Shown: positions 1 through 64,000 of the stretch, piece after piece
Position numbering within the stretch: the stretch's first letter is position 1
Layout of the letters: every line of letters starts with the position of its first letter
IMG/VR virus record: IMGVR_UViG_3300009499_000114
Coordinates: 1-64,000 of that record
Direction: 5' to 3' (one strand)
DNA length: 64,000 nt
Source: a virus
Notes under the pieces: generated by a model
Database searches by the model: none
What the model was told of the DNA's origin: nothing
Seen by the model: only the letters and a program-made list of their open reading frames with translations
Program-made: the position numbers and the translations under genes

Positions 1-229
1 ACGTGGAGAGACGAGAAATGAACTGCTCAGAGTTCGTTCGCTATGGCAGGATCTGGTGTAGTACCGTGCTCATCATTCGTTGGTTGTATAGTCCTGTTGT
101 GAGACCTCACTTTGTCTCGGGTTCAACCTTTCGGCTATATGAAGTCCAGTGAATTCCTTACGACTCTATATACGAAAAAAATGATCCACATTTGTGGGTT
201 TGTGTAATGGCTTAGCTTGAGGTTTAGTT
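1..229. other. Leading non-coding region before terminase
   Basis: No open frame here can be supported. A short hairpin (GAGAC at 101-105 pairing with GTCTC at 114-118) and the string GGGTTCAACC at 119-128 are visible. The latter resembles a tRNA T-arm, but no acceptor or anticodon arm can be folded around it. The stretch just before the terminase start is AT-rich and could hold a promoter, but no clear -35/-10 pair was found. GAGG shortly before 230 is a plausible ribosome binding site for the first gene. Confidence 0.4.
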
Positions 230-661
230 ATGTCAGAAACTGTCCATTTTTCGCCTCGTCAACTCAAATTTATAGACTGGCTAGCTCTACCTAGACAAGA
301 GCGTGTACCGCTGACTCAGGTGCTCTTGGCTCAGGAACTTCGCTTACACCCCCGCACACTTTCTCGTTGGAGAAAAAAAGCTGAACTACAAGCAGAAGTC
401 ATGCAGCGGGTTCGCGAGATGCTCGGTGATGACTTACCTGAGATTTACGGTGCTCTGCGTAGAGAGGCGATTGCTGGCAGCTTTCATCACATCCGCTTAG
501 CTCTCAAGATGACGGGTGAGTTTACCGAAGAGCAGATCCTCACAGTCAAACTTGAACGAGAGATGAATCAGGTCTTGGACGTTTTGGAGAAAGAATTGGA
601 TGTCGATGCATACCGCCGTATTCTCACCGCCCTCAGTAGTGAGTCGGCTGGCGGAAAGTAG
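230..661 (+). CDS. Terminase small subunit-like HTH protein
   Basis: This 143-residue protein has an N-terminal helix-turn-helix (about residues 25-50, with LHPRTLSRWRKK as the likely recognition helix). It is followed by a helical region rich in charged residues. That layout, and its place directly before and overlapping the large terminase, fit the small terminase subunits that recognise the packaging site on phage DNA and recruit the large subunit. The pattern resembles the phBC6A51-type HTH terminase family. An HTH regulator is the main alternative, but synteny favours packaging. It overlaps the next gene by 62 bases, so the two are probably translationally coupled. Confidence 0.75.
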   Translation: MSETVHFSPRQLKFIDWLALPRQERVPLTQVLLAQELRLHPRTLSRWRKKAELQAEVMQRVREMLGDDLPEIYGALRREAIAGSFHHIRLALKMTGEFTEEQILTVKLEREMNQVLDVLEKELDVDAYRRILTALSSESAGGK

Positions 662-2036
662 ACTCAAGGCTCCGACGAAATCTTCTCCGACTTGGCCCTC
701 CGAGTATGTCAACTCCCGCACCGGCAAGATCTACGCCCCGCACAACGACGACGAGCGGGTATTCGTCTACGACGACGTGCCGCGCCACTCGCTGTTAAAA
801 GGGGGCGAAGGCGCGGGGAAAACAACGGCCGGCGTGGTCAAAGACCTGGAGCGCCTTCGCCGAGGCATGAACGGAGTCATGGTCGCCCCCGACCTCGAAC
901 ACCTCAAGAAGTCCACTTGGCCCGAGTTCAAGCGCTGGTGTCCCTGGGACCGGGTCATCGAGCGCCACCGCTACCGGCAAGTCGAGGGCTGGGAGCCGTC
1001 CCAGTCCTTCACTCTCGTCTTTGAGAATGCGGTCGGCGGGTACTCGGAGCTGATGTGCGGCGGCGCCAAGGAATCGGAGATCGCCGCCTGGGAAGGCCCG
1101 AACGTCAGCTTCGTCCACTTCGACGAGGCCCGTCGGCACAAGACCCCCATCGCGCTCAAGACCTTCGACGGGCGCGTTCGCATCCCCGGCCCAGCAGGAG
1201 AGCCCCCGCAGTTCTTCGTCACGACTACCCCGCGCAAACACTGGCTATTCGAGTACTTCGGCCCGCTCCTAGAAGACGACCCGCACGCGGACTTCAAGGC
1301 GGACAGTTTCGTCGGCACGGTGTTGACTTCCGAGAACGCGGCGAACCTGGAGCCGGGCTTCGCCGAGAAGCGGGCGCAGTCGCTGAACGCGGCCGAGGAA
1401 CGGGTGCTACTGCTGGCCGAGTGGGAGGACGAAGCTGATAGTGAAAAATTCCTTGCCAGTATGATTTGGTGGGATAACTGCATTGAAACTCTGCCGCCTT
1501 TGACACGGTCTGAACCGATGGTGATCGCATTGGATGCGGCCAGGGGCGGTGTTACGGATGACCCCGATGAGTTCGCGATGGTCGGGGTCACCCGACACCC
1601 CATTCGAAGGGCGGACATATCTATTCGTTATGCCAATTCTTGGCAGCCTCCCTCTGGCGGAGTGTTGGATTTTAGGCTTCCCGAAGAGGAACTTCGCCGG
1701 CTATGCCGAGAGTTTTCAGTCATCGAGGTCGCGTTCGACGTTTTTCAGCTTCACGATTTTTCAATGCGCCTGTCGTCTGAGGGGATCGCTCTTTTCAAGG
1801 AATTTTCGCAGGGGCCGGCTCGTCTCAAATCCGATAGTATGCTAAAAGATTTGATCATGGGTAAGCGCATTTCGCACAGCGGGGAGCCGAATTTGCGAAA
1901 ACATATAGATAATTCTGATTACGTAAAATCGGGTGGTGGTCGAAGAATCGTCAAAAGATCGAAGAGCTTGAAAGTAGACATGTGCGTTGCGCTGAGCATG
2001 GCAGCCGCACGAATTCTATATTACAATGTCGAGTGA
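600..2036 (+). CDS. terL: Terminase large subunit
   Basis: This is the ATP-driven DNA packaging motor and headful nuclease, acting at the portal of the procapsid. The 478-residue frame shows a Walker A motif GGEGAGKTT near residue 70 and a Walker B strand FVHFDEA near residue 173. A second half has acidic nuclease-type residues (ALDAARGG near residue 310, EVAFDVF near 380, and KVDMCVA near the end). The ATG at 600 follows GGAGAAAG by six bases; a GTG at 639 is an alternative. Around base 1435 the DNA changes from GC-rich to clearly AT-richer, with different codon use. This falls between the ATPase and nuclease halves, so the gene looks mosaic. Confidence 0.95.
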   Translation: MSMHTAVFSPPSVVSRLAESRLKAPTKSSPTWPSEYVNSRTGKIYAPHNDDERVFVYDDVPRHSLLKGGEGAGKTTAGVVKDLERLRRGMNGVMVAPDLEHLKKSTWPEFKRWCPWDRVIERHRYRQVEGWEPSQSFTLVFENAVGGYSELMCGGAKESEIAAWEGPNVSFVHFDEARRHKTPIALKTFDGRVRIPGPAGEPPQFFVTTTPRKHWLFEYFGPLLEDDPHADFKADSFVGTVLTSENAANLEPGFAEKRAQSLNAAEERVLLLAEWEDEADSEKFLASMIWWDNCIETLPPLTRSEPMVIALDAARGGVTDDPDEFAMVGVTRHPIRRADISIRYANSWQPPSGGVLDFRLPEEELRRLCREFSVIEVAFDVFQLHDFSMRLSSEGIALFKEFSQGPARLKSDSMLKDLIMGKRISHSGEPNLRKHIDNSDYVKSGGGRRIVKRSKSLKVDMCVALSMAAARILYYNVE

Positions 2037-2043
2037 TAATAGA

Positions 2044-2089
2044 TTGACAGGTTCTCTCAGGTATGGTATACTTACCTTACTATACCATA
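2044..2089 (+). promoter_or_regulatory. Sigma70-type promoter with GGTAT/ATACC operator
   Basis: TTGACA (2044-2049), a 17-base spacer and TATACT (2067-2072) form a near-consensus promoter. A 9-base inverted repeat, TATGGTATA (2062-2070) and TATACCATA (2081-2089), spans the -10 box and start site and is a likely repressor operator. AGGAGAGG follows, then the ATG at 2104. The half-sites recur at 3162 and 23362. Confidence 0.75.
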
Positions 2090-2103
2090 TCTAGGAGAGG
2101 GAC

Positions 2104-2643
2104 ATGAGCATTGAATATGTGGCACTCAGGGACCTGGCCCAGGAACTCGGGATCGACAGGAGCAACCTTCGCAAACAGATTTTAAGTAGCGGCCTCGGCC
2201 TTGACTTGAGAAAGATCCGAACTAAGGATAGCAAGGGGCAGCTTACCCTGGCACTCACTTCGGAAGATGCGGAAATGTTCAGGGCAGCCAGGGAACGACA
2301 GGGCTTTTCGGACAAACCGAAGCCCGTTGCGAACGGCGATGGCTGGTTCTACGTCGTGCAGATAATGCCGGATGTCGAGCCCCGGCGCGTCAAGCTGGGC
2401 TTCGCGTCGGATGCACAGAATCGGCTCAATGCTTTCAGGACCGTATCACCCTCGGCAGAACTGGTGAAGTCCTGGCCCTGTAAAAGAGGTTGGGAACTGA
2501 CCGTGATTGATTCGGTGACGAGGTATGGGTGTGAATGGCTAGGCGGGGAAGTCTTTGACTGTGACGATTTGGAAAGTCTCGTTGGGAATTGCGAGGCTTT
2601 CTTTTTGATAATGCCAGAGGTACAGGGAGTAAATTGTGATTGA
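2104..2643 (+). CDS. HTH plus T5orf172/MUG113-type GIY-YIG-like protein
   Basis: The 179-residue protein begins with a DNA-binding-type segment (residues 5-30, ALRDLAQELGIDRSNLRKQI). From about residue 80 it continues into a domain that reads like the T5orf172/MUG113 branch of the GIY-YIG superfamily: WFYVVQIMP, then VKLGFASDAQNRLNAFRTVSP, then a WELTVID segment. Members are often found in phages beside or fused to DNA-binding domains, and their biochemical role is poorly defined. The gene has its own promoter with an operator and overlaps the next GIY-YIG gene by 8 bases, so the pair is likely one transcription unit. A mobile or regulatory function is possible. Confidence 0.6.
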   Translation: MSIEYVALRDLAQELGIDRSNLRKQILSSGLGLDLRKIRTKDSKGQLTLALTSEDAEMFRAARERQGFSDKPKPVANGDGWFYVVQIMPDVEPRRVKLGFASDAQNRLNAFRTVSPSAELVKSWPCKRGWELTVIDSVTRYGCEWLGGEVFDCDDLESLVGNCEAFFLIMPEVQGVNCD

Positions 2644-3121
2644 AGTAACTGCTGGTGACGTGCTGGACGGCGAGAAATTACTTGACTTATTAGGCTGTAG
2701 ACGTGATCCACTACCGGGGGAAAGTTTCAATGACGCTTGTGCTAGATTGAAAAAGGCTGGACCTCGACCCAGTTATCGTTTATATGTAGTACGTGATGGT
2801 GATGTAGTGTTTTATGTGGGCCAGAGTCAGAATGTGATCAACCGATTATGGGATCATTTAGGTGAAGGGTGCTGGGCGCGGGTGCAAGGAAAATCGAATT
2901 TAGGCCGACTCATAAAATTCAACCTGCCCGCGTCTCGTGTCTGGCAAATAGAATTGCTGACGGTTGAGGATTGTCAGGATTACGGTGAGACGTATGGTGA
3001 TGTAAGCCGGGCGGAACAATTACTGATTGATTATCATTCGCCATACCTGAATGTGAAAGGTAACCGAGCATCATCAGGTCTGTTGCCAGAATGCTATAAA
3101 ACACCTTGGGTCCGACGTTGA
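2636..3121 (+). CDS. GIY-YIG domain nuclease-like protein
   Basis: A 161-residue protein starting at GTG. The GIY-YIG pattern is visible as YRLYVVRDGDVVFYVGQS near residue 60, followed by an arginine in VINRLWDHLG. An acidic position follows in SRAEQLLIDYHSPYLNVKGN near residue 130, matching the order of catalytic residues of the superfamily. The N-terminal 45 residues are unassigned. It overlaps the preceding GIY-YIG-like gene and is AT-richer than the terminase, in keeping with a mobile insert. It could be a free-standing homing endonuclease or a repair-type nuclease; no target can be inferred. Confidence 0.65.
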   Translation: MIEVTAGDVLDGEKLLDLLGCRRDPLPGESFNDACARLKKAGPRPSYRLYVVRDGDVVFYVGQSQNVINRLWDHLGEGCWARVQGKSNLGRLIKFNLPASRVWQIELLTVEDCQDYGETYGDVSRAEQLLIDYHSPYLNVKGNRASSGLLPECYKTPWVRR

Positions 3122-3161
3122 GGTGTGAGGTGAGTCTTTACATAGAGCATTTGAACTTGTC

Positions 3162-3189
3162 TTGACAATACCGCATACCGTGGTATAAT
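3162..3189 (+). promoter_or_regulatory. Promoter with ATACC-N9-GGTAT operator
   Basis: TTGACA (3162-3167), a 16-base spacer and a perfect TATAAT (3184-3189). The inverted half-sites ATACC (3168-3172) and GGTAT (3182-3186) are nine bases apart and lie between and over the promoter boxes. The same sequence and spacing occur before the repressor gene at 23396. No gene starts within 235 bases downstream. Confidence 0.75.
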
Positions 3190-3424
3190 GTTCTTGAGTG
3201 GCCTGTGGCGGTCAGATTCTAACTAATCACGCGAGTTCGGGGAAGTTTGCAGACATCCTAATCTAGCATAACCTGAGCGAACCTGGCGACGTTTGAGATT
3301 TTACGGCACTTACACTTAAATTTGATACCTGAAACCCGCACCAAGATGGACATACTGTAATATCAATATGACCATTTTAACGCCTTAGCGGGCGACGTGG
3401 TGGGTCGGTTCATTATAACGGGGG
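3190..3424 (+). other. Long untranslated leader or possible small RNA
   Basis: This 235-base stretch lies between a near-consensus promoter and the next start codon. No open frame longer than a dozen codons begins here. It would be a long 5' leader of the 3425 gene or a separate small RNA. Attempts to fold a tRNA from the GTTCG at about 3236 failed. The 3' end of any RNA is not visible. Confidence 0.35.
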
Positions 3425-4117
3425 ATGAACGTGGTGAGATTTTCTGAGGCAGAAGTTCGTGAGGCGTATCGACAAGTTAAGAAGAACGTGAAGATTTTTG
3501 AGGCTGTAAATCAGTTTGGCCTTTGCAGCATATCCGTGTTCGTCGGTGATCAAGATGCGCAGATAATCGTATCAGGATTGGTGAAGACCGGCGAACGTCC
3601 CGAGGATTTCTTCATCAATGATTTTGTGGATAGCCCTGCTGTTTTTATAGAGGATCCCGATAAACTCGGCTGGGGTAGGTGGGTTGGCTTGATAGACAAC
3701 CAAGCAATTGATTCTGAGGAGCAGCAAACGAAAGAATTCAGCTTCCCCGTCCGCCTGAGGATCAATGGGCAGAAGGTCTGCCTTTCGTCCATAGTCATGT
3801 CGGACCACTGGGTTTACCCATCTGGGTACAGCACTATCGGAGGGAAATGGACCGGGTGGTCTCTGAAGATTGAGTCGTCCGATAGAATGCCAGTTTCTCA
3901 TCGAGATAAGTGCAACGTCTCCGTTTCTGTCGGGAGCCTCGACTTCGATGGAGTGGGTCGGTTGGAGAAGACCGCGACAGGAGTTTCAGGCGTCGTTTAC
4001 TGGTTCATGGGCAAGCGGCCTTTTGAGCTCACCGGGTCCTGGCTAGAGTCGGAAGAAAACCCTCTCCTCGCCCACGGTTTCCTGGCCGGGGTTCTGGCCG
4101 GGCGGGACGACGGATGA
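3425..4117 (+). CDS. Hypothetical protein, 230 residues
   Basis: No family is recognised. The protein is mixed alpha/beta, without signal peptide, membrane segment or Cys clusters. Its middle contains alternating short hydrophobic strands, so a beta-rich domain is likely. The ATG at 3425 lies immediately after a GGGGG run, too close for normal initiation. In-frame GTG codons at 3431 and 3434 would have better spacing and may be the true start. It is downstream of the operator-bearing promoter at 3162, so it may share control with the genes at 2104 and 23396. Its stop overlaps the start of a very short frame at 4114. Confidence 0.6.
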   Translation: MNVVRFSEAEVREAYRQVKKNVKIFEAVNQFGLCSISVFVGDQDAQIIVSGLVKTGERPEDFFINDFVDSPAVFIEDPDKLGWGRWVGLIDNQAIDSEEQQTKEFSFPVRLRINGQKVCLSSIVMSDHWVYPSGYSTIGGKWTGWSLKIESSDRMPVSHRDKCNVSVSVGSLDFDGVGRLEKTATGVSGVVYWFMGKRPFELTGSWLESEENPLLAHGFLAGVLAGRDDG

Positions 4118-4182
4118 TGGCCGAGAAGAAAATGGTCCCCGTCTGCCGGCATCGAGGAAATAATTATGATGGGAAAATATAG
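4114..4182 (+). pseudogene. Truncated copy of zinc-ribbon gene start
   Basis: A 22-codon frame whose VPVCRHRG segment mirrors TPVCRHCG of the next gene. The second zinc cysteine is replaced by arginine and the frame stops soon after. The underlying DNA shares an exact 15-base repeat (4137-4151 and 4210-4224). It looks like a remnant of duplication, not a working gene. Confidence 0.4.
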
Positions 4183-4345
4183 GCGAAAAGGGGCGAAGAA
4201 GAGGCTGACCCCCGTCTGCCGGCACTGCGGCAAGGCTCTGGTCATGGACCGGGAGAGCGGCCTGCAGGCCTGCCCTGAACACGGGGTGCAGCGGCGGTAT
4301 TCGTGGGCGGCGGGAGGGAAAGTAAAGGAGAATAAACATGGATAA
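4166..4345 (+). CDS. Small zinc-ribbon protein, 59 residues
   Basis: The frame begins ATG ATG GGA and encodes a basic N-terminus (KYRRKGAKKR) followed by one zinc-binding knuckle, C18-x2-C21, and a second pair C36-x2-H39. That spacing suits a small treble-clef or zinc-ribbon fold that could bind nucleic acid or a protein partner. No specific family is recognised. A partial duplicate of its start precedes it, and its end overlaps the start of the next gene at 4338, suggesting co-translation. Confidence 0.5.
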   Translation: MMGKYRRKGAKKRLTPVCRHCGKALVMDRESGLQACPEHGVQRRYSWAAGGKVKENKHG

Positions 4346-4502
4346 GATTTACATATGGATAGCATGGCATTTGCCTAAAGTGGTCGTGAAGTGGTGTGCA
4401 ATTAGGATGAGTGCTTTTGCTACTCGGGGGCTGTACAGCTCAATGGATGTATCAGATCTGCGCATAATTGATGCATTGGATCGTTGGAATTTGGCAGATT
4501 AA
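4338..4502 (+). CDS. Small conserved-type phage protein, 54 residues
   Basis: A 54-residue frame overlapping the previous stop by 8 bases. The pattern IAWHLPKVVVKWCAIRM, then ATRGLYSSMDVSDL, then DALDRW resembles a small protein seen in many actinobacterial and other phages. Those carry W..AWHLP..WCxIR and a closing DALxRW, and their function is unknown. The resemblance is from memory and needs a database search. AGGAG lies shortly before the start codon. Confidence 0.5.
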   Translation: MDKIYIWIAWHLPKVVVKWCAIRMSAFATRGLYSSMDVSDLRIIDALDRWNLAD

Positions 4503-4531
4503 GGGACTACGCTAAAAAAAGGAAGGTCAAA

Positions 4532-4654
4532 ATGTTTTTCATAGGTTCAATCAGAAGGTTCCTGTTTACTCCATTTCCTAGTCGCTGGAACGCCCGGGTG
4601 CGGGATGTGACAGCGCGACTTGAGGGAACCTGGCTCATTCGCAGCGAAAAATAG
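4532..4654 (+). CDS. Small basic hypothetical protein, 40 residues
   Basis: The ATG is preceded by GGAAGG at a suitable distance. The product is short and basic, with a hydrophobic start (FFIGSIRRFLF) and a positively charged middle. No family is recognised, and coding status rests only on the ribosome binding site and the tight gene packing around it. Confidence 0.3.
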   Translation: MFFIGSIRRFLFTPFPSRWNARVRDVTARLEGTWLIRSEK

Positions 4655-4695
4655 TTGGATGTGTATGGGGCGGCGGGAGGAAAAGAATAAGAGGC

Positions 4696-5199
4696 ATGAG
4701 AGCAATATTGAATCCATATCTGAAGTTAAGGAAGTCACGTTATATGCATTTCTACTTCCCTCGGCGCAAGGATGACGATGGGATAATGAGACGATTCTTT
4801 GATTTCCTGAGACACGCGCGGCCGGCTTATAGATTGTGGCTGGAGCGTGAGGCTGAGCGCGAGAATGCCATCAAACTGGCGAAAAGGCTGTCCGATCTTG
4901 GTTTCACTTGGGGAGGGGGCTGTCCTGCCCGAGACGTAAGCCCGGCTTTGAAATTAGCCCAGCGGTACGGAGTAGAATTCCACGTCGGCCTGGCCTACTG
5001 CGATTGTCGGGCAGTGTTGCCACAGAGTCAATGGGTTCGACCGCCTGATCCTGCTACCGACCCGTTCTTGTTCGGGATTTTTTACAGGCAACCTTTGGAG
5101 CAAATATCTGAGGTTGTCGCCTTTGGTTTCTCTGTCCAGGAGGCGGTGTGCAAGTGCTTGGAGAACGCGGCGAGGGCGAAGGTCGTGGACCCGAACTGA
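4696..5199 (+). CDS. Hypothetical protein, 167 residues
   Basis: Unrecognised. The N-terminal third is strongly basic (RKSRYMHFYFPRRK, then a run of charged helix to about residue 65). The C-terminal part is less charged and ends in a helix SVQEAVCKCLENAARAK. That type of C-terminal helix also ends many small phage proteins with an ABA-sandwich-like domain, but the link is weak. ATG codons at 4744 and 4786 are alternative starts. The stop overlaps the next start (TGATG), so translation is coupled. Confidence 0.5.
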   Translation: MRAILNPYLKLRKSRYMHFYFPRRKDDDGIMRRFFDFLRHARPAYRLWLEREAERENAIKLAKRLSDLGFTWGGGCPARDVSPALKLAQRYGVEFHVGLAYCDCRAVLPQSQWVRPPDPATDPFLFGIFYRQPLEQISEVVAFGFSVQEAVCKCLENAARAKVVDPN

Positions 5200-5642
5200 T
5201 GGATACAAGGGCTTACTCTTTGCCACGAAAGCGATCACGCTACCTGCGCTTCTGCTATCACGTTCGGCGTGTCTACTGCCACCTGCACCCGTTCATCAGG
5301 GCACGCTGTCGGTATGGTGAGGACGGACGGATCATAGTTTACTCTCCGAATCGTCACCAGTGGATCATGCGCCATGCGTCGCTCATCAGTCACGGTGTCC
5401 CGTTCTTCTTCGAGCCGTGGGTGAACCCGGACGACCTGGAGTACTTGCCCACGGATAGGTCGTTTGTCGTGGCATTGTGTCAGAGGTTCGTGCATGAGCT
5501 TGTAAGGACTGAGTGGGGGAAGATTGCTTATAGGCGTGCTCTACGACAGTTTAGCAGAGCAGGCTATGACTTAGAATGGGTAAAGACGTGGAGCTATGAG
5601 GACACAATTGCTGGGGGGCAGGAAGTTGCAAAATGGCACTGA
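5199..5642 (+). CDS. Hypothetical protein, 147 residues
   Basis: Unrecognised soluble protein, rich in Arg, Tyr and His, with no Cys motif or membrane segment. The ATG at 5199 forms a TGATG overlap with the upstream stop and is preferred; an upstream in-frame codon at 5148 would create a 52-base overlap. The next gene starts inside its last codons. Confidence 0.5.
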   Translation: MDTRAYSLPRKRSRYLRFCYHVRRVYCHLHPFIRARCRYGEDGRIIVYSPNRHQWIMRHASLISHGVPFFFEPWVNPDDLEYLPTDRSFVVALCQRFVHELVRTEWGKIAYRRALRQFSRAGYDLEWVKTWSYEDTIAGGQEVAKWH

Positions 5643-5830
5643 AAACTGAGCACACGCTAATCGCCATCGGCTTCATGTCCCATTATCACGTCTATATTGA
5701 TGTGCCCTTAGATGAAGCCAAGCGCAGGTGGAAGGCTGAAGAGGAAATGGACATAGATGGTGAATTTGTGACTGTGGAAGTGGTGCGTGCCAAAGACGAA
5801 TTTGAGGCTTATGCGATATGGGAGACGTGA
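5633..5830 (+). CDS. Hypothetical protein, 65 residues
   Basis: A small acidic protein with alternating strands and a helix (PLDEAKRRWKAEEEM). No family is recognised. It overlaps both neighbours by about ten bases in a run of tightly coupled small genes between terminase and portal. GGGGGG before the ATG can act as ribosome binding site. Confidence 0.45.
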   Translation: MALKTEHTLIAIGFMSHYHVYIDVPLDEAKRRWKAEEEMDIDGEFVTVEVVRAKDEFEAYAIWET

Positions 5831-6249
5831 ACTTGCGGGAGTTTGACGCCTGGATAGCGGAGCATGTGTTCGGGCATCAACTCAAGTACATAGATGCGCC
5901 GATTTCACAAAACGTGTACGTATTTTATCTTGTGAGAAAGCCCGCGTCTGAGGAAAATGAGTGGACTGAGGAAGAAGACTGGTGGGAAGTTCCGTTTTAC
6001 TCTGCACAACCCGTTGACTTCGCCCTCATCAAGCGCGGGATTGAAAAGCGTTGGTGGGGCTGGGACGTTAGCCGAGAAAATGGGCCCAAGGCTTCTTTCC
6101 GGTTTACAGTCCATGTACCCCAGGGTATGCCGGGTCAATACTGCCGTGAGTTTAAGGGGTATGCCAATACTGAAGAATTGGCTGGCTGCTTGGCTCTGAA
6201 GGAGGCGGTGAAGGCGACGGAGAAAGCCGCAGAGGTGACGGATGGCTGA
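5818..6249 (+). CDS. Phage ABA-sandwich-like hypothetical protein
   Basis: A 143-residue acidic protein whose opening, a helix LREFDAWIAEHVFG, is echoed by a second protein in the window (28897, LLVAEHIFG). Both end with a helix typical of the small phage ABA-sandwich domain family, where an A-x-C-x-A-L element closes the fold. Here that element reads GCLALKEAVKA. The family is of unknown function and is common in phage accessory regions. Assignment is tentative. The ATG at 5818 overlaps the previous gene; a GTG at 5827 is an alternative. Confidence 0.45.
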   Translation: MGDVNLREFDAWIAEHVFGHQLKYIDAPISQNVYVFYLVRKPASEENEWTEEEDWWEVPFYSAQPVDFALIKRGIEKRWWGWDVSRENGPKASFRFTVHVPQGMPGQYCREFKGYANTEELAGCLALKEAVKATEKAAEVTDG

Positions 6250-6520
6250 AGTTCGCAGGCATGCGGAAACTGTGAGCTTGTCGCTAAAACTCATAAGACA
6301 ACTTGCGTCTGGTGTTACTTCTCTTAAAGAAGAATTGGAGCATGTGGAAGTTATTTTGGAGAAGATTATACATACTATGGATCTTCATGGTGCGAGCGTT
6401 TTCGGCTTCAATGCAGTTGCTCTGGATAAAGAGGAATGGAATGGCCTCTATATAGAATTGACTGCCTTATTGGTACGCATCAAGGAAGTTCTGGGGGAGG
6501 AATCTAATGGACCGAATTGA
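6242..6520 (+). CDS. Helical hypothetical protein, 92 residues
   Basis: Largely helical, with heptad-like spacing of Leu/Ile between residues 10 and 50 (SLKLIRQLASGVTSLKEELE), so a short coiled coil is likely. No family is recognised. It overlaps the neighbouring genes on both sides and is AT-richer than the terminase ATPase region. Size and helical design resemble the next gene, possibly a distant pair. Confidence 0.45.
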   Translation: MAEVRRHAETVSLSLKLIRQLASGVTSLKEELEHVEVILEKIIHTMDLHGASVFGFNAVALDKEEWNGLYIELTALLVRIKEVLGEESNGPN

Positions 6521-6806
6521 ACTGTCCGTGTTCCTGCGGCATTACGCGGTTTCGTTGAGGGAAGCGCTTGAAGCGGTCAAGTCTGAACTGCCGGCTGAGT
6601 TGGCGGAAGAGGTGACTCATCCGAGGGATTATCTGTACAGGATTGAAGGACTGGGGGGGAATATACAGCGAACTACAGAATATCCTATCTTAAAGAAACT
6701 TGAGAAACTTCTGACCACGATGGAAGACGACCTGACCATGCTGACGTTGGGTCCCGGGATGTCGCAGCCCGGCCGCCCCATACAGGATTATTTTAAGAAT
6801 GATTGA
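6507..6806 (+). CDS. Helical hypothetical protein, 99 residues
   Basis: A second small helical protein (helices around residues 5-30 and 60-80) with an extended C-terminus. Not recognised. Its last bases carry one copy of a 19-base repeat shared with the end of the 6852 gene, so its junction has been involved in a duplication event. Confidence 0.45.
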   Translation: MDRIELSVFLRHYAVSLREALEAVKSELPAELAEEVTHPRDYLYRIEGLGGNIQRTTEYPILKKLEKLLTTMEDDLTMLTLGPGMSQPGRPIQDYFKND

Positions 6807-6813
6807 AGGTGTC
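6795..6813 (+). repeat. Partial copy of epimerase gene start (pair of 7542-7560)
   Basis: The 19 bases here match 7542-7560 with one mismatch. The second copy contains the real start of the 7546 epimerase gene (MIEGV). The first gives MIEGVLKK and then runs into a stop after about 18 codons. The 6852 gene lies between the two copies, as if inserted with duplication of its target. Confidence 0.6.
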
Positions 6814-6851
6814 TTAAAGAAAGTACAAAGAACACTATACAGAGGTGAAGC

Positions 6852-7553
6852 ATGAATTTGCGACAATTTTTCAAGTCCTTGACTCAGCAGCCAGTTCACA
6901 AGAAACTTGAGCCGCGCCAATCTTGGGAGAGATCAGAGTTTGACGTTGCAAAGAGACGGCGTCGGCCAGGCGAATCAGTTATGGGCGTTTGGGAGAGAGA
7001 GAGAAGCGAAGATGGAGAGGCTTATAGGGAAATCGTACAGACTATCAGTACCGGGCACGAAACTTTACCAGAACTTGCCAAGAAAGTCTACCTACATTTC
7101 AAAGAGAATGAGAAAGAAGGAAGACGCATCCTAAAACTTGAAAAGAGTCTTGGATCTTACGTGCCAGTTCTAAAGAAACTTGGTCTAACAGAGATAGAGC
7201 TAAGCGGCAGAGAATCAGAATCACTTCTCTACGGTCCTACAATAGACTTTGAACTAGATGGTCTGAAATTAAGAGCGGATTATGAATATAACGGGGATTT
7301 CTCGGGTTTCCTCCGATTCTGGGCTGATTGTCCTTATTGCGGAATTGAAGTTCTATCTAGGCCGTGCTATGGCTTATATTCTCTTGGGCTTTACCTTGAA
7401 AATTTTGTGCCTGATTCGGAGTTTCACGAATGCCCGATAGAGCTTGAGCAGAATCAATGTAAACTGAACGAGGAATATATACGGAAGGCTGTGAAGACTG
7501 TAAGACAGTTTGGTTTTGAGGTTTCACTAATGGAGAAGAAAAAGAATGATTGA
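6852..7553 (+). CDS. Hypothetical protein with CPYC zinc-type motif
   Basis: A 233-residue AT-rich gene lying between two copies of a 19-base repeat, so probably a recent insertion. The N-terminal 70 residues are highly basic and charged. A central helical part leads to a compact domain with WADCPYCGIEV near residue 163, a further Cys in SRPCYG and one in FHECPIE, enough for one zinc site. No family is recognised. AGAGGTGAAGC before the ATG contains a reasonable ribosome binding site. Its stop overlaps the start of the downstream sugar epimerase-like gene. Confidence 0.5.
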   Translation: MNLRQFFKSLTQQPVHKKLEPRQSWERSEFDVAKRRRRPGESVMGVWERERSEDGEAYREIVQTISTGHETLPELAKKVYLHFKENEKEGRRILKLEKSLGSYVPVLKKLGLTEIELSGRESESLLYGPTIDFELDGLKLRADYEYNGDFSGFLRFWADCPYCGIEVLSRPCYGLYSLGLYLENFVPDSEFHECPIELEQNQCKLNEEYIRKAVKTVRQFGFEVSLMEKKKND

Positions 7554-8049
7554 AGGCGTCGTCCTCAAGCCCCTCGTCACCTACCCCGACGAACGCGGCT
7601 TCTTCCGCGAGGTCGTCCGGGCCAGCGATGGATTCTTCGCCGAGGGTTTCGGCCAGCTCTCGCACAGCTTCATGCGGGCTGGCGTCGCCAAGGCATGGCA
7701 CGTCCACAGCCGGCAAGTGGACTGGTGGTACGTCGTGTCCGGCTGCCTCAAGGTGGCGCTGTACGACCTGCGGTACGCGGCACCCTGGCCGGAATTCTCG
7801 GCGTCCCAGGTGGAGCACCGCGAGTTCTCAGATACTGCCGGTGAACTGCTGGAATTGTTCCTCGGTGACGGCCACCCGGCTCAGGTGCTGCGCATCCCGC
7901 CCGGCGTGGCGCACGGGTGCAAGGCGCTGGAGCCGACGCACCTGCTGTATATCACGAGCCTGGAGTACGACGGGACCAACGAGGGGCGGTTGCCGCACGA
8001 CGTTTCGGGCATAGATTACGACTGGCTGAGCGGGCCGGAGGTGACGTAA
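7546..8049 (+). CDS. RmlC-like sugar 3,5-epimerase (cupin)
   Basis: A 167-residue cupin of the dTDP-4-dehydrorhamnose 3,5-epimerase family. Visible family marks are YPDERGFFREVVR near residue 14, SHSFMRAGVAKAWHVH near 43, DWWYVVSGCLKVALYDLR near 62, and IPPGVAHGCKAL near 112. The conserved His of AWHVH and the PPGVAHG loop match the active-site architecture. Such enzymes invert C3 and/or C5 of 4-keto-6-deoxy nucleotide sugars. With the acetyltransferase and aminotransferase at 9209-10998 and the SDR at 42440, it could contribute to an unusual deoxyamino sugar. Length is close to the usual 180 residues. Exact substrate is unknown. Confidence 0.8.
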   Translation: MIEGVVLKPLVTYPDERGFFREVVRASDGFFAEGFGQLSHSFMRAGVAKAWHVHSRQVDWWYVVSGCLKVALYDLRYAAPWPEFSASQVEHREFSDTAGELLELFLGDGHPAQVLRIPPGVAHGCKALEPTHLLYITSLEYDGTNEGRLPHDVSGIDYDWLSGPEVT

Positions 8050-8053
8050 GCAA

Positions 8054-8275
8054 ATGAAAGCATCTTATTATCTCACGACTGCTGATGGTCAGACGAAACC
8101 CGTTGAGAACGTAGTTGGCCTGGCCCGCTACCTGGGCGATGCCGCGCTGGCCCGCAAACTGGAGGCCCTGGCCGAGCGCCTCGACCCGGCCGCCTGGCGC
8201 GTCGTGCGTTCGTGGGCCGAGCAGGAAGCGCCGGGCGCGCTGCGTCTGGTGGACCGGAAGAGGCTGAAACCGTGA
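8054..8275 (+). CDS. Hypothetical protein, 73 residues
   Basis: A small Ala/Leu/Arg-rich helical protein with no recognised domain. High GC and frame-consistent third-position bias support coding. It follows the epimerase by a few bases and is followed by a membrane peptide gene. Confidence 0.45.
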   Translation: MKASYYLTTADGQTKPVENVVGLARYLGDAALARKLEALAERLDPAAWRVVRSWAEQEAPGALRLVDRKRLKP

Positions 8276-8286
8276 GGAGAAAAATC

Positions 8287-8448
8287 ATGACAAACCAGAG
8301 TGAACTGACCAAAAACAAGGCAACCGACCGGATAGCCGAGGCGTTTCTATGGGTTATCTGTGCCGCGTTTGCTATCTTCATCCTCGCCCTTTCCCTGGGC
8401 ATTTCGGTCGTGGTGTTCAGGTTCCTGGTGGGGCTTGGCTGTGGATGA
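8287..8448 (+). CDS. Small membrane protein, 53 residues
   Basis: Starts at the ATG at 8287, preceded by GAGGAG. A polar N-terminus of about 17 residues precedes one long hydrophobic segment (FLWVICAAFAIFILALSLGI and on), predicted to cross the membrane once. Function unknown; a holin-like or accessory membrane role cannot be told apart. Confidence 0.5.
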   Translation: MTNQSELTKNKATDRIAEAFLWVICAAFAIFILALSLGISVVVFRFLVGLGCG

Positions 8449-8497
8449 CTGCCTGCTCTGCCATGCCGAAGCAAGTGAGGTGGTAAGTGAAGAATGA
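8441..8497 (+). pseudogene. N-terminal remnant of the 8655 gene
   Basis: A GTG-started frame reading MDDCLLCHAEASEVV then stop. Its first 11 codons match the start of the gene at 8667 (MDDCLLCKAEK) at both protein and DNA level. The intervening 8487 membrane gene separates the two copies, so this looks like the broken end of a duplicated or interrupted gene. Confidence 0.5.
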
Positions 8498-8654
8498 GAA
8501 GAAGTACCCTTGGTTTCCAGAGGAGGGATCCTTTCCATGGTGGATAATCGTGATTTCTTACTTCATCTTTGCTGTCGACACAATAGTGCGTTTCTTCTGG
8601 CCCAGTCTCTGCCTCAAAGAGATAGCGATTTTCCTGGTTCAGGTTCTGCCATGA
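8487..8654 (+). CDS. Small membrane protein, 55 residues
   Basis: GTG start with GTGAGGTGG upstream. The product has two hydrophobic stretches (WWIIVISYFIFAV and LKEIAIFLVQVLP) separated by a short charged turn, suggesting a hairpin of two membrane helices. No family is recognised. It is AT-rich and lies exactly between the partial and full copies of the CLLC gene start, so it was probably inserted there. Confidence 0.4.
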   Translation: MKNEKKYPWFPEEGSFPWWIIVISYFIFAVDTIVRFFWPSLCLKEIAIFLVQVLP

Positions 8655-8936
8655 ATGGACATAAATATGGATGACTGTCTTCTCTGCAAAGCCGAAAAAT
8701 TGACCACTTGGCACTACGAGGACGCCGGCTTCTTTATCTGCGACTGCCTGACCTGCGGCGTGCCGATGGCCGTGATGCGGGTCCACGCGCTCAGCCCGCT
8801 GGACGACATGCGCGACGCGATCAAGCGGGAGCTGACCCGCGTCGCAAACGCCCGCTACGGGCCGGGCAACTGGCGCTACGACTTCGAATTGCGGGGCATC
8901 AAGGACCACTGGCATGTTCACGCGAGGCCGAGGTGA
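8655..8936 (+). CDS. Small Cys-rich zinc-type protein, 93 residues
   Basis: Two Cys pairs, C8-x2-C11 (DDCLLCKAE) and C29-x4-C34 (ICDCLTCGVPM), suggest one zinc site at the N-terminus. The C-terminal half has a helix (DDMRDAIKRELTRVANARYG) and ends RGIKDHWHVHARPR. The His-rich end is suggestive of a HIT-like or metal site, but no family can be named. A start at the second ATG (8667) is possible, and the remnant at 8441 matches that start. Confidence 0.5.
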   Translation: MDINMDDCLLCKAEKLTTWHYEDAGFFICDCLTCGVPMAVMRVHALSPLDDMRDAIKRELTRVANARYGPGNWRYDFELRGIKDHWHVHARPR

Positions 8937-8939
8937 TCG

Positions 8940-9212
8940 ATGGTTACAAAAATGTACAGGCCCAAGCGTTCTTGCCCGAGAAATCTAGGGTCCTGGTATT
9001 GCGATGACTGTCGGGCTAGATGCCTTGACGAATCGTCCTCGAGTGATTATCCTGTCGATCTTGAGGGTTGTGATAAGAAATTAGGTGACCGGGTATGCGG
9101 GCAGACGCATCTGGGCTATGAACTGTGCCCTGAGTGTGAAGCCGAGGGTCGTGAGAAATCGCTGCACGTGAATGAATATGAGGTTGTGGCCGTGATCAGG
9201 AGTTCAAAGTGA
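8940..9212 (+). CDS. Cys-rich small hypothetical protein, 90 residues
   Basis: Contains C-P-R near residue 12, WYCDDCRARC near 19-25, a lone Cys pattern EGCDKK and RVCGQ, and ELCPECEAEG near 68, enough for two zinc sites. No family is recognised. Its stop overlaps the start of the acetyltransferase at 9209, so they are likely co-translated, although a functional link is not shown. Confidence 0.45.
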   Translation: MVTKMYRPKRSCPRNLGSWYCDDCRARCLDESSSSDYPVDLEGCDKKLGDRVCGQTHLGYELCPECEAEGREKSLHVNEYEVVAVIRSSK

Positions 9213-9802
9213 TCAGTGTTTCAGAGTTTGCCAGCATCGGTCAGGATGTGACCATCTGGCCCCTGGCCAAGATAGTGTCGCCCGAGGTCATATCCATCGG
9301 CGATTCGGTCATCATAGATGATTTCGTCTTTATCGTAGGCGGTGAGGAAACCGTCATCGGCAACTTCGTGCACATCGCCTCTTTCACGTCCATCACCGGT
9401 GGCGGCAAGTTCGTGATGGAGGATTTCACTACCCTGTCAAGCGGGGTGCGAATTTTCACGGGCAATGATGACTACTCCGGGGGGTGCCTGACGGGTTCGG
9501 CGGTTCCTGCTCCCTACCGTATACCAATTCGTTCCTTCATATGCATTAGGAAGCATGCAATCATCGGGGCTGAGGCGGTGATCCTGCCGGGTGTAACTAT
9601 CGGCAGGGGCGTGGTCATCGGAGCGAACTCACTCGTCAAGAAGGACTGTGAGCCGTGGACGGTCTATGCCGGGTCGCCTGCGAGGGCTATCAAGTCCCGC
9701 CCGAAAAAACGCATCCTTGAGCTTGAGGACCAACTACGTGATGAACTCTATGATCTGGAAGGAAACTACGTCTCGAAACTTGATAGGGAGCAATGGGGAT
9801 GA
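9209..9802 (+). CDS. Hexapeptide-repeat sugar acetyltransferase
   Basis: Left-handed beta-helix acetyltransferase (LbH fold). Hexapeptide turns run from residue 10 to 150: IGDSVIIDDFVFIVGG, IGNFVHIASFTSITGG, IIGAEAVILPGVTIGRGVVI. A loop with FTGNDDYSGG carries acceptor-side residues, and the closing motif YAGSPARAIK is typical of the galactoside/maltose O-acetyltransferase and sugar N-acetyltransferase group. It would use acetyl-CoA on a sugar or aminosugar nucleotide. The adjacent aminotransferase (overlapping by 10 bases) makes N-acetylation of its product an attractive role, as in FdtB/FdtC-type pairs. GTG is the start codon. Confidence 0.8.
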   Translation: MISVSEFASIGQDVTIWPLAKIVSPEVISIGDSVIIDDFVFIVGGEETVIGNFVHIASFTSITGGGKFVMEDFTTLSSGVRIFTGNDDYSGGCLTGSAVPAPYRIPIRSFICIRKHAIIGAEAVILPGVTIGRGVVIGANSLVKKDCEPWTVYAGSPARAIKSRPKKRILELEDQLRDELYDLEGNYVSKLDREQWG

Positions 9803-10998
9803 TGAAGATATGTGTACAGGACCTTGCTGTATTTGGCGGCGCCCCTGCGTTCTCGGAGAAACTTCACGTCGGCTGTCCTAATATTGGCGACAAAAAACTT
9901 TTAATGGAACGTATCAATGATATTCTTGACCGGCGATGGCTGACGAACGATGGTCCCTACGTTCAGAGATTTGAGTATGAAGTTGCCGAATTGGTGGGTG
10001 TCAAGCACTGCATCGCAGTGTGCAACGGGACGATGGCTCTAGAGCTCGCGATACGAGCCATGGATTTGACGGGTGAAGTTATCATTCCCTCGTTTACTTT
10101 CATCGCCACGGCTCACGCTCTCTGGTGGCAGGGGATCAGGCCCGTCTTTTGCGATATTGACCCGGCGACTCACAACATTGACCCCCGCCGAATAGAGGAG
10201 AAGATTACGCTGCACACGAGCGCAATCATCGGTGTGCACGTCTGGGGGCGCCCATGTGACGTGGAGACTCTCACCGAGATTGCCCAAGAACATGAACTTC
10301 GGTTGATGTTTGACGCGGCGCACGCATTTGATTGCTCCTATCAGGATCGCATGATCGGTAGTTTTGGGGACGCCGAGGTCTTCAGCTTCCACGCCACTAA
10401 GTTTCTCAACACGTTTGAGGGCGGTGCAGTCGTTACCAACGACGATGACCTGGCTACCAGGATTCGCCTGATGAGAAACTTCGGGTTCGCCGGAGAGGAT
10501 AACGTCGTCTGCGTCGGCACCAACGGCAAGATGAACGAAGTGTCGGCGGTGATGGGTCTGACGGGGCTTGAAAGTCTGGAAGAATTCATCGCCGTGAATC
10601 ACTGCAACTACGGATTGTATCGGCATCTACTAGAAGACATTCCAGGCATTCAGTTCGTGGCTTATGATGAGGCTGAGCAAAATAACTATCAATATATCGT
10701 TCTGGAGATAGACGACAGGATTATACAAATTAGCCGTGACCAATTAGTAGAAATTCTGCGTGCTGAGAATGTCCTGGCCCGGCGTTACTTCTACCCCGGT
10801 TGCCATCGGATGGAGCCCTACTGTTCCTATTTTACTCACGCGGAACTTTTCCTGCCCGAAACAGAGAGGCTCGTGGAACGTGTGCTGTGCCTGCCCACGG
10901 GTACGGCGGTCGGGGTAGAGGAGATCAGGGAAGTCTGCCAGATCATTCGATTCGTCGTGGAGCACGGGGCTGAGATCAGGTCAAGATTACAAGTGTGA
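9793..10998 (+). CDS. DegT/DnrJ/EryC1-type sugar aminotransferase
   Basis: A PLP-dependent aminotransferase of fold type I, 401 residues, that transfers an amino group to a keto-sugar nucleotide. Markers: WLTNDGPYVQRFE near residue 50, CIAVCNGTMALELA near 75, IIPSFTFIATAHA near 97, DAAHAFDCSY near 176, and the PLP lysine in FSFHATKFLNTFEGGAVVT near 200. A GRPCDVE segment and the late FYPGCHRMEPY also fit the family. It overlaps the acetyltransferase gene, and together they could build an N-acetylated aminosugar. Substrate specificity (position 3 or 4 of the sugar) cannot be read from sequence alone. Confidence 0.9.
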   Translation: MGMMKICVQDLAVFGGAPAFSEKLHVGCPNIGDKKLLMERINDILDRRWLTNDGPYVQRFEYEVAELVGVKHCIAVCNGTMALELAIRAMDLTGEVIIPSFTFIATAHALWWQGIRPVFCDIDPATHNIDPRRIEEKITLHTSAIIGVHVWGRPCDVETLTEIAQEHELRLMFDAAHAFDCSYQDRMIGSFGDAEVFSFHATKFLNTFEGGAVVTNDDDLATRIRLMRNFGFAGEDNVVCVGTNGKMNEVSAVMGLTGLESLEEFIAVNHCNYGLYRHLLEDIPGIQFVAYDEAEQNNYQYIVLEIDDRIIQISRDQLVEILRAENVLARRYFYPGCHRMEPYCSYFTHAELFLPETERLVERVLCLPTGTAVGVEEIREVCQIIRFVVEHGAEIRSRLQV

Positions 10999-11012
10999 AA
11001 GTGAGGAATTAG

Positions 11013-11540
11013 ATGATTTCGTCGGGCATTATTTTCCAAGAAGATGAGATCACAGGGAAATTACAGGCGTTCCCTCATTATCTGGTACTGAACGGGAACG
11101 ACGAAGATCAAGTGGTGAAGGCTTACAACATATTTGACGGCGGGTATAATCTGGGCATGAGCTGCTGGAGACTGCTGAAAGCCACGTTTTACGATCTAGT
11201 GAAACACTCCAATGCATTTTGGGAATTGGTTGCCGTGGACGTTAGTACTGATGATCGTGCTACATTTGGTAAATCTCGTTCCAGGCCCATAGTTCGTGTA
11301 CTTCATGTCCCATTTTCAAAGTGCGTTGTGGACGAGAAGGAAAATCTGACGTATATGCCTTCCACAGATTCAGCTACTCTGATGCACAAATCAAGATTTA
11401 TTCAGTTTACAGATTTGTTGTTAGAAGACGAACGGGTTGAGGGCAATGAAGAAATCCTAGTCAAGCGTGCGGTAGAGAGAATTCTTCCTGAAGACATTGA
11501 CGTCGTCTTGGCGACGAGGGCTCCCGATGGACAAATTTAA
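11013..11540 (+). CDS. Hypothetical protein, 175 residues
   Basis: Unrecognised. Mixed alpha/beta composition without Cys clusters or membrane segments. AT-richer than the preceding sugar genes, suggesting a separate origin. GTGAGG lies before the ATG. Its end overlaps a 41-codon frame at 11527. Confidence 0.5.
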   Translation: MISSGIIFQEDEITGKLQAFPHYLVLNGNDEDQVVKAYNIFDGGYNLGMSCWRLLKATFYDLVKHSNAFWELVAVDVSTDDRATFGKSRSRPIVRVLHVPFSKCVVDEKENLTYMPSTDSATLMHKSRFIQFTDLLLEDERVEGNEEILVKRAVERILPEDIDVVLATRAPDGQI

Positions 11541-11652
11541 CGTGACCGACATCCCGCCCTGGATACGCCACTTCTTAGTACACGTCGTTAAGCGCTGCGC
11601 GAACATCCTGGTGAAGTGGATTGAGGACATGCAAAAGGCAGGCGGAGGGTGA
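11527..11652 (+). CDS. Small basic helical protein, 41 residues
   Basis: ATG start overlapping the previous gene by 14 bases. The product (IPPWIRHFLVHVVKRCANILVKWIED) is an amphipathic, partly hydrophobic helix. The stop overlaps or abuts the next gene, whose ribosome binding site GGCGGAGGG lies in its final codons. Function unknown. Confidence 0.4.
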   Translation: MDKFNVTDIPPWIRHFLVHVVKRCANILVKWIEDMQKAGGG

Positions 11653-11654
11653 GC

Positions 11655-12167
11655 ATGGTTTTAGACTTATTGAGACCCTGGGCTCGCAAAGTCGAATTAA
11701 ATGAAGCCTGGCTGGAACGGCTGGCTGATCCCGCCCTGAAACTCCTTGACATTATCCTTGCCGAAGAGGTTATGGGTTGGCGTCTTGCCCCGATGTTCAA
11801 GTGGGCGCCAGCCTGGCTACGGTTTGACCAGAATCTAGTCAGGGAAACCTGGACTGGCTATTGGTTTACTCAAGTTGACATCCCGCCCTTTGAGTTACCG
11901 AAGCTTGAGCGGATCGATGAGGACGGAAAGCACCAGAGCACATTTTTCCGGGGGAGGGAATGGTGCCCGACCCGGAATCTTGCTTGCGTGGACGTGCTGA
12001 GATCCAAACTCGGACTTCACGAGTTCGTCTTGCATTTCAAGCCCGAACCTGACCGTTGCCGAGCAGAATTGACGTCTGCTGGTAGGACATCTGGTGTCAT
12101 TAGGCCGACGCAGTCCTGGGCGATGTCTGAGGCTGTATACAAATGGTTTCAGGCCGAGGATGAATAA
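11655..12167 (+). CDS. Hypothetical protein, 170 residues
   Basis: Unrecognised Trp-rich soluble protein (WARKVE, WLERLAD, WAPAWLRF, WTGYWF). ATG 11655 is preferred because GGCGGAGGG sits five bases upstream; a GTG at 11649 is the longer alternative. It is the last gene before a new promoter at 12176. Confidence 0.5.
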   Translation: MVLDLLRPWARKVELNEAWLERLADPALKLLDIILAEEVMGWRLAPMFKWAPAWLRFDQNLVRETWTGYWFTQVDIPPFELPKLERIDEDGKHQSTFFRGREWCPTRNLACVDVLRSKLGLHEFVLHFKPEPDRCRAELTSAGRTSGVIRPTQSWAMSEAVYKWFQAEDE

Positions 12168-12175
12168 TTAGTCCC

Positions 12176-12204
12176 TTGAACTTTTCGGCATTTTAAGGTA
12201 TAAT
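12176..12204 (+). promoter_or_regulatory. Sigma70-type promoter
   Basis: TTGAAC (12176-12181), 17-base spacer, TATAAT (12199-12204). It precedes the 12234 gene, which has AGAGGAGG at a good distance, and is paired with a terminator at 12535. The short gene between them is thus an independent transcription unit. Confidence 0.7.
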
Positions 12205-12233
12205 AAGTACTAATAGCTCAGAGGAGGCTAAAG

Positions 12234-12446
12234 ATGAACGACGAATTGAACGAACAACAGCAGAAGGCTTGGAGCCGTGTCGTCAAAGTCTGGCAAGATA
12301 TCTTCAGAAAGGATATTTCCGCTCAGGTTAGTCCTAGTGTAGTTCTGAGCCTGGCCGAAGAAAACGGGATTGATCTTCTTACAGCAGAAGAGGGTGTCCT
12401 GTTAAATGTAGTTAATCAAGCCAAGATAAAATCATTCTACTCATAG
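12234..12446 (+). CDS. Hypothetical protein, 70 residues, own promoter and terminator
   Basis: A small helical acidic protein starting just downstream of a strong promoter, with the ribosome binding site GAGGAGG. No family is recognised. Being the only gene of a promoter-gene-terminator unit inside a late phage operon is the mark of a moron, often expressed from a prophage to alter the host. Whether this phage is temperate is not visible in the window. Confidence 0.55.
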   Translation: MNDELNEQQQKAWSRVVKVWQDIFRKDISAQVSPSVVLSLAEENGIDLLTAEEGVLLNVVNQAKIKSFYS

Positions 12447-12534
12447 ATTCCAAATCAAACGTATAAACTTGTAGTCAAGGAACTAGCCGGAAGATTCACA
12501 ATCTGTCCATCTTCTCGGCCGTAGGCCCGCTTAA

Positions 12535-12563
12535 GCTCGCCTCAATTGAGGTGGGCTTTTTTT
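12535..12563 (+). terminator. Rho-independent terminator
   Basis: GCTCGCCTCAA pairs with TTGAGGTGGGC (11 pairs including two G-T wobbles, with the innermost pairs probably opening as a loop), followed directly by seven T. It ends the unit that starts at the 12176 promoter. Confidence 0.85.
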
Positions 12564-12585
12564 CTATTCTCAACGGAGGTCGGGC

Positions 12586-12771
12586 ATGTCAGGGGACAAG
12601 TCCAAACAGTACAAGCTATTAGCGGTGGGAGAAATCGGTGGTCCTGTGAAGTGGGTCTCACCTAAGCGGAAATGGTACGTTCGCCTTGAACTTTGGATGC
12701 AATCCTGCTTGGTGCATTTGGCCTTTCTGACCGCAGGATTTCTGATGGGATTGGCCGTGGCTTATTTCTAG
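12586..12771 (+). CDS. Small membrane protein, 61 residues
   Basis: ACGGAGG precedes the ATG. A basic N-terminal half (SPKRKWYVRLELW) leads into one hydrophobic helix (CLVHLAFLTAGFLMGLAVAY) at the C-terminus, a tail-anchored design. Function unknown. Confidence 0.5.
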   Translation: MSGDKSKQYKLLAVGEIGGPVKWVSPKRKWYVRLELWMQSCLVHLAFLTAGFLMGLAVAYF

Positions 12772-12788
12772 ACGAATTGAGATGAGAA

Positions 12789-13391
12789 ATGTTTAAGCAC
12801 TTGGCGAAGTTCGAAAAGATCCTGGTCACCGGCCCGCAACGGTCGGGCACCAACATTTGCGCTCGGATGATTGCGCATGACACGGGCCACGTGTTCGTGT
12901 CAGAGGACGCGATAGCTCCCTCTGACTCTGGGCTTAAAGAGCTCAATGTTCTGTTCCAGCAGGATCTGAAGTTCGTCGTGCATGGACCTTACTTCTGCCG
13001 ACACGCGCATGAGTTTGCCATCCCCGGGTCATTGATTGTCTTAATGATCCGTGACCTGAAAAGTATATACGAATCGCAGGAGCGGGTAGGCTGGCGTTAT
13101 GGGCAGATGGATCTCAGCAAGCAGTATGATTCATTTCCGGTAGGGCGGCTAGTGATCAGTCAGGTGGTGCAGGAATTGAAGGAAGTGAATCCCGATAAGA
13201 TAATTGCCGGGGTGAAGTATCATTTCTGGTCTGAATACCAAAGATTATGGATTAAAGATTATCTTGAGGTTTCATTTGATTCGCTGACTGAACATCCATT
13301 GTGGGTACCGAAGGAACAGCGCGCAGATTTCACTTTCCACCAGACGAAGGTAGACGAGATTCCAGAATTTGAGGAAGCCGGGAATGGCTAA
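12789..13391 (+). CDS. P-loop sulfotransferase-like protein
   Basis: The N-terminus carries a phosphate-binding loop of sulfotransferase type, ILVTGPQRSGTNICARMI (residues 11-28), where the PRSGT core binds the 5'-phosphate of PAPS. A second segment, LIVLMIRDLKSIYESQERVGW near residue 80, matches the 3'-phosphate binding region (RDxxS). Length, 200 residues, is short compared with the usual 250-300. Sulfotransferases move sulfate from PAPS to sugars or proteins, so it could decorate glycans built by the other cassette genes. A P-loop nucleotide kinase is a less likely alternative. It overlaps the portal gene start. Confidence 0.6.
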   Translation: MFKHLAKFEKILVTGPQRSGTNICARMIAHDTGHVFVSEDAIAPSDSGLKELNVLFQQDLKFVVHGPYFCRHAHEFAIPGSLIVLMIRDLKSIYESQERVGWRYGQMDLSKQYDSFPVGRLVISQVVQELKEVNPDKIIAGVKYHFWSEYQRLWIKDYLEVSFDSLTEHPLWVPKEQRADFTFHQTKVDEIPEFEEAGNG

Positions 13392-14988
13392 GCGAGCAGC
13401 GCGGGCGAAAACCGAGGCGGGCGATGGTAACCTGCCCGTCGAGGCCAAGGCCCTGACGCCCCAGCAGGAAATCGACGAGCTGTCGATCCAGCCCCGCGCC
13501 CAGCCCAAGGCGGTGCCCGAGACGACGGCATCCGTCATGTGGTTCGTTCAGTCGGGCGGTGACGACGAGATTGCTGCTTGGTGGTCTGAACAGCGGGATG
13601 TGGGTCTGCGTGAATTCTGGATGCTGCCCGGCAATGACATCCTGGCTGGGGCGGTATCCTCGATGGTTAAAAAGTTCAAGGCGATGTCCTGGGTCGTCGA
13701 AGGTCCCCAGCGTGTCGTCGGACACTACCAGAACGTCCTGTCCGAGGCCGAGTTCGGGCATGGCTGGGGCACGCTGCTGGGCAAGACGCTGACCGACTAC
13801 CTGACCCAGGACAAGGGCGCCTTCTGGGAACTCATTGGGCGGGGGAAGCCCGACGAGGCCATCGAAGGGAAAGTCCTGGGCGTCGCACACCTGGACTCGG
13901 CCGCCTGCCAGCTCACCGGCGACCCGGTCTATCCTGTGCTCTACCGCACGCCAAAAGATAAGATCAGCCACAAGATGCACGCGACGCGCGTGGTGCACCT
14001 GGTGGACATGCCCAGCCCGAACCAGGGCATGAACTCCATCGGCTTCTGTGCCGTTAGCCGCGTCATCGCCGCCTCGAACGTGCTGCTCAAGCTGGCCAAG
14101 TACAAGAACGAGAAATTATCTGACTTGCCCCAGTCCGGTCTACTGCTCTTTAACAATCTGATGCCCACGAAATGGGAAGATGCCACGGCCAACTACCAGC
14201 GAGAGCGGCGGCGAATGGGTCAGGAACTATGGACGAATGTGATGACCCTGTTCGGCATCGACCCCGCCCATCCAGTGAGCGCCGAGTTCATCAACTTTGC
14301 TGGGCTGCCTGATGCCTTTGATGAGCGAGAGGCGACGGACATCTACGTCAACATCGTCGCCCTGGCGTTCGGCGTGGACGTGCGCGAGTTCTGGCCGCTC
14401 TCGGCCGGGCCGATGGGCACGGCGGCCGAGACGCTGATAATGCACCAGAAGGCGCGCGGCAAGGGCGTGGGCGACATCGTCAGCACGCTGGAGCGGGTCG
14501 TCAACTGGAAGATATTGGCGCCGTCTGTCTCGTTCGGGTTCGACTTCCGCGACGACGAGGAGGACCGGCAGCGGGCCGAGCTGGACAAGGCGCGCACAGA
14601 GACCATCATGTCGATGTGGCAGCCGCCTAAAGCCGAGGGCGAAGAAATGCCGGTGACGCGCGCCGAACTGCGGCAGATGCTGGCCGACAACGTAGGTGAC
14701 TACTTTAAGGAGGACTTCCTGGAGGTGGACGTCACCGAGGAAGTCGAAGCCACCGACACGGAACGTGAAGAAAAGCAGATGATGCGGGACCGGTTCGGCC
14801 CGAGGGTGAGCATGGACCATAAGGGGGTCGTGCGGCCTCTTGACGGGCGGCGAAACGGGCGTCTCGCGGTTGACGAAGTTTTGACCGCTGTTGAGCATAA
14901 TTACCGGGCTGGTTTGGTAGAGGCCGAGGATTTGGCCGAGTTCGCCATGGGTGAACTGCTGGACCGACGGAGGGCCAATGGCGGTTAG
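13384..14988 (+). CDS. Phage portal protein
   Basis: The portal forms the dodecameric ring at one capsid vertex through which DNA is packaged. The 534-residue protein has the typical middle with VVHLVDMPSPNQGMNSIGFCAVSRVIAASNVLLKLAKYKNEKL-type content (residues about 200-245). A downstream segment AEFINFAGLPDAFDEREATDIYVNIVALAFGVDVREFWPL around 300-340 is characteristic of portal clip/wing regions that choose peptides by local cell type. The C-terminus is an acidic tail. ATG 13384 is chosen because GAGGAAG lies seven bases upstream; a TTG at 13369 is possible. The position, after terminase and before the MuF head gene, agrees. Confidence 0.85.
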   Translation: MAKRAARAKTEAGDGNLPVEAKALTPQQEIDELSIQPRAQPKAVPETTASVMWFVQSGGDDEIAAWWSEQRDVGLREFWMLPGNDILAGAVSSMVKKFKAMSWVVEGPQRVVGHYQNVLSEAEFGHGWGTLLGKTLTDYLTQDKGAFWELIGRGKPDEAIEGKVLGVAHLDSAACQLTGDPVYPVLYRTPKDKISHKMHATRVVHLVDMPSPNQGMNSIGFCAVSRVIAASNVLLKLAKYKNEKLSDLPQSGLLLFNNLMPTKWEDATANYQRERRRMGQELWTNVMTLFGIDPAHPVSAEFINFAGLPDAFDEREATDIYVNIVALAFGVDVREFWPLSAGPMGTAAETLIMHQKARGKGVGDIVSTLERVVNWKILAPSVSFGFDFRDDEEDRQRAELDKARTETIMSMWQPPKAEGEEMPVTRAELRQMLADNVGDYFKEDFLEVDVTEEVEATDTEREEKQMMRDRFGPRVSMDHKGVVRPLDGRRNGRLAVDEVLTAVEHNYRAGLVEAEDLAEFAMGELLDRRRANGG

Positions 14989-16405
14989 AAAAGCTACCAT
15001 TGCGGGTTACCGTCAGGCCCTGCGCGGGGCGGTGCGCGGGTTGTGGTCGGGCGTCATAGACAGCAGCCAGTTCGAGGAGATAGTGCGCGATTCGGTTTAC
15101 CGGGGCTTGAACCAGGCCTGGCTGAAGGGCGCGGCGCAGTGCGGCATTGCCGAGGAGGACTTGACGCTTGACGAGTGGGAGGTGCTGAGCAAGGCACTGG
15201 CGGAGGAGATTAGCCACATTCGGAATCTATCCGAGCGAGTCGAGGGTAATAGCAAGGCAAAAGGCGGGAAAGTCACGCCACTGCTGGCTCACTTGTCGCT
15301 GTGGGTGAACCGCTACACCGACGTGCAGAACCAGGCCAAGGTGATGGCCTGCAAGGACAAGAAGCTAATTTGGATTTTCAATCCGCAGAAGGAAAATTGT
15401 AATACTTGCAAGAAATTACACAACAAGGTCAAGCGGGCGTCGTACTGGAAGCGGATCGGACTCCGCCCGCAGAATCCTCCGAACGACATGCTGGACTGCG
15501 GTGGGTGGGAATGTGGTTGTCGTTTAGAGGTGACGGATAAGCCGGTGAGCAAGGGGAAATTGCCGAGTGTGAGAGGACCTAAACCTGTTGAACCAACGCG
15601 CAAAGTACAGCCACGTAAACCGGGCCAGGCTCCCGAGGGTAGAGATGTAACTTCCGAAAAACTTGACGAATTCTTAATGAAGGATCTCGGTCCCGGCTCT
15701 TGGGAGGATGTATCGCAGGATACTAGAGCACGAGCCAAGCACGAATTAGTGACAACTTTGGCAGAACGTACTGGCCTTGACTACGAGGAAGTGAATAAGT
15801 TTGTTTACCAATGGTCTAAGTCATCTAATGATGAAGACATGCGTTCTCTCATGATCCAAGTAGCATCATCAGAGGAATTTGGAATTCCGCTATCCGATTT
15901 CACTAAAGGAAGGATTGCTGAGCTTGAGGAAAAACTCAAGATTTTTGAACAATATCATTTGGATGTGGGCCCTGAATTACGTCCCCTGATGGGTATGGAT
16001 CGCCAGAAGAGACTTCTTCGGGTTATGTACGATAGAACTCAAGAAAAGCTCAAAGAAGCTGGCTTTAAGCCCGACGATGTGATAAGGCTTCGAAGAGGAG
16101 TTGGGCTGCCAGTAGAGGTGGTGAAGGATTGGAAGCGGGGTGGAATAAAGAATATTGTAGGCAATCCACTGGAAAGTTGGTCTGTAGGCCAGGAGGCAGC
16201 AGAATATTTTGCTCGTGATGCAACTCGCCGTGGTCAAGTGGGAATAGTTTTTGAGATTGATATGCCTATCAGTTCGATCATATCGTCGGCACGAACTGGG
16301 CTTGGCAGCTTACCCGAAGGTGAATTTGTGGCCGTTGGAAGTATACCTGGTGAAGCAAAAGTGATTAAAGGACTCAAACCGGAGAGAGTATGGCAACAAG
16401 AATAA
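14978..16405 (+). CDS. MuF-type head protein fused to ADP-ribosyltransferase domain
   Basis: The N-terminal half (to about residue 190) is a MuF/SPP1 gp7-like minor head protein. It has a helical start and a Cys-rich end, NCNTCKKLH followed by LDCGGWECGCRLEV, that can hold zinc. A charged Pro/Lys linker follows. The C-terminal 120 residues look like an R-S-E class mono-ADP-ribosyltransferase: RLRRGV near residue 371, ESWSVGQEAAEYF near 398 (the STS-type strand), and PEGEF near 447 (the ExE catalytic pair). MuF proteins enter the capsid and can be injected, so this fits the MuF polymorphic toxin design. The toxin half is AT-richer than the head half, suggesting a swapped domain. ATG 14978 follows ACGGAGGG. 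Confidence 0.75.
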   Translation: MAVRKATIAGYRQALRGAVRGLWSGVIDSSQFEEIVRDSVYRGLNQAWLKGAAQCGIAEEDLTLDEWEVLSKALAEEISHIRNLSERVEGNSKAKGGKVTPLLAHLSLWVNRYTDVQNQAKVMACKDKKLIWIFNPQKENCNTCKKLHNKVKRASYWKRIGLRPQNPPNDMLDCGGWECGCRLEVTDKPVSKGKLPSVRGPKPVEPTRKVQPRKPGQAPEGRDVTSEKLDEFLMKDLGPGSWEDVSQDTRARAKHELVTTLAERTGLDYEEVNKFVYQWSKSSNDEDMRSLMIQVASSEEFGIPLSDFTKGRIAELEEKLKIFEQYHLDVGPELRPLMGMDRQKRLLRVMYDRTQEKLKEAGFKPDDVIRLRRGVGLPVEVVKDWKRGGIKNIVGNPLESWSVGQEAAEYFARDATRRGQVGIVFEIDMPISSIISSARTGLGSLPEGEFVAVGSIPGEAKVIKGLKPERVWQQE

Positions 16406-16527
16406 AGGACCTGATCAATATTGGGGATACTGACGAAAACGCGGACTGGACCAAAACAAAGAAGAATCGCAAAGAAGAGCGTCAGATATACGAAGAACTA
16501 AAACGAAAAAATAAGAAGTCCGACTAA
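16390..16527 (+). CDS. Small charged protein overlapping the toxin domain, 45 residues
   Basis: Starts 16 bases before the end of the MuF-ADP-ribosyltransferase gene, in another frame, after GGAGAG. The product is highly charged (many Lys, Glu, Asp) and likely helical. It resembles no family known to me. Its position just after a candidate toxin makes an immunity or chaperone role worth testing, but size and composition would equally suit a small head accessory protein. Confidence 0.45.
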   Translation: MATRIKDLINIGDTDENADWTKTKKNRKEERQIYEELKRKNKKSD

Positions 16528-16528
16528 T

Positions 16529-16654
16529 ATGAGAACTATCCTGACACGTCTGCTGTCTCAAATGATAGACTGGCTGACTTCCCTGCGGGACCGGCTCGCA
16601 GGCGAAGTTGAGACGCCCGTAATGCCGCCCGAGCCGGGTGATGGGAGAGGATAA
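16529..16654 (+). CDS. Small hypothetical protein, 41 residues
   Basis: A short frame with an amphipathic helix (TRLLSQMIDWLTSLRDRLAG) and a Pro-rich tail. It begins one base after the previous stop and its end carries the ribosome binding site of the next gene. Coding status rests on tight packing and composition only. Confidence 0.35.
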   Translation: MRTILTRLLSQMIDWLTSLRDRLAGEVETPVMPPEPGDGRG

Positions 16655-16658
16655 GCTA

Positions 16659-17297
16659 ATGCCGTCTACTGGAAAAGTCACCGCTGAGGAAATGGCCAGT
16701 GCTGTCCTCGTCGTTCGCTGGCTTGCAGACAACGACGTGGTGAAGGTAGCACTGACGGGCACCCTGGATAGTGGATCGCCGCAGGAATTGTTGGTGGACT
16801 CCACGGTCGGTGCGCTGTCGGTCATAGACACGATACACCACGAGATTCACGAGGGCGTCGCATTTGAGGCGTCCTATAAATCGCCGGACGGATCGGAGCT
16901 CGCGGACAATGAGACGCTGGAGATACTGTTCGTCATGGGTGCCACCAAAGAGGCCCACGTCACGTTCATCGCAGCGGCGGTCGGAAACTTCGAGTTGAGA
17001 CTATCTGAGGTCACGGTGGGCGCGAACGGCACGGCTCTAGAAGTTAACAACTTGAGCGCAGTCATTGATACCGCTGCTGAAGTGAGGATTTTCCATACTC
17101 CGGTTCTTCCGGTCATCGTCCGCACCTACCTCGATGTGTGGATGCCCGGCGGGACCGGCGGGAAAATCCAGGGCGGCAGCACCCGCGAAGAAGTCGAGCA
17201 CGTCTTCGCCCCGAATAAGAATTATCTGTTGCGCCTGACGAACCGGTCGGGCGGTGCCCAGCCCGCCAGCGCGCACGTCCAGTGGTACGAGGTGTGA
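16659..17297 (+). CDS. Probable head decoration or structural protein
   Basis: The 212-residue protein is beta-rich. Its end, APNKNYLLRLTNRSGGAQPASAHVQWYEV, matches the closing strands of a beta-sandwich protein found in many phages between head morphogenesis and protease genes. There it reads as NTxYLxRxTNxSG, then HxxWYE. That suggests a capsid surface or accessory structural role. The start is ATG 16659 after GGGAGAGG; a GTG at 16638 is less likely. The stop overlaps the ATG of the giant protease gene. Confidence 0.5.
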   Translation: MPSTGKVTAEEMASAVLVVRWLADNDVVKVALTGTLDSGSPQELLVDSTVGALSVIDTIHHEIHEGVAFEASYKSPDGSELADNETLEILFVMGATKEAHVTFIAAAVGNFELRLSEVTVGANGTALEVNNLSAVIDTAAEVRIFHTPVLPVIVRTYLDVWMPGGTGGKIQGGSTREEVEHVFAPNKNYLLRLTNRSGGAQPASAHVQWYEV

Positions 17298-20200
17298 TGG
17301 AAACAGATCAGAAAGTTACTTTTGAGGAAATGGATGCAGGTCTCATCGGGCGGAAGCCCGACGATTCCTTGCTCGATACACATCGACACACGCACGGCCT
17401 CGCCAAGTTGGGCGATGTTGATTGTACTGAACTGAAGCGTGTCCACAGTCTGGTCGTGGCAGAGATGAAGCGGCGCGAGATGAATCACGATTCGCCATTG
17501 GAATGCACTGGGGCGAAAGCTGGCCTGTGCCTCCAGCCGCCGCACGGCTTTCTGCTCTGGCGCGGCAAGAAAACGGCCATCGCCGAACCGCCGAATTTCG
17601 TAGAACAATACGGTGACAAGGCAATTGACATGCCGCTGGTCGTCGTCTCGGGCGATGAAGCCTACGGCGTCGTGATATTAGGTAAGCCAGCATCTATGAC
17701 GGTGGAAGAATTCGACCGGCGCGAGTGGACCGAACAGCACCGGGTCAGACCGGAGGAACGCAAGGAATGGTGGCTCGGCGCAGAAATGCTGCACGTCTAC
17801 CCGATCAAGGATTGGAAACCTTACCCTGAATCGCGTCCTATTGTCGTCCCACAGGATGCTCAGGGCTATGTGCATGCCGTTGAATTCAAGGCGTACCGCC
17901 CGCCTACCGAACAGGAACAGGTACTCATCACGAAGGGAAAGCGACTCCCTAAGACCATTGTGCTGACGCCGAACGCCGTGTCGTTGACCGGCTCGCAAAT
18001 CTACGGGCAGCAAGCGGCGCAGGATACTGACCTAGTCGTCGTCGGCGCGGATTGGCGTGAGGACGAGGAACAATTTGTGGTACCCTTGACGCCTACCTTC
18101 AAGGAGAAGGTGGAGCGGGTATTGAAAGCCGTGTTTGGGATTGATAACGAAGTCCAGTACATTGCCGAAGGCGCGGGCGCGACGTTCGACTATCTACCGC
18201 TCTACGACCTGGCGCTGGTGCGCCGGCCCCGGCTGGAGGTGGAGCACGTCAGCGAGGCAGAGCCAGACTTCGCCGCGCTGTGCTACGATAAGAAGGCGAC
18301 GACGGAGGGGACGAGCGGCGGGAATGTGCAAGTCAAACAAGAGTCGGAAGACGACCCGGCAGCCGCGCCCTCCGCGTCCAAGGCCGCGTCGCTATTAGAT
18401 TACCCTGACGAGGGCAAGGGTTCACGCTTCGTCTTCCAACATCACTACCGAGGAAAAAGTGTCCATGGTGACTTTCGGGTCGAGACCGGGGATTACCTGG
18501 TAGGCTGGACGGTAGCCGACCAAATCACAGGCGCAATCAAAGAGTCCGTCACGACGATGGCCGACGCGAAACGCGAGAACGCCGACGCTGGTAACTGGAA
18601 GATGGACCTGAAGACGGGCCTCATCAAGCCACGCAAGATCAGGGGAGGAACCGTTAGGCGGGGCGAGTTACGCGCCTTCCCCAAGGCAACCGAAATTCCC
18701 GAGGCTTGGCTGGACGTGGAGGGCGTGACGGAGAAGCCCGAGCCCGGCGAAGTAACGCCGGTAGGGGCGACTACTGAATTCCCTGGCGTGTTCACCATCA
18801 TCGAAAAGGGGACGGTGGAGCACGGGGCCAAGAAAGCTACATTCCAAGAATACTTCGTCCACGGCAAGAAGTGGGCCGACCAGCGCTGGATGTTCAGGAC
18901 ACTGGAACGCAAAGAAGATGAAAAGGGCGTCTCGTTCATCGATGTTGAGACAGGAGAAGTCCTGGACGGGTGGGAGGAATTATTTGAGTCCCTTGAAAAG
19001 GCCGCGGTTCTCCCGCCGGGTCAAGAGGAAGAGGAACCGCGGACTAAGACTTTCTGGGTGCTGATGCAGCCCGAGGACCAGACGCCTTACGTGCTGGGGA
19101 GGGAAGCCGTCAAGAAAGGTTGGCTCCCGCCCAAGAGCGTGTCGGCACTGCCCAAGTCCATCCGCAAACATGTGCCGGAGAATCTCCAGTACTGGAAATC
19201 CAGCGGTAAGGCAGCGCTGGCGAAGCGCAGGGAACTGTCCGAGCTAGACATCCGAGAACTGGGTGGGCCGGAACTGAAGGAGGATGAATCCATGTACACG
19301 TATTCCTGCAAGACGTGTGAGAAAGAATTTGAGAGCAAAGTCGCCTTGGAGCAACCGGTTTGTTTGGATTGCGGGAATGTTCCGGACGAGAAAGCTGGCC
19401 GGCGCCTGCGTGGTGACAAGCTGGGCCTGCTGACCGAAATTAGGGATGGCTTTGACAGCTTGATGGAACGCTTGAAGGAACTCATCTCTTGGGGCGGTTA
19501 CGACGACGAGCAACCGAGCACGCTGGCTGACCTGTTCAAGGGTGATACGGGCTTCGCCGTCAAGGAAGTGGAGGGTGTAAGTTGGTTCTTCACCTGGACA
19601 ACGAATGCTTTTGAGGATCGACAGAAGGAAATCTTTTCTACGCAAGCACTTGAGCACTACGTATCTGAGAATAATGAGAAGGAAGATAAAGGTACTTTCA
19701 ACCTATGGCATATCAATGACGGTGCTGGTACCAATTTTGCCCGTAAGGAATGGCAAGCCGTAATAGGCCGGTTCCTGGTCGAGGCCGGGCCATTCTTGGA
19801 CAATCACCAAGGACACAGTGCCACGAAATTCTTTACGCAAAATCCAGAAGCACACTCGGCCCTGGCCCCCGAGGGTTGGGGATGCTCGCCGGAGTACAAA
19901 TATCTGCCAGAGGAGCGCGAGACGGGAATTTACGATTGGATCTGGATCGTTCGTACATCTATCCTGCCCAGAGCGGCAGCAGCGAACATCTGGACGAAAG
20001 CCACGGAGGTAACGACCATGGCTATGACGGATCAACAGAAAGAAATGGCCGACGCCATCTTCGGCAAGGACTGGGTACAGACGAACCTGATCCAGGAAGG
20101 AGACCGTCGGACTAAGGAACTCGAAGAGGCGGATATCGCTCACAAGGGCGAGACGCCTGAACCGGAAGTCAAACCGGCCGCTGAACCCGAGACGGACGAG

Positions 20201-20794
20201 AAGCGCCTGGACGCCAAGTTCGGGAACGCGCTCAAGGAAATCGCGGCCGAAGTGGACGACGATGCTACCAAGAAAGCGATTCTCGCGGTCGCCAGCGAAC
20301 TTACTGAGGATAATGCCGAGGACCAGGCTAAGACGCTGAAGATGCTGGCCGGAAAGCTCAAAGGTGCTCTCAAGACGCGCCTGTCGAAGATTGCGACTGC
20401 GCTGGCTGCTGGGGAAGGCTACCCTGCACCGGGCGAAGAAATCTCGGAATCAGAGGAGAAAGAACAGCCGACTCGGGTCGAGATAGACATCGAAGCCCTG
20501 GCCGAGAAAGTCGCTAAATCCTTTGGGGCCAACCTGGCCCCTATGGCCGAGGCGGTAGCCTCGCTGGCGGTGGACGTGAAGGCCATCGACGAGCGGACCG
20601 CGCGGCTTGAGAAGGAAACGGACATCAAAGCGCAAACCGAGAAACCCCGCTTTGTCCTAGAACTGACGAAGCGTGCTTCTGAGGCGGAAGAGACTGCCCT
20701 GAAGGAAGGTGATGATTTACTAGAGAAGAAGCCGAAAGAAACCTCCCCCCGGAAGGAAGGCGCAAGTTCCATCGACGCCTACTTCCCACGCTAA
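17297..20794 (+). CDS. Giant prohead protease-scaffold fusion with LigD phosphoesterase-like domain
   Basis: A 1165-residue head maturation protein. Residues 1-360 are unassigned. Around 376-535 lies a stretch like the 3'-phosphoesterase domain of bacterial LigD. It reads FVFQHHYRGKSVHGDFRVE, keeping the QxH, H-x-D-x-R pattern of that fold, and later EYFVHGKKWADQRWMFRT. A zinc ribbon follows (YSCKTC at about 668, PVCLDCG at about 690). Residues 755-898 resemble XkdF-type prohead proteases, with candidate His in NLWHIN (about 805) and Ser in WGCSPEYKY (about 864). The rest is an acidic/basic coiled-coil scaffold. ATG 17297 overlaps the upstream stop. Strong internal sites at 19292 and 20018 imply shorter products. 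Confidence 0.75.
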   Translation: METDQKVTFEEMDAGLIGRKPDDSLLDTHRHTHGLAKLGDVDCTELKRVHSLVVAEMKRREMNHDSPLECTGAKAGLCLQPPHGFLLWRGKKTAIAEPPNFVEQYGDKAIDMPLVVVSGDEAYGVVILGKPASMTVEEFDRREWTEQHRVRPEERKEWWLGAEMLHVYPIKDWKPYPESRPIVVPQDAQGYVHAVEFKAYRPPTEQEQVLITKGKRLPKTIVLTPNAVSLTGSQIYGQQAAQDTDLVVVGADWREDEEQFVVPLTPTFKEKVERVLKAVFGIDNEVQYIAEGAGATFDYLPLYDLALVRRPRLEVEHVSEAEPDFAALCYDKKATTEGTSGGNVQVKQESEDDPAAAPSASKAASLLDYPDEGKGSRFVFQHHYRGKSVHGDFRVETGDYLVGWTVADQITGAIKESVTTMADAKRENADAGNWKMDLKTGLIKPRKIRGGTVRRGELRAFPKATEIPEAWLDVEGVTEKPEPGEVTPVGATTEFPGVFTIIEKGTVEHGAKKATFQEYFVHGKKWADQRWMFRTLERKEDEKGVSFIDVETGEVLDGWEELFESLEKAAVLPPGQEEEEPRTKTFWVLMQPEDQTPYVLGREAVKKGWLPPKSVSALPKSIRKHVPENLQYWKSSGKAALAKRRELSELDIRELGGPELKEDESMYTYSCKTCEKEFESKVALEQPVCLDCGNVPDEKAGRRLRGDKLGLLTEIRDGFDSLMERLKELISWGGYDDEQPSTLADLFKGDTGFAVKEVEGVSWFFTWTTNAFEDRQKEIFSTQALEHYVSENNEKEDKGTFNLWHINDGAGTNFARKEWQAVIGRFLVEAGPFLDNHQGHSATKFFTQNPEAHSALAPEGWGCSPEYKYLPEERETGIYDWIWIVRTSILPRAAAANIWTKATEVTTMAMTDQQKEMADAIFGKDWVQTNLIQEGDRRTKELEEADIAHKGETPEPEVKPAAEPETDEKRLDAKFGNALKEIAAEVDDDATKKAILAVASELTEDNAEDQAKTLKMLAGKLKGALKTRLSKIATALAAGEGYPAPGEEISESEEKEQPTRVEIDIEALAEKVAKSFGANLAPMAEAVASLAVDVKAIDERTARLEKETDIKAQTEKPRFVLELTKRASEAEETALKEGDDLLEKKPKETSPRKEGASSIDAYFPR
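19292..20794 (+). CDS. Internal in-frame start: zinc-ribbon protease-scaffold form
   Basis: AAGGAGG at 19277-19283 lies eight bases before an in-frame ATG at 19292. The resulting 500-residue product would begin MYTYSCKTCEKEF, right at the zinc ribbon. It would contain only the ribbon, the XkdF-like protease and the scaffold, which is a normal length for a phage protease-scaffold. The upstream part may be a later in-frame fusion, or both forms may be made. Confidence 0.6.
   Translation: MYTYSCKTCEKEFESKVALEQPVCLDCGNVPDEKAGRRLRGDKLGLLTEIRDGFDSLMERLKELISWGGYDDEQPSTLADLFKGDTGFAVKEVEGVSWFFTWTTNAFEDRQKEIFSTQALEHYVSENNEKEDKGTFNLWHINDGAGTNFARKEWQAVIGRFLVEAGPFLDNHQGHSATKFFTQNPEAHSALAPEGWGCSPEYKYLPEERETGIYDWIWIVRTSILPRAAAANIWTKATEVTTMAMTDQQKEMADAIFGKDWVQTNLIQEGDRRTKELEEADIAHKGETPEPEVKPAAEPETDEKRLDAKFGNALKEIAAEVDDDATKKAILAVASELTEDNAEDQAKTLKMLAGKLKGALKTRLSKIATALAAGEGYPAPGEEISESEEKEQPTRVEIDIEALAEKVAKSFGANLAPMAEAVASLAVDVKAIDERTARLEKETDIKAQTEKPRFVLELTKRASEAEETALKEGDDLLEKKPKETSPRKEGASSIDAYFPR
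20018..20794 (+). CDS. Nested in-frame scaffold protein
   Basis: GGAGG at 20005-20009 and an ATG eight bases later give a 258-residue protein beginning MAMTDQQKEMADAIFG. It covers only the acidic helical C-terminus, with long coiled-coil stretches and a basic end. Nested scaffolds produced from inside the protease gene are known in lambda (C and Nu3) and other phages. They fill the procapsid and are then digested by the protease. Confidence 0.65.
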   Translation: MAMTDQQKEMADAIFGKDWVQTNLIQEGDRRTKELEEADIAHKGETPEPEVKPAAEPETDEKRLDAKFGNALKEIAAEVDDDATKKAILAVASELTEDNAEDQAKTLKMLAGKLKGALKTRLSKIATALAAGEGYPAPGEEISESEEKEQPTRVEIDIEALAEKVAKSFGANLAPMAEAVASLAVDVKAIDERTARLEKETDIKAQTEKPRFVLELTKRASEAEETALKEGDDLLEKKPKETSPRKEGASSIDAYFPR

Positions 20795-20806
20795 CGGAGG
20801 ATTGTC

Positions 20807-22249
20807 ATGGATGAAAATACCACGCTTCAAGCGCTGGCGAGAGCGCTGAGCCCTCACCTTGAAAGCGTGAAGGGACTGGGCGTGCCTGGCTATAGTAGCA
20901 AGGCCGTCGGCACGCCCAGCAATACGGCGTACCTGTACGAGGGCGGAGGACTCTTCGGCAGATGCGACGGACCATCGACGCTGATGAACGCCATGGTTGG
21001 GCCGATAGGGTTCGAGAGTGCCCTGACCTGGGTGGGCACCGATACCGAGAAAGAATTCGTGGACGCGCTAAAGGCCATCGAAGAGGAGGATGGTCACGAA
21101 CAGCAGACGGCCTGCGGGGACTGCAAGAAGATTTCCTTGAAAGCCTGCGCTCAGTTCTACTGTTTCGGGCGCTTCTGCCGTCAGACGGACGAGCTACAGT
21201 TTGACCGGCTGGGACTCAAGTACCACTCCAATACGCCTACCAAGGCCATCTTCGGGGACATCACCGATGCGCAGGGCAACGTGCTGGTGGCCAGTGGCAG
21301 TCAGATCACCGACGCTTTCATGCTCCAGACGCGGGCGGTGGCCTACGCGCTGCGGTTGCGAAACTCGACGCTACTGTGGACCGGCAACCCGGCCAACAAC
21401 ATCGGGACCTCCTACATGGAGCACATGGGCTTCGCGCTCATCGTGAACACCGGGAAGTACGACGCCTACACGCAGCTTGACTGCGACAGCATCGACAGCT
21501 TCCTGATGGACTTCGGCAACAACAACCCAGCCTCGACCGGGGCTTGGGCCATCCCGAACTGGTTCCGCCGGATGGTGAACCAGTTCCAGCGCAGGGCTGG
21601 CGGTGCCGGCCTGCCGTGGGAGACGGCGACGATGTACATCGTGATGTCGCCCAATACCTGGGACTGCGTCGCGCGGACCTACGCCTGCACCGGCCTCGAC
21701 CTGTGCACGGTGGCGGCCAACCGCCAGCTCCAGCAGTCGGCGGACCAGGCGCGCGAGCGGTACGAGGAGTACCAGTCGCGCATGGCATTGCCGATCAACG
21801 GGCGCTGGTACCCGGTAGTACTGGACAGCCAGATCCCGGAGACGACGGGACAGCCGAACGGCATCTGCTCCGACATCTATTTCATCACGACCGAGATCAA
21901 CGGTGAGACGATCACGTACGGGGAGTACCAGGACTTCAATCGAACGTACGGTCGTATCCGCGACGAACTCGCCGGCCTGTTCGGCTCCGACGACATCGCC
22001 ATCACCGACAACGGGCGCTACGCCCTGATCCGCGACAACGAGCGGGGCTGCTTCGACATCCAGGCCTACGTCAAGCCGCGCATCGTCGCCGTCGCACCCT
22101 GGCTGCTGGGACGCATCCAGAACGTGTGCTGCGATGTCCTGCAAGAGCCGTTCCCGGACGTGACGGGTAGTGGCAGAGTCTACGAAAAAGATGGCGGACG
22201 TAGTATCACGCAAGTTCCCACGCTTTATGGCGAGTGCCTTGACTGCTGA
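20807..22249 (+). CDS. Major capsid protein
   Basis: The 480-residue product follows the scaffold by a 12-base gap with ACGGAGG upstream, the standard position for a HK97-fold major capsid protein. A helical N-terminal arm, a long extended middle and a C-terminal stretch with a P-domain-like strand (IQAYVKPRIVAVAPWLLGRI) fit. It is strikingly Cys-rich, about 16 cysteines. A cluster ACGDCKKISLKACAQFYCF runs between residues 100 and 125, and paired cysteines lie near 440 and at the C-terminus. Disulfide bonding or metal binding in the shell is plausible. No sequence motif alone proves the capsid role; synteny and length do most of the work. Confidence 0.8.
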   Translation: MDENTTLQALARALSPHLESVKGLGVPGYSSKAVGTPSNTAYLYEGGGLFGRCDGPSTLMNAMVGPIGFESALTWVGTDTEKEFVDALKAIEEEDGHEQQTACGDCKKISLKACAQFYCFGRFCRQTDELQFDRLGLKYHSNTPTKAIFGDITDAQGNVLVASGSQITDAFMLQTRAVAYALRLRNSTLLWTGNPANNIGTSYMEHMGFALIVNTGKYDAYTQLDCDSIDSFLMDFGNNNPASTGAWAIPNWFRRMVNQFQRRAGGAGLPWETATMYIVMSPNTWDCVARTYACTGLDLCTVAANRQLQQSADQARERYEEYQSRMALPINGRWYPVVLDSQIPETTGQPNGICSDIYFITTEINGETITYGEYQDFNRTYGRIRDELAGLFGSDDIAITDNGRYALIRDNERGCFDIQAYVKPRIVAVAPWLLGRIQNVCCDVLQEPFPDVTGSGRVYEKDGGRSITQVPTLYGECLDC

Positions 22250-22287
22250 GTAACCACTAAGCCTAGACTGTAGATACAATGTCAGGT

Positions 22288-22316
22288 TTGCGGTTTTGCT
22301 CTACCTGTGATATAAT
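22288..22316 (+). promoter_or_regulatory. Sigma70-type promoter
   Basis: TTGCGG (22288-22293), a 17-base spacer and a perfect TATAAT (22311-22316), located after the capsid gene and before the homing endonuclease. Transcription would start at or within the following hairpin. Confidence 0.65.
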
Positions 22317-22353
22317 GTGTAAGGGGATGACCGTGAGGGTTACCCCCTTACAC
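22317..22353 (+). promoter_or_regulatory. Perfect 10-bp hairpin at mRNA 5' end
   Basis: GTGTAAGGGG (22317-22326) pairs perfectly with CCCCTTACAC (22344-22353), loop 17 bases. It lies directly after the -10 box and before the GGAGGG ribosome binding site of the endonuclease gene. As it has no T-run it is not a terminator. It more likely stabilises the mRNA 5' end or controls translation. Confidence 0.6.
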
Positions 22354-22372
22354 AGCACAGGAGGGAGCAACG

Positions 22373-23359
22373 ATGAATGGGGTAGCTTACATCTATGGTT
22401 TGTATGACCCTAGAAATGGAGAGCTGCGGTATGTCGGTAAGACAATAGATCTCAAACTTCGTCTTTGGGTACATATGTCAAAGGCGAAAAGCAATGAACC
22501 TGATTTAAAATCTAAATGGATTCGTAAGCTTTTGGCCGAAAACTTAGAGCCAGAAATTAGGATACTAGAAACATCAAATGATAGTAATTGGCCAGAAGCG
22601 GAAAGAAGGTGGATAGCACAGTGTCTTGCGGATGATGCATCACTATTCAATGTATCAGAAGGTGGTGACAATCCACCGGATCATTCGGGCGAGAAGCAAT
22701 CTATTGATCATGTTCAGAAACGTGTTGAGGCCAGACGAAAAAACGGATCTTACTCTCATTCTGCTGAAACGAAACAGAAGATAAGCGAATCCAAGAGAGG
22801 CAGAAATACTGGAAAAGGCAATTCTTTCTTTGGAAGGAAACATTCCGAAGCTTCCAAACAAAAGATGAGCGAATCTAAAAAAGGACGAGAGGCCTGGAAT
22901 AAGGGTATCCCTTGCTCAGATGAGGCCAAGAGAAAGATTAGCGGAGCCAAAAAAGGTACTCATCTTTCAGAGGAAACGAGACGGAAGATGAGCGCGATTC
23001 GACGAGGGCGCAAGCTGTCGCCAGAACATGCTGAGAATATCAGGCAGGCTAACATTGGTAAAAAACTTTCCAATGCTACCAAGCAAAAGCTACGGGTAGC
23101 AAACCTTGGCAAGAAACATACCGAAGAAACCAAGTCAAAATTGAGAGAGATATTCACGGGTAGGGAAGTTTCCGAAGAGACTAGGCAGAGATTGAGCGAA
23201 GCAAACTCAGGGAAACAACGGACGGCAGGACAAAAGCAGCATCAAAGTGAAGCCTTGAAAGCAAGGTGGCAAGACCCTGAATATCGAGAGAAGATGCTGA
23301 ACGCTCAAAGAAAACGTCGGGCTAGGGAACGACAGGAAAAAGAGATTAGCGATGTTTGA
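22373..23359 (+). CDS. GIY-YIG homing endonuclease with NUMOD3 repeats
   Basis: A free-standing homing endonuclease of the Seg/I-TevI type, 328 residues. The catalytic GIY-YIG module occupies residues 1-95: YIYGLYDPRNGELRYVGKT, a downstream Arg in LKLRLWVHM, and the Glu in WPEAERRWIAQ. About eight NUMOD3 DNA-binding repeats follow from residue 120 to 290, each ending in a K/R-x-G-x-K/R type turn (for example KQKMSESKKGRE and RRKMSAIRRGRK). The C-terminus ends in a short basic helix. It cuts an unoccupied allele and spreads itself and nearby DNA. It is AT-rich compared with the capsid gene and has its own promoter, as expected for a selfish insert. Confidence 0.9.
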   Translation: MNGVAYIYGLYDPRNGELRYVGKTIDLKLRLWVHMSKAKSNEPDLKSKWIRKLLAENLEPEIRILETSNDSNWPEAERRWIAQCLADDASLFNVSEGGDNPPDHSGEKQSIDHVQKRVEARRKNGSYSHSAETKQKISESKRGRNTGKGNSFFGRKHSEASKQKMSESKKGREAWNKGIPCSDEAKRKISGAKKGTHLSEETRRKMSAIRRGRKLSPEHAENIRQANIGKKLSNATKQKLRVANLGKKHTEETKSKLREIFTGREVSEETRQRLSEANSGKQRTAGQKQHQSEALKARWQDPEYREKMLNAQRKRRARERQEKEISDV

Positions 23360-23361
23360 GT

Positions 23362-23391
23362 TTGACACCATACCGTATGCTGTGGTATACT
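23362..23391 (+). promoter_or_regulatory. Promoter with ATACC-N9-GGTAT operator, leaderless start
   Basis: TTGACA (23362-23367), 18-base spacer, TATACT (23386-23391). ATACC (23370-23374) and GGTAT (23384-23388) lie nine bases apart inside the promoter, exactly as at 3168-3186. The ATG of the repressor begins four bases after the -10 box, so the transcript has essentially no leader. Confidence 0.75.
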
Positions 23392-23395
23392 TGAC

Positions 23396-23536
23396 ATGAA
23401 GAAGAAGACGAGCGTCACATTGTCCGAAGAAGCGCTGAAGTTGCTAGCTGAGCTGGCTGAGCGGTATGCCGTCAGCCGGTCCGCGATGCTTGAAGTCATC
23501 ATAAGGGATAGGGCCAAAGACGAGGGAACTAAGTAA
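23396..23536 (+). CDS. Ribbon-helix-helix repressor, 46 residues
   Basis: A minimal Arc/CopG-type repressor: a strand KKTSVTLSE, then two helices, EALKLLAELAERY and SRSAMLEVIIRDRAKDE. The middle AVSRSAML matches the conserved turn between helices. Such proteins dimerise and insert paired strands into the major groove of short inverted repeats. The operator in its own promoter suggests autoregulation, and two other promoters (2044, 3162) share the half-sites. The ATG lies four bases from the -10 box, so translation is probably leaderless. The TAA overlaps the next ATG. Confidence 0.75.
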   Translation: MKKKTSVTLSEEALKLLAELAERYAVSRSAMLEVIIRDRAKDEGTK

Positions 23537-23757
23537 TGCCTGTCTCTTACTCAGACGTGGGGCACATGACAGATATAATGACACGACCTGATTTCCGCGT
23601 TAAGGTTTGGGAGCATGGAAAAGAGACGAGACGAAAACTAATCAAGGAGCGCTGGCAGATTTTAGCCCTGATGGGAGTACCCGAAGACATCACGAGACGC
23701 GCCTGCCATGATCATGATTCGTTCTCCATTATGAGGATGCTCTATTTTCGTAAATAA
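23536..23757 (+). CDS. Hypothetical protein, 73 residues
   Basis: Starts within the stop codon of the repressor (TAATG), so it is translated from the same message. The product is basic and helical, with a stretch KETRRKLIKERWQILALMG. No family is recognised. An accessory to the repressor, or a toxin-antitoxin partner of it, is conceivable because small RHH proteins often serve as antitoxins, but no toxin fold is recognised. A terminator follows. Confidence 0.5.
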   Translation: MPVSYSDVGHMTDIMTRPDFRVKVWEHGKETRRKLIKERWQILALMGVPEDITRRACHDHDSFSIMRMLYFRK

Positions 23758-23827
23758 AAATATAACTTAATACTTTCTGTCTCGTATCGCGTTAAGCCCC
23801 GCGAGGCGGTCGTCCCTCCCAGAAAGG

Positions 23828-23874
23828 CCGGGACTGCTGGTGAACGAAAGTTCGCCTGTGGTCCCGGTTTTTTT
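23828..23874 (+). terminator. Strong rho-independent terminator
   Basis: An outer stem CCGGGAC/GTCCCGG (23828-23834 with 23861-23867) encloses an inner stem GGTGAAC/GTTCGCC capped by a GAAA tetraloop, followed by seven T. It separates the repressor unit from the glycan cassette. Confidence 0.9.
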
Positions 23875-23898
23875 AGGTTAAGGTCTCCGGAGGAAAAG

Positions 23899-24114
23899 AT
23901 GATGAGAAGATTTAAAGTATTATTGATAACAGAAAAGTTCTTTGAGATCTGGGCTGACAGTTGGGATATCGATGCTACATCGGAACGCCTTCTCTTCAAA
24001 TGTGGTGGGGATTACACCGCGGTCATCGCGGGCGGGATGTGGACGTGGCTCAAAGAAATGACACCCGATGAGACGCCCCCGGAAAAAGAATCCGATTCTG
24101 ATGAGAGTGCATAG
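23899..24114 (+). CDS. Hypothetical protein, 71 residues
   Basis: First gene of the cassette after the terminator, with CGGAGGA as ribosome binding site. Acidic, with Trp-rich patches (FEIWADSWDID, GGMWTWLKEM) and an acidic tail. Unrecognised. Confidence 0.45.
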   Translation: MMRRFKVLLITEKFFEIWADSWDIDATSERLLFKCGGDYTAVIAGGMWTWLKEMTPDETPPEKESDSDESA

Positions 24115-24844
24115 TTACACTATTGTCCACTACGGCGCGGACTACGTCTGCTACGCCCTGCGGTCAGTCTACGACCAGGTTGAAAAACTGCATGTGTTCT
24201 ACACGCCCCACCCGTCGCACAGTCACCGCGTCGACGTACCGCCACCTGAGTCACGAGACGAAATCGCAACCGCCGCGCTGGCATGTGATCCTGAAGGGAA
24301 GATCATCTGGCACGAGACTGACATCTGGCAGGAGGGGCCGCAGCGGGACTACGCGGTGGACGTATGCCGGCAGGCCGGGGCTGAGATGGTCCTGGTCGTG
24401 GACTATGACGAAGTATGGCACGACGCGACGCTGGAGAAGGCATTGAGGCACGCCTGGGAATCTAACTCAGTCCACAACTGGCTGCTGAACTTCACGACCC
24501 TGTGGCGTTCGTTCGGCTGGGTCTGTCACGATGAACTATGGCCGGTGCGCATCAAGGATTTGCGGCACGTAGAGGGGACAGCCTATCTACCGCGCGAACT
24601 GGGAGAGACATACCATTTCGGCTACGCGGTGCGTGACGAGATCATGCGCTATAAGTGGCTGGTGCATGGGCACAAGAATGAAGCCCTGCCCGGCTGGTGG
24701 CGGGACAAGTGGGAAGCGTGGCCGCCGCCCGAAAACTGCCACCCGACCTGCGAGCACTTCTGGAACCCCGAACCGTTTGACCGGGCCGAGCTGCCGGCCC
24801 TGCTGCGGGAGCACCCGTTTTACAATCTAGAGAGGATTGAATGA
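24101..24844 (+). CDS. Glycosyltransferase-like protein (GT-A, family 2 type)
   Basis: 247 residues from the ATG at 24101, which fits the N-terminal strand MRVHSYTIVHYGADYVCYA; a longer start at 24068 is possible. The first half has GT-A type organisation, with a donor-site acidic motif in VLVVDYDEVWHD near residue 105. The second half contains an aromatic-rich acceptor region with HGHKNEALPGWW. It probably transfers a sugar to a carbohydrate or lipid acceptor. Family 2 relatives elsewhere in the cassette (26675, 28086, 29325) share the DEVW/DEVF-type signature. Confidence 0.6.
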   Translation: MRVHSYTIVHYGADYVCYALRSVYDQVEKLHVFYTPHPSHSHRVDVPPPESRDEIATAALACDPEGKIIWHETDIWQEGPQRDYAVDVCRQAGAEMVLVVDYDEVWHDATLEKALRHAWESNSVHNWLLNFTTLWRSFGWVCHDELWPVRIKDLRHVEGTAYLPRELGETYHFGYAVRDEIMRYKWLVHGHKNEALPGWWRDKWEAWPPPENCHPTCEHFWNPEPFDRAELPALLREHPFYNLERIE

Positions 24845-25050
24845 TGAAGTGGGAATACACGACCGTCATGGCCGAATTCTTGATGACGGGGGCCACACAC
24901 CGCTTGAATAAATTGGGCAATGAAGGTTGGGAACTGGTCGGATTTGACTACGGATTCGCGTTTTTCAAGCGCCCGTCGGAAAAATATCTGAAGCAAGAAC
25001 AAAAGCGGGAGCAGCAGCTAATTCATGACGCCTGCAAAAGAGGAAGATAG
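24841..25050 (+). CDS. DUF4177-like small protein
   Basis: The 69-residue product matches the DUF4177 pattern: MKWEYTTV at the start, LNKLGNEGWELVGF in the middle (residues 23-36), then a strand with FFKRP. The C-terminus is a charged helix. The family is widespread, small and of unknown function. ATGA overlap with the preceding gene. Confidence 0.6.
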   Translation: MMKWEYTTVMAEFLMTGATHRLNKLGNEGWELVGFDYGFAFFKRPSEKYLKQEQKREQQLIHDACKRGR

Positions 25051-25891
25051 CGTGGAAACGCCCGTGACCTTCGTCAGGACTCGCTACGTATATGACTCCT
25101 ACACAGATTTCTGGAAGCTGGTCGAACTATCTGGTTTCCCGACGATTTACGTCGACGAGCTGGACGCGAGCCAGCCGGGCGTCTTCATCGTCGCCCCGAT
25201 GAACGGCGAATGGCGCCCGCATATTGACAACCAAGCGGGCAAGCCCCGCAACGCCCACCTGATAATGTGGAACCTCGAACGGCCCTCCGGGTCCGCTGGG
25301 AGCGTGGGGCAATACGCCCAGGCGAACCGTGACCTGATATACAAGCGGCACGTGGACGAGGTGTGGGTTAGCGACCGGCGACTGGCTGCCGAGACCGAAC
25401 TGCGCTTCGTGGTGCTCGGCTCCGACGAGGGATTGGGCGAACCAAGCGAGCGCAAGAAGTACCAATTCGTCCACATGAGCTACGAGACGCCCCGACGCCA
25501 GACGATCTACAAGCAGTTCAAGCCTGAGGCAGTTGCTCCCAACTGCTGGCCGCCCGAGCGTGACGAGGTGCTCAAGCTCAGCAAATTCGCGTTGAATGTC
25601 CATCAGGACAGTCACCCGTTCCAAGAACCGCTGAGGTTCGCGCTGTTCGCCGCCTATGGGCTGCCCATCGTCTCGGAGACCATCTACGACAGCTATCCCT
25701 GGTCGGAGGAGTTCATGGTCTATGCGCATTACGACGGGCTGGTAGGCAAGATGCGGCAGGTGCTCAACAACGACTACGAGCGGTGGCGGGAGATGGGCTT
25801 GGCGGCGCGGGAGCGTATGTGTGGCGAGTTCCGGTTCAAGGACATGGTGGAGCGGGCCGTAACCGAGAGCGTAGGGGGTGACTGGCGGTGA
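25025..25891 (+). CDS. GT-B type glycosyltransferase
   Basis: A 288-residue protein resembling CgeB/glycosyl transferase family 1-like enzymes. The key part is KFALNVHQDSHPFQEPLRFALFAAYGLPIVSETIYDSYPW (about residues 178-217, read here as a description of the conserved E-x7-E region). It is followed by DGLVGKMRQVLNNDYERWREMG, a typical C-terminal helix. Nucleotide-sugar donor and acceptor are unknown. A GTG at 25052, preceded by AAGAGGAAG, is an alternative start; the ATG at 25025 overlaps the upstream gene. Confidence 0.65.
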   Translation: MTPAKEEDSVETPVTFVRTRYVYDSYTDFWKLVELSGFPTIYVDELDASQPGVFIVAPMNGEWRPHIDNQAGKPRNAHLIMWNLERPSGSAGSVGQYAQANRDLIYKRHVDEVWVSDRRLAAETELRFVVLGSDEGLGEPSERKKYQFVHMSYETPRRQTIYKQFKPEAVAPNCWPPERDEVLKLSKFALNVHQDSHPFQEPLRFALFAAYGLPIVSETIYDSYPWSEEFMVYAHYDGLVGKMRQVLNNDYERWREMGLAARERMCGEFRFKDMVERAVTESVGGDWR

Positions 25892-26148
25892 TTGAGTGCG
25901 GTTCGGCACCGCGAATCCGTTTCAGAGATTCTGAATATCTCTTAATTGACGGGGTGATTGCTACCTGTGAGCAATTTGAGAATGGACATCTGGGCTTTGC
26001 TTACGTCTATGAAGACGGGCTCATAAGACGCTACGGGACTGTCATCGGTTCAGTTCAGGACATGACGTTCTTGGGTGAGGATGAACAAATATCAATGACT
26101 ACAGAAGGATTAGTAAATCTGCTAAAGGAAGGAACAGCATCTCTCTAG
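25888..26148 (+). CDS. Hypothetical protein, 86 residues
   Basis: GTG start overlapping the previous stop (GTGA). Beta-rich small protein with short strands and a C-terminal helix (TTEGLVNLLKEGT). No family is recognised. AT-richer than the glycosyltransferase before it. Confidence 0.45.
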   Translation: MIECGSAPRIRFRDSEYLLIDGVIATCEQFENGHLGFAYVYEDGLIRRYGTVIGSVQDMTFLGEDEQISMTTEGLVNLLKEGTASL

Positions 26149-26162
26149 AGAGGAGAACAACG

Positions 26163-26678
26163 ATGACTTTGAATTTGGCACAACGGACACGAAATCGAAT
26201 TGCTGAATGGAATAGAGACAGAAAAATCAGACCGGAAGATTATAGCTGTGGGGGAGATGGTTCATTATCTATTGCTTTTCTAGATGAACTTTTGTTTGCC
26301 AAGTTTCCAGAACTGTGGGAAAGTGATAAGATCGATACTTTCTTTGTCCGGGGCGAAATGTACGAGTCGGTTCTGCAAGGGAAGACGAAAACGATAAATC
26401 GTCCTCGCAAGATAAGACTTGGAGAGAAGAGCGACACTCTTCATATCTGGCGCAATGGGCGTGCCCTGTGGAAAGTCGGGCAGGTTTATACTGTTCCAAG
26501 AGAAAATGCAAGTGAAGACATAACGCAAAAACATTCTGCGAACGATGATGGTAGTTTCACGTATACGCATACCATTGGATATGATTCAATGGGATGTGAT
26601 CCTCAAGGAAGGTTGCGCTTGACGAATATTGAGCCTCTCAGAAATCACGATGTTTTGACTTTTGAGATTGTGGAATGA
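26163..26678 (+). CDS. Hypothetical protein, possibly ASCH/PUA-like
   Basis: A 171-residue AT-rich gene with AGAGGAGAA before the ATG. Residues 65-115 read MYESVLQGKTKTINRPRKI, then WRNGRALWKVGQVYTVPR, and later GRLRLTNIEPLRNHDVLTFE. This order (a K-T-x-T stretch, then a strand with KVG, then a strand RLRLTNI) resembles small ASCH/PUA-like RNA- or nucleotide-binding domains found in phages. The similarity is weak. Surrounded by glycosyltransferase genes but probably unrelated to glycan chemistry. Confidence 0.4.
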   Translation: MTLNLAQRTRNRIAEWNRDRKIRPEDYSCGGDGSLSIAFLDELLFAKFPELWESDKIDTFFVRGEMYESVLQGKTKTINRPRKIRLGEKSDTLHIWRNGRALWKVGQVYTVPRENASEDITQKHSANDDGSFTYTHTIGYDSMGCDPQGRLRLTNIEPLRNHDVLTFEIVE

Positions 26679-27481
26679 AACTCTCTGGCTTCACCTTCGT
26701 CCACAACGCGATAGAGGGTGGATACCCCATCGTAGAGTCCATCGGGGCCGTCCTGCCACACGTGGATGAGGTAGTCGTGGTGGACATGGAGTCCGACGAT
26801 GGGACGCACGAGATCCTGGAGAAACTCGGTGTCAGGGTCCTAGACGGGCTCTGGTCACGCGACGGGGATCGCACCCTGCAGGACACCTTCCACCTGCACC
26901 GGGAATGCGAGCACGACACGGTCATCTTCTTCGAGGCCGACGAGGTATTCGAGGACCGGCTGTTGGAGAATGTCAAAGACGCGCTGATTGCAGGCCACTC
27001 TGAGGTAGCCATCCATCGCCTGAAGCTGGAGCAGAATTTCCAGCGCTGCCGGTGGTATCCGTTTCCGGTCACGCGCGTGGTACGCAAGGGTTACGAGGGT
27101 TACGTCCCGTCGCAGATGGGGGTGTCTGAGGATGCCTTTGTACTGCCGACGTCGGCTGGCTACCTGTGGGACATCTCAAATTGCTTCCGCGACAACTGGT
27201 TAAGGCGACTCGAGAACCAGTCTGAACTATGGGGTCAGCCACGCTTCCTGATGGTGCCGTACAGGTATGAAGAGGCCGTGGCGCTGACGGAAGAGGACAT
27301 GATCGCCCGGCTGGGGGCCGAGCGCTGGACGTGGACCGGGACGCCGTTCGCCCTGCCAGAGATACTGAAGCCTCTGGTGGGGATGACGAAATACGAGGCG
27401 AGAATTCAGGAAAATGCCGATGAAGACGAATGCTCTCTTGAAGTGACGGTGGACAATCTGGGAAATGATGTCCATGCTTAA
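26675..27481 (+). CDS. Family 2 glycosyltransferase
   Basis: 268 residues. The N-terminal strand and loop KLSGFTFVHNAIEGGYP is followed by DEVVVVDMESDDGTHEILEKL (nucleotide-binding part of GT2). The donor-site motif is IFFEADEVFEDRL near residue 90. The middle has an acceptor-side helix-rich region. It belongs to the group resembling lipopolysaccharide core/family 2 transferases seen also at 29325. ATGA overlap with the preceding gene shows co-translation. Confidence 0.75.
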   Translation: MKLSGFTFVHNAIEGGYPIVESIGAVLPHVDEVVVVDMESDDGTHEILEKLGVRVLDGLWSRDGDRTLQDTFHLHRECEHDTVIFFEADEVFEDRLLENVKDALIAGHSEVAIHRLKLEQNFQRCRWYPFPVTRVVRKGYEGYVPSQMGVSEDAFVLPTSAGYLWDISNCFRDNWLRRLENQSELWGQPRFLMVPYRYEEAVALTEEDMIARLGAERWTWTGTPFALPEILKPLVGMTKYEARIQENADEDECSLEVTVDNLGNDVHA

Positions 27482-27532
27482 ATACTGACCGGGCTTGGTG
27501 TGTTAGTTTCACGACGAACAAGAGGTGAGGGT

Positions 27533-27778
27533 ATGAAGATCACAGAGGTTGAGATTAAGCGTTTCATGACCTGGGGTCAGGCTATTTTGATTTGCTGGGG
27601 CATTATATCAATCCTTATTTCCCTCTTTTTTGGGACTCGTACTACTAATCTAGACCCTGTCAGTAATTTGTATTGCGTCATCTTTCTTATCTGGTGCGCA
27701 TATTCCCTGATGAGCCTCGGTGCAGGAATCGGTTGGTACATTGCGTGGTCCGTGTTCTTTTGGGAGCGGAAAAAATGA
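27533..27778 (+). CDS. Membrane protein with two helices, 81 residues
   Basis: The ATG at 27533 follows GAGGTGAGGG. Two hydrophobic helices (WGQAILICWGIISILISLFF and YCVIFLIWCAYSLMSLGAGIG with IAWSVFF) are joined by a short polar loop. No family is recognised. A role in anchoring or transporting the cassette products is possible but unsupported. Confidence 0.5.
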   Translation: MKITEVEIKRFMTWGQAILICWGIISILISLFFGTRTTNLDPVSNLYCVIFLIWCAYSLMSLGAGIGWYIAWSVFFWERKK

Positions 27779-28098
27779 CCGATATTCATGGTCTTGAAAC
27801 TGATGAGAATACGAGAATAGAATGGCCCCCGAAGTGGAAATGGACGGTCTGGAAAGCGAAATCTAAGTTCAAGTACCGTCTAGGCCTGACGCATCAGTTT
27901 CACTGTAAACATTGTGGTGCTCCTATCGAGGAGATAGAAGTTTCTGGCTGGGGAGGCCAGATGTGGCAATGGCATTGTGTCTTTTGCGGATGGAATTTAG
28001 GAACCTCTGGTGGTCATGCACCTAGAATTATGAAGTCATCTCATAGACGAATATTGATCATTCGAAAATTAACGTGGAGGCTGAGATGCCGACTGTAG
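27775..28098 (+). CDS. Zinc-ribbon hypothetical protein, 107 residues
   Basis: C-x2-C pairs at CKHCGAP (about residue 42) and CVFCGWN (about 70) form a zinc ribbon surrounded by Trp-rich strands (WGGQMWQWHC). A basic C-terminal tail follows. Unrecognised; translation is coupled to the membrane gene before it (ATGA). It overlaps the following glycosyltransferase start. Confidence 0.45.
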   Translation: MTDIHGLETDENTRIEWPPKWKWTVWKAKSKFKYRLGLTHQFHCKHCGAPIEEIEVSGWGGQMWQWHCVFCGWNLGTSGGHAPRIMKSSHRRILIIRKLTWRLRCRL

Positions 28099-28904
28099 CA
28101 TTCGTCACCTACTGCCACCCGCCGCATTTGCTCAGATTGCATGTGCCCGGTGTGCTGGAGGAGATAATCGCGTCGCACAAATATCCGTTTGACGAGATCG
28201 TCGTGGTACACCAAAACTGCCGGGGATTAGAATATTCGCCCGTTAAGGACCCGTCGGTGCGTGTTCTGGAGAGCGAAGATTACCATCCCGGCATCCTGGC
28301 TGAGTTCGGGATACCGGAGGAGGACGCAATTGCTGAGGAGCTTTCGGGCGGCGAGGACCAGCCGCGCCATTGGAAGTGGCAAACCATAAACCATCTCATC
28401 GGCCTCAAGGAGGCTACATCGGATTACGTCGTGTTCTCGGACTGCGATTGTCTCCTCATTAAATCATCGCCAAAGCGGTCGTGGGTTGAGGAAGGAATTG
28501 GCATCTTGCGGAAATATCCCAAGGTGCTCATCGTCTCGCCCAGTGACGGCGGGAGCATACGCGAGGACGTGATACCCGAGGCATTCTTGACGCGGAATGC
28601 AAGTCAGCAGCTATTCATCGCAGAGAGGGAGCGGTTCAGCAAGATTGACTTTAATGTGCCCTGGGATGGGAAGAAGAAAGCCCCGGGCGATCCGTTCGAG
28701 GCATTCTACGTGCTCATGGAAGGGCGGATTTGGCGATACCTTGATAAGTACAAACTTTGGCGGGCCTTCCTACCTAATACCTGGCGATACTGGCACTATG
28801 ACGGTGGGGCCTGGGCACCCCGGAATTGGATAGGCGAGGGAAGGCCGGTGTACAGTGGGACGAATGACGGATGGGTGCTTATAAAGGAACGCCGAGATGG
28901 GTAG
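28086..28904 (+). CDS. Glycosyltransferase-like protein, 272 residues
   Basis: The start MPTVAFVTYCHPPHLLRLHV and the motif YVVFSDCDCLLIKSS near residue 120 (a D-x-D donor site) point to a GT-A enzyme. The later region PGDPFEAFYVLMEGRIWRYL and WHYDGGAW is a plausible acceptor side. GGAGG lies seven bases before the ATG at 28086; a GTG at 28074 is the alternative. Neighbouring small genes split the glycosyltransferases, so they may be separate acquisitions. Confidence 0.6.
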   Translation: MPTVAFVTYCHPPHLLRLHVPGVLEEIIASHKYPFDEIVVVHQNCRGLEYSPVKDPSVRVLESEDYHPGILAEFGIPEEDAIAEELSGGEDQPRHWKWQTINHLIGLKEATSDYVVFSDCDCLLIKSSPKRSWVEEGIGILRKYPKVLIVSPSDGGSIREDVIPEAFLTRNASQQLFIAERERFSKIDFNVPWDGKKKAPGDPFEAFYVLMEGRIWRYLDKYKLWRAFLPNTWRYWHYDGGAWAPRNWIGEGRPVYSGTNDGWVLIKERRDG

Positions 28905-29328
28905 CAATTCTATGCTTCATGTCAAGATCAATTTATTAGTTGCTGAGCATATCTTCGGCGCTGAACGGGGAGAATACGTGTATGGACCAAAAGAGGCCAT
29001 GCCCGAGGGCACGAGAGAAGAGCAGTGGGCTATACCTCCTGATCAAAGATTGTTCTTTGCCTGGTTTACTCCGCCAGGTGAACGCACTGAACCAATTTTA
29101 GGTTATTGCTACAGGAATTTTTCGGAAGAGATTTCGGAAGCATGGCAAGTAGAAGAACGTCTCACGAAAATGAAACTTCAAGATGAGTACATCAATCATT
29201 TACGTGGGATCGTCAATGCGAATGAATGGGTTGAAAATGAGGAATGGCTGATGGTGCACGCTTCACCGAAGGAACGTTGTCTAGCAGCACTAAGAGCAGT
29301 CGGTGTAGTAATTGAGGAACCGGCATGA
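28897..29328 (+). CDS. ABA-sandwich-like phage hypothetical protein
   Basis: 143 residues, AT-rich. It begins with a helix INLLVAEHIFGAE, similar to the start of the 5818 protein (AWIAEHVFG). It ends with HASPKERCLAALRAVGVVIEE, the A-x-P-x-x-x-C-x-A-A-L closing helix of the phage ABA-sandwich family. Function of that family is unknown. Overlaps both neighbours by a few bases. Confidence 0.5.
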   Translation: MGSNSMLHVKINLLVAEHIFGAERGEYVYGPKEAMPEGTREEQWAIPPDQRLFFAWFTPPGERTEPILGYCYRNFSEEISEAWQVEERLTKMKLQDEYINHLRGIVNANEWVENEEWLMVHASPKERCLAALRAVGVVIEEPA

Positions 29329-30188
29329 ACTATCTACCTGTTTCAGCTTGCACTCTCACCCGCGATGCCTTTGCCGGGGGCTGGTGTCTGTTCGAGTCAA
29401 TGGCTTCGCTATTACCGTTCGTGGAAGAACTCGTGGTGATGGACCTGGGCTCAACCGACGGGACCCTAGAAGCTCTGCGCGAGATCGCGGAAGCCAACCC
29501 TAAGTTCAAGATCATTGCTCGGCCCGATTGGCCCAGAGTTGACGCGGGCGTCCTCTCGGATCTAATGAACGAACTCGTGGAGATTTGCCGCTATGAGCGT
29601 GTATTGTGCTTCGGGTCCGATGAAGTGTGGCACGAGGACCTATTGCTTCGCATGGAAGATCACTTTGAGCAGGGCAAGTTTAACCTGACTTTTTGGCGTC
29701 TCCAGTACCGGGATAATTTCCAAAGTATCAAGTGGCCTGCTCACACGGTGCACAGAGTTGGACTCAAGGGACAACTTGATTTTGTCGACGACGCAATGAT
29801 GACACGGAAGAGGCATGGTGCCGAGCTTTGTTCCCAGTACGGCGGTACAACTTATGATCACGACCCGCAAATGAATGATCCGGAGGGCGCCAAGTCTTTC
29901 GTTCATGACATGATCGTAGATGTGTCCAAGGCCGCCTTTCTTGACAATGCCAAGGTGAAAAGCGAACTGCTCGCCCCATTCTGGCACGAGTCGCCTAACG
30001 TTGAGGGCAAACCGACGGACGAGTGGCTGCACGAGGCGAGGGAGAACCCAGACTGGGCACAGACCGAATCGCCATTTAACCTGCCGAAACTTCTGCGCTG
30101 GCACGTCGGGAGGCCACGGTATGAGTTGCGACCCGAGTTGCTGGAGGCGCTGAAGCGAGACGAGACGAGGAAGCTGCTGGGAATATGA
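29325..30188 (+). CDS. Family 2 glycosyltransferase
   Basis: A 287-residue relative of the 26675 enzyme: SACTLTRDAFAGGWCLFESM, then ELVVMDLGSTDGTLEALREI (nucleotide-binding strand and helix), and LCFGSDEVWHEDLL near residue 95 as the donor-site motif. A His/Trp-rich acceptor region follows, with repeated use of WHE and HVGR. ATGA overlap with the preceding gene. Sugar and acceptor are unknown. Confidence 0.75.
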   Translation: MNYLPVSACTLTRDAFAGGWCLFESMASLLPFVEELVVMDLGSTDGTLEALREIAEANPKFKIIARPDWPRVDAGVLSDLMNELVEICRYERVLCFGSDEVWHEDLLLRMEDHFEQGKFNLTFWRLQYRDNFQSIKWPAHTVHRVGLKGQLDFVDDAMMTRKRHGAELCSQYGGTTYDHDPQMNDPEGAKSFVHDMIVDVSKAAFLDNAKVKSELLAPFWHESPNVEGKPTDEWLHEARENPDWAQTESPFNLPKLLRWHVGRPRYELRPELLEALKRDETRKLLGI

Positions 30189-30514
30189 CCTACATCTTGC
30201 GCTGGATGCTGGCTATCTTCGCTACCTACCGTCTGGCTAAATTGCTGGCCGAGGAGGATGGGCCGTTGTTCATCCTCAAGCGGATGCATGAGTTCACTGA
30301 TACCCGGCGAGCATATGAGCAATCTCGATATATAGACGACGGCCCCTGGGCCAGCCTGGACGAGGGGCTGCGCTGCCAGTACTGCGCCGGTGTCTGGGCG
30401 GCGGCCCTGTTTGCGGCCCTGGCGCGGCACCCCACACATTTAGGCGATGCGCTATTAGGCTGGTTGGGCCTGGCGGGGATGCAATCCTACCTATTCAAAA
30501 TCGGGGGCGAATGA
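30185..30514 (+). CDS. DUF1360-like membrane protein
   Basis: The 109-residue protein matches the DUF1360 layout. It has an N-terminal membrane helix (YILRWMLAIFATYRLAKLLAEEDGP), then a soluble loop, then LRCQYCAGVWAAALFAALAR with the conserved C-x2-C before a second helix, and a final hydrophobic helix. The family is found in phages and spore formers and has no known activity. Gene overlap with the transferase before it (ATGA). Confidence 0.65.
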   Translation: MTYILRWMLAIFATYRLAKLLAEEDGPLFILKRMHEFTDTRRAYEQSRYIDDGPWASLDEGLRCQYCAGVWAAALFAALARHPTHLGDALLGWLGLAGMQSYLFKIGGE

Positions 30515-30518
30515 TGCC

Positions 30519-31187
30519 ATGCACAAAGAAGCGAAAGAAGAAGAGGCGAAAGTGACGTCAGGGGACGACACCAGAATCCTGATCCTTGCGGGCGGTAAGG
30601 CAGGTCAGGATCACAAATCTTGGCAGGACAAAAGGGAACGGTTCTTGCTGCCTATCGCTGGCGAACCGTTGCTCCTGCGCACCACCCGATTATGCCGGCA
30701 ACTCGGATATCTGCCGACGATTGTGACCAGTATTCCCGCGGTTCAGGTTGCGGTGGGAAGATATTTCAATCCCGGCCCGAACAAATATGTCTGGGACACG
30801 ATACGCGGCACCCGCGAACTGTGGCGGAAGCGCACCGTATTCCTGGTGGGTGACGTGCTTTTCTTCACCGACACGCTTGAGCGGATCTTGACTTCACGGG
30901 AAACCTGCTCCTGGGAAGGAACCTGGGGAGGAGACACTTTCGGTGTGATCGCGGTCGTCTTCAACGACGAGAAGTGGGAGACCGTCTCAGGCTGGTGCGA
31001 ACTCGCCTGGCAGGAAGCTGAGCGAAGGGGCAACAGCGTCCTCCAGATTCTCAAGCAGTTGAAGTTGATCGAGAACGTGATATACGATGACGCGCGGGAC
31101 GACGTGTATGACTTTGACCTGGTCCGATATTGGGAAGAGTGCGTAACACGCTTTCCGTGGATACTGGGCAATGAACCTCAGGACTAA
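30519..31187 (+). CDS. Nucleotidyltransferase-like protein (GT-A type)
   Basis: 222 residues. The glycine-rich nucleotide loop ILILAGGKAGQDHKSW (residues 20-35) with a downstream RFLLPIAGEPLLLRTTRL is the signature arrangement of MobA/LicC-type nucleotidyltransferases, though the usual R-x-x-P-x-T-x-x-x-P-K consensus is altered. VFLVGDVLFFTD near residue 110 carries the metal-binding acidic position. It is homologous along its length to the N-terminal half of the 35690 gene (IAGEP, then WDT, then TRELW). It opens the first nucleotidyltransferase-PhnD-PhnE module. Confidence 0.65.
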   Translation: MHKEAKEEEAKVTSGDDTRILILAGGKAGQDHKSWQDKRERFLLPIAGEPLLLRTTRLCRQLGYLPTIVTSIPAVQVAVGRYFNPGPNKYVWDTIRGTRELWRKRTVFLVGDVLFFTDTLERILTSRETCSWEGTWGGDTFGVIAVVFNDEKWETVSGWCELAWQEAERRGNSVLQILKQLKLIENVIYDDARDDVYDFDLVRYWEECVTRFPWILGNEPQD

Positions 31188-31590
31188 ACGGGTAGTGTTC
31201 ACCTCGGGCGTGTGGGACTTGCTGCACGAGGGGCATCGTAACCGCCTACGAGGGGCGAAGGCCCTGGGCGATACATTGGTGGTGGGGATAGTCACCGACG
31301 AGTTTGCAAGGTCGTATAAAGACCCGCCCGTCTGGGATTACGAACGGCGCTTTGAGGAAGTGGTCAGTTTGCCCTACGTGGACATCGCCGTTCCGCTTGG
31401 GGGGTTTACAGACTATTGGGCCATCGAAGAATATGGGGTAAGTGTACGGGTGATCGGCCCTGAGTACGGGCGGTTTACGGGCCAGGTAGAGGCTCGGGCT
31501 GAACTTGAACGGCGGGGCATCAAGTTTGTCGTCTTGCCCCGCACCCCGGGGATTTCGTCTACCCAATTACGAAAGAAAACGGAGGTTTGA
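31171..31590 (+). CDS. Cytidylyltransferase (TagD/HldE-C type)
   Basis: A 139-residue nucleotidyltransferase of the HIGH superfamily. The N-terminus VVFTSGVWDLLHEGHRNRL shows the HxGH motif (HEGH), and TPGISSTQLRKK near the end shows the ISST motif. These two define cytidylyl/adenylyltransferases such as TagD (CTP:glycerol-3-phosphate) and the HldE C-terminal domain. It activates a small phosphorylated compound as a CMP (or ADP) derivative. It is followed with no gap by a PhnD-like substrate-binding lipoprotein, which suggests that the imported compound, or one made from it, is its substrate. Substrate is not deducible here. Confidence 0.85.
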   Translation: MNLRTKRVVFTSGVWDLLHEGHRNRLRGAKALGDTLVVGIVTDEFARSYKDPPVWDYERRFEEVVSLPYVDIAVPLGGFTDYWAIEEYGVSVRVIGPEYGRFTGQVEARAELERRGIKFVVLPRTPGISSTQLRKKTEV

Positions 31591-32415
31591 ATGAAGAACT
31601 TGTTGATTGCGCTTATCCTGACCGTCCTGGCCGGGTGCGCCCCGCAAACTAGATCTTTGACCTACGTCATCATCCCGGCCGAGGAGGCCGTAAAATCGCA
31701 GGGGCAATTTGAGCCGTTCGTTGAATACCTCTCCGGCAGACTGGGGCGCGAGGTGGAGTTGATGGTCGTGTCCGACTACGCGGCCGTGGTCGAGGCCATG
31801 AAGTACGGTCACGCCGACATCGCCAGGTTTGGCCCCTTCAACTACGTCCTAGCTATGCAGGAGGCAGACATTGAAGTCCTCGTGGCAGGAATCAAAGAAA
31901 ATACCATGGGGCCGTCTTATCACGCGCTGATTATCGCCCGGGCCGACCGGGGCGTCACCGACTTGGAGGGGAAGTCCTTTGCATTCTCGGATGTGGGCTC
32001 GGCTTCGGGCTATCTGGCTCCCATGACGTATTTGCAGGAAAACGGGATACAGCCTGGCGAGATATTCTTCTCTGGCTCGCACAGTGCGTCCATCGAGGCT
32101 GTTAGGAATGGGACCGTGGACGTCGCGGCCCTAGCCGACAATCGCTACCTGGAGGCGCTAAAGGAAGGCGTCATCAATATAGGAGAGTTCGTCATCTTGT
32201 GGGAATCTAGCCCCATCCCGAATTCGCCCATCGCGGTCCAGAAATCAATGGACCCGAACCTGAAGGCGCAAATCTTGGGAGCATTCCTCGAAGCGCCAAG
32301 GGAGATTGTGGAGGGACTGGGCATCGGGGAAGTCGACTACGTTAGGATACAGGACAGTGACTATGACATCATCCGGCAGATGCAGGAGACGCAGGAACGC
32401 CTGGCTGGGGATTGA
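31591..32415 (+). CDS. PhnD-like phosphonate-type binding lipoprotein 1
   Basis: A 274-residue ABC-transporter solute-binding protein. A lipoprotein signal (MKNLLIALILTVLAGCAPQ; the LAGC lipobox) is followed by ADIARFGPFNYVLAM near 75. SDVGSASGYLAPMTYLQENG near 130 is the ligand-binding S-x-S-G-Y loop of the PhnD family, with Ala where Thr is usual. FSGSHSASIEAVRNGTVDVAA near 155 carries the conserved His. It would capture a phosphonate, phosphate or related oxyanion outside the membrane. It begins at the base after the cytidylyltransferase stop. No ATPase gene is present in the window. Confidence 0.85.
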   Translation: MKNLLIALILTVLAGCAPQTRSLTYVIIPAEEAVKSQGQFEPFVEYLSGRLGREVELMVVSDYAAVVEAMKYGHADIARFGPFNYVLAMQEADIEVLVAGIKENTMGPSYHALIIARADRGVTDLEGKSFAFSDVGSASGYLAPMTYLQENGIQPGEIFFSGSHSASIEAVRNGTVDVAALADNRYLEALKEGVINIGEFVILWESSPIPNSPIAVQKSMDPNLKAQILGAFLEAPREIVEGLGIGEVDYVRIQDSDYDIIRQMQETQERLAGD

Positions 32416-33157
32416 AGTCCTCGCCCTCGTAGTTCTTTTCTCGTGGTCAATCGGCGGCGTCGCGGACGACCTGTCGCGCATCCTTGTGGGGTTCCCGTTC
32501 ATCTGCGATTATCTTGCGGGGATGATCCCGCCCGACTGGTCAATCCTGCCGGAACTTTGGGGACCATGGGTTGAAACGTTAAGAATGGCAATCCTGAGCA
32601 TCATGTTGGCGTCTGTGATTGCGTTACCGCTCTCATTTCTGGCCGCGGTCAGTACGACATCTAACATCTTAACATACGCAATGGCACGGAGTCTCATCAA
32701 CTTATTTCGGGGCTTGCCAACCTTGTTACTGGCTATCTTGTTCGTGGCAATGGTTGGGCTTGGGCCTTTGGCCGGGGTATTTGCGCTGACCTGTCACTGC
32801 ATCGGGTCGTTGGGCAAGTATTTCTCGGAGGCCATCGAGGCCACGATACCCGTAGTAACCGACATTATGGAAGCCATGCAGGTAGATGGGGCCAGCAGGG
32901 GCTTGGCTCTTTGGTATGGATTGTTGCCCGAGATAGCGCCACTGTTCGCTGGCTACATCCTGTACTACTTTGAGTGGGCGTTAAGAGTTGGAACTGTGAT
33001 GGGTCTGGTCGGGGCCGGGGGCCTTGGATTATACCTGACAATGACGGTGCGCCTGTTCAAGCGGCAGCAGACGCTGGCGGTCGTGCTGGTCATCCTGGCT
33101 ACCGTGACGGCGGTGGACGTGCTGAGCTACGTTGTGCGCTCAAGGTGGATTGATTGA
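32363..33157 (+). CDS. PhnE-like ABC transporter permease 1
   Basis: Integral membrane permease of the phosphonate-type ABC importer, with about five to six hydrophobic segments. The cytoplasmic EAA loop, which docks on the ATPase, reads EAMQVDGASRGLALWYGLLP near residue 180, keeping the DGAS...G....LP core. The ATG at 32363 is chosen within the end of the binding-protein gene; the frame extends upstream to a GTG at 32306. The basic start (SSGRCRRRRN) suits an inside N-terminus. It must use a host ATPase (PhnC-like) or one encoded elsewhere on the phage. Confidence 0.8.
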   Translation: MTSSGRCRRRRNAWLGIEVLALVVLFSWSIGGVADDLSRILVGFPFICDYLAGMIPPDWSILPELWGPWVETLRMAILSIMLASVIALPLSFLAAVSTTSNILTYAMARSLINLFRGLPTLLLAILFVAMVGLGPLAGVFALTCHCIGSLGKYFSEAIEATIPVVTDIMEAMQVDGASRGLALWYGLLPEIAPLFAGYILYYFEWALRVGTVMGLVGAGGLGLYLTMTVRLFKRQQTLAVVLVILATVTAVDVLSYVVRSRWID

Positions 33158-33888
33158 TGAATGATTGCAGGATATTTGTACCCGTATCAAACCGCTTTCA
33201 ATGGGAACTTGGGCCGTTCTTTCATCTGTTCAACAAGTTTTGGGACGCAAACCTTCCAGTTACGGTACTGAGTTCGAGAAAGCCGAATTTCCAGTTTGAA
33301 AATCTGGAATACGTGCAAGTTCCGGGCCATCTTTTCCAGGAAGGCGATTGGTACTGGGGCTTGTTCGGGAACGGAATAAAGTGGTTTCTCGAGCAGATAC
33401 CGGAGTCAAATGTAATCATCATGATGGCTGATCACTGGCCGAAAGAGCCCGTGGACACCGAGACCATCGCTATCCTGCTGGAGTACGCTTCTGATCACAA
33501 AGATGTTTTCCGCATCTCCCTGTTTCCCCATCATGCATTATCGGTCCTGGAACGCACTGAAATATATAAGGGAGTTGAACTTTGGGAGTGCCCTGGCCAC
33601 CAGCCGGGATGTTTCCTCTTGATGAGCCTAGTACCCGCGATATGGAACAGGGATTTACTGATTGAGGCGGTAAAAGAGGACTGCGGCCCGTGGGAGTTTG
33701 AAGCTTTAGGCTCAAATATACTGAAGGCGAAATCCCCTGGCCTCAGGCACATCATTTCAATCCCGCAGGCTATCTATTATGCTCACGTCGCCCGCACCAG
33801 GGCGAAACAGATCCACTTGAGCGCCATGCCCGCGAATCTCGCCGAGGAAATTAAGAAATGGATTCCCAGCGACATCCAAGTAAAATAG
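33154..33888 (+). CDS. Glycosyltransferase-like hypothetical protein
   Basis: 244 residues. The N-terminal MNDCRIFVPVSNRFQWELGPFFHLF, a central VIIMMADHWPKEPV (a strand ending in an acidic motif like a donor site) and CGPWEFEALGSNIL near residue 190 recall capsule and lipopolysaccharide transferase families of GT-A type. No family can be named with confidence. ATGA overlap with the permease gene before it; 31 bases overlap with the methyltransferase after it. Confidence 0.4.
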   Translation: MMNDCRIFVPVSNRFQWELGPFFHLFNKFWDANLPVTVLSSRKPNFQFENLEYVQVPGHLFQEGDWYWGLFGNGIKWFLEQIPESNVIIMMADHWPKEPVDTETIAILLEYASDHKDVFRISLFPHHALSVLERTEIYKGVELWECPGHQPGCFLLMSLVPAIWNRDLLIEAVKEDCGPWEFEALGSNILKAKSPGLRHIISIPQAIYYAHVARTRAKQIHLSAMPANLAEEIKKWIPSDIQVK

Positions 33889-35099
33889 CCTGCCTGGTCT
33901 GTGGTGGCCCAGTCGAGCCATTCCTGGACCTGGGTAGGATGCCCCTCGCGAATGGATTTGTCCTGCCCGACGAGTTCAGTTCTGAATATTTCTACGATCT
34001 GAGAGTCGGGTTTTGTTCAGGCTGCATGATGGTTCAATTAACGGAAGTCGTGGAACCCGAAAGGATTTTCCACGACCGCTACCCATTCTATTCATCCAGT
34101 TCGGCAGGAATGGTAAAGCACTTCAGAAAGTTCGCAGGTGAAGTTCTTGAGTCCATTCAGGAAAAAGTAAATCCTTTCGTGGTTGAAATCGGCAGTAACG
34201 ATGGGACCCTGTTGCGTCATTTCGCTGATGCCGAAGTACGGCACCTTGGCATTGACCCCTCGACGAACGTCGTTCAGGTAGCAATCAACAGAGAGATAGA
34301 CACACTCTGTCGATTTTTCAATGAGGACACGGCGCGCCAGGTAGTAGCAGACCATGGTCAGGCTGACGTAATCCTGGCCGCGAACGTATTGCGGCACATG
34401 GCTGACCTGAATTCCAAGGTTCTGGGAATTAAATCGCTGCTCAATCCGGGGGGGCGTCTCATATTTGAAGAACCGTACCTGGGTGATATCATTGATATGG
34501 CGTCCTACGACCAGATATACGACGAGCACGTCTTCTATTTTTCTGTTATCTCAGTGTGTAATCTTTTCAAGCGGCACGGGATGGAAGTGATAGACATCAG
34601 GCATCAGAACGTGCATGGGGGGACCATGCGCTTCACAGTCGCCCACGAAAATGTTTACCAGCCCTCTTGGGTTGTGAGACTTCAACGAAGATACGAGAAA
34701 ATAACTGGATTGCACGAACTGGAAACTTATGAAACTTTTTCTTTCCGTACTGAACTTTCGCTTGCCAGACTCGAGGAACTATTAAGGGACCTGAAAAAGA
34801 AAGGGAATCGCGTCATCGGGTATGGCGCAAGCGCCAAGAGCACAATTGTGATCAATAGCTGTGGTATCACGTCCGACGTGATTGAATTCATCGCGGATAC
34901 CACGCCCGAGAAGCAGGGTAAATGCAGCCCCGGGAATCACATCCCTGTGCGGCCCCGAGAGGCGTTCACCTCGGATTACCCAGATTATGCGCTGCTGTTC
35001 ATCTGGAATCACTGCGAGGAAGTCTTGAAAAAAGAGCGAGATTTCAAGGCCGCCGGCGGCAAATGGATAGTGTACGTGCCAGAAGTGAGGATATTATAA
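33858..35099 (+). CDS. Sugar C-methyltransferase (zinc-binding, TylCIII/NovU type)
   Basis: 413 residues with the three-part build of SAM-dependent C-methyltransferases of deoxysugar biosynthesis. The N-terminal zinc domain has CLVCGGPVEPFLDLG and FCSGCMMVQL with four cysteines. A central Rossmann domain has FVVEIGSNDGTLLRHFADA as SAM-binding motif I (residue 110). A C-terminal domain has YGASAKSTIVINSCGI and FIADTTPEKQGKCSPG. These enzymes methylate C3 or C5 of keto-deoxy nucleotide sugars. The gene shows a conventional length and intact motifs. It supports the view that unusual branched or methylated sugars are made. Confidence 0.85.
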   Translation: MDSQRHPSKIACLVCGGPVEPFLDLGRMPLANGFVLPDEFSSEYFYDLRVGFCSGCMMVQLTEVVEPERIFHDRYPFYSSSSAGMVKHFRKFAGEVLESIQEKVNPFVVEIGSNDGTLLRHFADAEVRHLGIDPSTNVVQVAINREIDTLCRFFNEDTARQVVADHGQADVILAANVLRHMADLNSKVLGIKSLLNPGGRLIFEEPYLGDIIDMASYDQIYDEHVFYFSVISVCNLFKRHGMEVIDIRHQNVHGGTMRFTVAHENVYQPSWVVRLQRRYEKITGLHELETYETFSFRTELSLARLEELLRDLKKKGNRVIGYGASAKSTIVINSCGITSDVIEFIADTTPEKQGKCSPGNHIPVRPREAFTSDYPDYALLFIWNHCEEVLKKERDFKAAGGKWIVYVPEVRIL

Positions 35100-35690
35100 T
35101 CGGGGATGTAAAATACTTGACACCGGGTCTCATCGAGAACTTGCGACAGAAAGCCGTAGATTGCGAACTGCTCGGAGATGGTCACCTAGATGGTCTCTTT
35201 CTCAATGATACGAAGCGCATCTATTATCGATTCTTGTATTTCCTAGTCCAAGAATTGCAGCCCGCGATTTCCGTCGAACTCGGGATAGGCTGGGGAAGGC
35301 GGCACCGCTCACCTGGCTGCTGGTTGGCCGGAAGGCAAGGTGTTTGGAGTAGATGTCCAGGTGCACAGAGGTTGGCCGATATCTACCAAGCCGTATGACA
35401 AAATCACTCTCCTGTTAGGCAGGTCAGACGCGCCCGATATTCTAGCCCAGTTTGAAAATGACAGCGTCGATCTGTGTTTCGTGGACAGTGATCATGCTGG
35501 AGTATATGTGTTGCGGGAAGTTGAATTGTGGACGCCGAAAATGCGCGATGGCGGGATATTCGTCTTTGACGATTTGGATCTTGACGCGGGGATGAAAGAG
35601 GTGCTGCCGGCATTGCCTTTCAGGCAAAAGGGTAATTTGCCCGGCTTGCACTACATGGGATTCGGTTATGCAGTGGTGGAGAAAACTTAG
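35063..35690 (+). pseudogene. Frameshifted CmcI-like methyltransferase
   Basis: The frame from ATG 35063 reads through AISVELGIGWG and then derails. A +1 change near 35292-35296, in the GGGG before GAAGG, restores a second frame reading GGTAHLAAGWPEGKVFGVDV. That frame continues to 35690 (VDLCFVDSDHAGVYVLREVELW, then GGIFVFDDLDLD). The joined product would closely resemble the intact 39420 protein (SVELGVCGAGGSLHLCLGWPEG). The break lies in a homopolymer, so a sequencing error is as likely as a true mutation. If real, the first module has lost this methyltransferase. Confidence 0.7.
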
Positions 35691-36994
35691 TGAAAACATT
35701 GGTCTTAAACCTTTGCGCTGGGCTGATGGGGGATGCGCATTATTCCTGGCGGCACGAGACACCCCGCCACTTGATGCAGATCGCGGGGGAACCCCAGGTC
35801 CGTCGGACATTGCGCCTCGTCCGTAGATTTGGTTTTGACGCCATCACGGTCACCAAGAGTCAGCGCATCAAGGATGTCGTGAAGAACATTTTTGAACCAG
35901 CGGAAGACTATCTGCTGTGGGACACGATGCTCAGCACCCGCGAGCTTTGGGACCAGGCAGACCGGGTCGTCTTTATTCTGGGTGACCAGGTCCTATATGA
36001 AGATTTTTTACGAGATTTATTTGGCTGGGAAGGGTCTTGTGTCTATGAAGCCGATCATGGCCCTCCTGCTGCCATCTTTGCACGGGAAGATTACGACAAA
36101 TGTGAAAAGGGGTTGAGGCATCTCAAAGAAACCCAGAAACTCTACCAAGATTGCATGCAAAATGTTGAAGGCTTTATAGTAATAGTACCTAGATACAAAA
36201 AAAGGAGTTTGCCCGATCTGGATAACACGAGAATATGGGACGCCTGGGTTGCAAAAGAGCCCTGGGTTCTGGAAAGGCCAAAGCCCGTGCTGGTCTACCT
36301 CGCTGCGGGAAGGGCCTCGCGTCTCAGTCCCACGTCTGACGCCTGCCCCAAGGCGATGGTTGAGGTAGGGGGCAAACCCCTGGTAGGGCGGGTGCTGGAT
36401 GAGTTCCTGAAATACGGTCTGGGACTCATCGTGGTCTCGGTGGGATATAAAGGCGACCAGATCGAGTCCTACCTGGGCTCCGCGAGAGGAGGCGTACCTA
36501 TCAAGTATGTCAATTGCCCAGACTACGAGAACGTCGGATCCGGGACTTCCTTCCGTCTCGCGAAGGATTATTTGGTAGAGAGAGACTGCTTCCTGGCCGA
36601 AGGCGACTTCTTGCTGTCCCCCGACCTGGTGCGGCGGCTCGCTATTTCGCCGTACCAGGACTGCGGAATCACCGACCCGTGCCTGCCAGAAGCCAGGGAC
36701 CGGGGCGTATTCGCTTTCGGACAAGGGGGGCTGATCGAACGCATCGTGGCCCCCTATGACTTGGACTACGACCCCGCTCTACAGCCCGACTCCCTGGGTG
36801 AAATGCCCCACGTCTTCAAGTTTTCCCGGGGGGCGGTAGAAATCCTGCTAGAATTCATTGACGAGCAACTGGTCGATTCGGTCAACGCTGTAATGCAGAG
36901 GCTTCCGGTGTACTCAATTCCCGCCGGCGAATCGGCGTGGGCGCACATTAATACAGAGAAGGGCCTTGATTATGCACAGAAAATCGTTGCATAA
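35690..36994 (+). CDS. Double nucleotidyltransferase fusion (LicC/PntC-like C-terminus)
   Basis: 434 residues, two related halves. Residues 1-195 are homologous to the 30519 protein (IAGEPQVRRTLRLVRRFG, LLWDTMLSTRELW, FILGDQVLYEDFL). Residues 200-434 are a classic nucleotidyltransferase: VLVYLAAGRASRLSPTSDAC then PKAMVEVGGKPLV, with CPDYENVGSGTSFRLAKDYL and FLAEGDFLLSPDL downstream. That last pattern resembles LicC-type CTP:phosphocholine and PntC-type phosphonate cytidylyltransferases. Its neighbours, PhnD and PhnE immediately downstream, make activation of an imported phosphonate-like compound as a CMP ester plausible. GTG start overlaps the previous stop. Confidence 0.7.
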   Translation: MKTLVLNLCAGLMGDAHYSWRHETPRHLMQIAGEPQVRRTLRLVRRFGFDAITVTKSQRIKDVVKNIFEPAEDYLLWDTMLSTRELWDQADRVVFILGDQVLYEDFLRDLFGWEGSCVYEADHGPPAAIFAREDYDKCEKGLRHLKETQKLYQDCMQNVEGFIVIVPRYKKRSLPDLDNTRIWDAWVAKEPWVLERPKPVLVYLAAGRASRLSPTSDACPKAMVEVGGKPLVGRVLDEFLKYGLGLIVVSVGYKGDQIESYLGSARGGVPIKYVNCPDYENVGSGTSFRLAKDYLVERDCFLAEGDFLLSPDLVRRLAISPYQDCGITDPCLPEARDRGVFAFGQGGLIERIVAPYDLDYDPALQPDSLGEMPHVFKFSRGAVEILLEFIDEQLVDSVNAVMQRLPVYSIPAGESAWAHINTEKGLDYAQKIVA

Positions 36995-37016
36995 GGCTAT
37001 TCAAAAGGAGAGTGAT

Positions 37017-37892
37017 GTGAAAGGTCGGTATTTGATTTTGGTAAGTATCCTGATCGTGGTTCTGTTGTCTGGCCTGGGTTTTCTGGCCTATCGTTCATTA
37101 TGTGTCCCCGAAAGGGAAACTATAACGTTCGTATTCCATCCAGGGGAATCGATGGAACTGGGGGTCTTGAAGGAAAACTTTGGGCCTATCTTTGTAGCAT
37201 TGTCCGCAAAATTGGATATGGACTACGATGTTAAACTCGGGTCGAGTTACGCGGCGACGATGGAATCCCTGCGCAACGGCACGGCGGACGTTTCCCGCAT
37301 CGGATCATCCATGTATGTACTGACCAGGGACGAGATTGACTTTAGATTAGTCGCCTGGGATATCATGGACGGCGAGGACCATTACCACGCCGTACTACTG
37401 GGCAGACCCGGCATCTGGGAGGAGCCGTTCACGTTTGAACAACTGAGAGGCAAGACGGTCGCCTTCGTGGATCCGAGTTCTACTTCTGGATACATTGCTC
37501 CTATGACCGCGATGCTAGACGCGGGGGTCGCGCTTGAGGACCTGGGCAAGTATTCATTCGGGACGACGCATCCAGTTGCAATTGAGGCCATGCTCAATGG
37601 TGTAGCAGACGTGGCTTGCACCGGGGACGCCATGATACCCGAGATTGAGGACTCTGGGTCACTTGAGGGAGAAGATTTCATCGTGCTGTGGGAATCGCCC
37701 CCATTGGTGATGGATGTTTGGGTCATCGGTCCAGGCGTTGGAACTGAAAAAGCTGATAGAATTGCCGAGGCACTGCTTAATTTACCCGATGAAGTATTTG
37801 AGGGTTGCTGGATCGACGGTTTCTCGCCAGTGGATTTGAGCGCCTATGAATTCAGTGAGAAGATGCTTCGGGCGGTGGGTGAAATTGAGTGA
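37017..37892 (+). CDS. PhnD-like phosphonate-type binding protein 2
   Basis: A second solute-binding protein, about 291 residues from the GTG at 37017, which follows AAAAGGAG; an ATG at 36972 is possible. The N-terminus is a hydrophobic anchor (YLILVSILIVVLLSGLGFLA) instead of a clear lipobox. Family marks include NGTADVSRIGSSMYVL near residue 88 and FVDPSSTSGYIAPMTAMLDAG near 155, the S-T-S-G-Y phosphonate-binding loop in its full consensus form. FGTTHPVAIEAMLNGVADVA follows near 182. It diverges strongly from the first PhnD (31591), so a recent simple duplication is unlikely. The ligand could differ between the two. Confidence 0.85.
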   Translation: MKGRYLILVSILIVVLLSGLGFLAYRSLCVPERETITFVFHPGESMELGVLKENFGPIFVALSAKLDMDYDVKLGSSYAATMESLRNGTADVSRIGSSMYVLTRDEIDFRLVAWDIMDGEDHYHAVLLGRPGIWEEPFTFEQLRGKTVAFVDPSSTSGYIAPMTAMLDAGVALEDLGKYSFGTTHPVAIEAMLNGVADVACTGDAMIPEIEDSGSLEGEDFIVLWESPPLVMDVWVIGPGVGTEKADRIAEALLNLPDEVFEGCWIDGFSPVDLSAYEFSEKMLRAVGEIE

Positions 37893-38650
37893 GATTCGTT
37901 CTGGTAATCCTGGTCGTCCTATCACTAGCACTATGCGCCCTGGGCGGCCTGGCGGAAGGGATAGTGAGAGCGGGCGGATATTTGGCCCGACTCTGGCCGC
38001 CCGATCTGCGGTATTTCCCGAAGCTCGTCCCCGCCATCGTGGATACTCTGCTCATGTCGCTCGCGGGTACGACCCTGGCCATGCTCTCGGCAATCCCACT
38101 GTCGTATTTCGGGAGCAGGGACCTGGTGGGCAACCCGGTCCTGTACGCTACGACCCGCTTTGTGATGTCCGTGATGCGGGCTACGCCCGTCCTCGTCCTG
38201 GGCATCATGTTCGTCGCCGCGCTGGGGATGGGCATGACGGCCGGGATACTGGGCCTCTGGTTTCACTGCACCGGGGCACTGGGCAAGTTCATGTCAGAAT
38301 CCCTGGACGCAGCGGACAAGTCAGTACGAGAGGCGGCGATCATGGACGGGGCATCGCGGTGGGAAACTTACGCCTACGTGCTGCTGCCGATGCAGGTGAA
38401 CGCTTACCTGTCCTTCTACCTGTACTACATAGAATCGAACTTCCGTTCCGCCGTCGTCCTAGGAGTCGTCGGGGCGGGTGGGATCGGGTTGGAACTTATC
38501 ACAGTGATCGGCATGTTTAAGTATCACCGCATCGGGCTCATCGTCCTGCTGGTCATCGCGGTCGCGCTCGCCCTGGACTTCCTGAGCCGGTGGGTCAGGG
38601 GAAGATTCCTTAAGGAATACGGAGATGTCAGCACAACATCAGCTCTATGA
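37889..38650 (+). CDS. PhnE-like ABC transporter permease 2
   Basis: A 253-residue permease with about six membrane segments (for example RFVLVILVVLSLALCALGGL at the start). The EAA loop is REAAIMDGASRWETYAYVLLP near residue 148, matching the family consensus better than the first permease. The GTG start overlaps the PhnD2 stop (GTGA), showing tight coupling of the pair. No ATP-binding subunit is encoded nearby, so a host subunit would have to complete the transporter. Confidence 0.85.
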   Translation: MRFVLVILVVLSLALCALGGLAEGIVRAGGYLARLWPPDLRYFPKLVPAIVDTLLMSLAGTTLAMLSAIPLSYFGSRDLVGNPVLYATTRFVMSVMRATPVLVLGIMFVAALGMGMTAGILGLWFHCTGALGKFMSESLDAADKSVREAAIMDGASRWETYAYVLLPMQVNAYLSFYLYYIESNFRSAVVLGVVGAGGIGLELITVIGMFKYHRIGLIVLLVIAVALALDFLSRWVRGRFLKEYGDVSTTSAL

Positions 38651-39413
38651 ATCGAAACTGGCCTGTCCTGTGTGTCACGGGAAGTTCTTGGATGGGCTGC
38701 GAGACGCGGTCCAGTGTGAGGAGTGCTCGCTAATCTATCCCGTGATGAATGGCACCTACAACCTTGTGCCACCGGGGATCCTGAACGATTCGCGCTTCCA
38801 GTTCGAGCTAGAGCGCTATGACCAGATCGCCGTAGCCGGCCTGAGGGCATACCCGGGGTACTTGGCGACCCGCCCAAAGGAACGAGCGGAACTTATAGCA
38901 GACCTGCTGAGAGCGCATCAGGTAAAGGAATTTGTAGAAGTCGGCCCAGGTTTCGGATCTCTGCTAGATAGAACGAGGGGCTTGAAACGGACGGCCGTCG
39001 AGCTGAGTACTGCATTCCTAACGCACCTTGCGGTGCGCCTGGGTGAACCCGATATGTGCCTTGTAAAAGGCGTCGCTGAATATCTGCCCCTGGCATCTGG
39101 CACGGTTCCTTGCCTAGTGATGGACGGTACCTTTCAGAGCATCGTAGACCGGGAACGGTTTTTGTACGAGGTGTCACGGATCTGTGCTCCCGGCGCAATG
39201 TTCGTCTTCACAGTTGCATATGGGCACAACTACCCACGTCGCCCGCAGAATGGGTTCAATGTGAACCGGCCCGACGAGCTTGAAACACTGCGTCATTTCT
39301 TGGAGGAATTGGGTTTTGATATGGAATTCCGGTACCGCGACCTGGGCGCGGGGAAATGGGTACAGATCAAGGATGAAGGCGATTATCTTTACATGGTTGG
39401 AAGGAAATCCTGA
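38625..39413 (+). CDS. SAM methyltransferase with Trm112-like zinc domain
   Basis: 262 residues. An N-terminal Trm112/UPF0434-like zinc module (LACPVCHGKFLDGLRD with VQCEECSLIYPVMNGTYNLVP) precedes a class I methyltransferase. Motif I there is FVEVGPGFGSLLDR near residue 105 and is followed by TAVELSTAF. The later sequence PLASGTVPCLVMDGTFQSI is the motif IV region. Target unknown; its neighbours suggest a sugar or nucleotide-linked product. It overlaps the permease by 26 bases. Confidence 0.7.
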   Translation: MSAQHQLYESKLACPVCHGKFLDGLRDAVQCEECSLIYPVMNGTYNLVPPGILNDSRFQFELERYDQIAVAGLRAYPGYLATRPKERAELIADLLRAHQVKEFVEVGPGFGSLLDRTRGLKRTAVELSTAFLTHLAVRLGEPDMCLVKGVAEYLPLASGTVPCLVMDGTFQSIVDRERFLYEVSRICAPGAMFVFTVAYGHNYPRRPQNGFNVNRPDELETLRHFLEELGFDMEFRYRDLGAGKWVQIKDEGDYLYMVGRKS

Positions 39414-39419
39414 ACGGAG

Positions 39420-39986
39420 ATGAATGAATCCTGGTTTGAGCAACTGGCCGACCGGGCCTACGCATTAAGGCCCTACCCAGATCCGAGGTTTCCACCGTCG
39501 GCGTACTATCGTTTTCTGCGGTTGTTGGCTGAAGAGATGCGCCCAAATCTATCAGTTGAACTGGGAGTTTGCGGTGCCGGGGGCAGTCTACACCTGTGCC
39601 TGGGGTGGCCGGAGGGAATCGTAGTCGGGGTAGACGCAGTTCCTGAAGATGCAGGGGAATGGGTAGAACGCAAGGCCTACGTCAAGGGACTCTGCCCGAA
39701 CTTCCGGTTCTGGTATGGCGATTCTTCGGAATCCGCTTCCGAGATACATGAGCAGTACGGAAACGTTGACATCTTGTTTATTGATACGACCCATACTTAC
39801 GAACAGACACAGCGGGAGTTTGCGGCATGGCAGCCCTACCTGTCCGACCGTGCAGTAGTCTGTCTGGACGATTTGGTTTTCCCGGGCATGAATCGGATTT
39901 GGGCTGAGTTGCCCGGGAAGAAAGTTTTCCTTGATATACTAAACGGCAAAGAAAATTTCGGTGTGGTCTACGATTTGAAAAAATGA
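39420..39986 (+). CDS. CmcI/Methyltransf_24-like methyltransferase
   Basis: 188 residues, similar to the cephalosporin-hydroxylase-type (CmcI) methyltransferases that appear in many polysaccharide clusters. SAM motif I is NLSVELGVCGAGGSLHLCLG (residues 42-61). VDILFIDTTHTYEQTQREFAAW near 118 and AVVCLDDLVFPGMNRIW near 145 match the metal-dependent acidic motifs of the group. It is the intact counterpart of the frameshifted 35063 gene and closes the second nucleotidyltransferase-PhnD-PhnE-methyltransferase module. Confidence 0.7.
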   Translation: MNESWFEQLADRAYALRPYPDPRFPPSAYYRFLRLLAEEMRPNLSVELGVCGAGGSLHLCLGWPEGIVVGVDAVPEDAGEWVERKAYVKGLCPNFRFWYGDSSESASEIHEQYGNVDILFIDTTHTYEQTQREFAAWQPYLSDRAVVCLDDLVFPGMNRIWAELPGKKVFLDILNGKENFGVVYDLKK

Positions 39987-40002
39987 AAGGGAAAGATTCG
40001 TA

Positions 40003-41763
40003 ATGGACATCAGCATCGTCTCGGGAACTTACAATCGCCTTCCGTTTCTCAAACGCATGGTCGAGACCGCCCGGAGTTCACTCAAAATTCTCTCTGGCCT
40101 GACCCATGAGTTCGTATTGGTTGACGGGGGTAGCCAGGATGGGACGCAGGACTGGTGCCGGGCGCAATCCGATGTACGGCTGATTGAACACGAAAAACTT
40201 TTTGGCGCGGTCAAGGCGTTCAACGACGGGGCTTTCGCGGCGCACGGTGACTATGTGGTCCTGGCGAACGACGACGTGGAGTTCCTGGGCAACACGCTGG
40301 CCCTGGGATGGATATATATGCAGGATCATCCCGACTGCGGGATAGGCTGCTTCTACCAGGACCGCAACAAACGAGACTGGCACGTTGAAAGCATGCCGGT
40401 CGTACGCGACGGCCGGCAGGAGCACGCGCCCTACGGCCAGGTGTGCATCGTGCCCAAATGGCTAGGCGACCGCGTGGGATGGTGGGGCGATTATCTGCAT
40501 ACCTATGGTGGAGACAATGAACTTAGTTCACAGGTATATGCATTAGGTTTCAAGGTCTCACCAGTCCCGGATACGAAAGTTCACGACAACGAACCCGATG
40601 ACGATCTGCGGCGCATCAATAATATTACGGGCGGGAAGGACCCGCGGGCAGTGGCGGGCCACCACCCGGATTCCTGGAAGTGGGGCAAGAGGTGGCGCAA
40701 CGAGGCCGAGAACTTGGTCGGTCCGGTCATCCGGGATGCGCCTGCCGTGGAATTTCCTTTCTCGGTCGTGAAGGAACGGGTACTCTACCTTCCGGTGTAT
40801 GAGCAAGGATGGCCTGTTCAAAAAGAACAGAAACGGGGCCTGCGCGAGGCATTGGGACGGGTGACGTTGGTTTCCGAGTACGACTATCTGACGCGAGATG
40901 CGGAAATAGGCGGGGCGGCGATGTTGGCTGAACTTCAGCGATTATGCCAGGAATCACAGCCCACGCTGGTGCTGACCCAGATCCACAACTCGGACGTCAT
41001 CAGCCCCGACGGAATTGGGACGTTGCGCAGGGCAGTTCCCAATGCCCGCTTCGTCAACTGGAATGGCGACTTCTGGCCCGACAATCTGCTGAGCGAAGCG
41101 GGGCTGCGGCTGGCGCGGTCGTTTGACTTGCAGACGACCGTCAACCGCGACGCGCTGGAGAAGTACCGTGAGCAAGGCATCCGGGCCGAGTACTGGCAGA
41201 TCGGGTGGGAGCCCGACGGCGTGGGGCACGAGCCGGAGGAACGCTTCGACCTGGTATTCCTAGCGAGCGGGTATTCCCCTGCGCGGCACAAGCTGGTCGG
41301 GTTCCTGCGCAACCTGGCCGACGTCAAGTTCGGCCTGTGGGGTCCGGGCTGGCCCGACGGCTGGGCCAGGGGCCAGAACGTCTACGACTTCGTTGAGGCT
41401 TGCAGGTGCTACCGGGGCGCCAAAATCAGCCTGGGCGACAGCCAGTGGCCCGATTCTGGCTTCGTCAGCAACCGCGTCTTCCAGGCGCTGGCGGCGGGGG
41501 GCTCGGCCCTGGCATACCAACGGTTCAGGGGCATGGAGGAATTGGGCCTGGTGGATGGCGAAACGGTCATCGTCTGGGAAGACCATGGCAGCCTGGAGGC
41601 AAAGGTCAGATACTTTCTGGCGCACGAGGTCGAGCGGCAGCGCATCGCACGGGCGGGCGAGGCCCTGGCGCTGAACCGTCACTCGTTCGACAACCGGGTG
41701 CAGGAACTGTTCGGGTGGGTCGGCGCGAGGGAGCAGCCCCAAGAGGAGAACTGGCGGTGGTGA
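40003..41763 (+). CDS. Bifunctional glycosyltransferase (GT2 plus GT-B)
   Basis: 586 residues. The N-terminal 250 residues form a family 2 transferase: [35 protein letters not shown], and the donor motif [13 protein letters not shown] near 85. From about residue 265 a GT-B type domain follows ([20 protein letters not shown]), with [13 protein letters not shown] near 350 and a conserved C-terminal [20 protein letters not shown], typical of CgeB-like transferases. Two transferases in one chain could add consecutive sugars. GAAAGGGAAAG precedes the ATG. Confidence 0.8.
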
Positions 41764-42443
41764 TGGAGTTGGATACTATCGTTGTGGGTGACTGCCTAGA
41801 CGTGATGGCGGGGATGCCGGACGGGTGCGTGGATCTGGTGGTGACTGATCCATTGTTTGTATTACCTGTCCATACTGCTGCCTCGCGTAAGCGAATAAGA
41901 AACCTGGGAGATTTCTCACCATCTAGTTGTCAGATGTCTATAGTTTTTGAACAATTAGAACGCATTTGTAAATCATCAAGCAGATTATTCTTTTTCTGCG
42001 ACGACAAATTCTATCCTATATTATTTATAATGAGCTATGAGCAGTGGTATCTACAACTCTTGGTGTGGGATAAAGGACGTATAGGTTTTGGCACTGATTT
42101 CAGGAAACAGTTTGAAATGATTCTTTATCTTCGGGGAGAAGATGCACCGTTATTAGAGCGTAAGAATAATAAATCTGATGTCTTGAAATGTACGCCGGTT
42201 CCATCGGGGGAGCGATTGGTAGAAGCACAAAAACCCGAAAATCTGATTCTGGATTTGCTCGATGGTATTCCCGGTGATCTAATCTTTGATCCCTTTGTTG
42301 GTTCCGGTACTACCGCCGTTGCAGCCCTCAAGCTGGGCCGTCATTTCTATGGCTGCGACATCAATCCCGACTACGTGAGGCTGGCGAACGAGCGGATCAA
42401 GAAAACGCGCCTAGAGATGGCGCAGATGGAGATGGAACTATGA
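41763..42443 (+). CDS. DNA methyltransferase, D21 class N4/N6 type
   Basis: 226 residues from the ATG at 41763. The N-terminus [20 protein letters not shown] and motif IV region [13 protein letters not shown] are followed by motif [21 protein letters not shown] near 175. Motif IV reads DPLF where active enzymes of this group have DPPY or similar, so activity is uncertain. The first 28 and last 30 residues closely match those of the minus-strand methyltransferase at 58950, but the middle differs and is AT-rich. It probably modifies phage DNA against restriction. Confidence 0.7.
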
Positions 42444-43402
42444 CCGACTTCTGGAAAGGCAAGAAAGTTATCGTGACCGGCGGAGCAGGCTTCCTGGGTT
42501 CGCACCTGGTCCCGCGCCTGACAGACGCGGGCGCGTCGGTATTCGTGCCCCGGTCGGCGCAGTACGACCTGCGCACGGAAGACGGCGTGACGCGCATGTT
42601 CGAGGACGCGGGCCCATCCAACGTGCTGTTTCATCTGGCGGCGACCGTGGGCGGCATCGGGGCCAACCAGCAGAGGCCGGCGGACTTCATCTACGACAAC
42701 CTGGTGATGAACGCGCTGATGGTCGAGCAGAGCCGAAAGGCCGAAGTCGGGAAGTTCGTGGGCCTGGGCAGCGTATGCGCCTACCCCAGGACGATGATGG
42801 TCTACCCGATGCGCGAGGAGAACATCTTCGAGGGTTACCCGGAGCCGACAAACGCACCCTACGGCATTGCCAAGCGGGCGCTACTGGTGCACCTCCAGGC
42901 GGCCCGCAGGCAGTACGGGTTCAACGGCATCTGCCTGTTCCCAACCAACCTGTACGGCCCGGGCGATTCGTTTGACCCGGAGACGAGCCACGTCGTGCCA
43001 GCTATCATCAGCAAGATGGTGGAGGCCCGACGCCAGAACAAATTCGAGTTGACTCTGTGGGGCACTGGACGTCCGACCCGTGACTTCCTATATGTGGAGG
43101 ATGCCGCTGGCGGCCTGATGCTGGCTGCCGAAAAGTACAACCGGCCAGAACCGATCAATTTGGGAAGCGGGCGGGAAACTACCATCGCCGGCTTGGCGGA
43201 GGCCATAGAGCGGATCGTGGAATACGAGGGACAAATCGTTTGGGATAAAAGCAAGCCGGACGGTCAGCCTCGTCGAGTGCTAAATTCCGAAAGGGCAGCT
43301 TACGAATTCGGGTGGCGGGCGATGACTAACCTAGGGGAAGGTCTTGAGAAGACGGTCCGGTGGTACGAAGAAATCTCAGAAGAGGAGATTAGCCTTGCCT
43401 GA
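42440..43402 (+). CDS. NAD-dependent sugar epimerase/GDP-fucose synthase-like SDR
   Basis: 320 residues with the extended SDR fold. The NAD(P) site [19 protein letters not shown] is at residue 9, the catalytic Tyr and Lys lie in [11 protein letters not shown] near 140, and [11 protein letters not shown] is the upstream Ser strand. [20 protein letters not shown] near 210 is very like GDP-L-fucose synthase and related GDP-4-keto-6-deoxymannose epimerase-reductases. It would produce a 6-deoxy sugar nucleotide. It overlaps the DNA methyltransferase by 4 bases. Confidence 0.85.
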
Positions 43403-44804
43403 CATCAGCATCTTGATCCCCGTTCACGCGGACACTCCGCAGAAAGTGGGCTGGCTGGCCGAGGCGCTGGAATCCCTGAAAGCCCAGACATTCGTGGACT
43501 TTGAGGTGCTGATCGTGGACGACTTGTCGCCACTGAGCCTCGACGCGGTCAAGGCGGACACCGACGGGCGCTTCCGCTGGTTCCGCACGTCGGAATTGAG
43601 CGGGCCCGCCCGCTGCCGGAACACGGCGGCAAATCTTGCCCGGGCCGAAGCGCTGCTGGCACTAGACGCCGACGACCGGCTTGCCGAACCGGAGACACTT
43701 GAAGTATACTTCGAGGCGTGGAGGAACGACCAGAAGCGCGTCGTGTACGGGGACATACAAAGGTTGGAAGCCAGCAAGGACGGTTCGTTCAACTTGAGCA
43801 AGGTTTTCAACCTGCCCGAGTATACCTTCGAGGGCGTGATGAGGCTGAACGGCATCATCCCCGTCACGGCGATGCACTCAAAGGAATGCCACCTGGCGGC
43901 GGGCGGCTGGAAGCCGGAGCTGGACGCGGGCCTGGAGGATATCGAGTACTGGATCGCGGCTGGCAAGGGCGGGTTCTGCGGGCACCGGATCGACGCGGTG
44001 ACGTTGCTCTATCGTCGCCACGAGCAGAGCCGCGCGTTCAAGCTGAGACGGGTTAACCGGCGCGAATCCGAGATGCGGAATGCAATTCGCATGTTGCATC
44101 GAGACGTCTACGAGGGGAGGTTTCCCATGGGGTGTTGCAGTGGCGGTAGTAGTGGTGGATCCGGGCAGCCGGCGTTGGCATCGGCCAGGGCTAGCACGAC
44201 CGCTAGTCAACCCACGACGCTGGACCAGTTTGCGGGCAGCGAAAAAGTTTGGGTGCAGTATAACGGCAAGCGGATGGCAGCCTTCGGCGTGACCGGGGTG
44301 TTCACCGGGATGTCGTACAAAGTCGACGGGCCGGGTCACAAGCTGGAGGTGCACGTCAACGACGTGAGCAAGTTCCGGCGGGCCGGGCGTGGGAAGGACT
44401 TCGCAGTGGGCGTCGCGGCCCCGACGACCGGCGTACCTGATATGCCGGGCGAGCCCCCGGTTGAAGAACAACCGCCGGAACCGTACAAGGCTCCCGACGT
44501 GCAACTGGCGACCATCGAGCGGCTGGACGCGATAGGGCACGGGCGGGAGCCTCGGCCACGGCAACCGCAACCGGAACCCGAACCGTCGCTAGAGCCCGAA
44601 CCACAGGGTGGTCCTGGTTCGCTGGCGTCTTTGGACCTGGGCAACCTAGCGGGCATGCTGGAGCGTGATGGGTGGACGGTCGAGGCGTTGGCGACGGCTG
44701 AGGTGGATGAGCTGATATCCTACCGGGGTGTTGGGCCGGTGCGGGCCAGCCAGGTCATCGGCAAGGCGAGGGACAAGCTGGGGATGAAACGGGAGGCGGC
44801 GTGA
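43395..44804 (+). CDS. Family 2 glycosyltransferase fused to HhH phage protein
   Basis: 469 residues from TTG 43395, chosen because GAGGAG lies upstream and the product then starts [13 protein letters not shown], the normal beginning of a GT2. The transferase spans residues 1-235: TFVDFEVLIVDDLSPLSLD, and donor motif LLALDADDRLAEP near 90. From residue 245 a different protein follows: a Cys/Ser/Gly start (MGCCSGGSSGGSG), a beta domain (VWVQYNGKRMAAFGVTGVF), a Pro-rich linker and a helix-hairpin-helix (YRGVGPVRASQVIGKARDKLG). A strong internal start at 44127 suggests two genes joined in frame. Confidence 0.65.
   Translation: MPDISILIPVHADTPQKVGWLAEALESLKAQTFVDFEVLIVDDLSPLSLDAVKADTDGRFRWFRTSELSGPARCRNTAANLARAEALLALDADDRLAEPETLEVYFEAWRNDQKRVVYGDIQRLEASKDGSFNLSKVFNLPEYTFEGVMRLNGIIPVTAMHSKECHLAAGGWKPELDAGLEDIEYWIAAGKGGFCGHRIDAVTLLYRRHEQSRAFKLRRVNRRESEMRNAIRMLHRDVYEGRFPMGCCSGGSSGGSGQPALASARASTTASQPTTLDQFAGSEKVWVQYNGKRMAAFGVTGVFTGMSYKVDGPGHKLEVHVNDVSKFRRAGRGKDFAVGVAAPTTGVPDMPGEPPVEEQPPEPYKAPDVQLATIERLDAIGHGREPRPRQPQPEPEPSLEPEPQGGPGSLASLDLGNLAGMLERDGWTVEALATAEVDELISYRGVGPVRASQVIGKARDKLGMKREAA
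44127..44804 (+). CDS. Nested HhH phage protein with own ribosome binding site
   Basis: AGGGGAGG ends six bases before an in-frame ATG at 44127, giving a 225-residue product starting MGCCSGGSSGG. It holds the beta domain, Pro/Glu/Gln linker and HhH motif only. Small Cys-starting proteins with this beta domain and a terminal HhH occur near head genes of other phages, as far as I recall. It may therefore be a structural or DNA-binding protein to which the transferase became fused. Confidence 0.55.
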   Translation: MGCCSGGSSGGSGQPALASARASTTASQPTTLDQFAGSEKVWVQYNGKRMAAFGVTGVFTGMSYKVDGPGHKLEVHVNDVSKFRRAGRGKDFAVGVAAPTTGVPDMPGEPPVEEQPPEPYKAPDVQLATIERLDAIGHGREPRPRQPQPEPEPSLEPEPQGGPGSLASLDLGNLAGMLERDGWTVEALATAEVDELISYRGVGPVRASQVIGKARDKLGMKREAA

Positions 44805-46822
44805 CAACCTGGCGCGTGATTCAAGCCGACGTGACCGAATGGGCCGAGAACTACGATGGCCCGCCCTTCGACGCGGTGCTGTGCGACCCGCCGTATGGCC
44901 TGGGCCAGCAGCCCGACATGGCTGAGGTATTAAAGCACTGGTTGGACGGGGATGACTGCGAACAGCGGGGCGGTGGCTTCATGGGGAAGTCCTGGGACTC
45001 GTTCGTGCCCGGTCCTGCCGCCTGGCGCGCGTTGCTGTCGGTGTGCAAGCCTGGTGCGCCGCTGCTGGCGTTTGGGGGGACACGGACGGCTGACTTGCTG
45101 GGCGTGGCATGTCGTTTAGGGGGATGGGAACGATTCGACGAGATAGACTGCTTATCTTGGATATTCGCGAGCGGCTTTCCGAAGTCCACTGCGTTGGGAA
45201 AGGCGATTGATAAGGCGGCAGGGATGGAGAGAGGAATAATAGGAGTAGGTCCTTACGCTTCGCGGCGACCGCGCCAAGATAAAGCGGCGCAAGGGTTGAC
45301 TTACAATGATGACAATTATGTGCGTCCTGCTGGGGATGCCATCACTGCTCCTGCTACACCCCAGGCCATTGCTTTTCACGAATATGGCACTGCCCTCAAA
45401 CCCGCTCATGAGCCCGTCCTGCTCTTCCGTAAGCCACTGGCCCAGGTGTCCAGCGACGACCTCCACGCCGCGACGGGCTGGGACTGGTGGCATCACGAGA
45501 AGGCTATCAGGAACACGCCGGCCGAGCGGCTGAAGGTGCTGAAGCGGTATGGGCTGCGCCTGCCGTCGGGCTACGTCGAGGTGGATCTGTTCCGCGTGTC
45601 GCGCAAGGCGCTGCACCCAGGCGTGGAGTCGGATACGCTGTTCGTGGCGAAGGCGCGACGGCAGTGGCGGGGTGGGCAGACTGAGCCCGAGACGCTGGGC
45701 CGGGTGGACGTGCGACCTTACCGGCGCTGGAAGTCGCGAACGTATGCGGCCAATGCGCTGGTATGGGGGACTGGCGGGTTGTGGGTAGATGGGTGTCGGG
45801 TAGTGACGGGGGATGAATTCGGCGGTGGGGCAAAGATGTCCAGTAGCGGTCACACTCTGGGGAATTTTGAACACTACGAACATGATGGTTTTAAGGTAGC
45901 AACTCGCGGAAGATTCCCGCCGAACCTGCTTTTGTGCCATTCTCCCGGATGCGTCAAAGTTGGGACGCGGCGGGTGAGGGCGCATTGGTCTCAACCTACA
46001 CGTGGCACTATGAAGACGGGACAGGTATATGGTCAGTATGGTGATAAGTATATTGGCAAACAGGTTGGCTACGCCGACCCCGACGGCACCGAGTCGCAGG
46101 ACGAGTGGCTGTGCGAGCCTGGCTGCGCTGTGGAGGCCCTGGGGCGCATGAGTGGGGAGAGCAAAAGCAAGCGCCCTGATATGACGATACATCACCAAAA
46201 AGCGCCAGGGTGTAATGGAATCTACAACGAATACACTCTGATTGAGAACGCTAGGTATCCCGACAAAGGCACCGCCACCCGTTTTTACCCCAACTTCTCT
46301 TGGCACCACGAACTTGCCGAGCGGCTGGCGGAGGTGACGCCGTTCAGGTACTGCGCCAAAAGTGCTAGGGCTGAACGTGATGCTGGGTTGGATGGGTTTA
46401 CATTGCAACAGGGATTTGATAAAAACACAAGTGCAGTGATAAGACGCAGTAATCCTGATACCGGAATAGTAAGAGAATTTGAATATAAACCAAGTCAACG
46501 CCACAATCCACACCCAACCGTCAAGCCCATATCCCTCTGCAAATGGCTGGCCTCCTTATGCTTGCCCCCGCCCGCCTACGCCCCGCGCCGAATCCTGGTA
46601 GCTTTCGGCGGCACGGGAAGCGAAGCCATCGGGGCCATGCTGGCGGGCTGGGACGACATCACGCTGGTGGAGACAGAAGCCGAATACTGCGACCTGGCCG
46701 ATGCCCGCCTGGCCTGGTGGCAGCAGCGCATGGAGCAGAGCGGCCTGGACGAGCCGGGCGTGCTGCTGAAGTGGAAGCCGGAACTTAAGATACCTGCCCA
46801 AATGGAGATGAGCATTGGCTAG
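44801..46822 (+). CDS. Large DNA methyltransferase with inserted domains
   Basis: 673 residues. Motif IV is VLCDPPYGLGQQP at residue 28, and the SAM motif I is ILVAFGGTGSEAIGAMLAGW near 605, so the order is DPPY first, then SAM-binding. The typical middle HPTVKPISLCKWLASLC at 570 is the target-side element of N4/N6 methyltransferases. Between them lie over 400 residues with a Cys/His-containing insert (CHSPGCVKVGTRR and LCEPGCAVEALGRMS), a layout found in phage methyltransferases of this size. It likely masks phage DNA from host restriction. Stop overlaps the next gene's TTG. Confidence 0.85.
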   Translation: MTTWRVIQADVTEWAENYDGPPFDAVLCDPPYGLGQQPDMAEVLKHWLDGDDCEQRGGGFMGKSWDSFVPGPAAWRALLSVCKPGAPLLAFGGTRTADLLGVACRLGGWERFDEIDCLSWIFASGFPKSTALGKAIDKAAGMERGIIGVGPYASRRPRQDKAAQGLTYNDDNYVRPAGDAITAPATPQAIAFHEYGTALKPAHEPVLLFRKPLAQVSSDDLHAATGWDWWHHEKAIRNTPAERLKVLKRYGLRLPSGYVEVDLFRVSRKALHPGVESDTLFVAKARRQWRGGQTEPETLGRVDVRPYRRWKSRTYAANALVWGTGGLWVDGCRVVTGDEFGGGAKMSSSGHTLGNFEHYEHDGFKVATRGRFPPNLLLCHSPGCVKVGTRRVRAHWSQPTRGTMKTGQVYGQYGDKYIGKQVGYADPDGTESQDEWLCEPGCAVEALGRMSGESKSKRPDMTIHHQKAPGCNGIYNEYTLIENARYPDKGTATRFYPNFSWHHELAERLAEVTPFRYCAKSARAERDAGLDGFTLQQGFDKNTSAVIRRSNPDTGIVREFEYKPSQRHNPHPTVKPISLCKWLASLCLPPPAYAPRRILVAFGGTGSEAIGAMLAGWDDITLVETEAEYCDLADARLAWWQQRMEQSGLDEPGVLLKWKPELKIPAQMEMSIG

Positions 46823-48020
46823 AGCAGAAACCGTGACACTTCTACCTCTTGACGTTTACGCTAATATCATGGGCATCAGTCCTTGCCATTTCAACCAGCT
46901 CCAGGGCCTCAAGGCCCCGCTGGGTGGCGGGTGTGACTCCGTCTGGGACCAAGACGCGCGAGAAGCGCTGGCCTGGACGATGTACCAGGCCGAGCAGATG
47001 ATAGCCGACTTCCTGGGTTTCTGGCCCGCGCTGAAGTTCATCACCGGCGAGTCAGTCCCGTTCAACCTGCCCGGCGTACGCTCCGACTGGCGGAACGCCG
47101 AGATCGAGACCGAATGGAAACACGTGGACTGCTACGGGACCGAACTGTTGACGCTGAAGCAGGCCGACGCTACCGTCGTGTTCCAGGACCTGGACGCCGA
47201 CCCTTTGGAGCGTGAAGAGACGGCGCTCATAGGGACCGCCATGTACGACACGCTATCCGCCTGCGACCATGCCTGCGACGTAGCGGTCTTCTTCCGGGTA
47301 GCGGACGGGGCCGAGGACGCCGCCGACCCGAGGTGGGAGATTCGCCCCATCAAGGTGGACATTGACGGGTCCATCATGTACGTCACTGCCGAGGCATCGC
47401 TTTTCGTACTCCCCAGATTATGGACTCTGACCGAGGCCGACTGTGCATACTCGGACGACAAGAACAAGTGGCAGTGGAACTACGAGCAGGCAAATCTCGT
47501 CAGTAAAGTGGACGTGTATTGCCGCACCTGCTACAAGGAAACGCCCGTGTCCTTGCATTGGGATGGCGTGTGCGACTGCCCCGGCGTGTGCGAGCACTCG
47601 ACGCAGACGGCCTGCGCCTACGCCACGGACTGGAAGCGCGGTTTCTTCGTGCCCAGGCCCGCAACGTGGAACGGGACGACGAACGTGGACGCGGCGGCCA
47701 GATACTCCAGCCCGCCTGAGTCGGTCATCGTCAACTACCGGGCCGGGTATCCCCTGAATTCGCGTACCTGCCGCATGGACCCCAAGCTGGAACGGGCCGT
47801 CGTCAAGCTGACGAATGCGCTGCTGCCTGAGCCTCCGTGCGGATATTGCGACGCGGCGCGCAAGCGTTGGGAGTTGGACCGGATGGACGTGGACCCGTTG
47901 ACACCCGAGGCGGCGGACATGCCCTGGGACCTCTACACCAGGGGTGCACTGGAAGCCTGGCGCATCGTCAAGATGATGGCGATGGGCAGCGGCGGCAAGA
48001 TGGGGAGGGGTTACAGATGA
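46815..48020 (+). CDS. Probable head-tail connector, Cys-rich
   Basis: 401 residues, starting at TTG 46815 with GGAGATG upstream. It directly precedes the gp10-like and tail tube genes and follows the capsid module once the cassette is ignored, which is the position of head-tail connectors. The first 70 residues (a helix-rich start with YQAEQMIADFLGFWP) fit a connector of the HK97 gp6 type. The long middle is beta-rich with about 15 cysteines, including VYCRTCYK, GVCDCPGVCEHST and CGYCDAARK. Metal or disulfide stabilisation is likely. Not recognised by motif alone. Confidence 0.5.
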   Translation: MARAETVTLLPLDVYANIMGISPCHFNQLQGLKAPLGGGCDSVWDQDAREALAWTMYQAEQMIADFLGFWPALKFITGESVPFNLPGVRSDWRNAEIETEWKHVDCYGTELLTLKQADATVVFQDLDADPLEREETALIGTAMYDTLSACDHACDVAVFFRVADGAEDAADPRWEIRPIKVDIDGSIMYVTAEASLFVLPRLWTLTEADCAYSDDKNKWQWNYEQANLVSKVDVYCRTCYKETPVSLHWDGVCDCPGVCEHSTQTACAYATDWKRGFFVPRPATWNGTTNVDAAARYSSPPESVIVNYRAGYPLNSRTCRMDPKLERAVVKLTNALLPEPPCGYCDAARKRWELDRMDVDPLTPEAADMPWDLYTRGALEAWRIVKMMAMGSGGKMGRGYR

Positions 48021-48277
48021 AAACTGAACCATTGACGACTGATTATGCCAATGCAATGCTATTCTGTGCTTCCTGCGAGCAACAGACCGAGCATCAACTT
48101 ATTACTGTATTCACTGAGCAGGACTGGCTCGAATACTACGCGAGCGAAGGACAAGATTGGGTTCATAATTATGTAGGTACAGGATACACACTATGTCAGA
48201 AATGTGAGATGGAAATAACTTATCCGGTAGATCTTGTGGCTGAATTTAATTTTGAGAGTAACGAGGAGACGGAATGA
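48017..48277 (+). CDS. Small zinc-ribbon protein, 86 residues
   Basis: ATG 48017 overlaps the connector stop. A C-x2-C pair (FCASCEQQ, residue 17) and a second (LCQKCEME, about 62) form one zinc site in a short beta protein with an acidic end. No family is recognised. AT-richer than the connector, so probably an insert. Confidence 0.45.
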   Translation: MKTEPLTTDYANAMLFCASCEQQTEHQLITVFTEQDWLEYYASEGQDWVHNYVGTGYTLCQKCEMEITYPVDLVAEFNFESNEETE

Positions 48278-48421
48278 AAATTTTGGTCACAGGCGGCGCG
48301 GGCTACGTGAGCAGCGTGATGGTCGAGGCGCTGGTTGAAGCCGGGGTGCTCTGACTTGGAGACCATCATATCCGACGCCTGGGCCTGGAAGCGGGCATAC
48401 CCCAAGGGGTATAGTTCATGA
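48274..48421 (+). pseudogene. Gutted UDP-glucose 4-epimerase (galE) remnant
   Basis: The frame from ATG 48274 reads MKILVTGGAGYVSSVMVEAL, the NAD-binding start of an extended SDR epimerase, and stops after 26 codons. The next bases, in another frame, read SDLETIISDAWAWKRAYPKG, the C-terminal helix of the GalE family. Together they are the two ends of one gene with roughly 280 internal codons missing. The terminal TGA overlaps the ATG of the next gene. So the structural operon once carried a sugar epimerase here. Confidence 0.75.
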
Positions 48422-48963
48422 AGATAATGTTCCGTGATGTGCGTTCGGGCAAGCGCAAGGCGGCTATCACCGACCTGGCGAGCATTGCCCGCGCTGAACT
48501 GGAAAAGACTCTGGACAAAAAGGTCAAGCCCGAGTTGATCAGACGCCACGAGAAAATTGTAGAAAGCTGGAAAAACAAGCCGGGCTTCGGGGCGCGGAAA
48601 TATCTGAAGCCGGATCGCATAGAGATTGCGGTATTCCCAACCGGCGAGCACAAGAAGATCTGGGAATACGTAGACAGGGGGACAAAACCACATACGATCA
48701 CGCCCAAGAAAGCCCCGTACCTTAAGTTTCAGTGGGGCGGCAAGGGAAGTTACGTGCCCAAGACGCGACCCTTTCCGTATGCCACGGTCGTGAAAGGCGG
48801 CGGTTACGTTAGGAACGCAAAGACAGTACGTATGCTGAAAGTCAAGCATCCCGGCACGGAACCGCGTAATTTCACAAAGCAAATCGCAGAGAACGTCCAA
48901 CCGGATTTCAAAAGGGAGGTTGAGAACGCTTTCCGGCGCGCACAGCGCAGAGTGAGCGAATAG
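48418..48963 (+). CDS. HK97 gp10-like head-tail/tail completion protein
   Basis: 181 residues, basic, with a long N-terminal helix and the beta core of HK97 gp10-type proteins: WEYVDRGTKPHTITPKKAPY near 80 and LKVKHPGTEPRNFTKQI near 140. The KHPGT and P-x-x-F pattern is the family mark. They cap the tail or link it to the connector. The ATG sits in the stop of the galE remnant. Confidence 0.75.
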   Translation: MKIMFRDVRSGKRKAAITDLASIARAELEKTLDKKVKPELIRRHEKIVESWKNKPGFGARKYLKPDRIEIAVFPTGEHKKIWEYVDRGTKPHTITPKKAPYLKFQWGGKGSYVPKTRPFPYATVVKGGGYVRNAKTVRMLKVKHPGTEPRNFTKQIAENVQPDFKREVENAFRRAQRRVSE

Positions 48964-48975
48964 GAGTGACGGTCA

Positions 48976-50481
48976 ATGGCTGATGACTTGGTTCACAGAA
49001 GTCATGGCAATGTCGACGTGCAGGTGGGCGGACCGGGTAACAACTGGGTCTACCTATCAGCCTGCGGGCGACTGAGCGGCCCGACCGTACCCAGAGGCGG
49101 AACGGAAATCCGGTGGTGCCAAGACCCGCACCGGGCCGGAGGGTTCAAGGTAAGCAGCAAAATCAAGATGGCACCCGACCAAGTGACGGGTGACCTGATG
49201 ACGAAACTGGGTAAGATTGATTACCTGGAGGACCTGGGCTGCCCCTTCGGGCTGCGGGCCAGGTACGCGAAATGCAACGAGCGGGAGGACCCCGCTAACT
49301 ACGACCCGTTCATGCTGAACTACTGCCCGGTTGACTTGACTGAGCATAACTACGAAGACCTGGCAGTGACCGACCCAGGCGAGAACGACGAGATCGTCGT
49401 GACTGCGCCCTGGACAGCTTCTTCAGAATACCGAGTCAAGAAGATCAACGCCTCGCGTGTGGGCACCGCGGCCCAGCTCGGGGACGTGGCGATCAACGAT
49501 ATCGAGTACTGCGACCAGGTGACCTGCGGCGGATACTGCGGTGACCGCAGCGACGGGTGCGCGCTGATGTGGGGCGTGACCGATGCCAACACAGCACCCT
49601 ACGCCAACCCGCAGCTCATCAAGGGTATCAAAGACATGCCGTCCGGCGGCATCACCTTTTCTTACGCGCCCATCCTGGGTCTCAACGGTGATGTCGAGGG
49701 CATCGAGTGTGCAGGTAGCCGCCTGATCGTTTCGTCCAACGCCGACAGCGCGATAGCCTACAACGACCACAAAGGCGACCAGAACGAATGGAACGTGATA
49801 TCCATCGCGCCCATGGCACCGACGGCCAATCACAATGCACTCTATGCGCGGACCGCCCGCGAGATATGGCTGGGTGCTGAGAACGGCTACATCTACAAGT
49901 CCGTAAACGGTGGTCTGACGTGGACGCCGGTCCTCCAGGGCGAGATCACGGGCCAAAACGTCAACGCGGTCTACGCCTATGATAAGGATTTGGTATATGC
50001 AGTCTGCAATGCCGGCATCATGCTCAAATCTGAGGATGGTGGCGGGACGTGGGACGATATCACCGAAATCGCGACCACGGGTGCTGACTTGCTGGTTGTG
50101 ACGGTTCCGCCTGACCGCCCCAAGGAAGTCTATATCGGTACCAATGCCGGGCAGATCTTCAAATCAGAAGATGAGGGGGACACTTTTGCGAACGTCCCGT
50201 TCGACGGCGATGGCATTGGCTCGGTAGACGACATTGAATGGTGCGGCCCGTGCGCGGGGGACATCATGTGGTTCCTGCACAACGACGCCGGGCCGAGGGG
50301 CCGCATCCTGCGCGACCTGTCGGGCGGTGCTGGCGGCGCGGATGTCGAGGTCGTGATGGACTACACCAACGTGCTGCCCAACTCTGTCGAACTGAATGCG
50401 CTCGACTGCTGCGGGGTGAATGAAGCCATCGCTGCCGGTGAGTTGTACGGCACTTACCCGGCAGTGATCAAAGCAAGCTAG
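48976..50481 (+). CDS. Major tail protein with BNR/Ycf48-like propeller
   Basis: 501 residues. The first 200 residues follow the position and length of a siphophage tail tube protein, with SSKIKMAPDQVTGDLMTKLG and many cysteines (EYCDQVTCGGYCGDRSDGC). The second half, residues 240-450, holds BNR/Ycf48-type repeats: IWLGAENGYIYKSVNGGLTW, VYAVCNAGIMLKSEDGGGTW, VYIGTNAGQIFKSEDEGDTF. Each has the S-x-D-x-G-x-T-W box. A beta-propeller displayed along the tail could bind carbohydrate. The fusion has no disrupting start or stop. Confidence 0.65.
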   Translation: MADDLVHRSHGNVDVQVGGPGNNWVYLSACGRLSGPTVPRGGTEIRWCQDPHRAGGFKVSSKIKMAPDQVTGDLMTKLGKIDYLEDLGCPFGLRARYAKCNEREDPANYDPFMLNYCPVDLTEHNYEDLAVTDPGENDEIVVTAPWTASSEYRVKKINASRVGTAAQLGDVAINDIEYCDQVTCGGYCGDRSDGCALMWGVTDANTAPYANPQLIKGIKDMPSGGITFSYAPILGLNGDVEGIECAGSRLIVSSNADSAIAYNDHKGDQNEWNVISIAPMAPTANHNALYARTAREIWLGAENGYIYKSVNGGLTWTPVLQGEITGQNVNAVYAYDKDLVYAVCNAGIMLKSEDGGGTWDDITEIATTGADLLVVTVPPDRPKEVYIGTNAGQIFKSEDEGDTFANVPFDGDGIGSVDDIEWCGPCAGDIMWFLHNDAGPRGRILRDLSGGAGGADVEVVMDYTNVLPNSVELNALDCCGVNEAIAAGELYGTYPAVIKAS

Positions 50482-50492
50482 AGAGGTATGTG

Positions 50493-51095
50493 ATGACGAA
50501 AGCTAGAGAGCTTTTGAAAGGATACGAAATCCACAAGCTGGGGTCGAGCGGGGTGACGGTCAAGATTCTGCCGTTCCCCGCCCGGCTCTACGAGGACATC
50601 CAGGCCGAGGCGTTAAAAGAGTTCCCGGAAGTGGAAGTCCCGCTCAAGACCATCAAGGTGCTAGACGGCACTGAAGAGGTCGAGAATCCAACTGATCCAG
50701 GCTACGTCGAGCAGAAGAGGGCAAGGGATAGAGAGCGCAAGACCTGGACCAGCGAAAAACTACTGACCTACTTGCTTGACTTCTGCATCCAAGTTGATTT
50801 GAAGAAGTGGGAGAAGGTCATGCGGCGGCTGGAAAAGGCGCTTGTGCCATTCTCTAAGGATTCCGACGAGCGCAGGGTGGAATTCCTGACGCGCTATGCT
50901 ATCGTGACCAAGTCCGAGTACGAGATGCTGCTCATCAAGTCACTAGCCCAGACTTATATTGACAACCCGGAGGTGGCCGCGCGGCTGGAGACTTTTCAAC
51001 GTGAGGTGGAACGGGCAGCCGATATTGACGCTGATGCATCCGGCGCTGATGGAGACGAGCGGCTGGACGTACAGCCCGAGGTTGAGGCAACTTAA
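50493..51095 (+). CDS. Tail assembly chaperone (G-type)
   Basis: About 200 residues, located between tail tube and tape measure, the site of tail chaperone genes. It is acidic with a helical core (LLTYLLDFCIQVDLKKWEKVMRRLEKAL and so on). It shares an overlapping second frame (51034-51270) rich in charged helix. These pairs wrap the tape measure protein during tail building. ATG 50493 follows GAGAGG. Confidence 0.6.
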   Translation: MTKARELLKGYEIHKLGSSGVTVKILPFPARLYEDIQAEALKEFPEVEVPLKTIKVLDGTEEVENPTDPGYVEQKRARDRERKTWTSEKLLTYLLDFCIQVDLKKWEKVMRRLEKALVPFSKDSDERRVEFLTRYAIVTKSEYEMLLIKSLAQTYIDNPEVAARLETFQREVERAADIDADASGADGDERLDVQPEVEAT

Positions 51096-51270
51096 GGCGG
51101 CCCGGTGGTGGGGGTGCGACACGCCGGGCACGTTTGACGAACTGAGCAAGTCGGAGAAGTTGGACATCTTGGCCGCCTACGAAGTAGGCTGGCGTGAGAG
51201 TGCCGTGAACAACTACGAGGCGCAGAAGAAAGCCGAGCGGGAAGCCAAGCAGAAAAGCAAGGGGAAGTAA
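51034..51270 (+). CDS. Tail chaperone second frame (T extension)
   Basis: In the +1 frame relative to the chaperone. Expressed by a frameshift (candidate slip at CCC-GAG, 51075-51080) or by reinitiation at ATG 51034 or 51049. The product, FDELSKSEKLDILAAYEVGW then a Lys/Ala/Glu-rich end, resembles the T domain fused to G in siphophages. Those normally use a -1 shift; here +1 or -2 would be needed. Confidence 0.5.
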   Translation: MHPALMETSGWTYSPRLRQLKAARWWGCDTPGTFDELSKSEKLDILAAYEVGWRESAVNNYEAQKKAEREAKQKSKGK

Positions 51271-51276
51271 ACGAAC

Positions 51277-53748
51277 ATGGCTGATCTGCCGGAAGTCGGC
51301 CTGAAGGCCATCGTCGAGGGAATAGACAAATACCTGAAGGACCTTGAATCCGTCGCGGACGGGTACGACGAAATCGCAGGCGAGACGGCGGAAGTGACCG
51401 CTACCTCGGGTAAGGCGTCGGCTGCGCTGGACAAAGTGGGCGGCGTGGCGGCCGGAATTGCCACAGGTGGTTTGGCACTACTGGCAACGGCAGTGGTGGG
51501 CATCGCGGCCGGCATCGTCGGGATGACCACAGCCGGCGCAAAATGGGCGTCCGAATTCGGCGAAGACATGGCGCTGGTCCAGGCGCAGACAGGCGCAACT
51601 GACGAGGAATTGGCAAAATTCAAGGAGACCGCCGAAGCTGTCTACAAGTTGGGCCTGGGTGAGACTTTTGAGGATGTGGCGCAGGCTATGGCGACTACCG
51701 AGCGTATAACCGGGGCTGAAGGTGAAGCGCTTGAGACTTTGACCAGAGACGGCTTGACCTTGGCTGAAGTATTTGACAAAGACATCAACGAGACGATGCG
51801 GGCCACTAACAAGATGATGGACCAATTAGGGGTTGAGGGCGGAGAAGCCATCGACCTGATCACGGTCGCCCTCCAAGAAACGGGTGATCCGGCTGACGAC
51901 TTGCTAGATACCATCAACGAATATGCTGCTAACTTTGAGGATGCAGGCTACACCGGCAAGACAATGATGAATACGCTTGTTGCCGGTTTAGAAGCCGGGG
52001 CCTGGAACTTCGACAAGGTAGGTGACGCGGTACGTGAATTTAATATCCGGCTAACCGACGGGTCTGAAACTAGCTCAGAAGCTCTTCAGGCTTTGACAGG
52101 CGATAGCGAGGGGTTTCTGGATGAATTAAGTAAAGGGACCATCACCGGTGCAGACGCCATGGGTATCCTAAATACCAAACTGCGCGGAGTAGAAGATCCT
52201 CTAGAGCGTAATAGGTTGGGTGTTGCGCTATATGGCTCTATGTGGGAAGATATGGGGGCTGATACCATTTTGTCTTTGGATACGACGGTTGATGCTTTGG
52301 AAAGGACTGAAGGTGCAACTGAGCAAGCACGGAAAGTAGTGAAAACAGGGCTGCGCCCTGCTTGGGAAGGGCTGAAGCGGACGCTCAAAGTGAGCATGGC
52401 CGAGGGGTTTGAGCCCGTCCTGACGACTCTCGTTGAGAAACTAACTCCCGCCTTTGAGACTTTCGCGACCTGGCTGGAGGGACCGGGGCAGGAAGTCCTG
52501 GAATCGTTCGGCACATTCATCGCCGAGACCTTGGGGCCAGCGCTTGAGAAGTTGGGGCCTTTCTTGGAAGAGACGGTATTGCCAGCCCTGGTCCGATTCG
52601 GCGACTGGTTCACGGAAAAAGGCATCCCAGCCATGAAGGATCTCGGGGAATGGGTAGAAGACAAACTGATGCCGGCGCTGGCCGAGATATGGGATTGGGT
52701 TAAGGTAAACGGACCGAAAATCTGGCGCATCGTCAAGCTAGTGTCAGAAAGAATCGGAGAGATCATCGAAACTGTCAGTTTAATCATTGAGGAGTTCGTC
52801 GAGATCGTGGACACGATCAAGGAAACGTGGGAAGACGCGCTTGAGGCCGTCGAAGATTTCAAGGAGGACTTCAAGGAAGCAGTCCAGGCTATCATGGATG
52901 CGATGATAGAGGCTATCGAAGACGCTGCCGATAAGGTAAAAACTGCCTTTGCCAATACAGTAGGGAAAGCCGTTACCTGGCTAAAAACTGATGTAGCAAG
53001 TGGTGACCTTGCAGAAAGATTGAAAACGATAGGAAGTAGCCTGCTGGACAGGCTGAGCGAAGGCATCGAATCGGTGACGACCCTGGGCGGCGACCTGATA
53101 AAAATCGTGGTCAAAGCTGTGACGACTTTGTTCCAGAGCGCCTACAACTTAGGAGGTGCAATCCGCACCAGTTTAGAAACGGTCGGAAAGAAATTGATTG
53201 ATAATATCATCGCTGGAGTTGGAAAGACGACTGAAGGGGAGGAAAGTTTGGCATCCAGACTCATCGTAGTAGTGACGGATGCAATAATTAGCTTTGCCGC
53301 CTGGGTAAGTAGTAAATATTTTGGTATCGGTAAGCGAATATACGAAGCTGGTAAGGACATCATCGGCGGCATCGTTGAGGGCTTGAAGGCAGCGGCCAGC
53401 AAGGTGTGGGAGACGCTCAAGAAAATCATCGAGGATGCGGTGGGGAACGTCTTCGACTTCTTCGGGGTCGAGTATTCGCCCTCGACGTTGTTCATGGAAG
53501 TCGGCAAGGACATCATGCGCGGCCTGGAGCTGGGCCTAGCGTCTCAGGTCCCCGTCGTCGCGGCCCAGTTGCAGGCGGCGATATCTGCGCCAGCGGCGGT
53601 GGTGGCCCCGGCGATGGGAGCGATGAATACTGTTACGAACTATTACAATAACTACGACATGGGCGGCAACACCTTCGCCGGTACGATGGGCGAGGCCGAG
53701 TTCGATGCGCGGGTGGAGCGTGCCATTCGGCACGGACTCGCCAGATGA
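51277..53748 (+). CDS. Tape measure protein
   Basis: 823 residues, the longest tail gene apart from the distal tail protein. It has an N-terminal coiled-coil section and a hydrophobic region (GVAAGIATGGLALLATAVVG, residues 50-70). A typical tape measure segment follows (EDMALVQAQTGATDEELAKFKETAEAV, about 90-115), then long helices to the C-terminus (ETVSLIIEEFVEIVDTIKETWEDALEAVEDFKED). It fixes tail length and passes through the tube at injection. Length here would predict a short tail, near 120 nm, by the usual 0.15 nm per residue rule. The 5' neighbour is the chaperone pair. Confidence 0.85.
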   Translation: MADLPEVGLKAIVEGIDKYLKDLESVADGYDEIAGETAEVTATSGKASAALDKVGGVAAGIATGGLALLATAVVGIAAGIVGMTTAGAKWASEFGEDMALVQAQTGATDEELAKFKETAEAVYKLGLGETFEDVAQAMATTERITGAEGEALETLTRDGLTLAEVFDKDINETMRATNKMMDQLGVEGGEAIDLITVALQETGDPADDLLDTINEYAANFEDAGYTGKTMMNTLVAGLEAGAWNFDKVGDAVREFNIRLTDGSETSSEALQALTGDSEGFLDELSKGTITGADAMGILNTKLRGVEDPLERNRLGVALYGSMWEDMGADTILSLDTTVDALERTEGATEQARKVVKTGLRPAWEGLKRTLKVSMAEGFEPVLTTLVEKLTPAFETFATWLEGPGQEVLESFGTFIAETLGPALEKLGPFLEETVLPALVRFGDWFTEKGIPAMKDLGEWVEDKLMPALAEIWDWVKVNGPKIWRIVKLVSERIGEIIETVSLIIEEFVEIVDTIKETWEDALEAVEDFKEDFKEAVQAIMDAMIEAIEDAADKVKTAFANTVGKAVTWLKTDVASGDLAERLKTIGSSLLDRLSEGIESVTTLGGDLIKIVVKAVTTLFQSAYNLGGAIRTSLETVGKKLIDNIIAGVGKTTEGEESLASRLIVVVTDAIISFAAWVSSKYFGIGKRIYEAGKDIIGGIVEGLKAAASKVWETLKKIIEDAVGNVFDFFGVEYSPSTLFMEVGKDIMRGLELGLASQVPVVAAQLQAAISAPAAVVAPAMGAMNTVTNYYNNYDMGGNTFAGTMGEAEFDARVERAIRHGLAR

Positions 53749-53763
53749 ATACCCTGGGAGGGT

Positions 53764-56700
53764 ATGCAGATGAGAAGAGTCTTGTTTGCAGTACTACTTT
53801 TTTTACTTGTCGCGATCCCGTCGCAGGCGCAGGGGCCGGGCACGACAATTTTTCTGCCGATAGTCTGGAAGGGAGGCGGCATGGCATCTACTTCTGACGC
53901 GATACTTCGCATCACCGACGGAACCCGGACGGTGGACTTGCTGGGATCCGACGGCGGATTCAAATTGGATGACCCGTACTGGCGACCAGCGATAGCCCAG
54001 TTGAAAGGCGGGGGCGATTACGCCGATTCGCGGTTGGCACCCGGGCGTAGGCTGGTGAGTGCTGAGTACAATAATGTGACGGAATCCTTTCCCCTGATCG
54101 CTAGCGGCAAGGACCAGGACAAGGCTATTCGTTCCATTCGCGAGGCTTTACAGCTCATGCGCCAGGCGTCGGATTACTGGACGACACCTTACGAATACGA
54201 TGATGTATGGATTGAGGTACGTCCTGCCTGCGATGATTGCCTGACGGGTTACGCGAGGGCGATAAAGGGGAGCATCCCCGAACTGGATAACGTTTTTGGG
54301 CAGCCTTTCTATTCCGGCATGAACGAAGCGGTCATGCGGGGCCTCACGCTGCTCGTGGAGAGGGAACCGTTCTGGCGAGGGACTGAGCCGGGGGAGATAA
54401 TCGGCCCGCTATATAACCTGCTGAGGAACCCCGACTTTGAGCTGTGGAATTTCGGCGCGGGCGACAGCCAGCCCGATTCGTGGGACGATATAGAAGTAGC
54501 GGGTGTCGTTGGCACGAACAACCGGCAGGACGTGGCCCCGAAGTGGGGCGACCATGCATTGCGGGTGGATGTGACCGGCAGCATAGCGGTCAACGACACG
54601 AAGGGTGTACATCAGACTGTTACAGGGACCAGGAACGGCATGACTTACACCGTGCTGGCCTGGGTGCGGAACGACGGTATCACGAATGGGGTCGGGCGGA
54701 TACTGATCACTTACGGTCTCAAGCAACTGGAACTCTATCGAGGGGCTGTCATGCATGGCTGGACGCTGTACGCGGACACGTTCACGACCGGGGTCGGTGA
54801 CGTGGTAGGGTTCAATTGCGAGATACTAGTGACCGGGGCCAATACAGTAGGCACAGTCTACTTCGACTCGCTGATGCTACTGGAAGGCGACTGGACGACG
54901 GAAGCCCAAAATGGGACATTACCCTATATGTCATCTTCTCACATCGTCAATCACTGGGACCAACCGACCGGGATAATTGATGAGGGAGACATCAACTGGG
55001 TAGATGCCTGGAATGTGCCGGGCGACGTGCCAGCTCTGGTACGATTGGAGGTTTTGAATAACTCCGAACCAACTGATTCCGCAGACCCAGCAGAGATTTA
55101 TAATTCTGTTCGAATTGGACAACGACGCATATGGAACGTCCTGATATTTGATAATTATCACGATCCAGTCGGAGTAGCTGACAATGCCTGTTCTAGTGAT
55201 GACCGGATCAACTTTACTCCAACTGTAGACTGGACCGATATCACAACACAAACTATTGTCGGGGGCGTAACTGCGCTTAGCAACGAAGGACGGTTCCGGG
55301 TGTTTTGCCGAGTCTATGATGCAAAAGCAGGTGGTGATCCGACCCTAGAATTGCGGCTAAGATACTGGCTTGGCACAGAAGCTGTTAATGTCAAAACCTT
55401 GAAAGGCGTAAAGGTTCCAGTGCGTGCTCAGTGGACGGCTGTGAACCTGACACCCAATGCGGCGATGATTTTTGATGCAAAGTTTAATGCAGATCCGCCT
55501 GGCACGTTGGGTTATACTATTCAGGCACGGCGTCCAACAGGAGCTGGCGATGCGAGGCTTGACCACTGTCTCGCTCTTCCGACTGACGGCGGCTATTTCC
55601 AGGCTATTATTGATCCTGCTCTCAGATATCAAAATTCATTGGTTCTTGATAGTACTGCTTCCATCACTATAGCTGCTGAGAGTCTTCGGTCTGGTTGGAC
55701 TCGGATTTTTGCTCCGGCTGGCGGTCTTAATGCGAGAGCTCTCAAATTCTTCAAGGGTCATTTGTACGTCTCCATTGAGACTGCCGCGTTGCCTATGATG
55801 ATCTACCGCTACTCAAATAATGTGTTTACCCCCGTACTCACATCAGCCATCGCGAATGGCTATTGTGACGAAATGGAAATTTATCATGAAAAACTTTATG
55901 TATCTCAGCATGATCTAGGGGGAGGAGGACAAGCACGAATCTATTCAACATCAGATGGCATTTCTTGGACACAAGAAGTGACTTTGGGTGTAGAACAGAT
56001 TTTTGGACTGAAATCCTTTGACGGATATCTGTGGATAAGTGCTTTTGATTTAGCAGGGCTAACTGGTTACATCTACTCCTGGGATGGTACTGCTTTAGTT
56101 CAGCGTTATACTCGTGCAGGAGCGGGTAACACATTAACTGTTTGTAGCAATGCGTTGTATGGTAGTATTGGATCAGATGTTATAGAATATTCACCGGTGA
56201 CCGGGATTTGGCAAATCATTGGTAGTACTACATTTCTAGCACGTACCTTGGGAACATTTGAGGGAAAAGTATACGTCGGTGGTGGACCCTGGTGGTCAGA
56301 ACCGCTTTGGTCTTACGACGGTACTGTCTTGCACCAAGTTTTTAATACACCGGAAATTCGAGATTGGTATGCGCTTCAAGAATACAACGGAAGATTTTAC
56401 GCGGGAGGTGAGGGCGGGGGTACTGCACCTGTTTTTGTTACTGATGACGGTGTGACTTGGACCGCGGTTTATGATCCATCTGGCTTTACTACACAAGATT
56501 TTACTGTAGGTGAAGGGTTACTTTACATGGCAGCGGGTTTTGGAGGGGCAGAAGTCTACGTCTATACTGAGGACGCAGTACGATATTCAATACCGGATTT
56601 TCAGACATCTGGAGGCTTCCCGACTGCACCCAACCGCGACTTGCCAAATATCCCGCACAGACATCGGTGGGTGTTCAGCTACGACAGGGAGGACTTCGTC

Positions 56701-56775
56701 AACGCCAAGGACGACGCGGCATTAGTTGGAATTGGGTATGTACCACGATATTTATCTTTGAGAGGTCACGACTAA
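53764..56775 (+). CDS. Distal tail protein with N-terminal signal peptide and receptor-binding domains
   Basis: Up to 1003 residues. Residues 1-39 form a secretion signal (RRVLFAVLLFLLVAIPSQAQ) followed by GTTIFLPIVWKG. The known-type distal tail domain starts at MASTSDAILRITDGTRTVDL (M40) and continues to about residue 210. A carbohydrate-binding-like beta sandwich follows (NPDFELWNFGAGDSQPDSWD, near 225), then a beta-rich, AT-richer stretch (bases about 54910-56640). That part has kelch-like strands and is a likely receptor-binding part acquired separately. ATGs at 53764 and 53770 follow GGGAGGG. The ATG at 53881 is an alternative start. Confidence 0.6.
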   Translation: MQMRRVLFAVLLFLLVAIPSQAQGPGTTIFLPIVWKGGGMASTSDAILRITDGTRTVDLLGSDGGFKLDDPYWRPAIAQLKGGGDYADSRLAPGRRLVSAEYNNVTESFPLIASGKDQDKAIRSIREALQLMRQASDYWTTPYEYDDVWIEVRPACDDCLTGYARAIKGSIPELDNVFGQPFYSGMNEAVMRGLTLLVEREPFWRGTEPGEIIGPLYNLLRNPDFELWNFGAGDSQPDSWDDIEVAGVVGTNNRQDVAPKWGDHALRVDVTGSIAVNDTKGVHQTVTGTRNGMTYTVLAWVRNDGITNGVGRILITYGLKQLELYRGAVMHGWTLYADTFTTGVGDVVGFNCEILVTGANTVGTVYFDSLMLLEGDWTTEAQNGTLPYMSSSHIVNHWDQPTGIIDEGDINWVDAWNVPGDVPALVRLEVLNNSEPTDSADPAEIYNSVRIGQRRIWNVLIFDNYHDPVGVADNACSSDDRINFTPTVDWTDITTQTIVGGVTALSNEGRFRVFCRVYDAKAGGDPTLELRLRYWLGTEAVNVKTLKGVKVPVRAQWTAVNLTPNAAMIFDAKFNADPPGTLGYTIQARRPTGAGDARLDHCLALPTDGGYFQAIIDPALRYQNSLVLDSTASITIAAESLRSGWTRIFAPAGGLNARALKFFKGHLYVSIETAALPMMIYRYSNNVFTPVLTSAIANGYCDEMEIYHEKLYVSQHDLGGGGQARIYSTSDGISWTQEVTLGVEQIFGLKSFDGYLWISAFDLAGLTGYIYSWDGTALVQRYTRAGAGNTLTVCSNALYGSIGSDVIEYSPVTGIWQIIGSTTFLARTLGTFEGKVYVGGGPWWSEPLWSYDGTVLHQVFNTPEIRDWYALQEYNGRFYAGGEGGGTAPVFVTDDGVTWTAVYDPSGFTTQDFTVGEGLLYMAAGFGGAEVYVYTEDAVRYSIPDFQTSGGFPTAPNRDLPNIPHRHRWVFSYDREDFVNAKDDAALVGIGYVPRYLSLRGHD
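53881..56775 (+). CDS. Internal in-frame start of distal tail protein
   Basis: AAGGGAGG at 53869-53876 lies four bases before an in-frame ATG at 53881. From here the 964-residue product begins MASTSDAILRI, the natural start for a cytoplasmically assembled tail protein. The 39-residue secretion-signal form from 53764 would be exported, so the two starts would give different fates. This site is probably the functional start of the tail protein. Confidence 0.6.
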   Translation: MASTSDAILRITDGTRTVDLLGSDGGFKLDDPYWRPAIAQLKGGGDYADSRLAPGRRLVSAEYNNVTESFPLIASGKDQDKAIRSIREALQLMRQASDYWTTPYEYDDVWIEVRPACDDCLTGYARAIKGSIPELDNVFGQPFYSGMNEAVMRGLTLLVEREPFWRGTEPGEIIGPLYNLLRNPDFELWNFGAGDSQPDSWDDIEVAGVVGTNNRQDVAPKWGDHALRVDVTGSIAVNDTKGVHQTVTGTRNGMTYTVLAWVRNDGITNGVGRILITYGLKQLELYRGAVMHGWTLYADTFTTGVGDVVGFNCEILVTGANTVGTVYFDSLMLLEGDWTTEAQNGTLPYMSSSHIVNHWDQPTGIIDEGDINWVDAWNVPGDVPALVRLEVLNNSEPTDSADPAEIYNSVRIGQRRIWNVLIFDNYHDPVGVADNACSSDDRINFTPTVDWTDITTQTIVGGVTALSNEGRFRVFCRVYDAKAGGDPTLELRLRYWLGTEAVNVKTLKGVKVPVRAQWTAVNLTPNAAMIFDAKFNADPPGTLGYTIQARRPTGAGDARLDHCLALPTDGGYFQAIIDPALRYQNSLVLDSTASITIAAESLRSGWTRIFAPAGGLNARALKFFKGHLYVSIETAALPMMIYRYSNNVFTPVLTSAIANGYCDEMEIYHEKLYVSQHDLGGGGQARIYSTSDGISWTQEVTLGVEQIFGLKSFDGYLWISAFDLAGLTGYIYSWDGTALVQRYTRAGAGNTLTVCSNALYGSIGSDVIEYSPVTGIWQIIGSTTFLARTLGTFEGKVYVGGGPWWSEPLWSYDGTVLHQVFNTPEIRDWYALQEYNGRFYAGGEGGGTAPVFVTDDGVTWTAVYDPSGFTTQDFTVGEGLLYMAAGFGGAEVYVYTEDAVRYSIPDFQTSGGFPTAPNRDLPNIPHRHRWVFSYDREDFVNAKDDAALVGIGYVPRYLSLRGHD

Positions 56776-56776
56776 C

Positions 56777-57928
56777 GTGCCCGGCCTATCGCTCATCAGC
56801 TATGAGCCTGTGAACGAATCGGGTTTGTACGCCCGTGAATTCGTGGACGACCTGACCGACAACCACTGGGGCTACACGCACACCATCAGTGCAGTCGGCG
56901 GCTTCACCTCGGCCAACTTCAGCCTCAAGGGAACCCGCGAGTACCTTGACGACTGGTTCGACGACGGCCTGTTCCGGCGCGTCGTCCTCTACAACCCGGA
57001 GGCCATCATGGTGTGGGAGGGCTTCGTCAACCGGATGACCTACACCGTCTCGTCCCTCCAGAAGTCCAAGTCACTGGACACGATGTCTAACCGGGTGTAC
57101 TTGCGGTTCAGCCCAATTGATCTTAGCACAATTCCGCCCATTGTATCTCCACCTGAAACCATCCAGGTAAATGACATCGCCAGCCAAATCGACTGGGGTG
57201 TCAAGAGCCTGGTCATCTTCGGTGGCGAGCGGGTAAGAACTTATGTAGTGGATCCATGGGCTGCAAATGTGCTGAAGGAACGAAAGGACGTCAAGACCGG
57301 CGAGAACGTCAACACCATGCGCACCGAGGCCCCGTTCATCGAGGTCGAGTGCAAGGGCTACTACGACGTGCTGCGATGGCTTCCCTACGATTGCGTGACT
57401 TCCGGCTCTATCCTGGCGCACCAGGTCATCATTGAGATAATGAATTACTTCAACCTGGTCAACCAGGGCTGGCTGTCCATGAGCCCCGGCTGGATAGACT
57501 ACAGTTTCAGGAACGAGCGCCGCTGCCGGGACGAGCTGATGTCCTGCTGGGACGTGATCGCGCAGATCATCGGCAAGGGCGGCGCGGGCGGCGAGCGCTG
57601 GGTCGGGGGCCTGTACCAGAACCGGCAGATGGTCTACAAGGCGGCCGAGGACTTCGGCGGCCTGTACGCGGACCACTTCGAGCTCAGGCGGGCGCTGGAG
57701 GACATAAACCAGTTCATCTACGACGTGCCGATGGGCTGGGAGGTCAAGCCGTGGGACATGGTGCCGGACCGGGTGCTGCACACCACGGACGTGAACGCGG
57801 GCGGGGAGAAGAGCCTGATGTACATCGAGCAGGTGACGTATCGGGAACCCTACGGCCTGACGCTGGTGGGCGGCGACGACCAGCGGCTTGAGGTGTTCCT
57901 GGCGCAGAAAGGGTTGCCCGGATTATGA
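56777..57928 (+). CDS. Tail hub-like protein (gp37/baseplate hub type)
   Basis: 383 residues, starting at GTG right after the previous stop. The N-terminal 60 residues and the order of beta domains (VSSLQKSKSLDTMSNRVYLR, WGVKSLVIFGGERVRTYVV) fit siphophage tail-tip hub proteins of the Siphovirus ReqiPepy6 gp37-like group. A central Trp- and Tyr-rich helical region (GYYDVLRWLPYDC) follows, and the C-terminus returns to strands. It would sit at the tail tip between tube and receptor-binding proteins. Confidence 0.5.
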   Translation: MPGLSLISYEPVNESGLYAREFVDDLTDNHWGYTHTISAVGGFTSANFSLKGTREYLDDWFDDGLFRRVVLYNPEAIMVWEGFVNRMTYTVSSLQKSKSLDTMSNRVYLRFSPIDLSTIPPIVSPPETIQVNDIASQIDWGVKSLVIFGGERVRTYVVDPWAANVLKERKDVKTGENVNTMRTEAPFIEVECKGYYDVLRWLPYDCVTSGSILAHQVIIEIMNYFNLVNQGWLSMSPGWIDYSFRNERRCRDELMSCWDVIAQIIGKGGAGGERWVGGLYQNRQMVYKAAEDFGGLYADHFELRRALEDINQFIYDVPMGWEVKPWDMVPDRVLHTTDVNAGGEKSLMYIEQVTYREPYGLTLVGGDDQRLEVFLAQKGLPGL

Positions 57929-58590
57929 AAATCGACGCGGCACCCTCGCAACTGTCCGACGCGCTGCGGGCTATTTTCTTCGCCCGGGACCGGGAGGTCT
58001 GGCTGGCGAAAAACTGCTACGCCCGGCTGGACCCGTCCACGACGCGGACCGGGCTGGCGCTGGCGGACCGCTATCTGGCGTGGGTGTCCATCGCCGAGAC
58101 GGCATTGACGGCCCCCGCGGCCATCGTGACGTTCGCCAACATCCCGCAGAACTTCAGGACGCTGGCGCTCCCGTACCAGGCGCGGACGGACGCCGTGGCC
58201 GAATCTGATAACGTGCGCCTCCAGTTCAACGGAAGCGCGGTCGGATACGATACGTTAGAATCGTACTTCAATTCGGCCGGCAACGTGAATATTCCCGGAC
58301 TGAACGGGGTTAGCATGCTAGCCGGCGTTGCGGAAGCCGCGAACTCCCGTGCCAATAACTTTTCGCCGACGCTTCTTTTTATCGAGGGGTATGCAAGGGC
58401 TGATCGCGACAAGTGGGCCTTCGGACAGTCGGGTGTATTTGGTGATGCAAGCGCCAACGCGGACCTGTACAACACGCTGGACAGGGGTCGCTGGCGAAGT
58501 TTGGCGGCCGTAACTAGCATCACCCTATATCCTGCCGTAGGCCCCAACTTCGTAGCGGGCAGCATTTTCCAATTATATGGAGTACTATAA
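57925..58590 (+). CDS. Tail tip or fibre-type protein, 221 residues
   Basis: Starts within the hub stop (ATGA). Beta-rich, with an early helix (PSQLSDALRAIFFARDREVW) and many Asn/Ala/Ser turns typical of fibre domains. No enzyme motif is seen. Position after the hub suggests a tail tip component or upstream part of a fibre. Confidence 0.4.
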   Translation: MKIDAAPSQLSDALRAIFFARDREVWLAKNCYARLDPSTTRTGLALADRYLAWVSIAETALTAPAAIVTFANIPQNFRTLALPYQARTDAVAESDNVRLQFNGSAVGYDTLESYFNSAGNVNIPGLNGVSMLAGVAEAANSRANNFSPTLLFIEGYARADRDKWAFGQSGVFGDASANADLYNTLDRGRWRSLAAVTSITLYPAVGPNFVAGSIFQLYGVL

Positions 58591-58883
58591 TGCAACCACA
58601 CGTGATAGTGGACTGCGCGACGGGCAAGGTGACGCTGCGCCCGGTGACGGCGGAAGAGATAACAGAGCGACTGGAAAGAGTCGCGGCGGACGAGGCCAGG
58701 GAGCGGGACGAACACCTGAAGCAGCTCAAGGAAAGCATCGTCCAGTCCAGCATCGAGCTGGAGCAGCGGAAAGCCCTCGTGGAAGAGGGCATCTTCACCG
58801 GAAAGGACCTGGCGGACTGTGAGGCGCGGCTGGAGGAAGCGAAGGTAGAACTGGCCGCGTGGAAAAAACCTGCCGCGAAGTGA
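58590..58883 (+). CDS. Coiled-coil tail-associated protein, 97 residues
   Basis: Short beta start (VIVDCATGKVTLRPVTAEEI) then a long coiled coil (residues 22-60, many Glu/Lys heptads) and a shorter helix. Similar small proteins with a terminal coiled coil end many siphophage tail clusters as fibre chaperones or tail-tip connectors. Last plus-strand gene of the window before convergence. Confidence 0.45.
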   Translation: MQPHVIVDCATGKVTLRPVTAEEITERLERVAADEARERDEHLKQLKESIVQSSIELEQRKALVEEGIFTGKDLADCEARLEEAKVELAAWKKPAAK

Positions 58884-58895
58884 CCGGTGTCCAAG

Positions 58896-58928
58896 CGCCC
58901 ACGGCATCGTTTCAGGCCGTTAGGGGCG
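58896..58928. terminator. Candidate hairpin between convergent operons
   Basis: CGCCC-ACGGC (58896-58905) can pair with GCCGT-TA-GGGGCG (58916-58928), with a small bulge. There is no T-run, so it is a weak terminator candidate, but it lies exactly where the plus and minus operons meet. Confidence 0.35.
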
Positions 58929-58949
58929 ACCCTGGCAGCCTTTGTTATG

Positions 58950-59975
58950 TCAGGTAAATGGCATTTTTAGTTGCGACATCTCCAGCCGCGTCTTCTCTAT
59001 CTGCTCGTTTGCCAGCCTTACGTAGTCGGGCGAAACATCACAGCCAAACCAGCGGCGCCCCGTCCTCATCGCCGCCACCGCTGTCGTCCCCCCGCCCATA
59101 AAGAAGTCGCACACCAGGTCACCCGGCCTACTGCTCATGTTGATGATGTGCTCAATTAGCGCCAGCGGCTTCTCGCAGGGATGCTTGCCGGGATAAGTGC
59201 CCACGGTCGGGAAGGTCCACACGTCGGTGTAAGGCGCATCTATACTGGCGTTGAACGGGCGGCGCAGGTCTTCGTATTCGGCGCGTAGGTCTTCGTATTC
59301 GGCCCGCAGGTCTTTATATGATCTTATGAAAAATCCAGGATAGGCCAATTGTAAATTCTTGTACTTTTTCTCTGTGATCATACACCATTGAATCGGGCAA
59401 GTGTTTGTGTTTCTCTGATTAAAAGTTGTACCACAAACTAAATTCATGTCTCCGATGCGCAAACCCGCCCGTCTCCGCTCCCCGTCCAGATACGCCCGCA
59501 ACGGCTCAAACACGAACCCGTGCAACTCATCGCACTTAGCACCGTAGCCCGACACGCCCTTGGCCTGGCTGTCAGCCCCGTAGTGCTCGGCGAAGATGAT
59601 ACGCTCTGATGATGGGAAGTAAGACCGCATGGTCCCCTTGTCAAACATCTCCGCTTTGGTGCTAAACTCAGGTTTGGCCCAGGTGATGAAGTTCACTACC
59701 TCAAACCACTCTCTCACGACACACTCCACCCGCGCAGCCATCTCTGGACTGGCGAAGGCGTACAGGCTGCCGTTCGGGGCCAGAACACGCCGGTACTGTT
59801 CGCACACCGCTCCTATCCAGTCCAGGTACTCGGCGGGCGTCTTCCATTGCCGGTCCCAATCCTCAGACTTGACTCGGTAGTAGGGCCAATCGCTGACGAT
59901 GAGGTTGACGGACGAGTCGGGCAGTCCTGCCGTGATACTCAGGCAATCGCCCACCATGACAGTGTCAAGTTCCAT
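58950..59975 (-). CDS. DNA methyltransferase, minus strand
   Basis: 341 residues. ELDTVMVGDCLSITAGLPDS, then motif IV LIVSDWPYYRVKSED (an S-D-W-P-Y version of DPPY), and motif I LVCDFFMGGGTTAVAAMRTG near 300. The ends match those of the 41763 methyltransferase, the centre does not. A heptad-like repeat DLRAEYE is present nearly three times around residue 225, encoded by a 21-base tandem repeat. AAGGAGAG precedes the ATG. Likely protects the phage genome; recognition site unknown. Confidence 0.8.
   Translation of the reverse strand: MELDTVMVGDCLSITAGLPDSSVNLIVSDWPYYRVKSEDWDRQWKTPAEYLDWIGAVCEQYRRVLAPNGSLYAFASPEMAARVECVVREWFEVVNFITWAKPEFSTKAEMFDKGTMRSYFPSSERIIFAEHYGADSQAKGVSGYGAKCDELHGFVFEPLRAYLDGERRRAGLRIGDMNLVCGTTFNQRNTNTCPIQWCMITEKKYKNLQLAYPGFFIRSYKDLRAEYEDLRAEYEDLRRPFNASIDAPYTDVWTFPTVGTYPGKHPCEKPLALIEHIINMSSRPGDLVCDFFMGGGTTAVAAMRTGRRWFGCDVSPDYVRLANEQIEKTRLEMSQLKMPFT
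59266..59314 (-). repeat. 21-bp tandem repeat in methyltransferase
   Basis: Two near-identical 21-base units (59266-59286 and 59287-59307) plus a partial third encode DLRAEYE, DLRAEYE, DLR. Such in-frame repeats can gain or lose copies by slippage and would change the length of a coiled-coil segment. Confidence 0.7.
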
Positions 59976-59987
59976 TCTTTACTCTCC

Positions 59988-61571
59988 TTAATGGACTATC
60001 GCGCTCAGGAAATCCTCTGACAAATGCTTCCTGACCCGCGTCCAGTTCCCATCCAGCACGGCGACCAGGCCGTTCTCCGGCCCGTAGTCCTGCTCCCGGC
60101 CGCGCCTCGTCCGCCCACACCCCTGAGCCAGCATGTTCGCCGTGCGCCAGTGGTACATCGCGCCCCCGGCCCGCATCTGCTCGTTCTCGTAGCTGCCCGG
60201 CGCGCCGATGCGGGGAAAAGGAGTCTTGAACACCAGCAGCAGGCGCTCGTCCAGCCCGTCGTAGCCCCGCCAGTGGTTCCAGCTCACCATGATGGAATTC
60301 GGCACCCGCGCCTTCCGGGCCTGCCACAGCGCGGTCTGCTCCCCTGTCCCCAGGAAATGCCTGCCGTCCCGTTCGGGCAGCAGCCAGACGCGGTCCTCGA
60401 AGCCCCGGCTCGCCAACCTGTTCGCCACGTTCTGGGCCTCGAACTTTGACGTGACCAGGGCGATGCCAGCCCAGTCACCGGGGCAGTCCCCGATGATGTC
60501 CCGCGCCAGGTCGGCCTGTAACTCGTATGCGCTTTCGCCTGCCTTCTTGCCCAGTTTCGGTACTTCTTCTGGTATGAGTACCTGCCGCATGTCGGGCGCC
60601 CACTGCGAGGGGACCGACCGGAAGGCGCTGAAGTTGACGCCCAGTTCCCCGGCCAGCGGGTCGGGGTTGCCGATGGTGGCCGACATCAGCAGTACGGTCT
60701 CGGACAGGTTGAACCATCGGGGGAAGTGGAACCGGGCGGTGAGCGGCTTGGCTATGAAGCCCGGCTTGCCGTGGAGGGCGGCCGGCCCGGACCGGACGTA
60801 CCAGCCCTCCTCGCTCATGCGCAGCGCGTCGAGCGCATTGCCGACGCTCATCCCGAGCGACTCGCACTGCCTGCGCCTGGCCCTGGCGACCTGGTTGTCG
60901 GATGCCAACAGTTTCTTGTAGTGCTCCCGCAGAACGATTCTGCTCTTCTCTAGCCATTCAAAAACTTTGTCCATGGGGTTCTCGTGGGCGAGCAGCGACA
61001 CGGTGCCGGAGACGCGCGGGAAGTCCGGCAGGGACCAGTCAAGGCGCTGCTTCTCGGTGATCGTAGTGCCCGCGTGGTCGGTCACGATGTCCGGCAACTC
61101 GTCCGCCTCATCGAGCACCAGGACCCTCGGCGGATCCTGCCTGGGCCACCGGGCGGCGAGCCAGTAGGAATAGTTGAGGCTGGCCTTCGGGGACGCCCGG
61201 ACGACGGCTTTCTGGACCAGGTAGGGGCAGGCAGGCGAGGAGGGGCACCTATGCATGCCCGTGTCCGCGTGGTCGCACTCGCCGGCCGACAGGTGCTCCC
61301 GGCCCGGCTTGGCACATCGGTAATTGGCGCGGCCCTTCAGCACGTCGAAACCGTAGATGCCACCGTAGTTGACGTCCTGCAACTGCTTCGTCTTGACGAG
61401 AGCAGTTATACTTTTGCCATGCGCCAGGGCCACCGCGATGGCTGTCTTACCGATGCCGGGTGGAGCTTCTAGGCTGACAATATCTGATTGCTTCTCTAGC
61501 CACTGCACGGTCTTGAATTGGTGAAGCCGCCAGTCGTCATGAGGCAATCCGTAGTCCGATGGGGTTTCCAA
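59988..61571 (-). CDS. XPD/DinG-type Fe-S helicase
   Basis: Superfamily 2 DNA helicase of the XPD/DinG/Rad3 group. Walker A (SLEAPPGIGKTAIAVAL) is near residue 35. Four cysteines suited to a 4Fe-4S cluster (YRC, GEC, HRC, PAC) lie between motifs I and II. The DEAD box is VLVLDEADELPDIV, and motif VI is MLAQGCGRTRRGREQD near the C-terminus. It unwinds DNA during repair or replication. A TTG at 61571 follows AAGGAAGG and comes right after the upstream stop; an ATG at 61625 would give a longer N-terminus. It is the central enzyme of the minus-strand operon. Confidence 0.85.
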   Translation of the reverse strand: METPSDYGLPHDDWRLHQFKTVQWLEKQSDIVSLEAPPGIGKTAIAVALAHGKSITALVKTKQLQDVNYGGIYGFDVLKGRANYRCAKPGREHLSAGECDHADTGMHRCPSSPACPYLVQKAVVRASPKASLNYSYWLAARWPRQDPPRVLVLDEADELPDIVTDHAGTTITEKQRLDWSLPDFPRVSGTVSLLAHENPMDKVFEWLEKSRIVLREHYKKLLASDNQVARARRRQCESLGMSVGNALDALRMSEEGWYVRSGPAALHGKPGFIAKPLTARFHFPRWFNLSETVLLMSATIGNPDPLAGELGVNFSAFRSVPSQWAPDMRQVLIPEEVPKLGKKAGESAYELQADLARDIIGDCPGDWAGIALVTSKFEAQNVANRLASRGFEDRVWLLPERDGRHFLGTGEQTALWQARKARVPNSIMVSWNHWRGYDGLDERLLLVFKTPFPRIGAPGSYENEQMRAGGAMYHWRTANMLAQGCGRTRRGREQDYGPENGLVAVLDGNWTRVRKHLSEDFLSAIVH

Positions 61572-61575
61572 TGTT

Positions 61576-61953
61576 TTAGCCTTCCTTTTCTTGAGGAGAG
61601 GGGTACTTTGGGACGATATTGTCATAGTCACGTAGCAACTGAGACAGCCCATCCACGGCGCATTTGTAGGCCGCGTGACTATCTAACCCTTCGTGCTGCG
61701 CCTCTGCGTACTCGTCACCAACTACTTGCAGGCACTCAATTATCGTGACGTAACGGATAAGGCTTGTCGCTATCCCATAACGCTTCATGGCGACATCATC
61801 ATAGCCCAGTCGCATGTGATTCCCTGCCGATTGCAATAGAGTTGGGGCTATTGTTAGCCTGTAAAGATGGCCCTGTGCTCGACAGGCAGGACAATACGTA
61901 GGCTCGTCCACTTCATAGATGTTCCCGCATTCGGGGCAGATTTCATGTGTCAT
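61576..61953 (-). CDS. Zinc-ribbon hypothetical protein, 125 residues
   Basis: A zinc ribbon at the N-terminus (EICPECGNIYEV then TYCPACRAQG) precedes a helical part. No family is recognised. It directly precedes the helicase, whose ribosome binding site lies in its last codons, so the two are coupled. A role in replication is possible from context only. Confidence 0.5.
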   Translation of the reverse strand: MTHEICPECGNIYEVDEPTYCPACRAQGHLYRLTIAPTLLQSAGNHMRLGYDDVAMKRYGIATSLIRYVTIIECLQVVGDEYAEAQHEGLDSHAAYKCAVDGLSQLLRDYDNIVPKYPSPQEKEG

Positions 61954-61984
61954 GATTAACTCCTTAGTTAACCATTAATCTTCT

Positions 61985-62266
61985 TCAGTTTAGAATCCAT
62001 GGAACATCCTCAGATCTTCTAATTCTACCATGTTGAAATTGACTGATATGCAATCCGGGTCTTGCATGCCCGCTCCCCATGCCGATGATCTCGGAAAGAT
62101 CGCTCATGAATAATTCGCAGTAGCGTGCACCGCCAATCACCCAAGCAGCAAAGTCACCACACGAAAAAGAGAAACAACGCCGGTCAAATCGTGCATTGAC
62201 TAATGGATTGGTCATCCCAACAATGATGACATTCTTATCCTTGTCAAGCGCTGCCCAATGTTTCAT
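61985..62266 (-). CDS. Hypothetical protein, 93 residues
   Basis: Unrecognised small protein with a beta start (KNVIIVGMTNPLVNARFD) and a Cys/Phe/Ser patch (RRCFSFSCGDFAAW). Lies between the hairpin at 62291 and the zinc-ribbon gene in the minus operon. AAAGGAC lies before the ATG. Confidence 0.45.
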   Translation of the reverse strand: MKHWAALDKDKNVIIVGMTNPLVNARFDRRCFSFSCGDFAAWVIGGARYCELFMSDLSEIIGMGSGHARPGLHISQFQHGRIRRSEDVPWILN

Positions 62267-62290
62267 GTCTAAGTCCTTTCTTGAAAGGTA

Positions 62291-62320
62291 AGGGGCGGGG
62301 AGGAGGTTGGCCCCGCCCCT
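62291..62320. promoter_or_regulatory. Perfect 10-bp intergenic hairpin
   Basis: AGGGGCGGGG (62291-62300) pairs with CCCCGCCCCT (62311-62320) around a 10-base loop. It lies in the gap between the 62353 and 61985 minus-strand genes. Without a T-run on either side it is not a standard terminator and may protect or divide the operon message. Confidence 0.6.
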
Positions 62321-62352
62321 GGACCCAAGGAGGAGGAAGATGAATTCAGTAA

Positions 62353-63966
62353 TCAGAACGGGCAGCCCCCGAATTCCTCGTAATCCCGCTCTTCTTCCCG
62401 CGCCAGTTCGTTCCTGGCCGTCCGCAGAGACGGGAAGAAATCGCCCGGCTCGCAGTCGTCGTCGGGCTCTGGCCGTGCCTCCGCGTACTTCGGCCCCCGG
62501 CGCACCGCCGCCCCGGCTTCCTGCTCGGGCAGGCCCAACCCGACGCCGACGCTCACCAGGTCCGCCTCGACGTCTTTCCAGTCCAGCCCAGCCCAGGGGG
62601 ACATCGCCAGCGACGCCAGCGCCCTCGCCGTCTGGAACAGCGCGGTATTCCTGCCGCCCTCTGGTGTATCGCGCAGGATGTCAAGTTCACTCTCAATGGC
62701 CTGCTCAACGTATTGTTCATAATCGCCAGGTGATGCGGCGCTGGCCTTCGGTCTATCATGCATAGTTTCCATCCTCTCCTCGTCCAGGGTCATCTCGCCC
62801 CGGCGCAGCCTTTCCAGGTTCACCGCGAATGCCTTCAGTCGGCTGACGCCGCCCGGCTTTCTTTCCTCTTCCTGGGTGATGCGTTTTATCCGTTCCGCCA
62901 GGTAGGCGTCGGTGTAAAGCGCCCGCTTGACTGGTTTCTGGCCCGGCGGGGCCTCGAATTCTAGGACGGCGGGCTCGTCGCCCGGTTCGTCGTCTGTCAG
63001 TGCGGCGAAAATGGCATCGTAGGTGCTCATCGGTTCTTCTTCAGGCACAGATTCAGGCACTTCTTTCGGCAGGTTTTCATTGTATATGCCCTGCTCGGCG
63101 TATTTTTTTCGTATATGGAGATTGTAGCCCGACCAGTCTATGTCACGCTCCCAGACGCGGGTCATCTCATATACGAAAAATCTTGTCCGATAGCCCCGTT
63201 CCGCCAAGTTTGCCTCGTAGAGTTCCATCCTCTCAGTCATCGCTAGGTGTAGGGTCTCCAGGTCCACGTCGATGTGGGCCGTGTGCAGGGTTGCCCGTTC
63301 CCAGCATTTGCGGTAGTCGTCCCGGCGCTGCGTCTCGCCTTTGCTGCCCGGCGGGGCCTGGACGACGATGCTCTTCACGGTCACCAGTTTTGAGGGTCCG
63401 CGTTCCTCTTCTTCCTCGCCTTTCTCTTCCTTGACGGCGATTGCCGCGTATTGGCCTAATTTGCCCGAGATGTTCTTCCCTTTCGGTGTCTTGCCGATGG
63501 CGTCCCAGTCCAGGCCGTCCAGATCGTTAATCCACTCGCCCGGCCCGCCCTCCGCGGTGTGGATGATCTCGATCATGCCGTCCTCGCGGGGGAAGCGCCT
63601 ATACTGGCCGCTCTTCAGCGTCTTGACGAGATCTTTGGCCTCGCTCTCTGTCACGGTGACGCGCTTCTTGCGCCCCGTCGCCAGTTCAAGTTGCATCTTT
63701 TCCTTGCCTATCCGCCTCGCCAGGCAGCGGGGGCAGTAGAGGTACAGGCCGCAGTCCTGGTAGTAGCCGTGCCACTCGCCGGTGAGCGGGCTGCACCTGT
63801 GGCGCAGCGCCCCGCAGTTGGCGAGCCGCCCATCCACGCCGGCGGGATGGGCCTCGCCGTCCTCGCCCACGACGTAGGCGTGCTTCTCGCTGCCCAGGTC
63901 CTGCTCGTCGCCGGGCAGGGGGACGGTGCGGGTCCCTTCGAGGAATGAGAGGAGTTCTGCTGGCAT
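62353..63966 (-). CDS. Large protein with N-terminal zinc motif and primase-like C-terminus
   Basis: 537 residues, first gene of the minus operon, with AAGGGAGA before the ATG. A zinc-type motif near the N-terminus (HRCSPLTGEWHGYYQDCGLY then YCPRCLARRIGKEK) recalls zinc domains of replication proteins. The middle is highly charged. The C-terminal part has SELDILRDTPEGGRNTALFQ then a helical segment ending LGLPEQEAGAAVRRG. It strongly resembles the C-terminal helical domain of primase-polymerases (E-L-x-x-x-x-x-x-x-x-G-x-R-N-x-x-L). No catalytic primase motifs are seen, so it may be a replication initiator-like or accessory protein. Confidence 0.5.
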   Translation of the reverse strand: MPAELLSFLEGTRTVPLPGDEQDLGSEKHAYVVGEDGEAHPAGVDGRLANCGALRHRCSPLTGEWHGYYQDCGLYLYCPRCLARRIGKEKMQLELATGRKKRVTVTESEAKDLVKTLKSGQYRRFPREDGMIEIIHTAEGGPGEWINDLDGLDWDAIGKTPKGKNISGKLGQYAAIAVKEEKGEEEEERGPSKLVTVKSIVVQAPPGSKGETQRRDDYRKCWERATLHTAHIDVDLETLHLAMTERMELYEANLAERGYRTRFFVYEMTRVWERDIDWSGYNLHIRKKYAEQGIYNENLPKEVPESVPEEEPMSTYDAIFAALTDDEPGDEPAVLEFEAPPGQKPVKRALYTDAYLAERIKRITQEEERKPGGVSRLKAFAVNLERLRRGEMTLDEERMETMHDRPKASAASPGDYEQYVEQAIESELDILRDTPEGGRNTALFQTARALASLAMSPWAGLDWKDVEADLVSVGVGLGLPEQEAGAAVRRGPKYAEARPEPDDDCEPGDFFPSLRTARNELAREEERDYEEFGGCPF

Positions 63967-64000
63967 GGGGATTCTCCCTTATTTCCACCCCCTCCCGGCG

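Follow-up and report, generated by a model that had tools for sequence, protein, structure and literature searches.

Phosphonate-type importer genes are already known from phages and proviruses. A complete phnCDE has been described in a provirus (PMC9061769), and phnD is listed as a phage phosphorus-acquisition gene (PMC10987575), both with a nutrient-uptake reading. Two nucleotidyltransferase Pfam families, PF01467 and PF12804, are enriched with phosphonate synthesis (PMC6697681). The phage locus described here places an importer and a nucleotidyl-transfer enzyme side by side, which suggests that a phosphorus-bearing building block is collected and readied for sugar decoration. It lies at 30.5 to 40 kb of a 78.6 kb tailed-phage record, of which the window is the first 64,000 nucleotides; the phage's own capsid and portal were looked for and none was identified.

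The locus consists of two paralogous modules lying head to tail, with the common order nucleotidyltransferase, PhnD, PhnE, methyltransferase and CmcI-like methyltransferase. All cassette genes are on one strand (plus), and most neighbors overlap. Module A begins with NT1 (30,519 to 31,187), a stand-alone, divergent MobA-like nucleotidyltransferase-like protein, and a cytidylyltransferase of the TagD/ECT/Fom1 type (CT; 31,171 to 31,590; PF01467, E 4e-12). PhnD1 (31,591 to 32,415; PF12974, E 6e-60) is a phosphonate-type substrate-binding protein with the lipobox LAGC, and the permease PhnE1 (32,306 to 33,157; PF00528, E 1.5e-11) likely starts at the ATG at 32,363. The protein at 33,154 to 33,888 has a homolog in the same position in the related phage G009; its earlier designation as glycosyltransferase-like is unproven, no Pfam or PHROG family being matched. 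Module A closes with a sugar C-methyltransferase-like protein (33,858 to 35,099; Methyltransf_13/23/14) and a CmcI-like methyltransferase (35,063 to 35,690), which was rightly described as broken and carries one frameshift near 35,282 to 35,297. Module B opens with a fusion protein (35,690 to 36,994), its N-half resembling NT1 and its C-half, from about residue 200 on, matching MobA/LicC/sugar-1-phosphate nucleotidyltransferases (PF12804, E 9.5e-18). PhnD2 (36,966 to 37,892; PF12974, E 2e-43), PhnE2 (37,889 to 38,650; PF00528, E 6e-18), a class I methyltransferase (38,625 to 39,413; Methyltransf_11, with an N-terminal Trm112-like stretch below the Pfam cut-off) and a CmcI-like methyltransferase (39,420 to 39,986; Methyltransf_24, 51% to its G009 counterpart) complete the module.

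The tandem repeat of gene order in the original prediction is borne out by pairwise comparison. NT1 is homologous to the N-half of the 35,690 protein as had been proposed (E 8e-20), PhnD1 to PhnD2 (E 1.5e-33, 31% identity) and PhnE1 to PhnE2 (E 2e-33, 36%), and the two pieces of the module A CmcI-like gene match the module B protein at E 6e-6 and 3e-7; because of these values the repeat represents true homology and not chance. An assembly chimera was considered and rejected. A GT2 glycosyltransferase (29,325 to 30,188, plus strand, 49%) and the stretch from 39,420 to 41,763, which includes a two-domain glycosyltransferase (40,003 to 41,763, plus strand, 56%), are syntenic in G009 with other cargo between them, and the cassette does not stand out in base composition. 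It is surrounded by many glycosyltransferase genes and belongs to a variable glycan island, in which pieces of unrelated cargo may end up as neighbors.

The nucleotidyltransferases differ in how well their active sites are preserved. In CT the catalytic motifs are intact (HxGH as HEGH, SYKxP and RTPGISST; HIGH and RTPRISS in the CT of locus L028), and its nearest PDB entries are ethanolamine-phosphate and glycerol-3-phosphate cytidylyltransferases. It misses all NCBIfam equivalog cut-offs, reaching 68.4 bits against the 165.4 required by the TagD model TIGR01518. In module B the slot of this TagD/Fom1-type enzyme is occupied by the unrelated MobA/LicC-type domain of the 35,690 C-half; known phosphonate-activating enzymes use these two folds. 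In the C-half R...PK is intact as AGRASR...PK, with Ala at the third position of the LicC/PntC motif GXGXRX4-8PK. Sugar-1-phosphate nucleotidyltransferase families give the C-half higher scores than LicC/PntC, to which it had originally been likened, and module B may therefore simply activate a sugar. NT1 and the 35,690 N-half have ER or PR where PK stands and lack the catalytic lysine, and from their sequences both may be inactive; NT1, originally called a nucleotidyltransferase, is a weak, divergent relative of PF12804. Active-site motifs are kept in CT and the 35,690 C-half but not in NT1 or the 35,690 N-half. The AlphaFold model of the 35,690 protein has a pLDDT of 34 and is based on an alignment of 2.

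Both permeases exceed the TIGR01097 equivalog cut-off for PhnE of 216.7 bits, PhnE1 with 234.1 bits and PhnE2 narrowly with 217.1 bits. What the original prediction had missed is the absence of the PhnC ATPase, no PF00005 domain being found in this phage or in the second phage described below. PhnC and PhnD accompanied PhnE in 80 of the 80 cellular loci sampled; CT, NT or LicD accompanied it in none of them. The three phage PhnE proteins have five private columns in common, compared with 0 or 1 in 300 cellular triples, and possess a private Asp in the coupling loop, with the E-A...G...P coupling motif mostly retained. Records of Staphylococcus phage "Kay", among them one 282 kb long, also gave PhnE matches; these seem to stem from host DNA and were set aside.

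Conserved association in other genomes was found in one further phage. This second, different siphophage encodes CT-PhnD-PhnE in the same order (44%, 60% and 58% identity) within its virion gene block, between the protease/capsid genes and downstream head-tail genes, and with a LicD-type gene upstream; no LicD was found in the first phage. Both nucleotidyltransferase families co-vary with PhnDE across 11 records: the 2 records with PhnDE contain them, whereas 9 relatives without PhnDE, which are mostly fragments, contain neither. PhnD was present in none of 50 other viral CT records, and a LicD relative was nearby in 14 of 76 other viral CT loci. Close relatives of PhnD1, PhnD2, the 35,690 protein and the NT domain gave no match among viral contigs, nor did the NT domain among genome contigs, and the PhnDE-linked module is known from two phages only. 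PEP mutase (PF13714) is absent from both phages, G009 and G003, and the C-P lyase protein PhnJ is absent from the phages.

PhnD1 and PhnD2 score 203 and 149 bits against PF12974 (cut-off 27). PhnD1 passes TIGR01098 with 192.9 bits, PhnD2 narrowly misses it (104.3 against 112.05), and neither reaches the cut-off of the PhnD equivalog TIGR03431. The head residues that bind phosphorus-oxygen groups (Y, Y, S-x-S, H) are intact in all three phage PhnD proteins. Their cap residues are A/S, A/A and G/D instead of the D/Y of the phosphite-binding PtxB (PMC5700983), and they keep the Tyr, His and Ser but lack the HtxB hypophosphite signature (Trp-Phe-Asn, oxygen-3 site). With intact head residues and neither the phosphite nor the hypophosphite signature, these proteins could plausibly bind an organophosphorus compound. 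The site for the tail of 2-aminoethylphosphonate in Escherichia coli PhnD (T14/E177/D205) is not matched, with A/N/S, A/N/A and G/A/D in its place, D205 being the sole tail residue kept, in PhnD2. The head residues agree with the proposal that PhnD binds phosphonates or related oxyanions, but nothing in the data separates a phosphonate from a phosphate-ester substrate. PhnD2 forms a long branch with no firm place in the PhnD tree, and the topology test allows a single phage clade (p-AU 0.62). The hydrophobic N-terminal segment of PhnD2 is likely a membrane anchor. The only isolate match for PhnD1, Pseudomonas phage Y12, was rejected as contamination because it carries a bacterial phn operon from phnC to phnI with 67 to 75% DNA identity to E. 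coli.

We consider the best explanation, with a probability of about one half, to be that the phage imports a small organophosphorus compound and activates it with CTP for a glycan, a host ATPase energizing the import. Membrane-tethered PhnD would capture a small phosphonate or phosphate monoester, and PhnE would move it across the inner membrane, powered by a host PhnC-like ATPase. The nucleotidyltransferase, of the PF01467 type in module A and the PF12804 type in module B, would couple the compound to CMP or a similar nucleotide, and the activated group, methylated or not, would go onto a glycan produced by the phage glycosyltransferases, perhaps a virion glycan. Recurrence and motifs partly support the earlier suggestion of import and activation of a phosphonate-like group for a glycan; the substrate class, the host ATPase, the activation chemistry and the glycan acceptor are what we infer. 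A more specific version, salvage of organophosphonates from the environment or the host periplasm through ATPase-less PhnDE working with the host ATPase, to CMP-phosphonates, with LicD-like or glycosyl transfer to virion or host-surface glycans and no PEP mutase, can be entertained only tentatively.

The nutrient-uptake reading of phage phnD and provirus phnCDE offers a precedent for PhnD-PhnE as phosphorus scavengers that top up host uptake of phosphonate or phosphate for phage DNA synthesis, the nucleotidyltransferases separately making sugar nucleotides, as the sugar-1-phosphate-like 35,690 C-half and the glycosyltransferase-rich surroundings would allow. We regard this as rather unlikely, given that PhnC is absent in both phages, that the PhnD cap is not of the phosphite-binder type and that every PhnD of the two modules, like that of the second phage, has a nucleotidyltransferase before it; nor does the phage have a PhnJ to free phosphate, although the host could supply it.

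The cargo could instead be glycerol phosphate or ethanolamine phosphate, in which case CT would supply a teichoic-acid-like or phosphoethanolamine decoration with CDP-glycerol or CDP-ethanolamine. The nearest PDB entries of CT point this way, as does GpxB, a PhnD-like protein that binds glycerol phosphates (PMC12718374) and matches the PhnD1 model, PhnD1 having a Ser at the E. coli D205 position, equivalent to GpxB Thr247. Yet CT falls far short of TIGR01518, and the caps also fit PhnD linked to C-P lyase, an A/S cap being found in such a protein of Thiothrix, so that we judge this cargo distinctly unlikely. That PhnD and PhnE are non-transporting envelope decoys, or exclude a superinfecting second phage, would agree with the missing ATPase gene, the PhnD1 lipobox, the PhnD2 N-terminal segment and the private Asp of PhnE, but it is very improbable: ligand-binding residues are conserved in three phage PhnD proteins, the PhnE coupling motif is mostly kept and the nucleotidyltransferase linkage would be left unexplained.

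If import and activation for a glycan is correct and these genes feed nucleotidyl activation, some phage phosphonate-uptake annotations now taken as nutrient scavenging need re-examination. Phosphonate tailoring could then proceed by salvage, with no need of PEP mutase, and an unusual group that resists hydrolysis would give phages a means of altering surface chemistry. PhnD1, PhnD2, CT and the 35,690 protein are concrete proteins with a testable shared ligand.

The phage PhnD and PhnE are homologous to the PhnCDE/PtxABC importers (PhnT family, TC 3.A.1.9), sharing the head residues and the PhnE equivalog match, and differ in the absence of PhnC, the nucleotidyltransferase linkage, the caps and the private PhnE residues. 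GpxB is likewise a PhnT-family binding protein without an aromatic cap (Foldseek against the PhnD1 model, E 2.7e-23), but identity is 25% and its Arg/Thr tail pair is not clearly present in PhnD1. The locus has both of its nucleotidyltransferase Pfams in common with the Pnt/Lic pathways (PntC/LicC nucleotidyl activation, LicD-type transfer and the Fom1 CyTase; PMC6697681), as well as a LicD beside CT in the case of the second phage; here, however, the cluster is phage-borne, has no PEP mutase, and the compound would be imported rather than made. Phosphonate-type importer genes are shared with the phage and provirus phnCDE or phnD described previously, but in this phage PhnDE is duplicated, without PhnC, and accompanied by nucleotidyltransferases, methyltransferases and glycosyltransferases. 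Complete provirus phnCDE is already known; we found no description of an ATPase-less, nucleotidyltransferase-linked PhnDE in the literature.

The flagged 9.5 kb (30519-39986) consists of two co-oriented paralogous modules, A and B, whose homology in pairwise comparison is far above chance (E values of 8e-20 for the nucleotidyltransferases, 1.5e-33 for PhnD and 2e-33 for PhnE). Module A runs from a nucleotidyltransferase (30519) through a cytidylyltransferase (31171), PhnD1, PhnE1, an unknown protein (33154) and a C-methyltransferase to a CmcI-like methyltransferase (window 35063-35690), which is split by a single frameshift near 35282-35297 that may reflect either an assembly error or decay. 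In module B, protein 35690, a domain like that of 30519 fused to a MobA/LicC-type domain, precedes PhnD2, PhnE2, a methyltransferase and a CmcI-like methyltransferase. The window covers positions 1-64000 of a 78,578-base IMG/VR record of a tailed phage, with landmarks in a terminase large subunit (window 600-2036), a tape measure protein (window 51277-53748) and, near the right end on the minus strand, an actin-like protein (ALP_N, MreB-like_C; 11705-12694 of L003, a stretch of the same phage genome), the last of which suggests that the phage is partitioned like a plasmid or positioned inside the cell. Between these landmarks lie a DegT aminotransferase, an NAD epimerase and six glycosyltransferase-like genes. 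DNA methyltransferase-like genes are dispersed in the genome (window 41764-42443, 44801-46822 and 58950-59975; L003 1596-2315 and 8723-10231), and a homing endonuclease-like gene (window 22373-23359) adjoins the presumed structural block.

Both PhnE proteins score above the NCBIfam PhnE equivalog cut-off, and no ABC ATPase gene occurs in the whole 78.6-kb record. We collected 80 cellular loci by PhnE similarity and fetched their 6-kb flanks; PhnC, the ATPase partner, and PhnD were present at 80/80, and a relative of the cytidylyltransferase, nucleotidyltransferase or LicD at none. The phage thus encodes half a transporter, not a whole one. Because the E-A...G...P loop, the ATPase contact of such permeases, is mostly retained in the phage proteins, the simplest assumption is that a host ATPase would be borrowed. 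A second viral contig of 40.9 kb (L028, IMGVR_UViG_3300024263_000002), likewise lacking PhnC, carries LicD-type, cytidylyltransferase, PhnD, PhnE and glycosyltransferase-like genes, the last with no Pfam match, between prohead protease/capsid genes and downstream head-tail genes. Identity to the window's proteins is 44% for the cytidylyltransferase, 60% for PhnD and 58% for PhnE, whereas the best cellular PhnE reaches at most about 41-43%. PhnE1 pairs with its L028 counterpart with full support. Five residues are common to the three phage PhnE, each occurring in no more than two of 90 cellular sequences; among them are a Cys behind the conserved His and a coupling-loop Asp. Of 300 randomly drawn cellular triples, 295 had no such private column and 5 had one. 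The L028 cytidylyltransferase frame (6385-7026) continues into phnD (6764-7642); the frame's end, or the reading frame itself, may thus be disturbed at this point.

The strongest point for a functional link is the exchange in the slot before PhnD, occupied by a PF01467 enzyme in module A and an unrelated PF12804 enzyme in module B. Precisely these two Pfams have been reported as enriched with phosphonate biosynthesis (PMC6697681). Nine relatives of the phage collected by terminase (46-58% identity), mostly fragments and the longest (G009) of 64 kb, encode no PhnD and have no match to PF01467 or PF12804; across this small set, the presence of the nucleotidyltransferases therefore tracks that of PhnDE. 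In G009, glycosyltransferase genes syntenic with those flanking the window's modules enclose a different cargo of an epimerase, a methyltransferase and a B12 radical SAM protein. The latter, B12-binding (G009 36518-37888, equal to 17518-18888 of its stretch L018), lies in a syntenic variable glycan island; G009 is without PhnDE modules.

The motifs HxGH and RTPGISST and the SYKxP segment are intact in protein 31171, whose nearest sequence relatives are ethanolamine-phosphate and glycerol-3-phosphate cytidylyltransferases. More remote is PDB 5x3d, which carries the annotation phosphoenolpyruvate phosphomutase and is presumably the Fom1 cytidylyltransferase domain. Of the LicC/PntC motif, the C-terminal half of 35690 has the Arg and the PK lysine, but its top family scores are to sugar-1-phosphate nucleotidyltransferases. 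The PK lysine is lost in 30519 (30519-31187) and the N-terminal half of 35690 (35690-36274), which may have a regulatory, a structural or a different catalytic role; both are weak matches to PHROG 33187, and no relatives of this domain were found outside the window's phage. LicD is absent from this phage, but 14 of 76 other viral contigs have a LicD relative within about 6 kb of their cytidylyltransferase gene (raw count), which suggests a recurrent, possibly common phage pair.

All three phage PhnD keep the residues that hold the oxygens on phosphorus, Y47, Y93, S127-x-S129 and H157 (E. coli numbering), and lack the hypophosphite signature (Trp, Asn, Phe). The phosphite cap, D22/Y208 in Te_PtxB (PMC5700983), is replaced by A/S, A/A and G/D. 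Among cellular relatives, none of the 70 with a D/Y cap lies near C-P lyase genes, and the three loci that have such genes show A/S, V/S and T/D. Of the E. coli 2-AEP pair E177/D205, the phage proteins have only D205, and that only in PhnD2. Judged from these residues, an organophosphorus compound with a tail is favoured as ligand, and phosphite and hypophosphite are disfavoured. The predicted PhnD1 model (pLDDT 93) matches PtxB, HtxB, GpxB and PhnD structures; viral predicted structures yielded remote binding proteins only, several of the Bug type.

Genes, homology, motifs and linkage are established for the modules, and we infer the ligand, ATPase, reaction and acceptor. The original prediction was import and activation of a phosphonate-like group for a glycan; the mechanism judged most likely is the following. 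A tethered PhnD would capture the compound, PhnE would import it with power from a host ATPase, CTP-dependent activation would follow, and the activated group would be moved onto a glycan, with methylation. The compound would have to come from import, since the phage encodes no PEP mutase to make it. The glycan may be on the virion, as the position of the L028 module among virion genes suggests, or on the host.

A phage system coupling a phosphonate-type importer to nucleotidyl activation was not found by our searches of PubMed Central, whose coverage excludes most subscription papers. A bacterial phn operon (phnC to phnI) in the unverified record of Pseudomonas phage Y12 (OQ572413.1) is probably host contamination. 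phnD has been listed among soil-phage phosphorus genes (PMC10987575), and a provirus with complete phnCDE has been published (PMC9061769); in contrast to that full set, the phage described here has PhnD and PhnE without PhnC.
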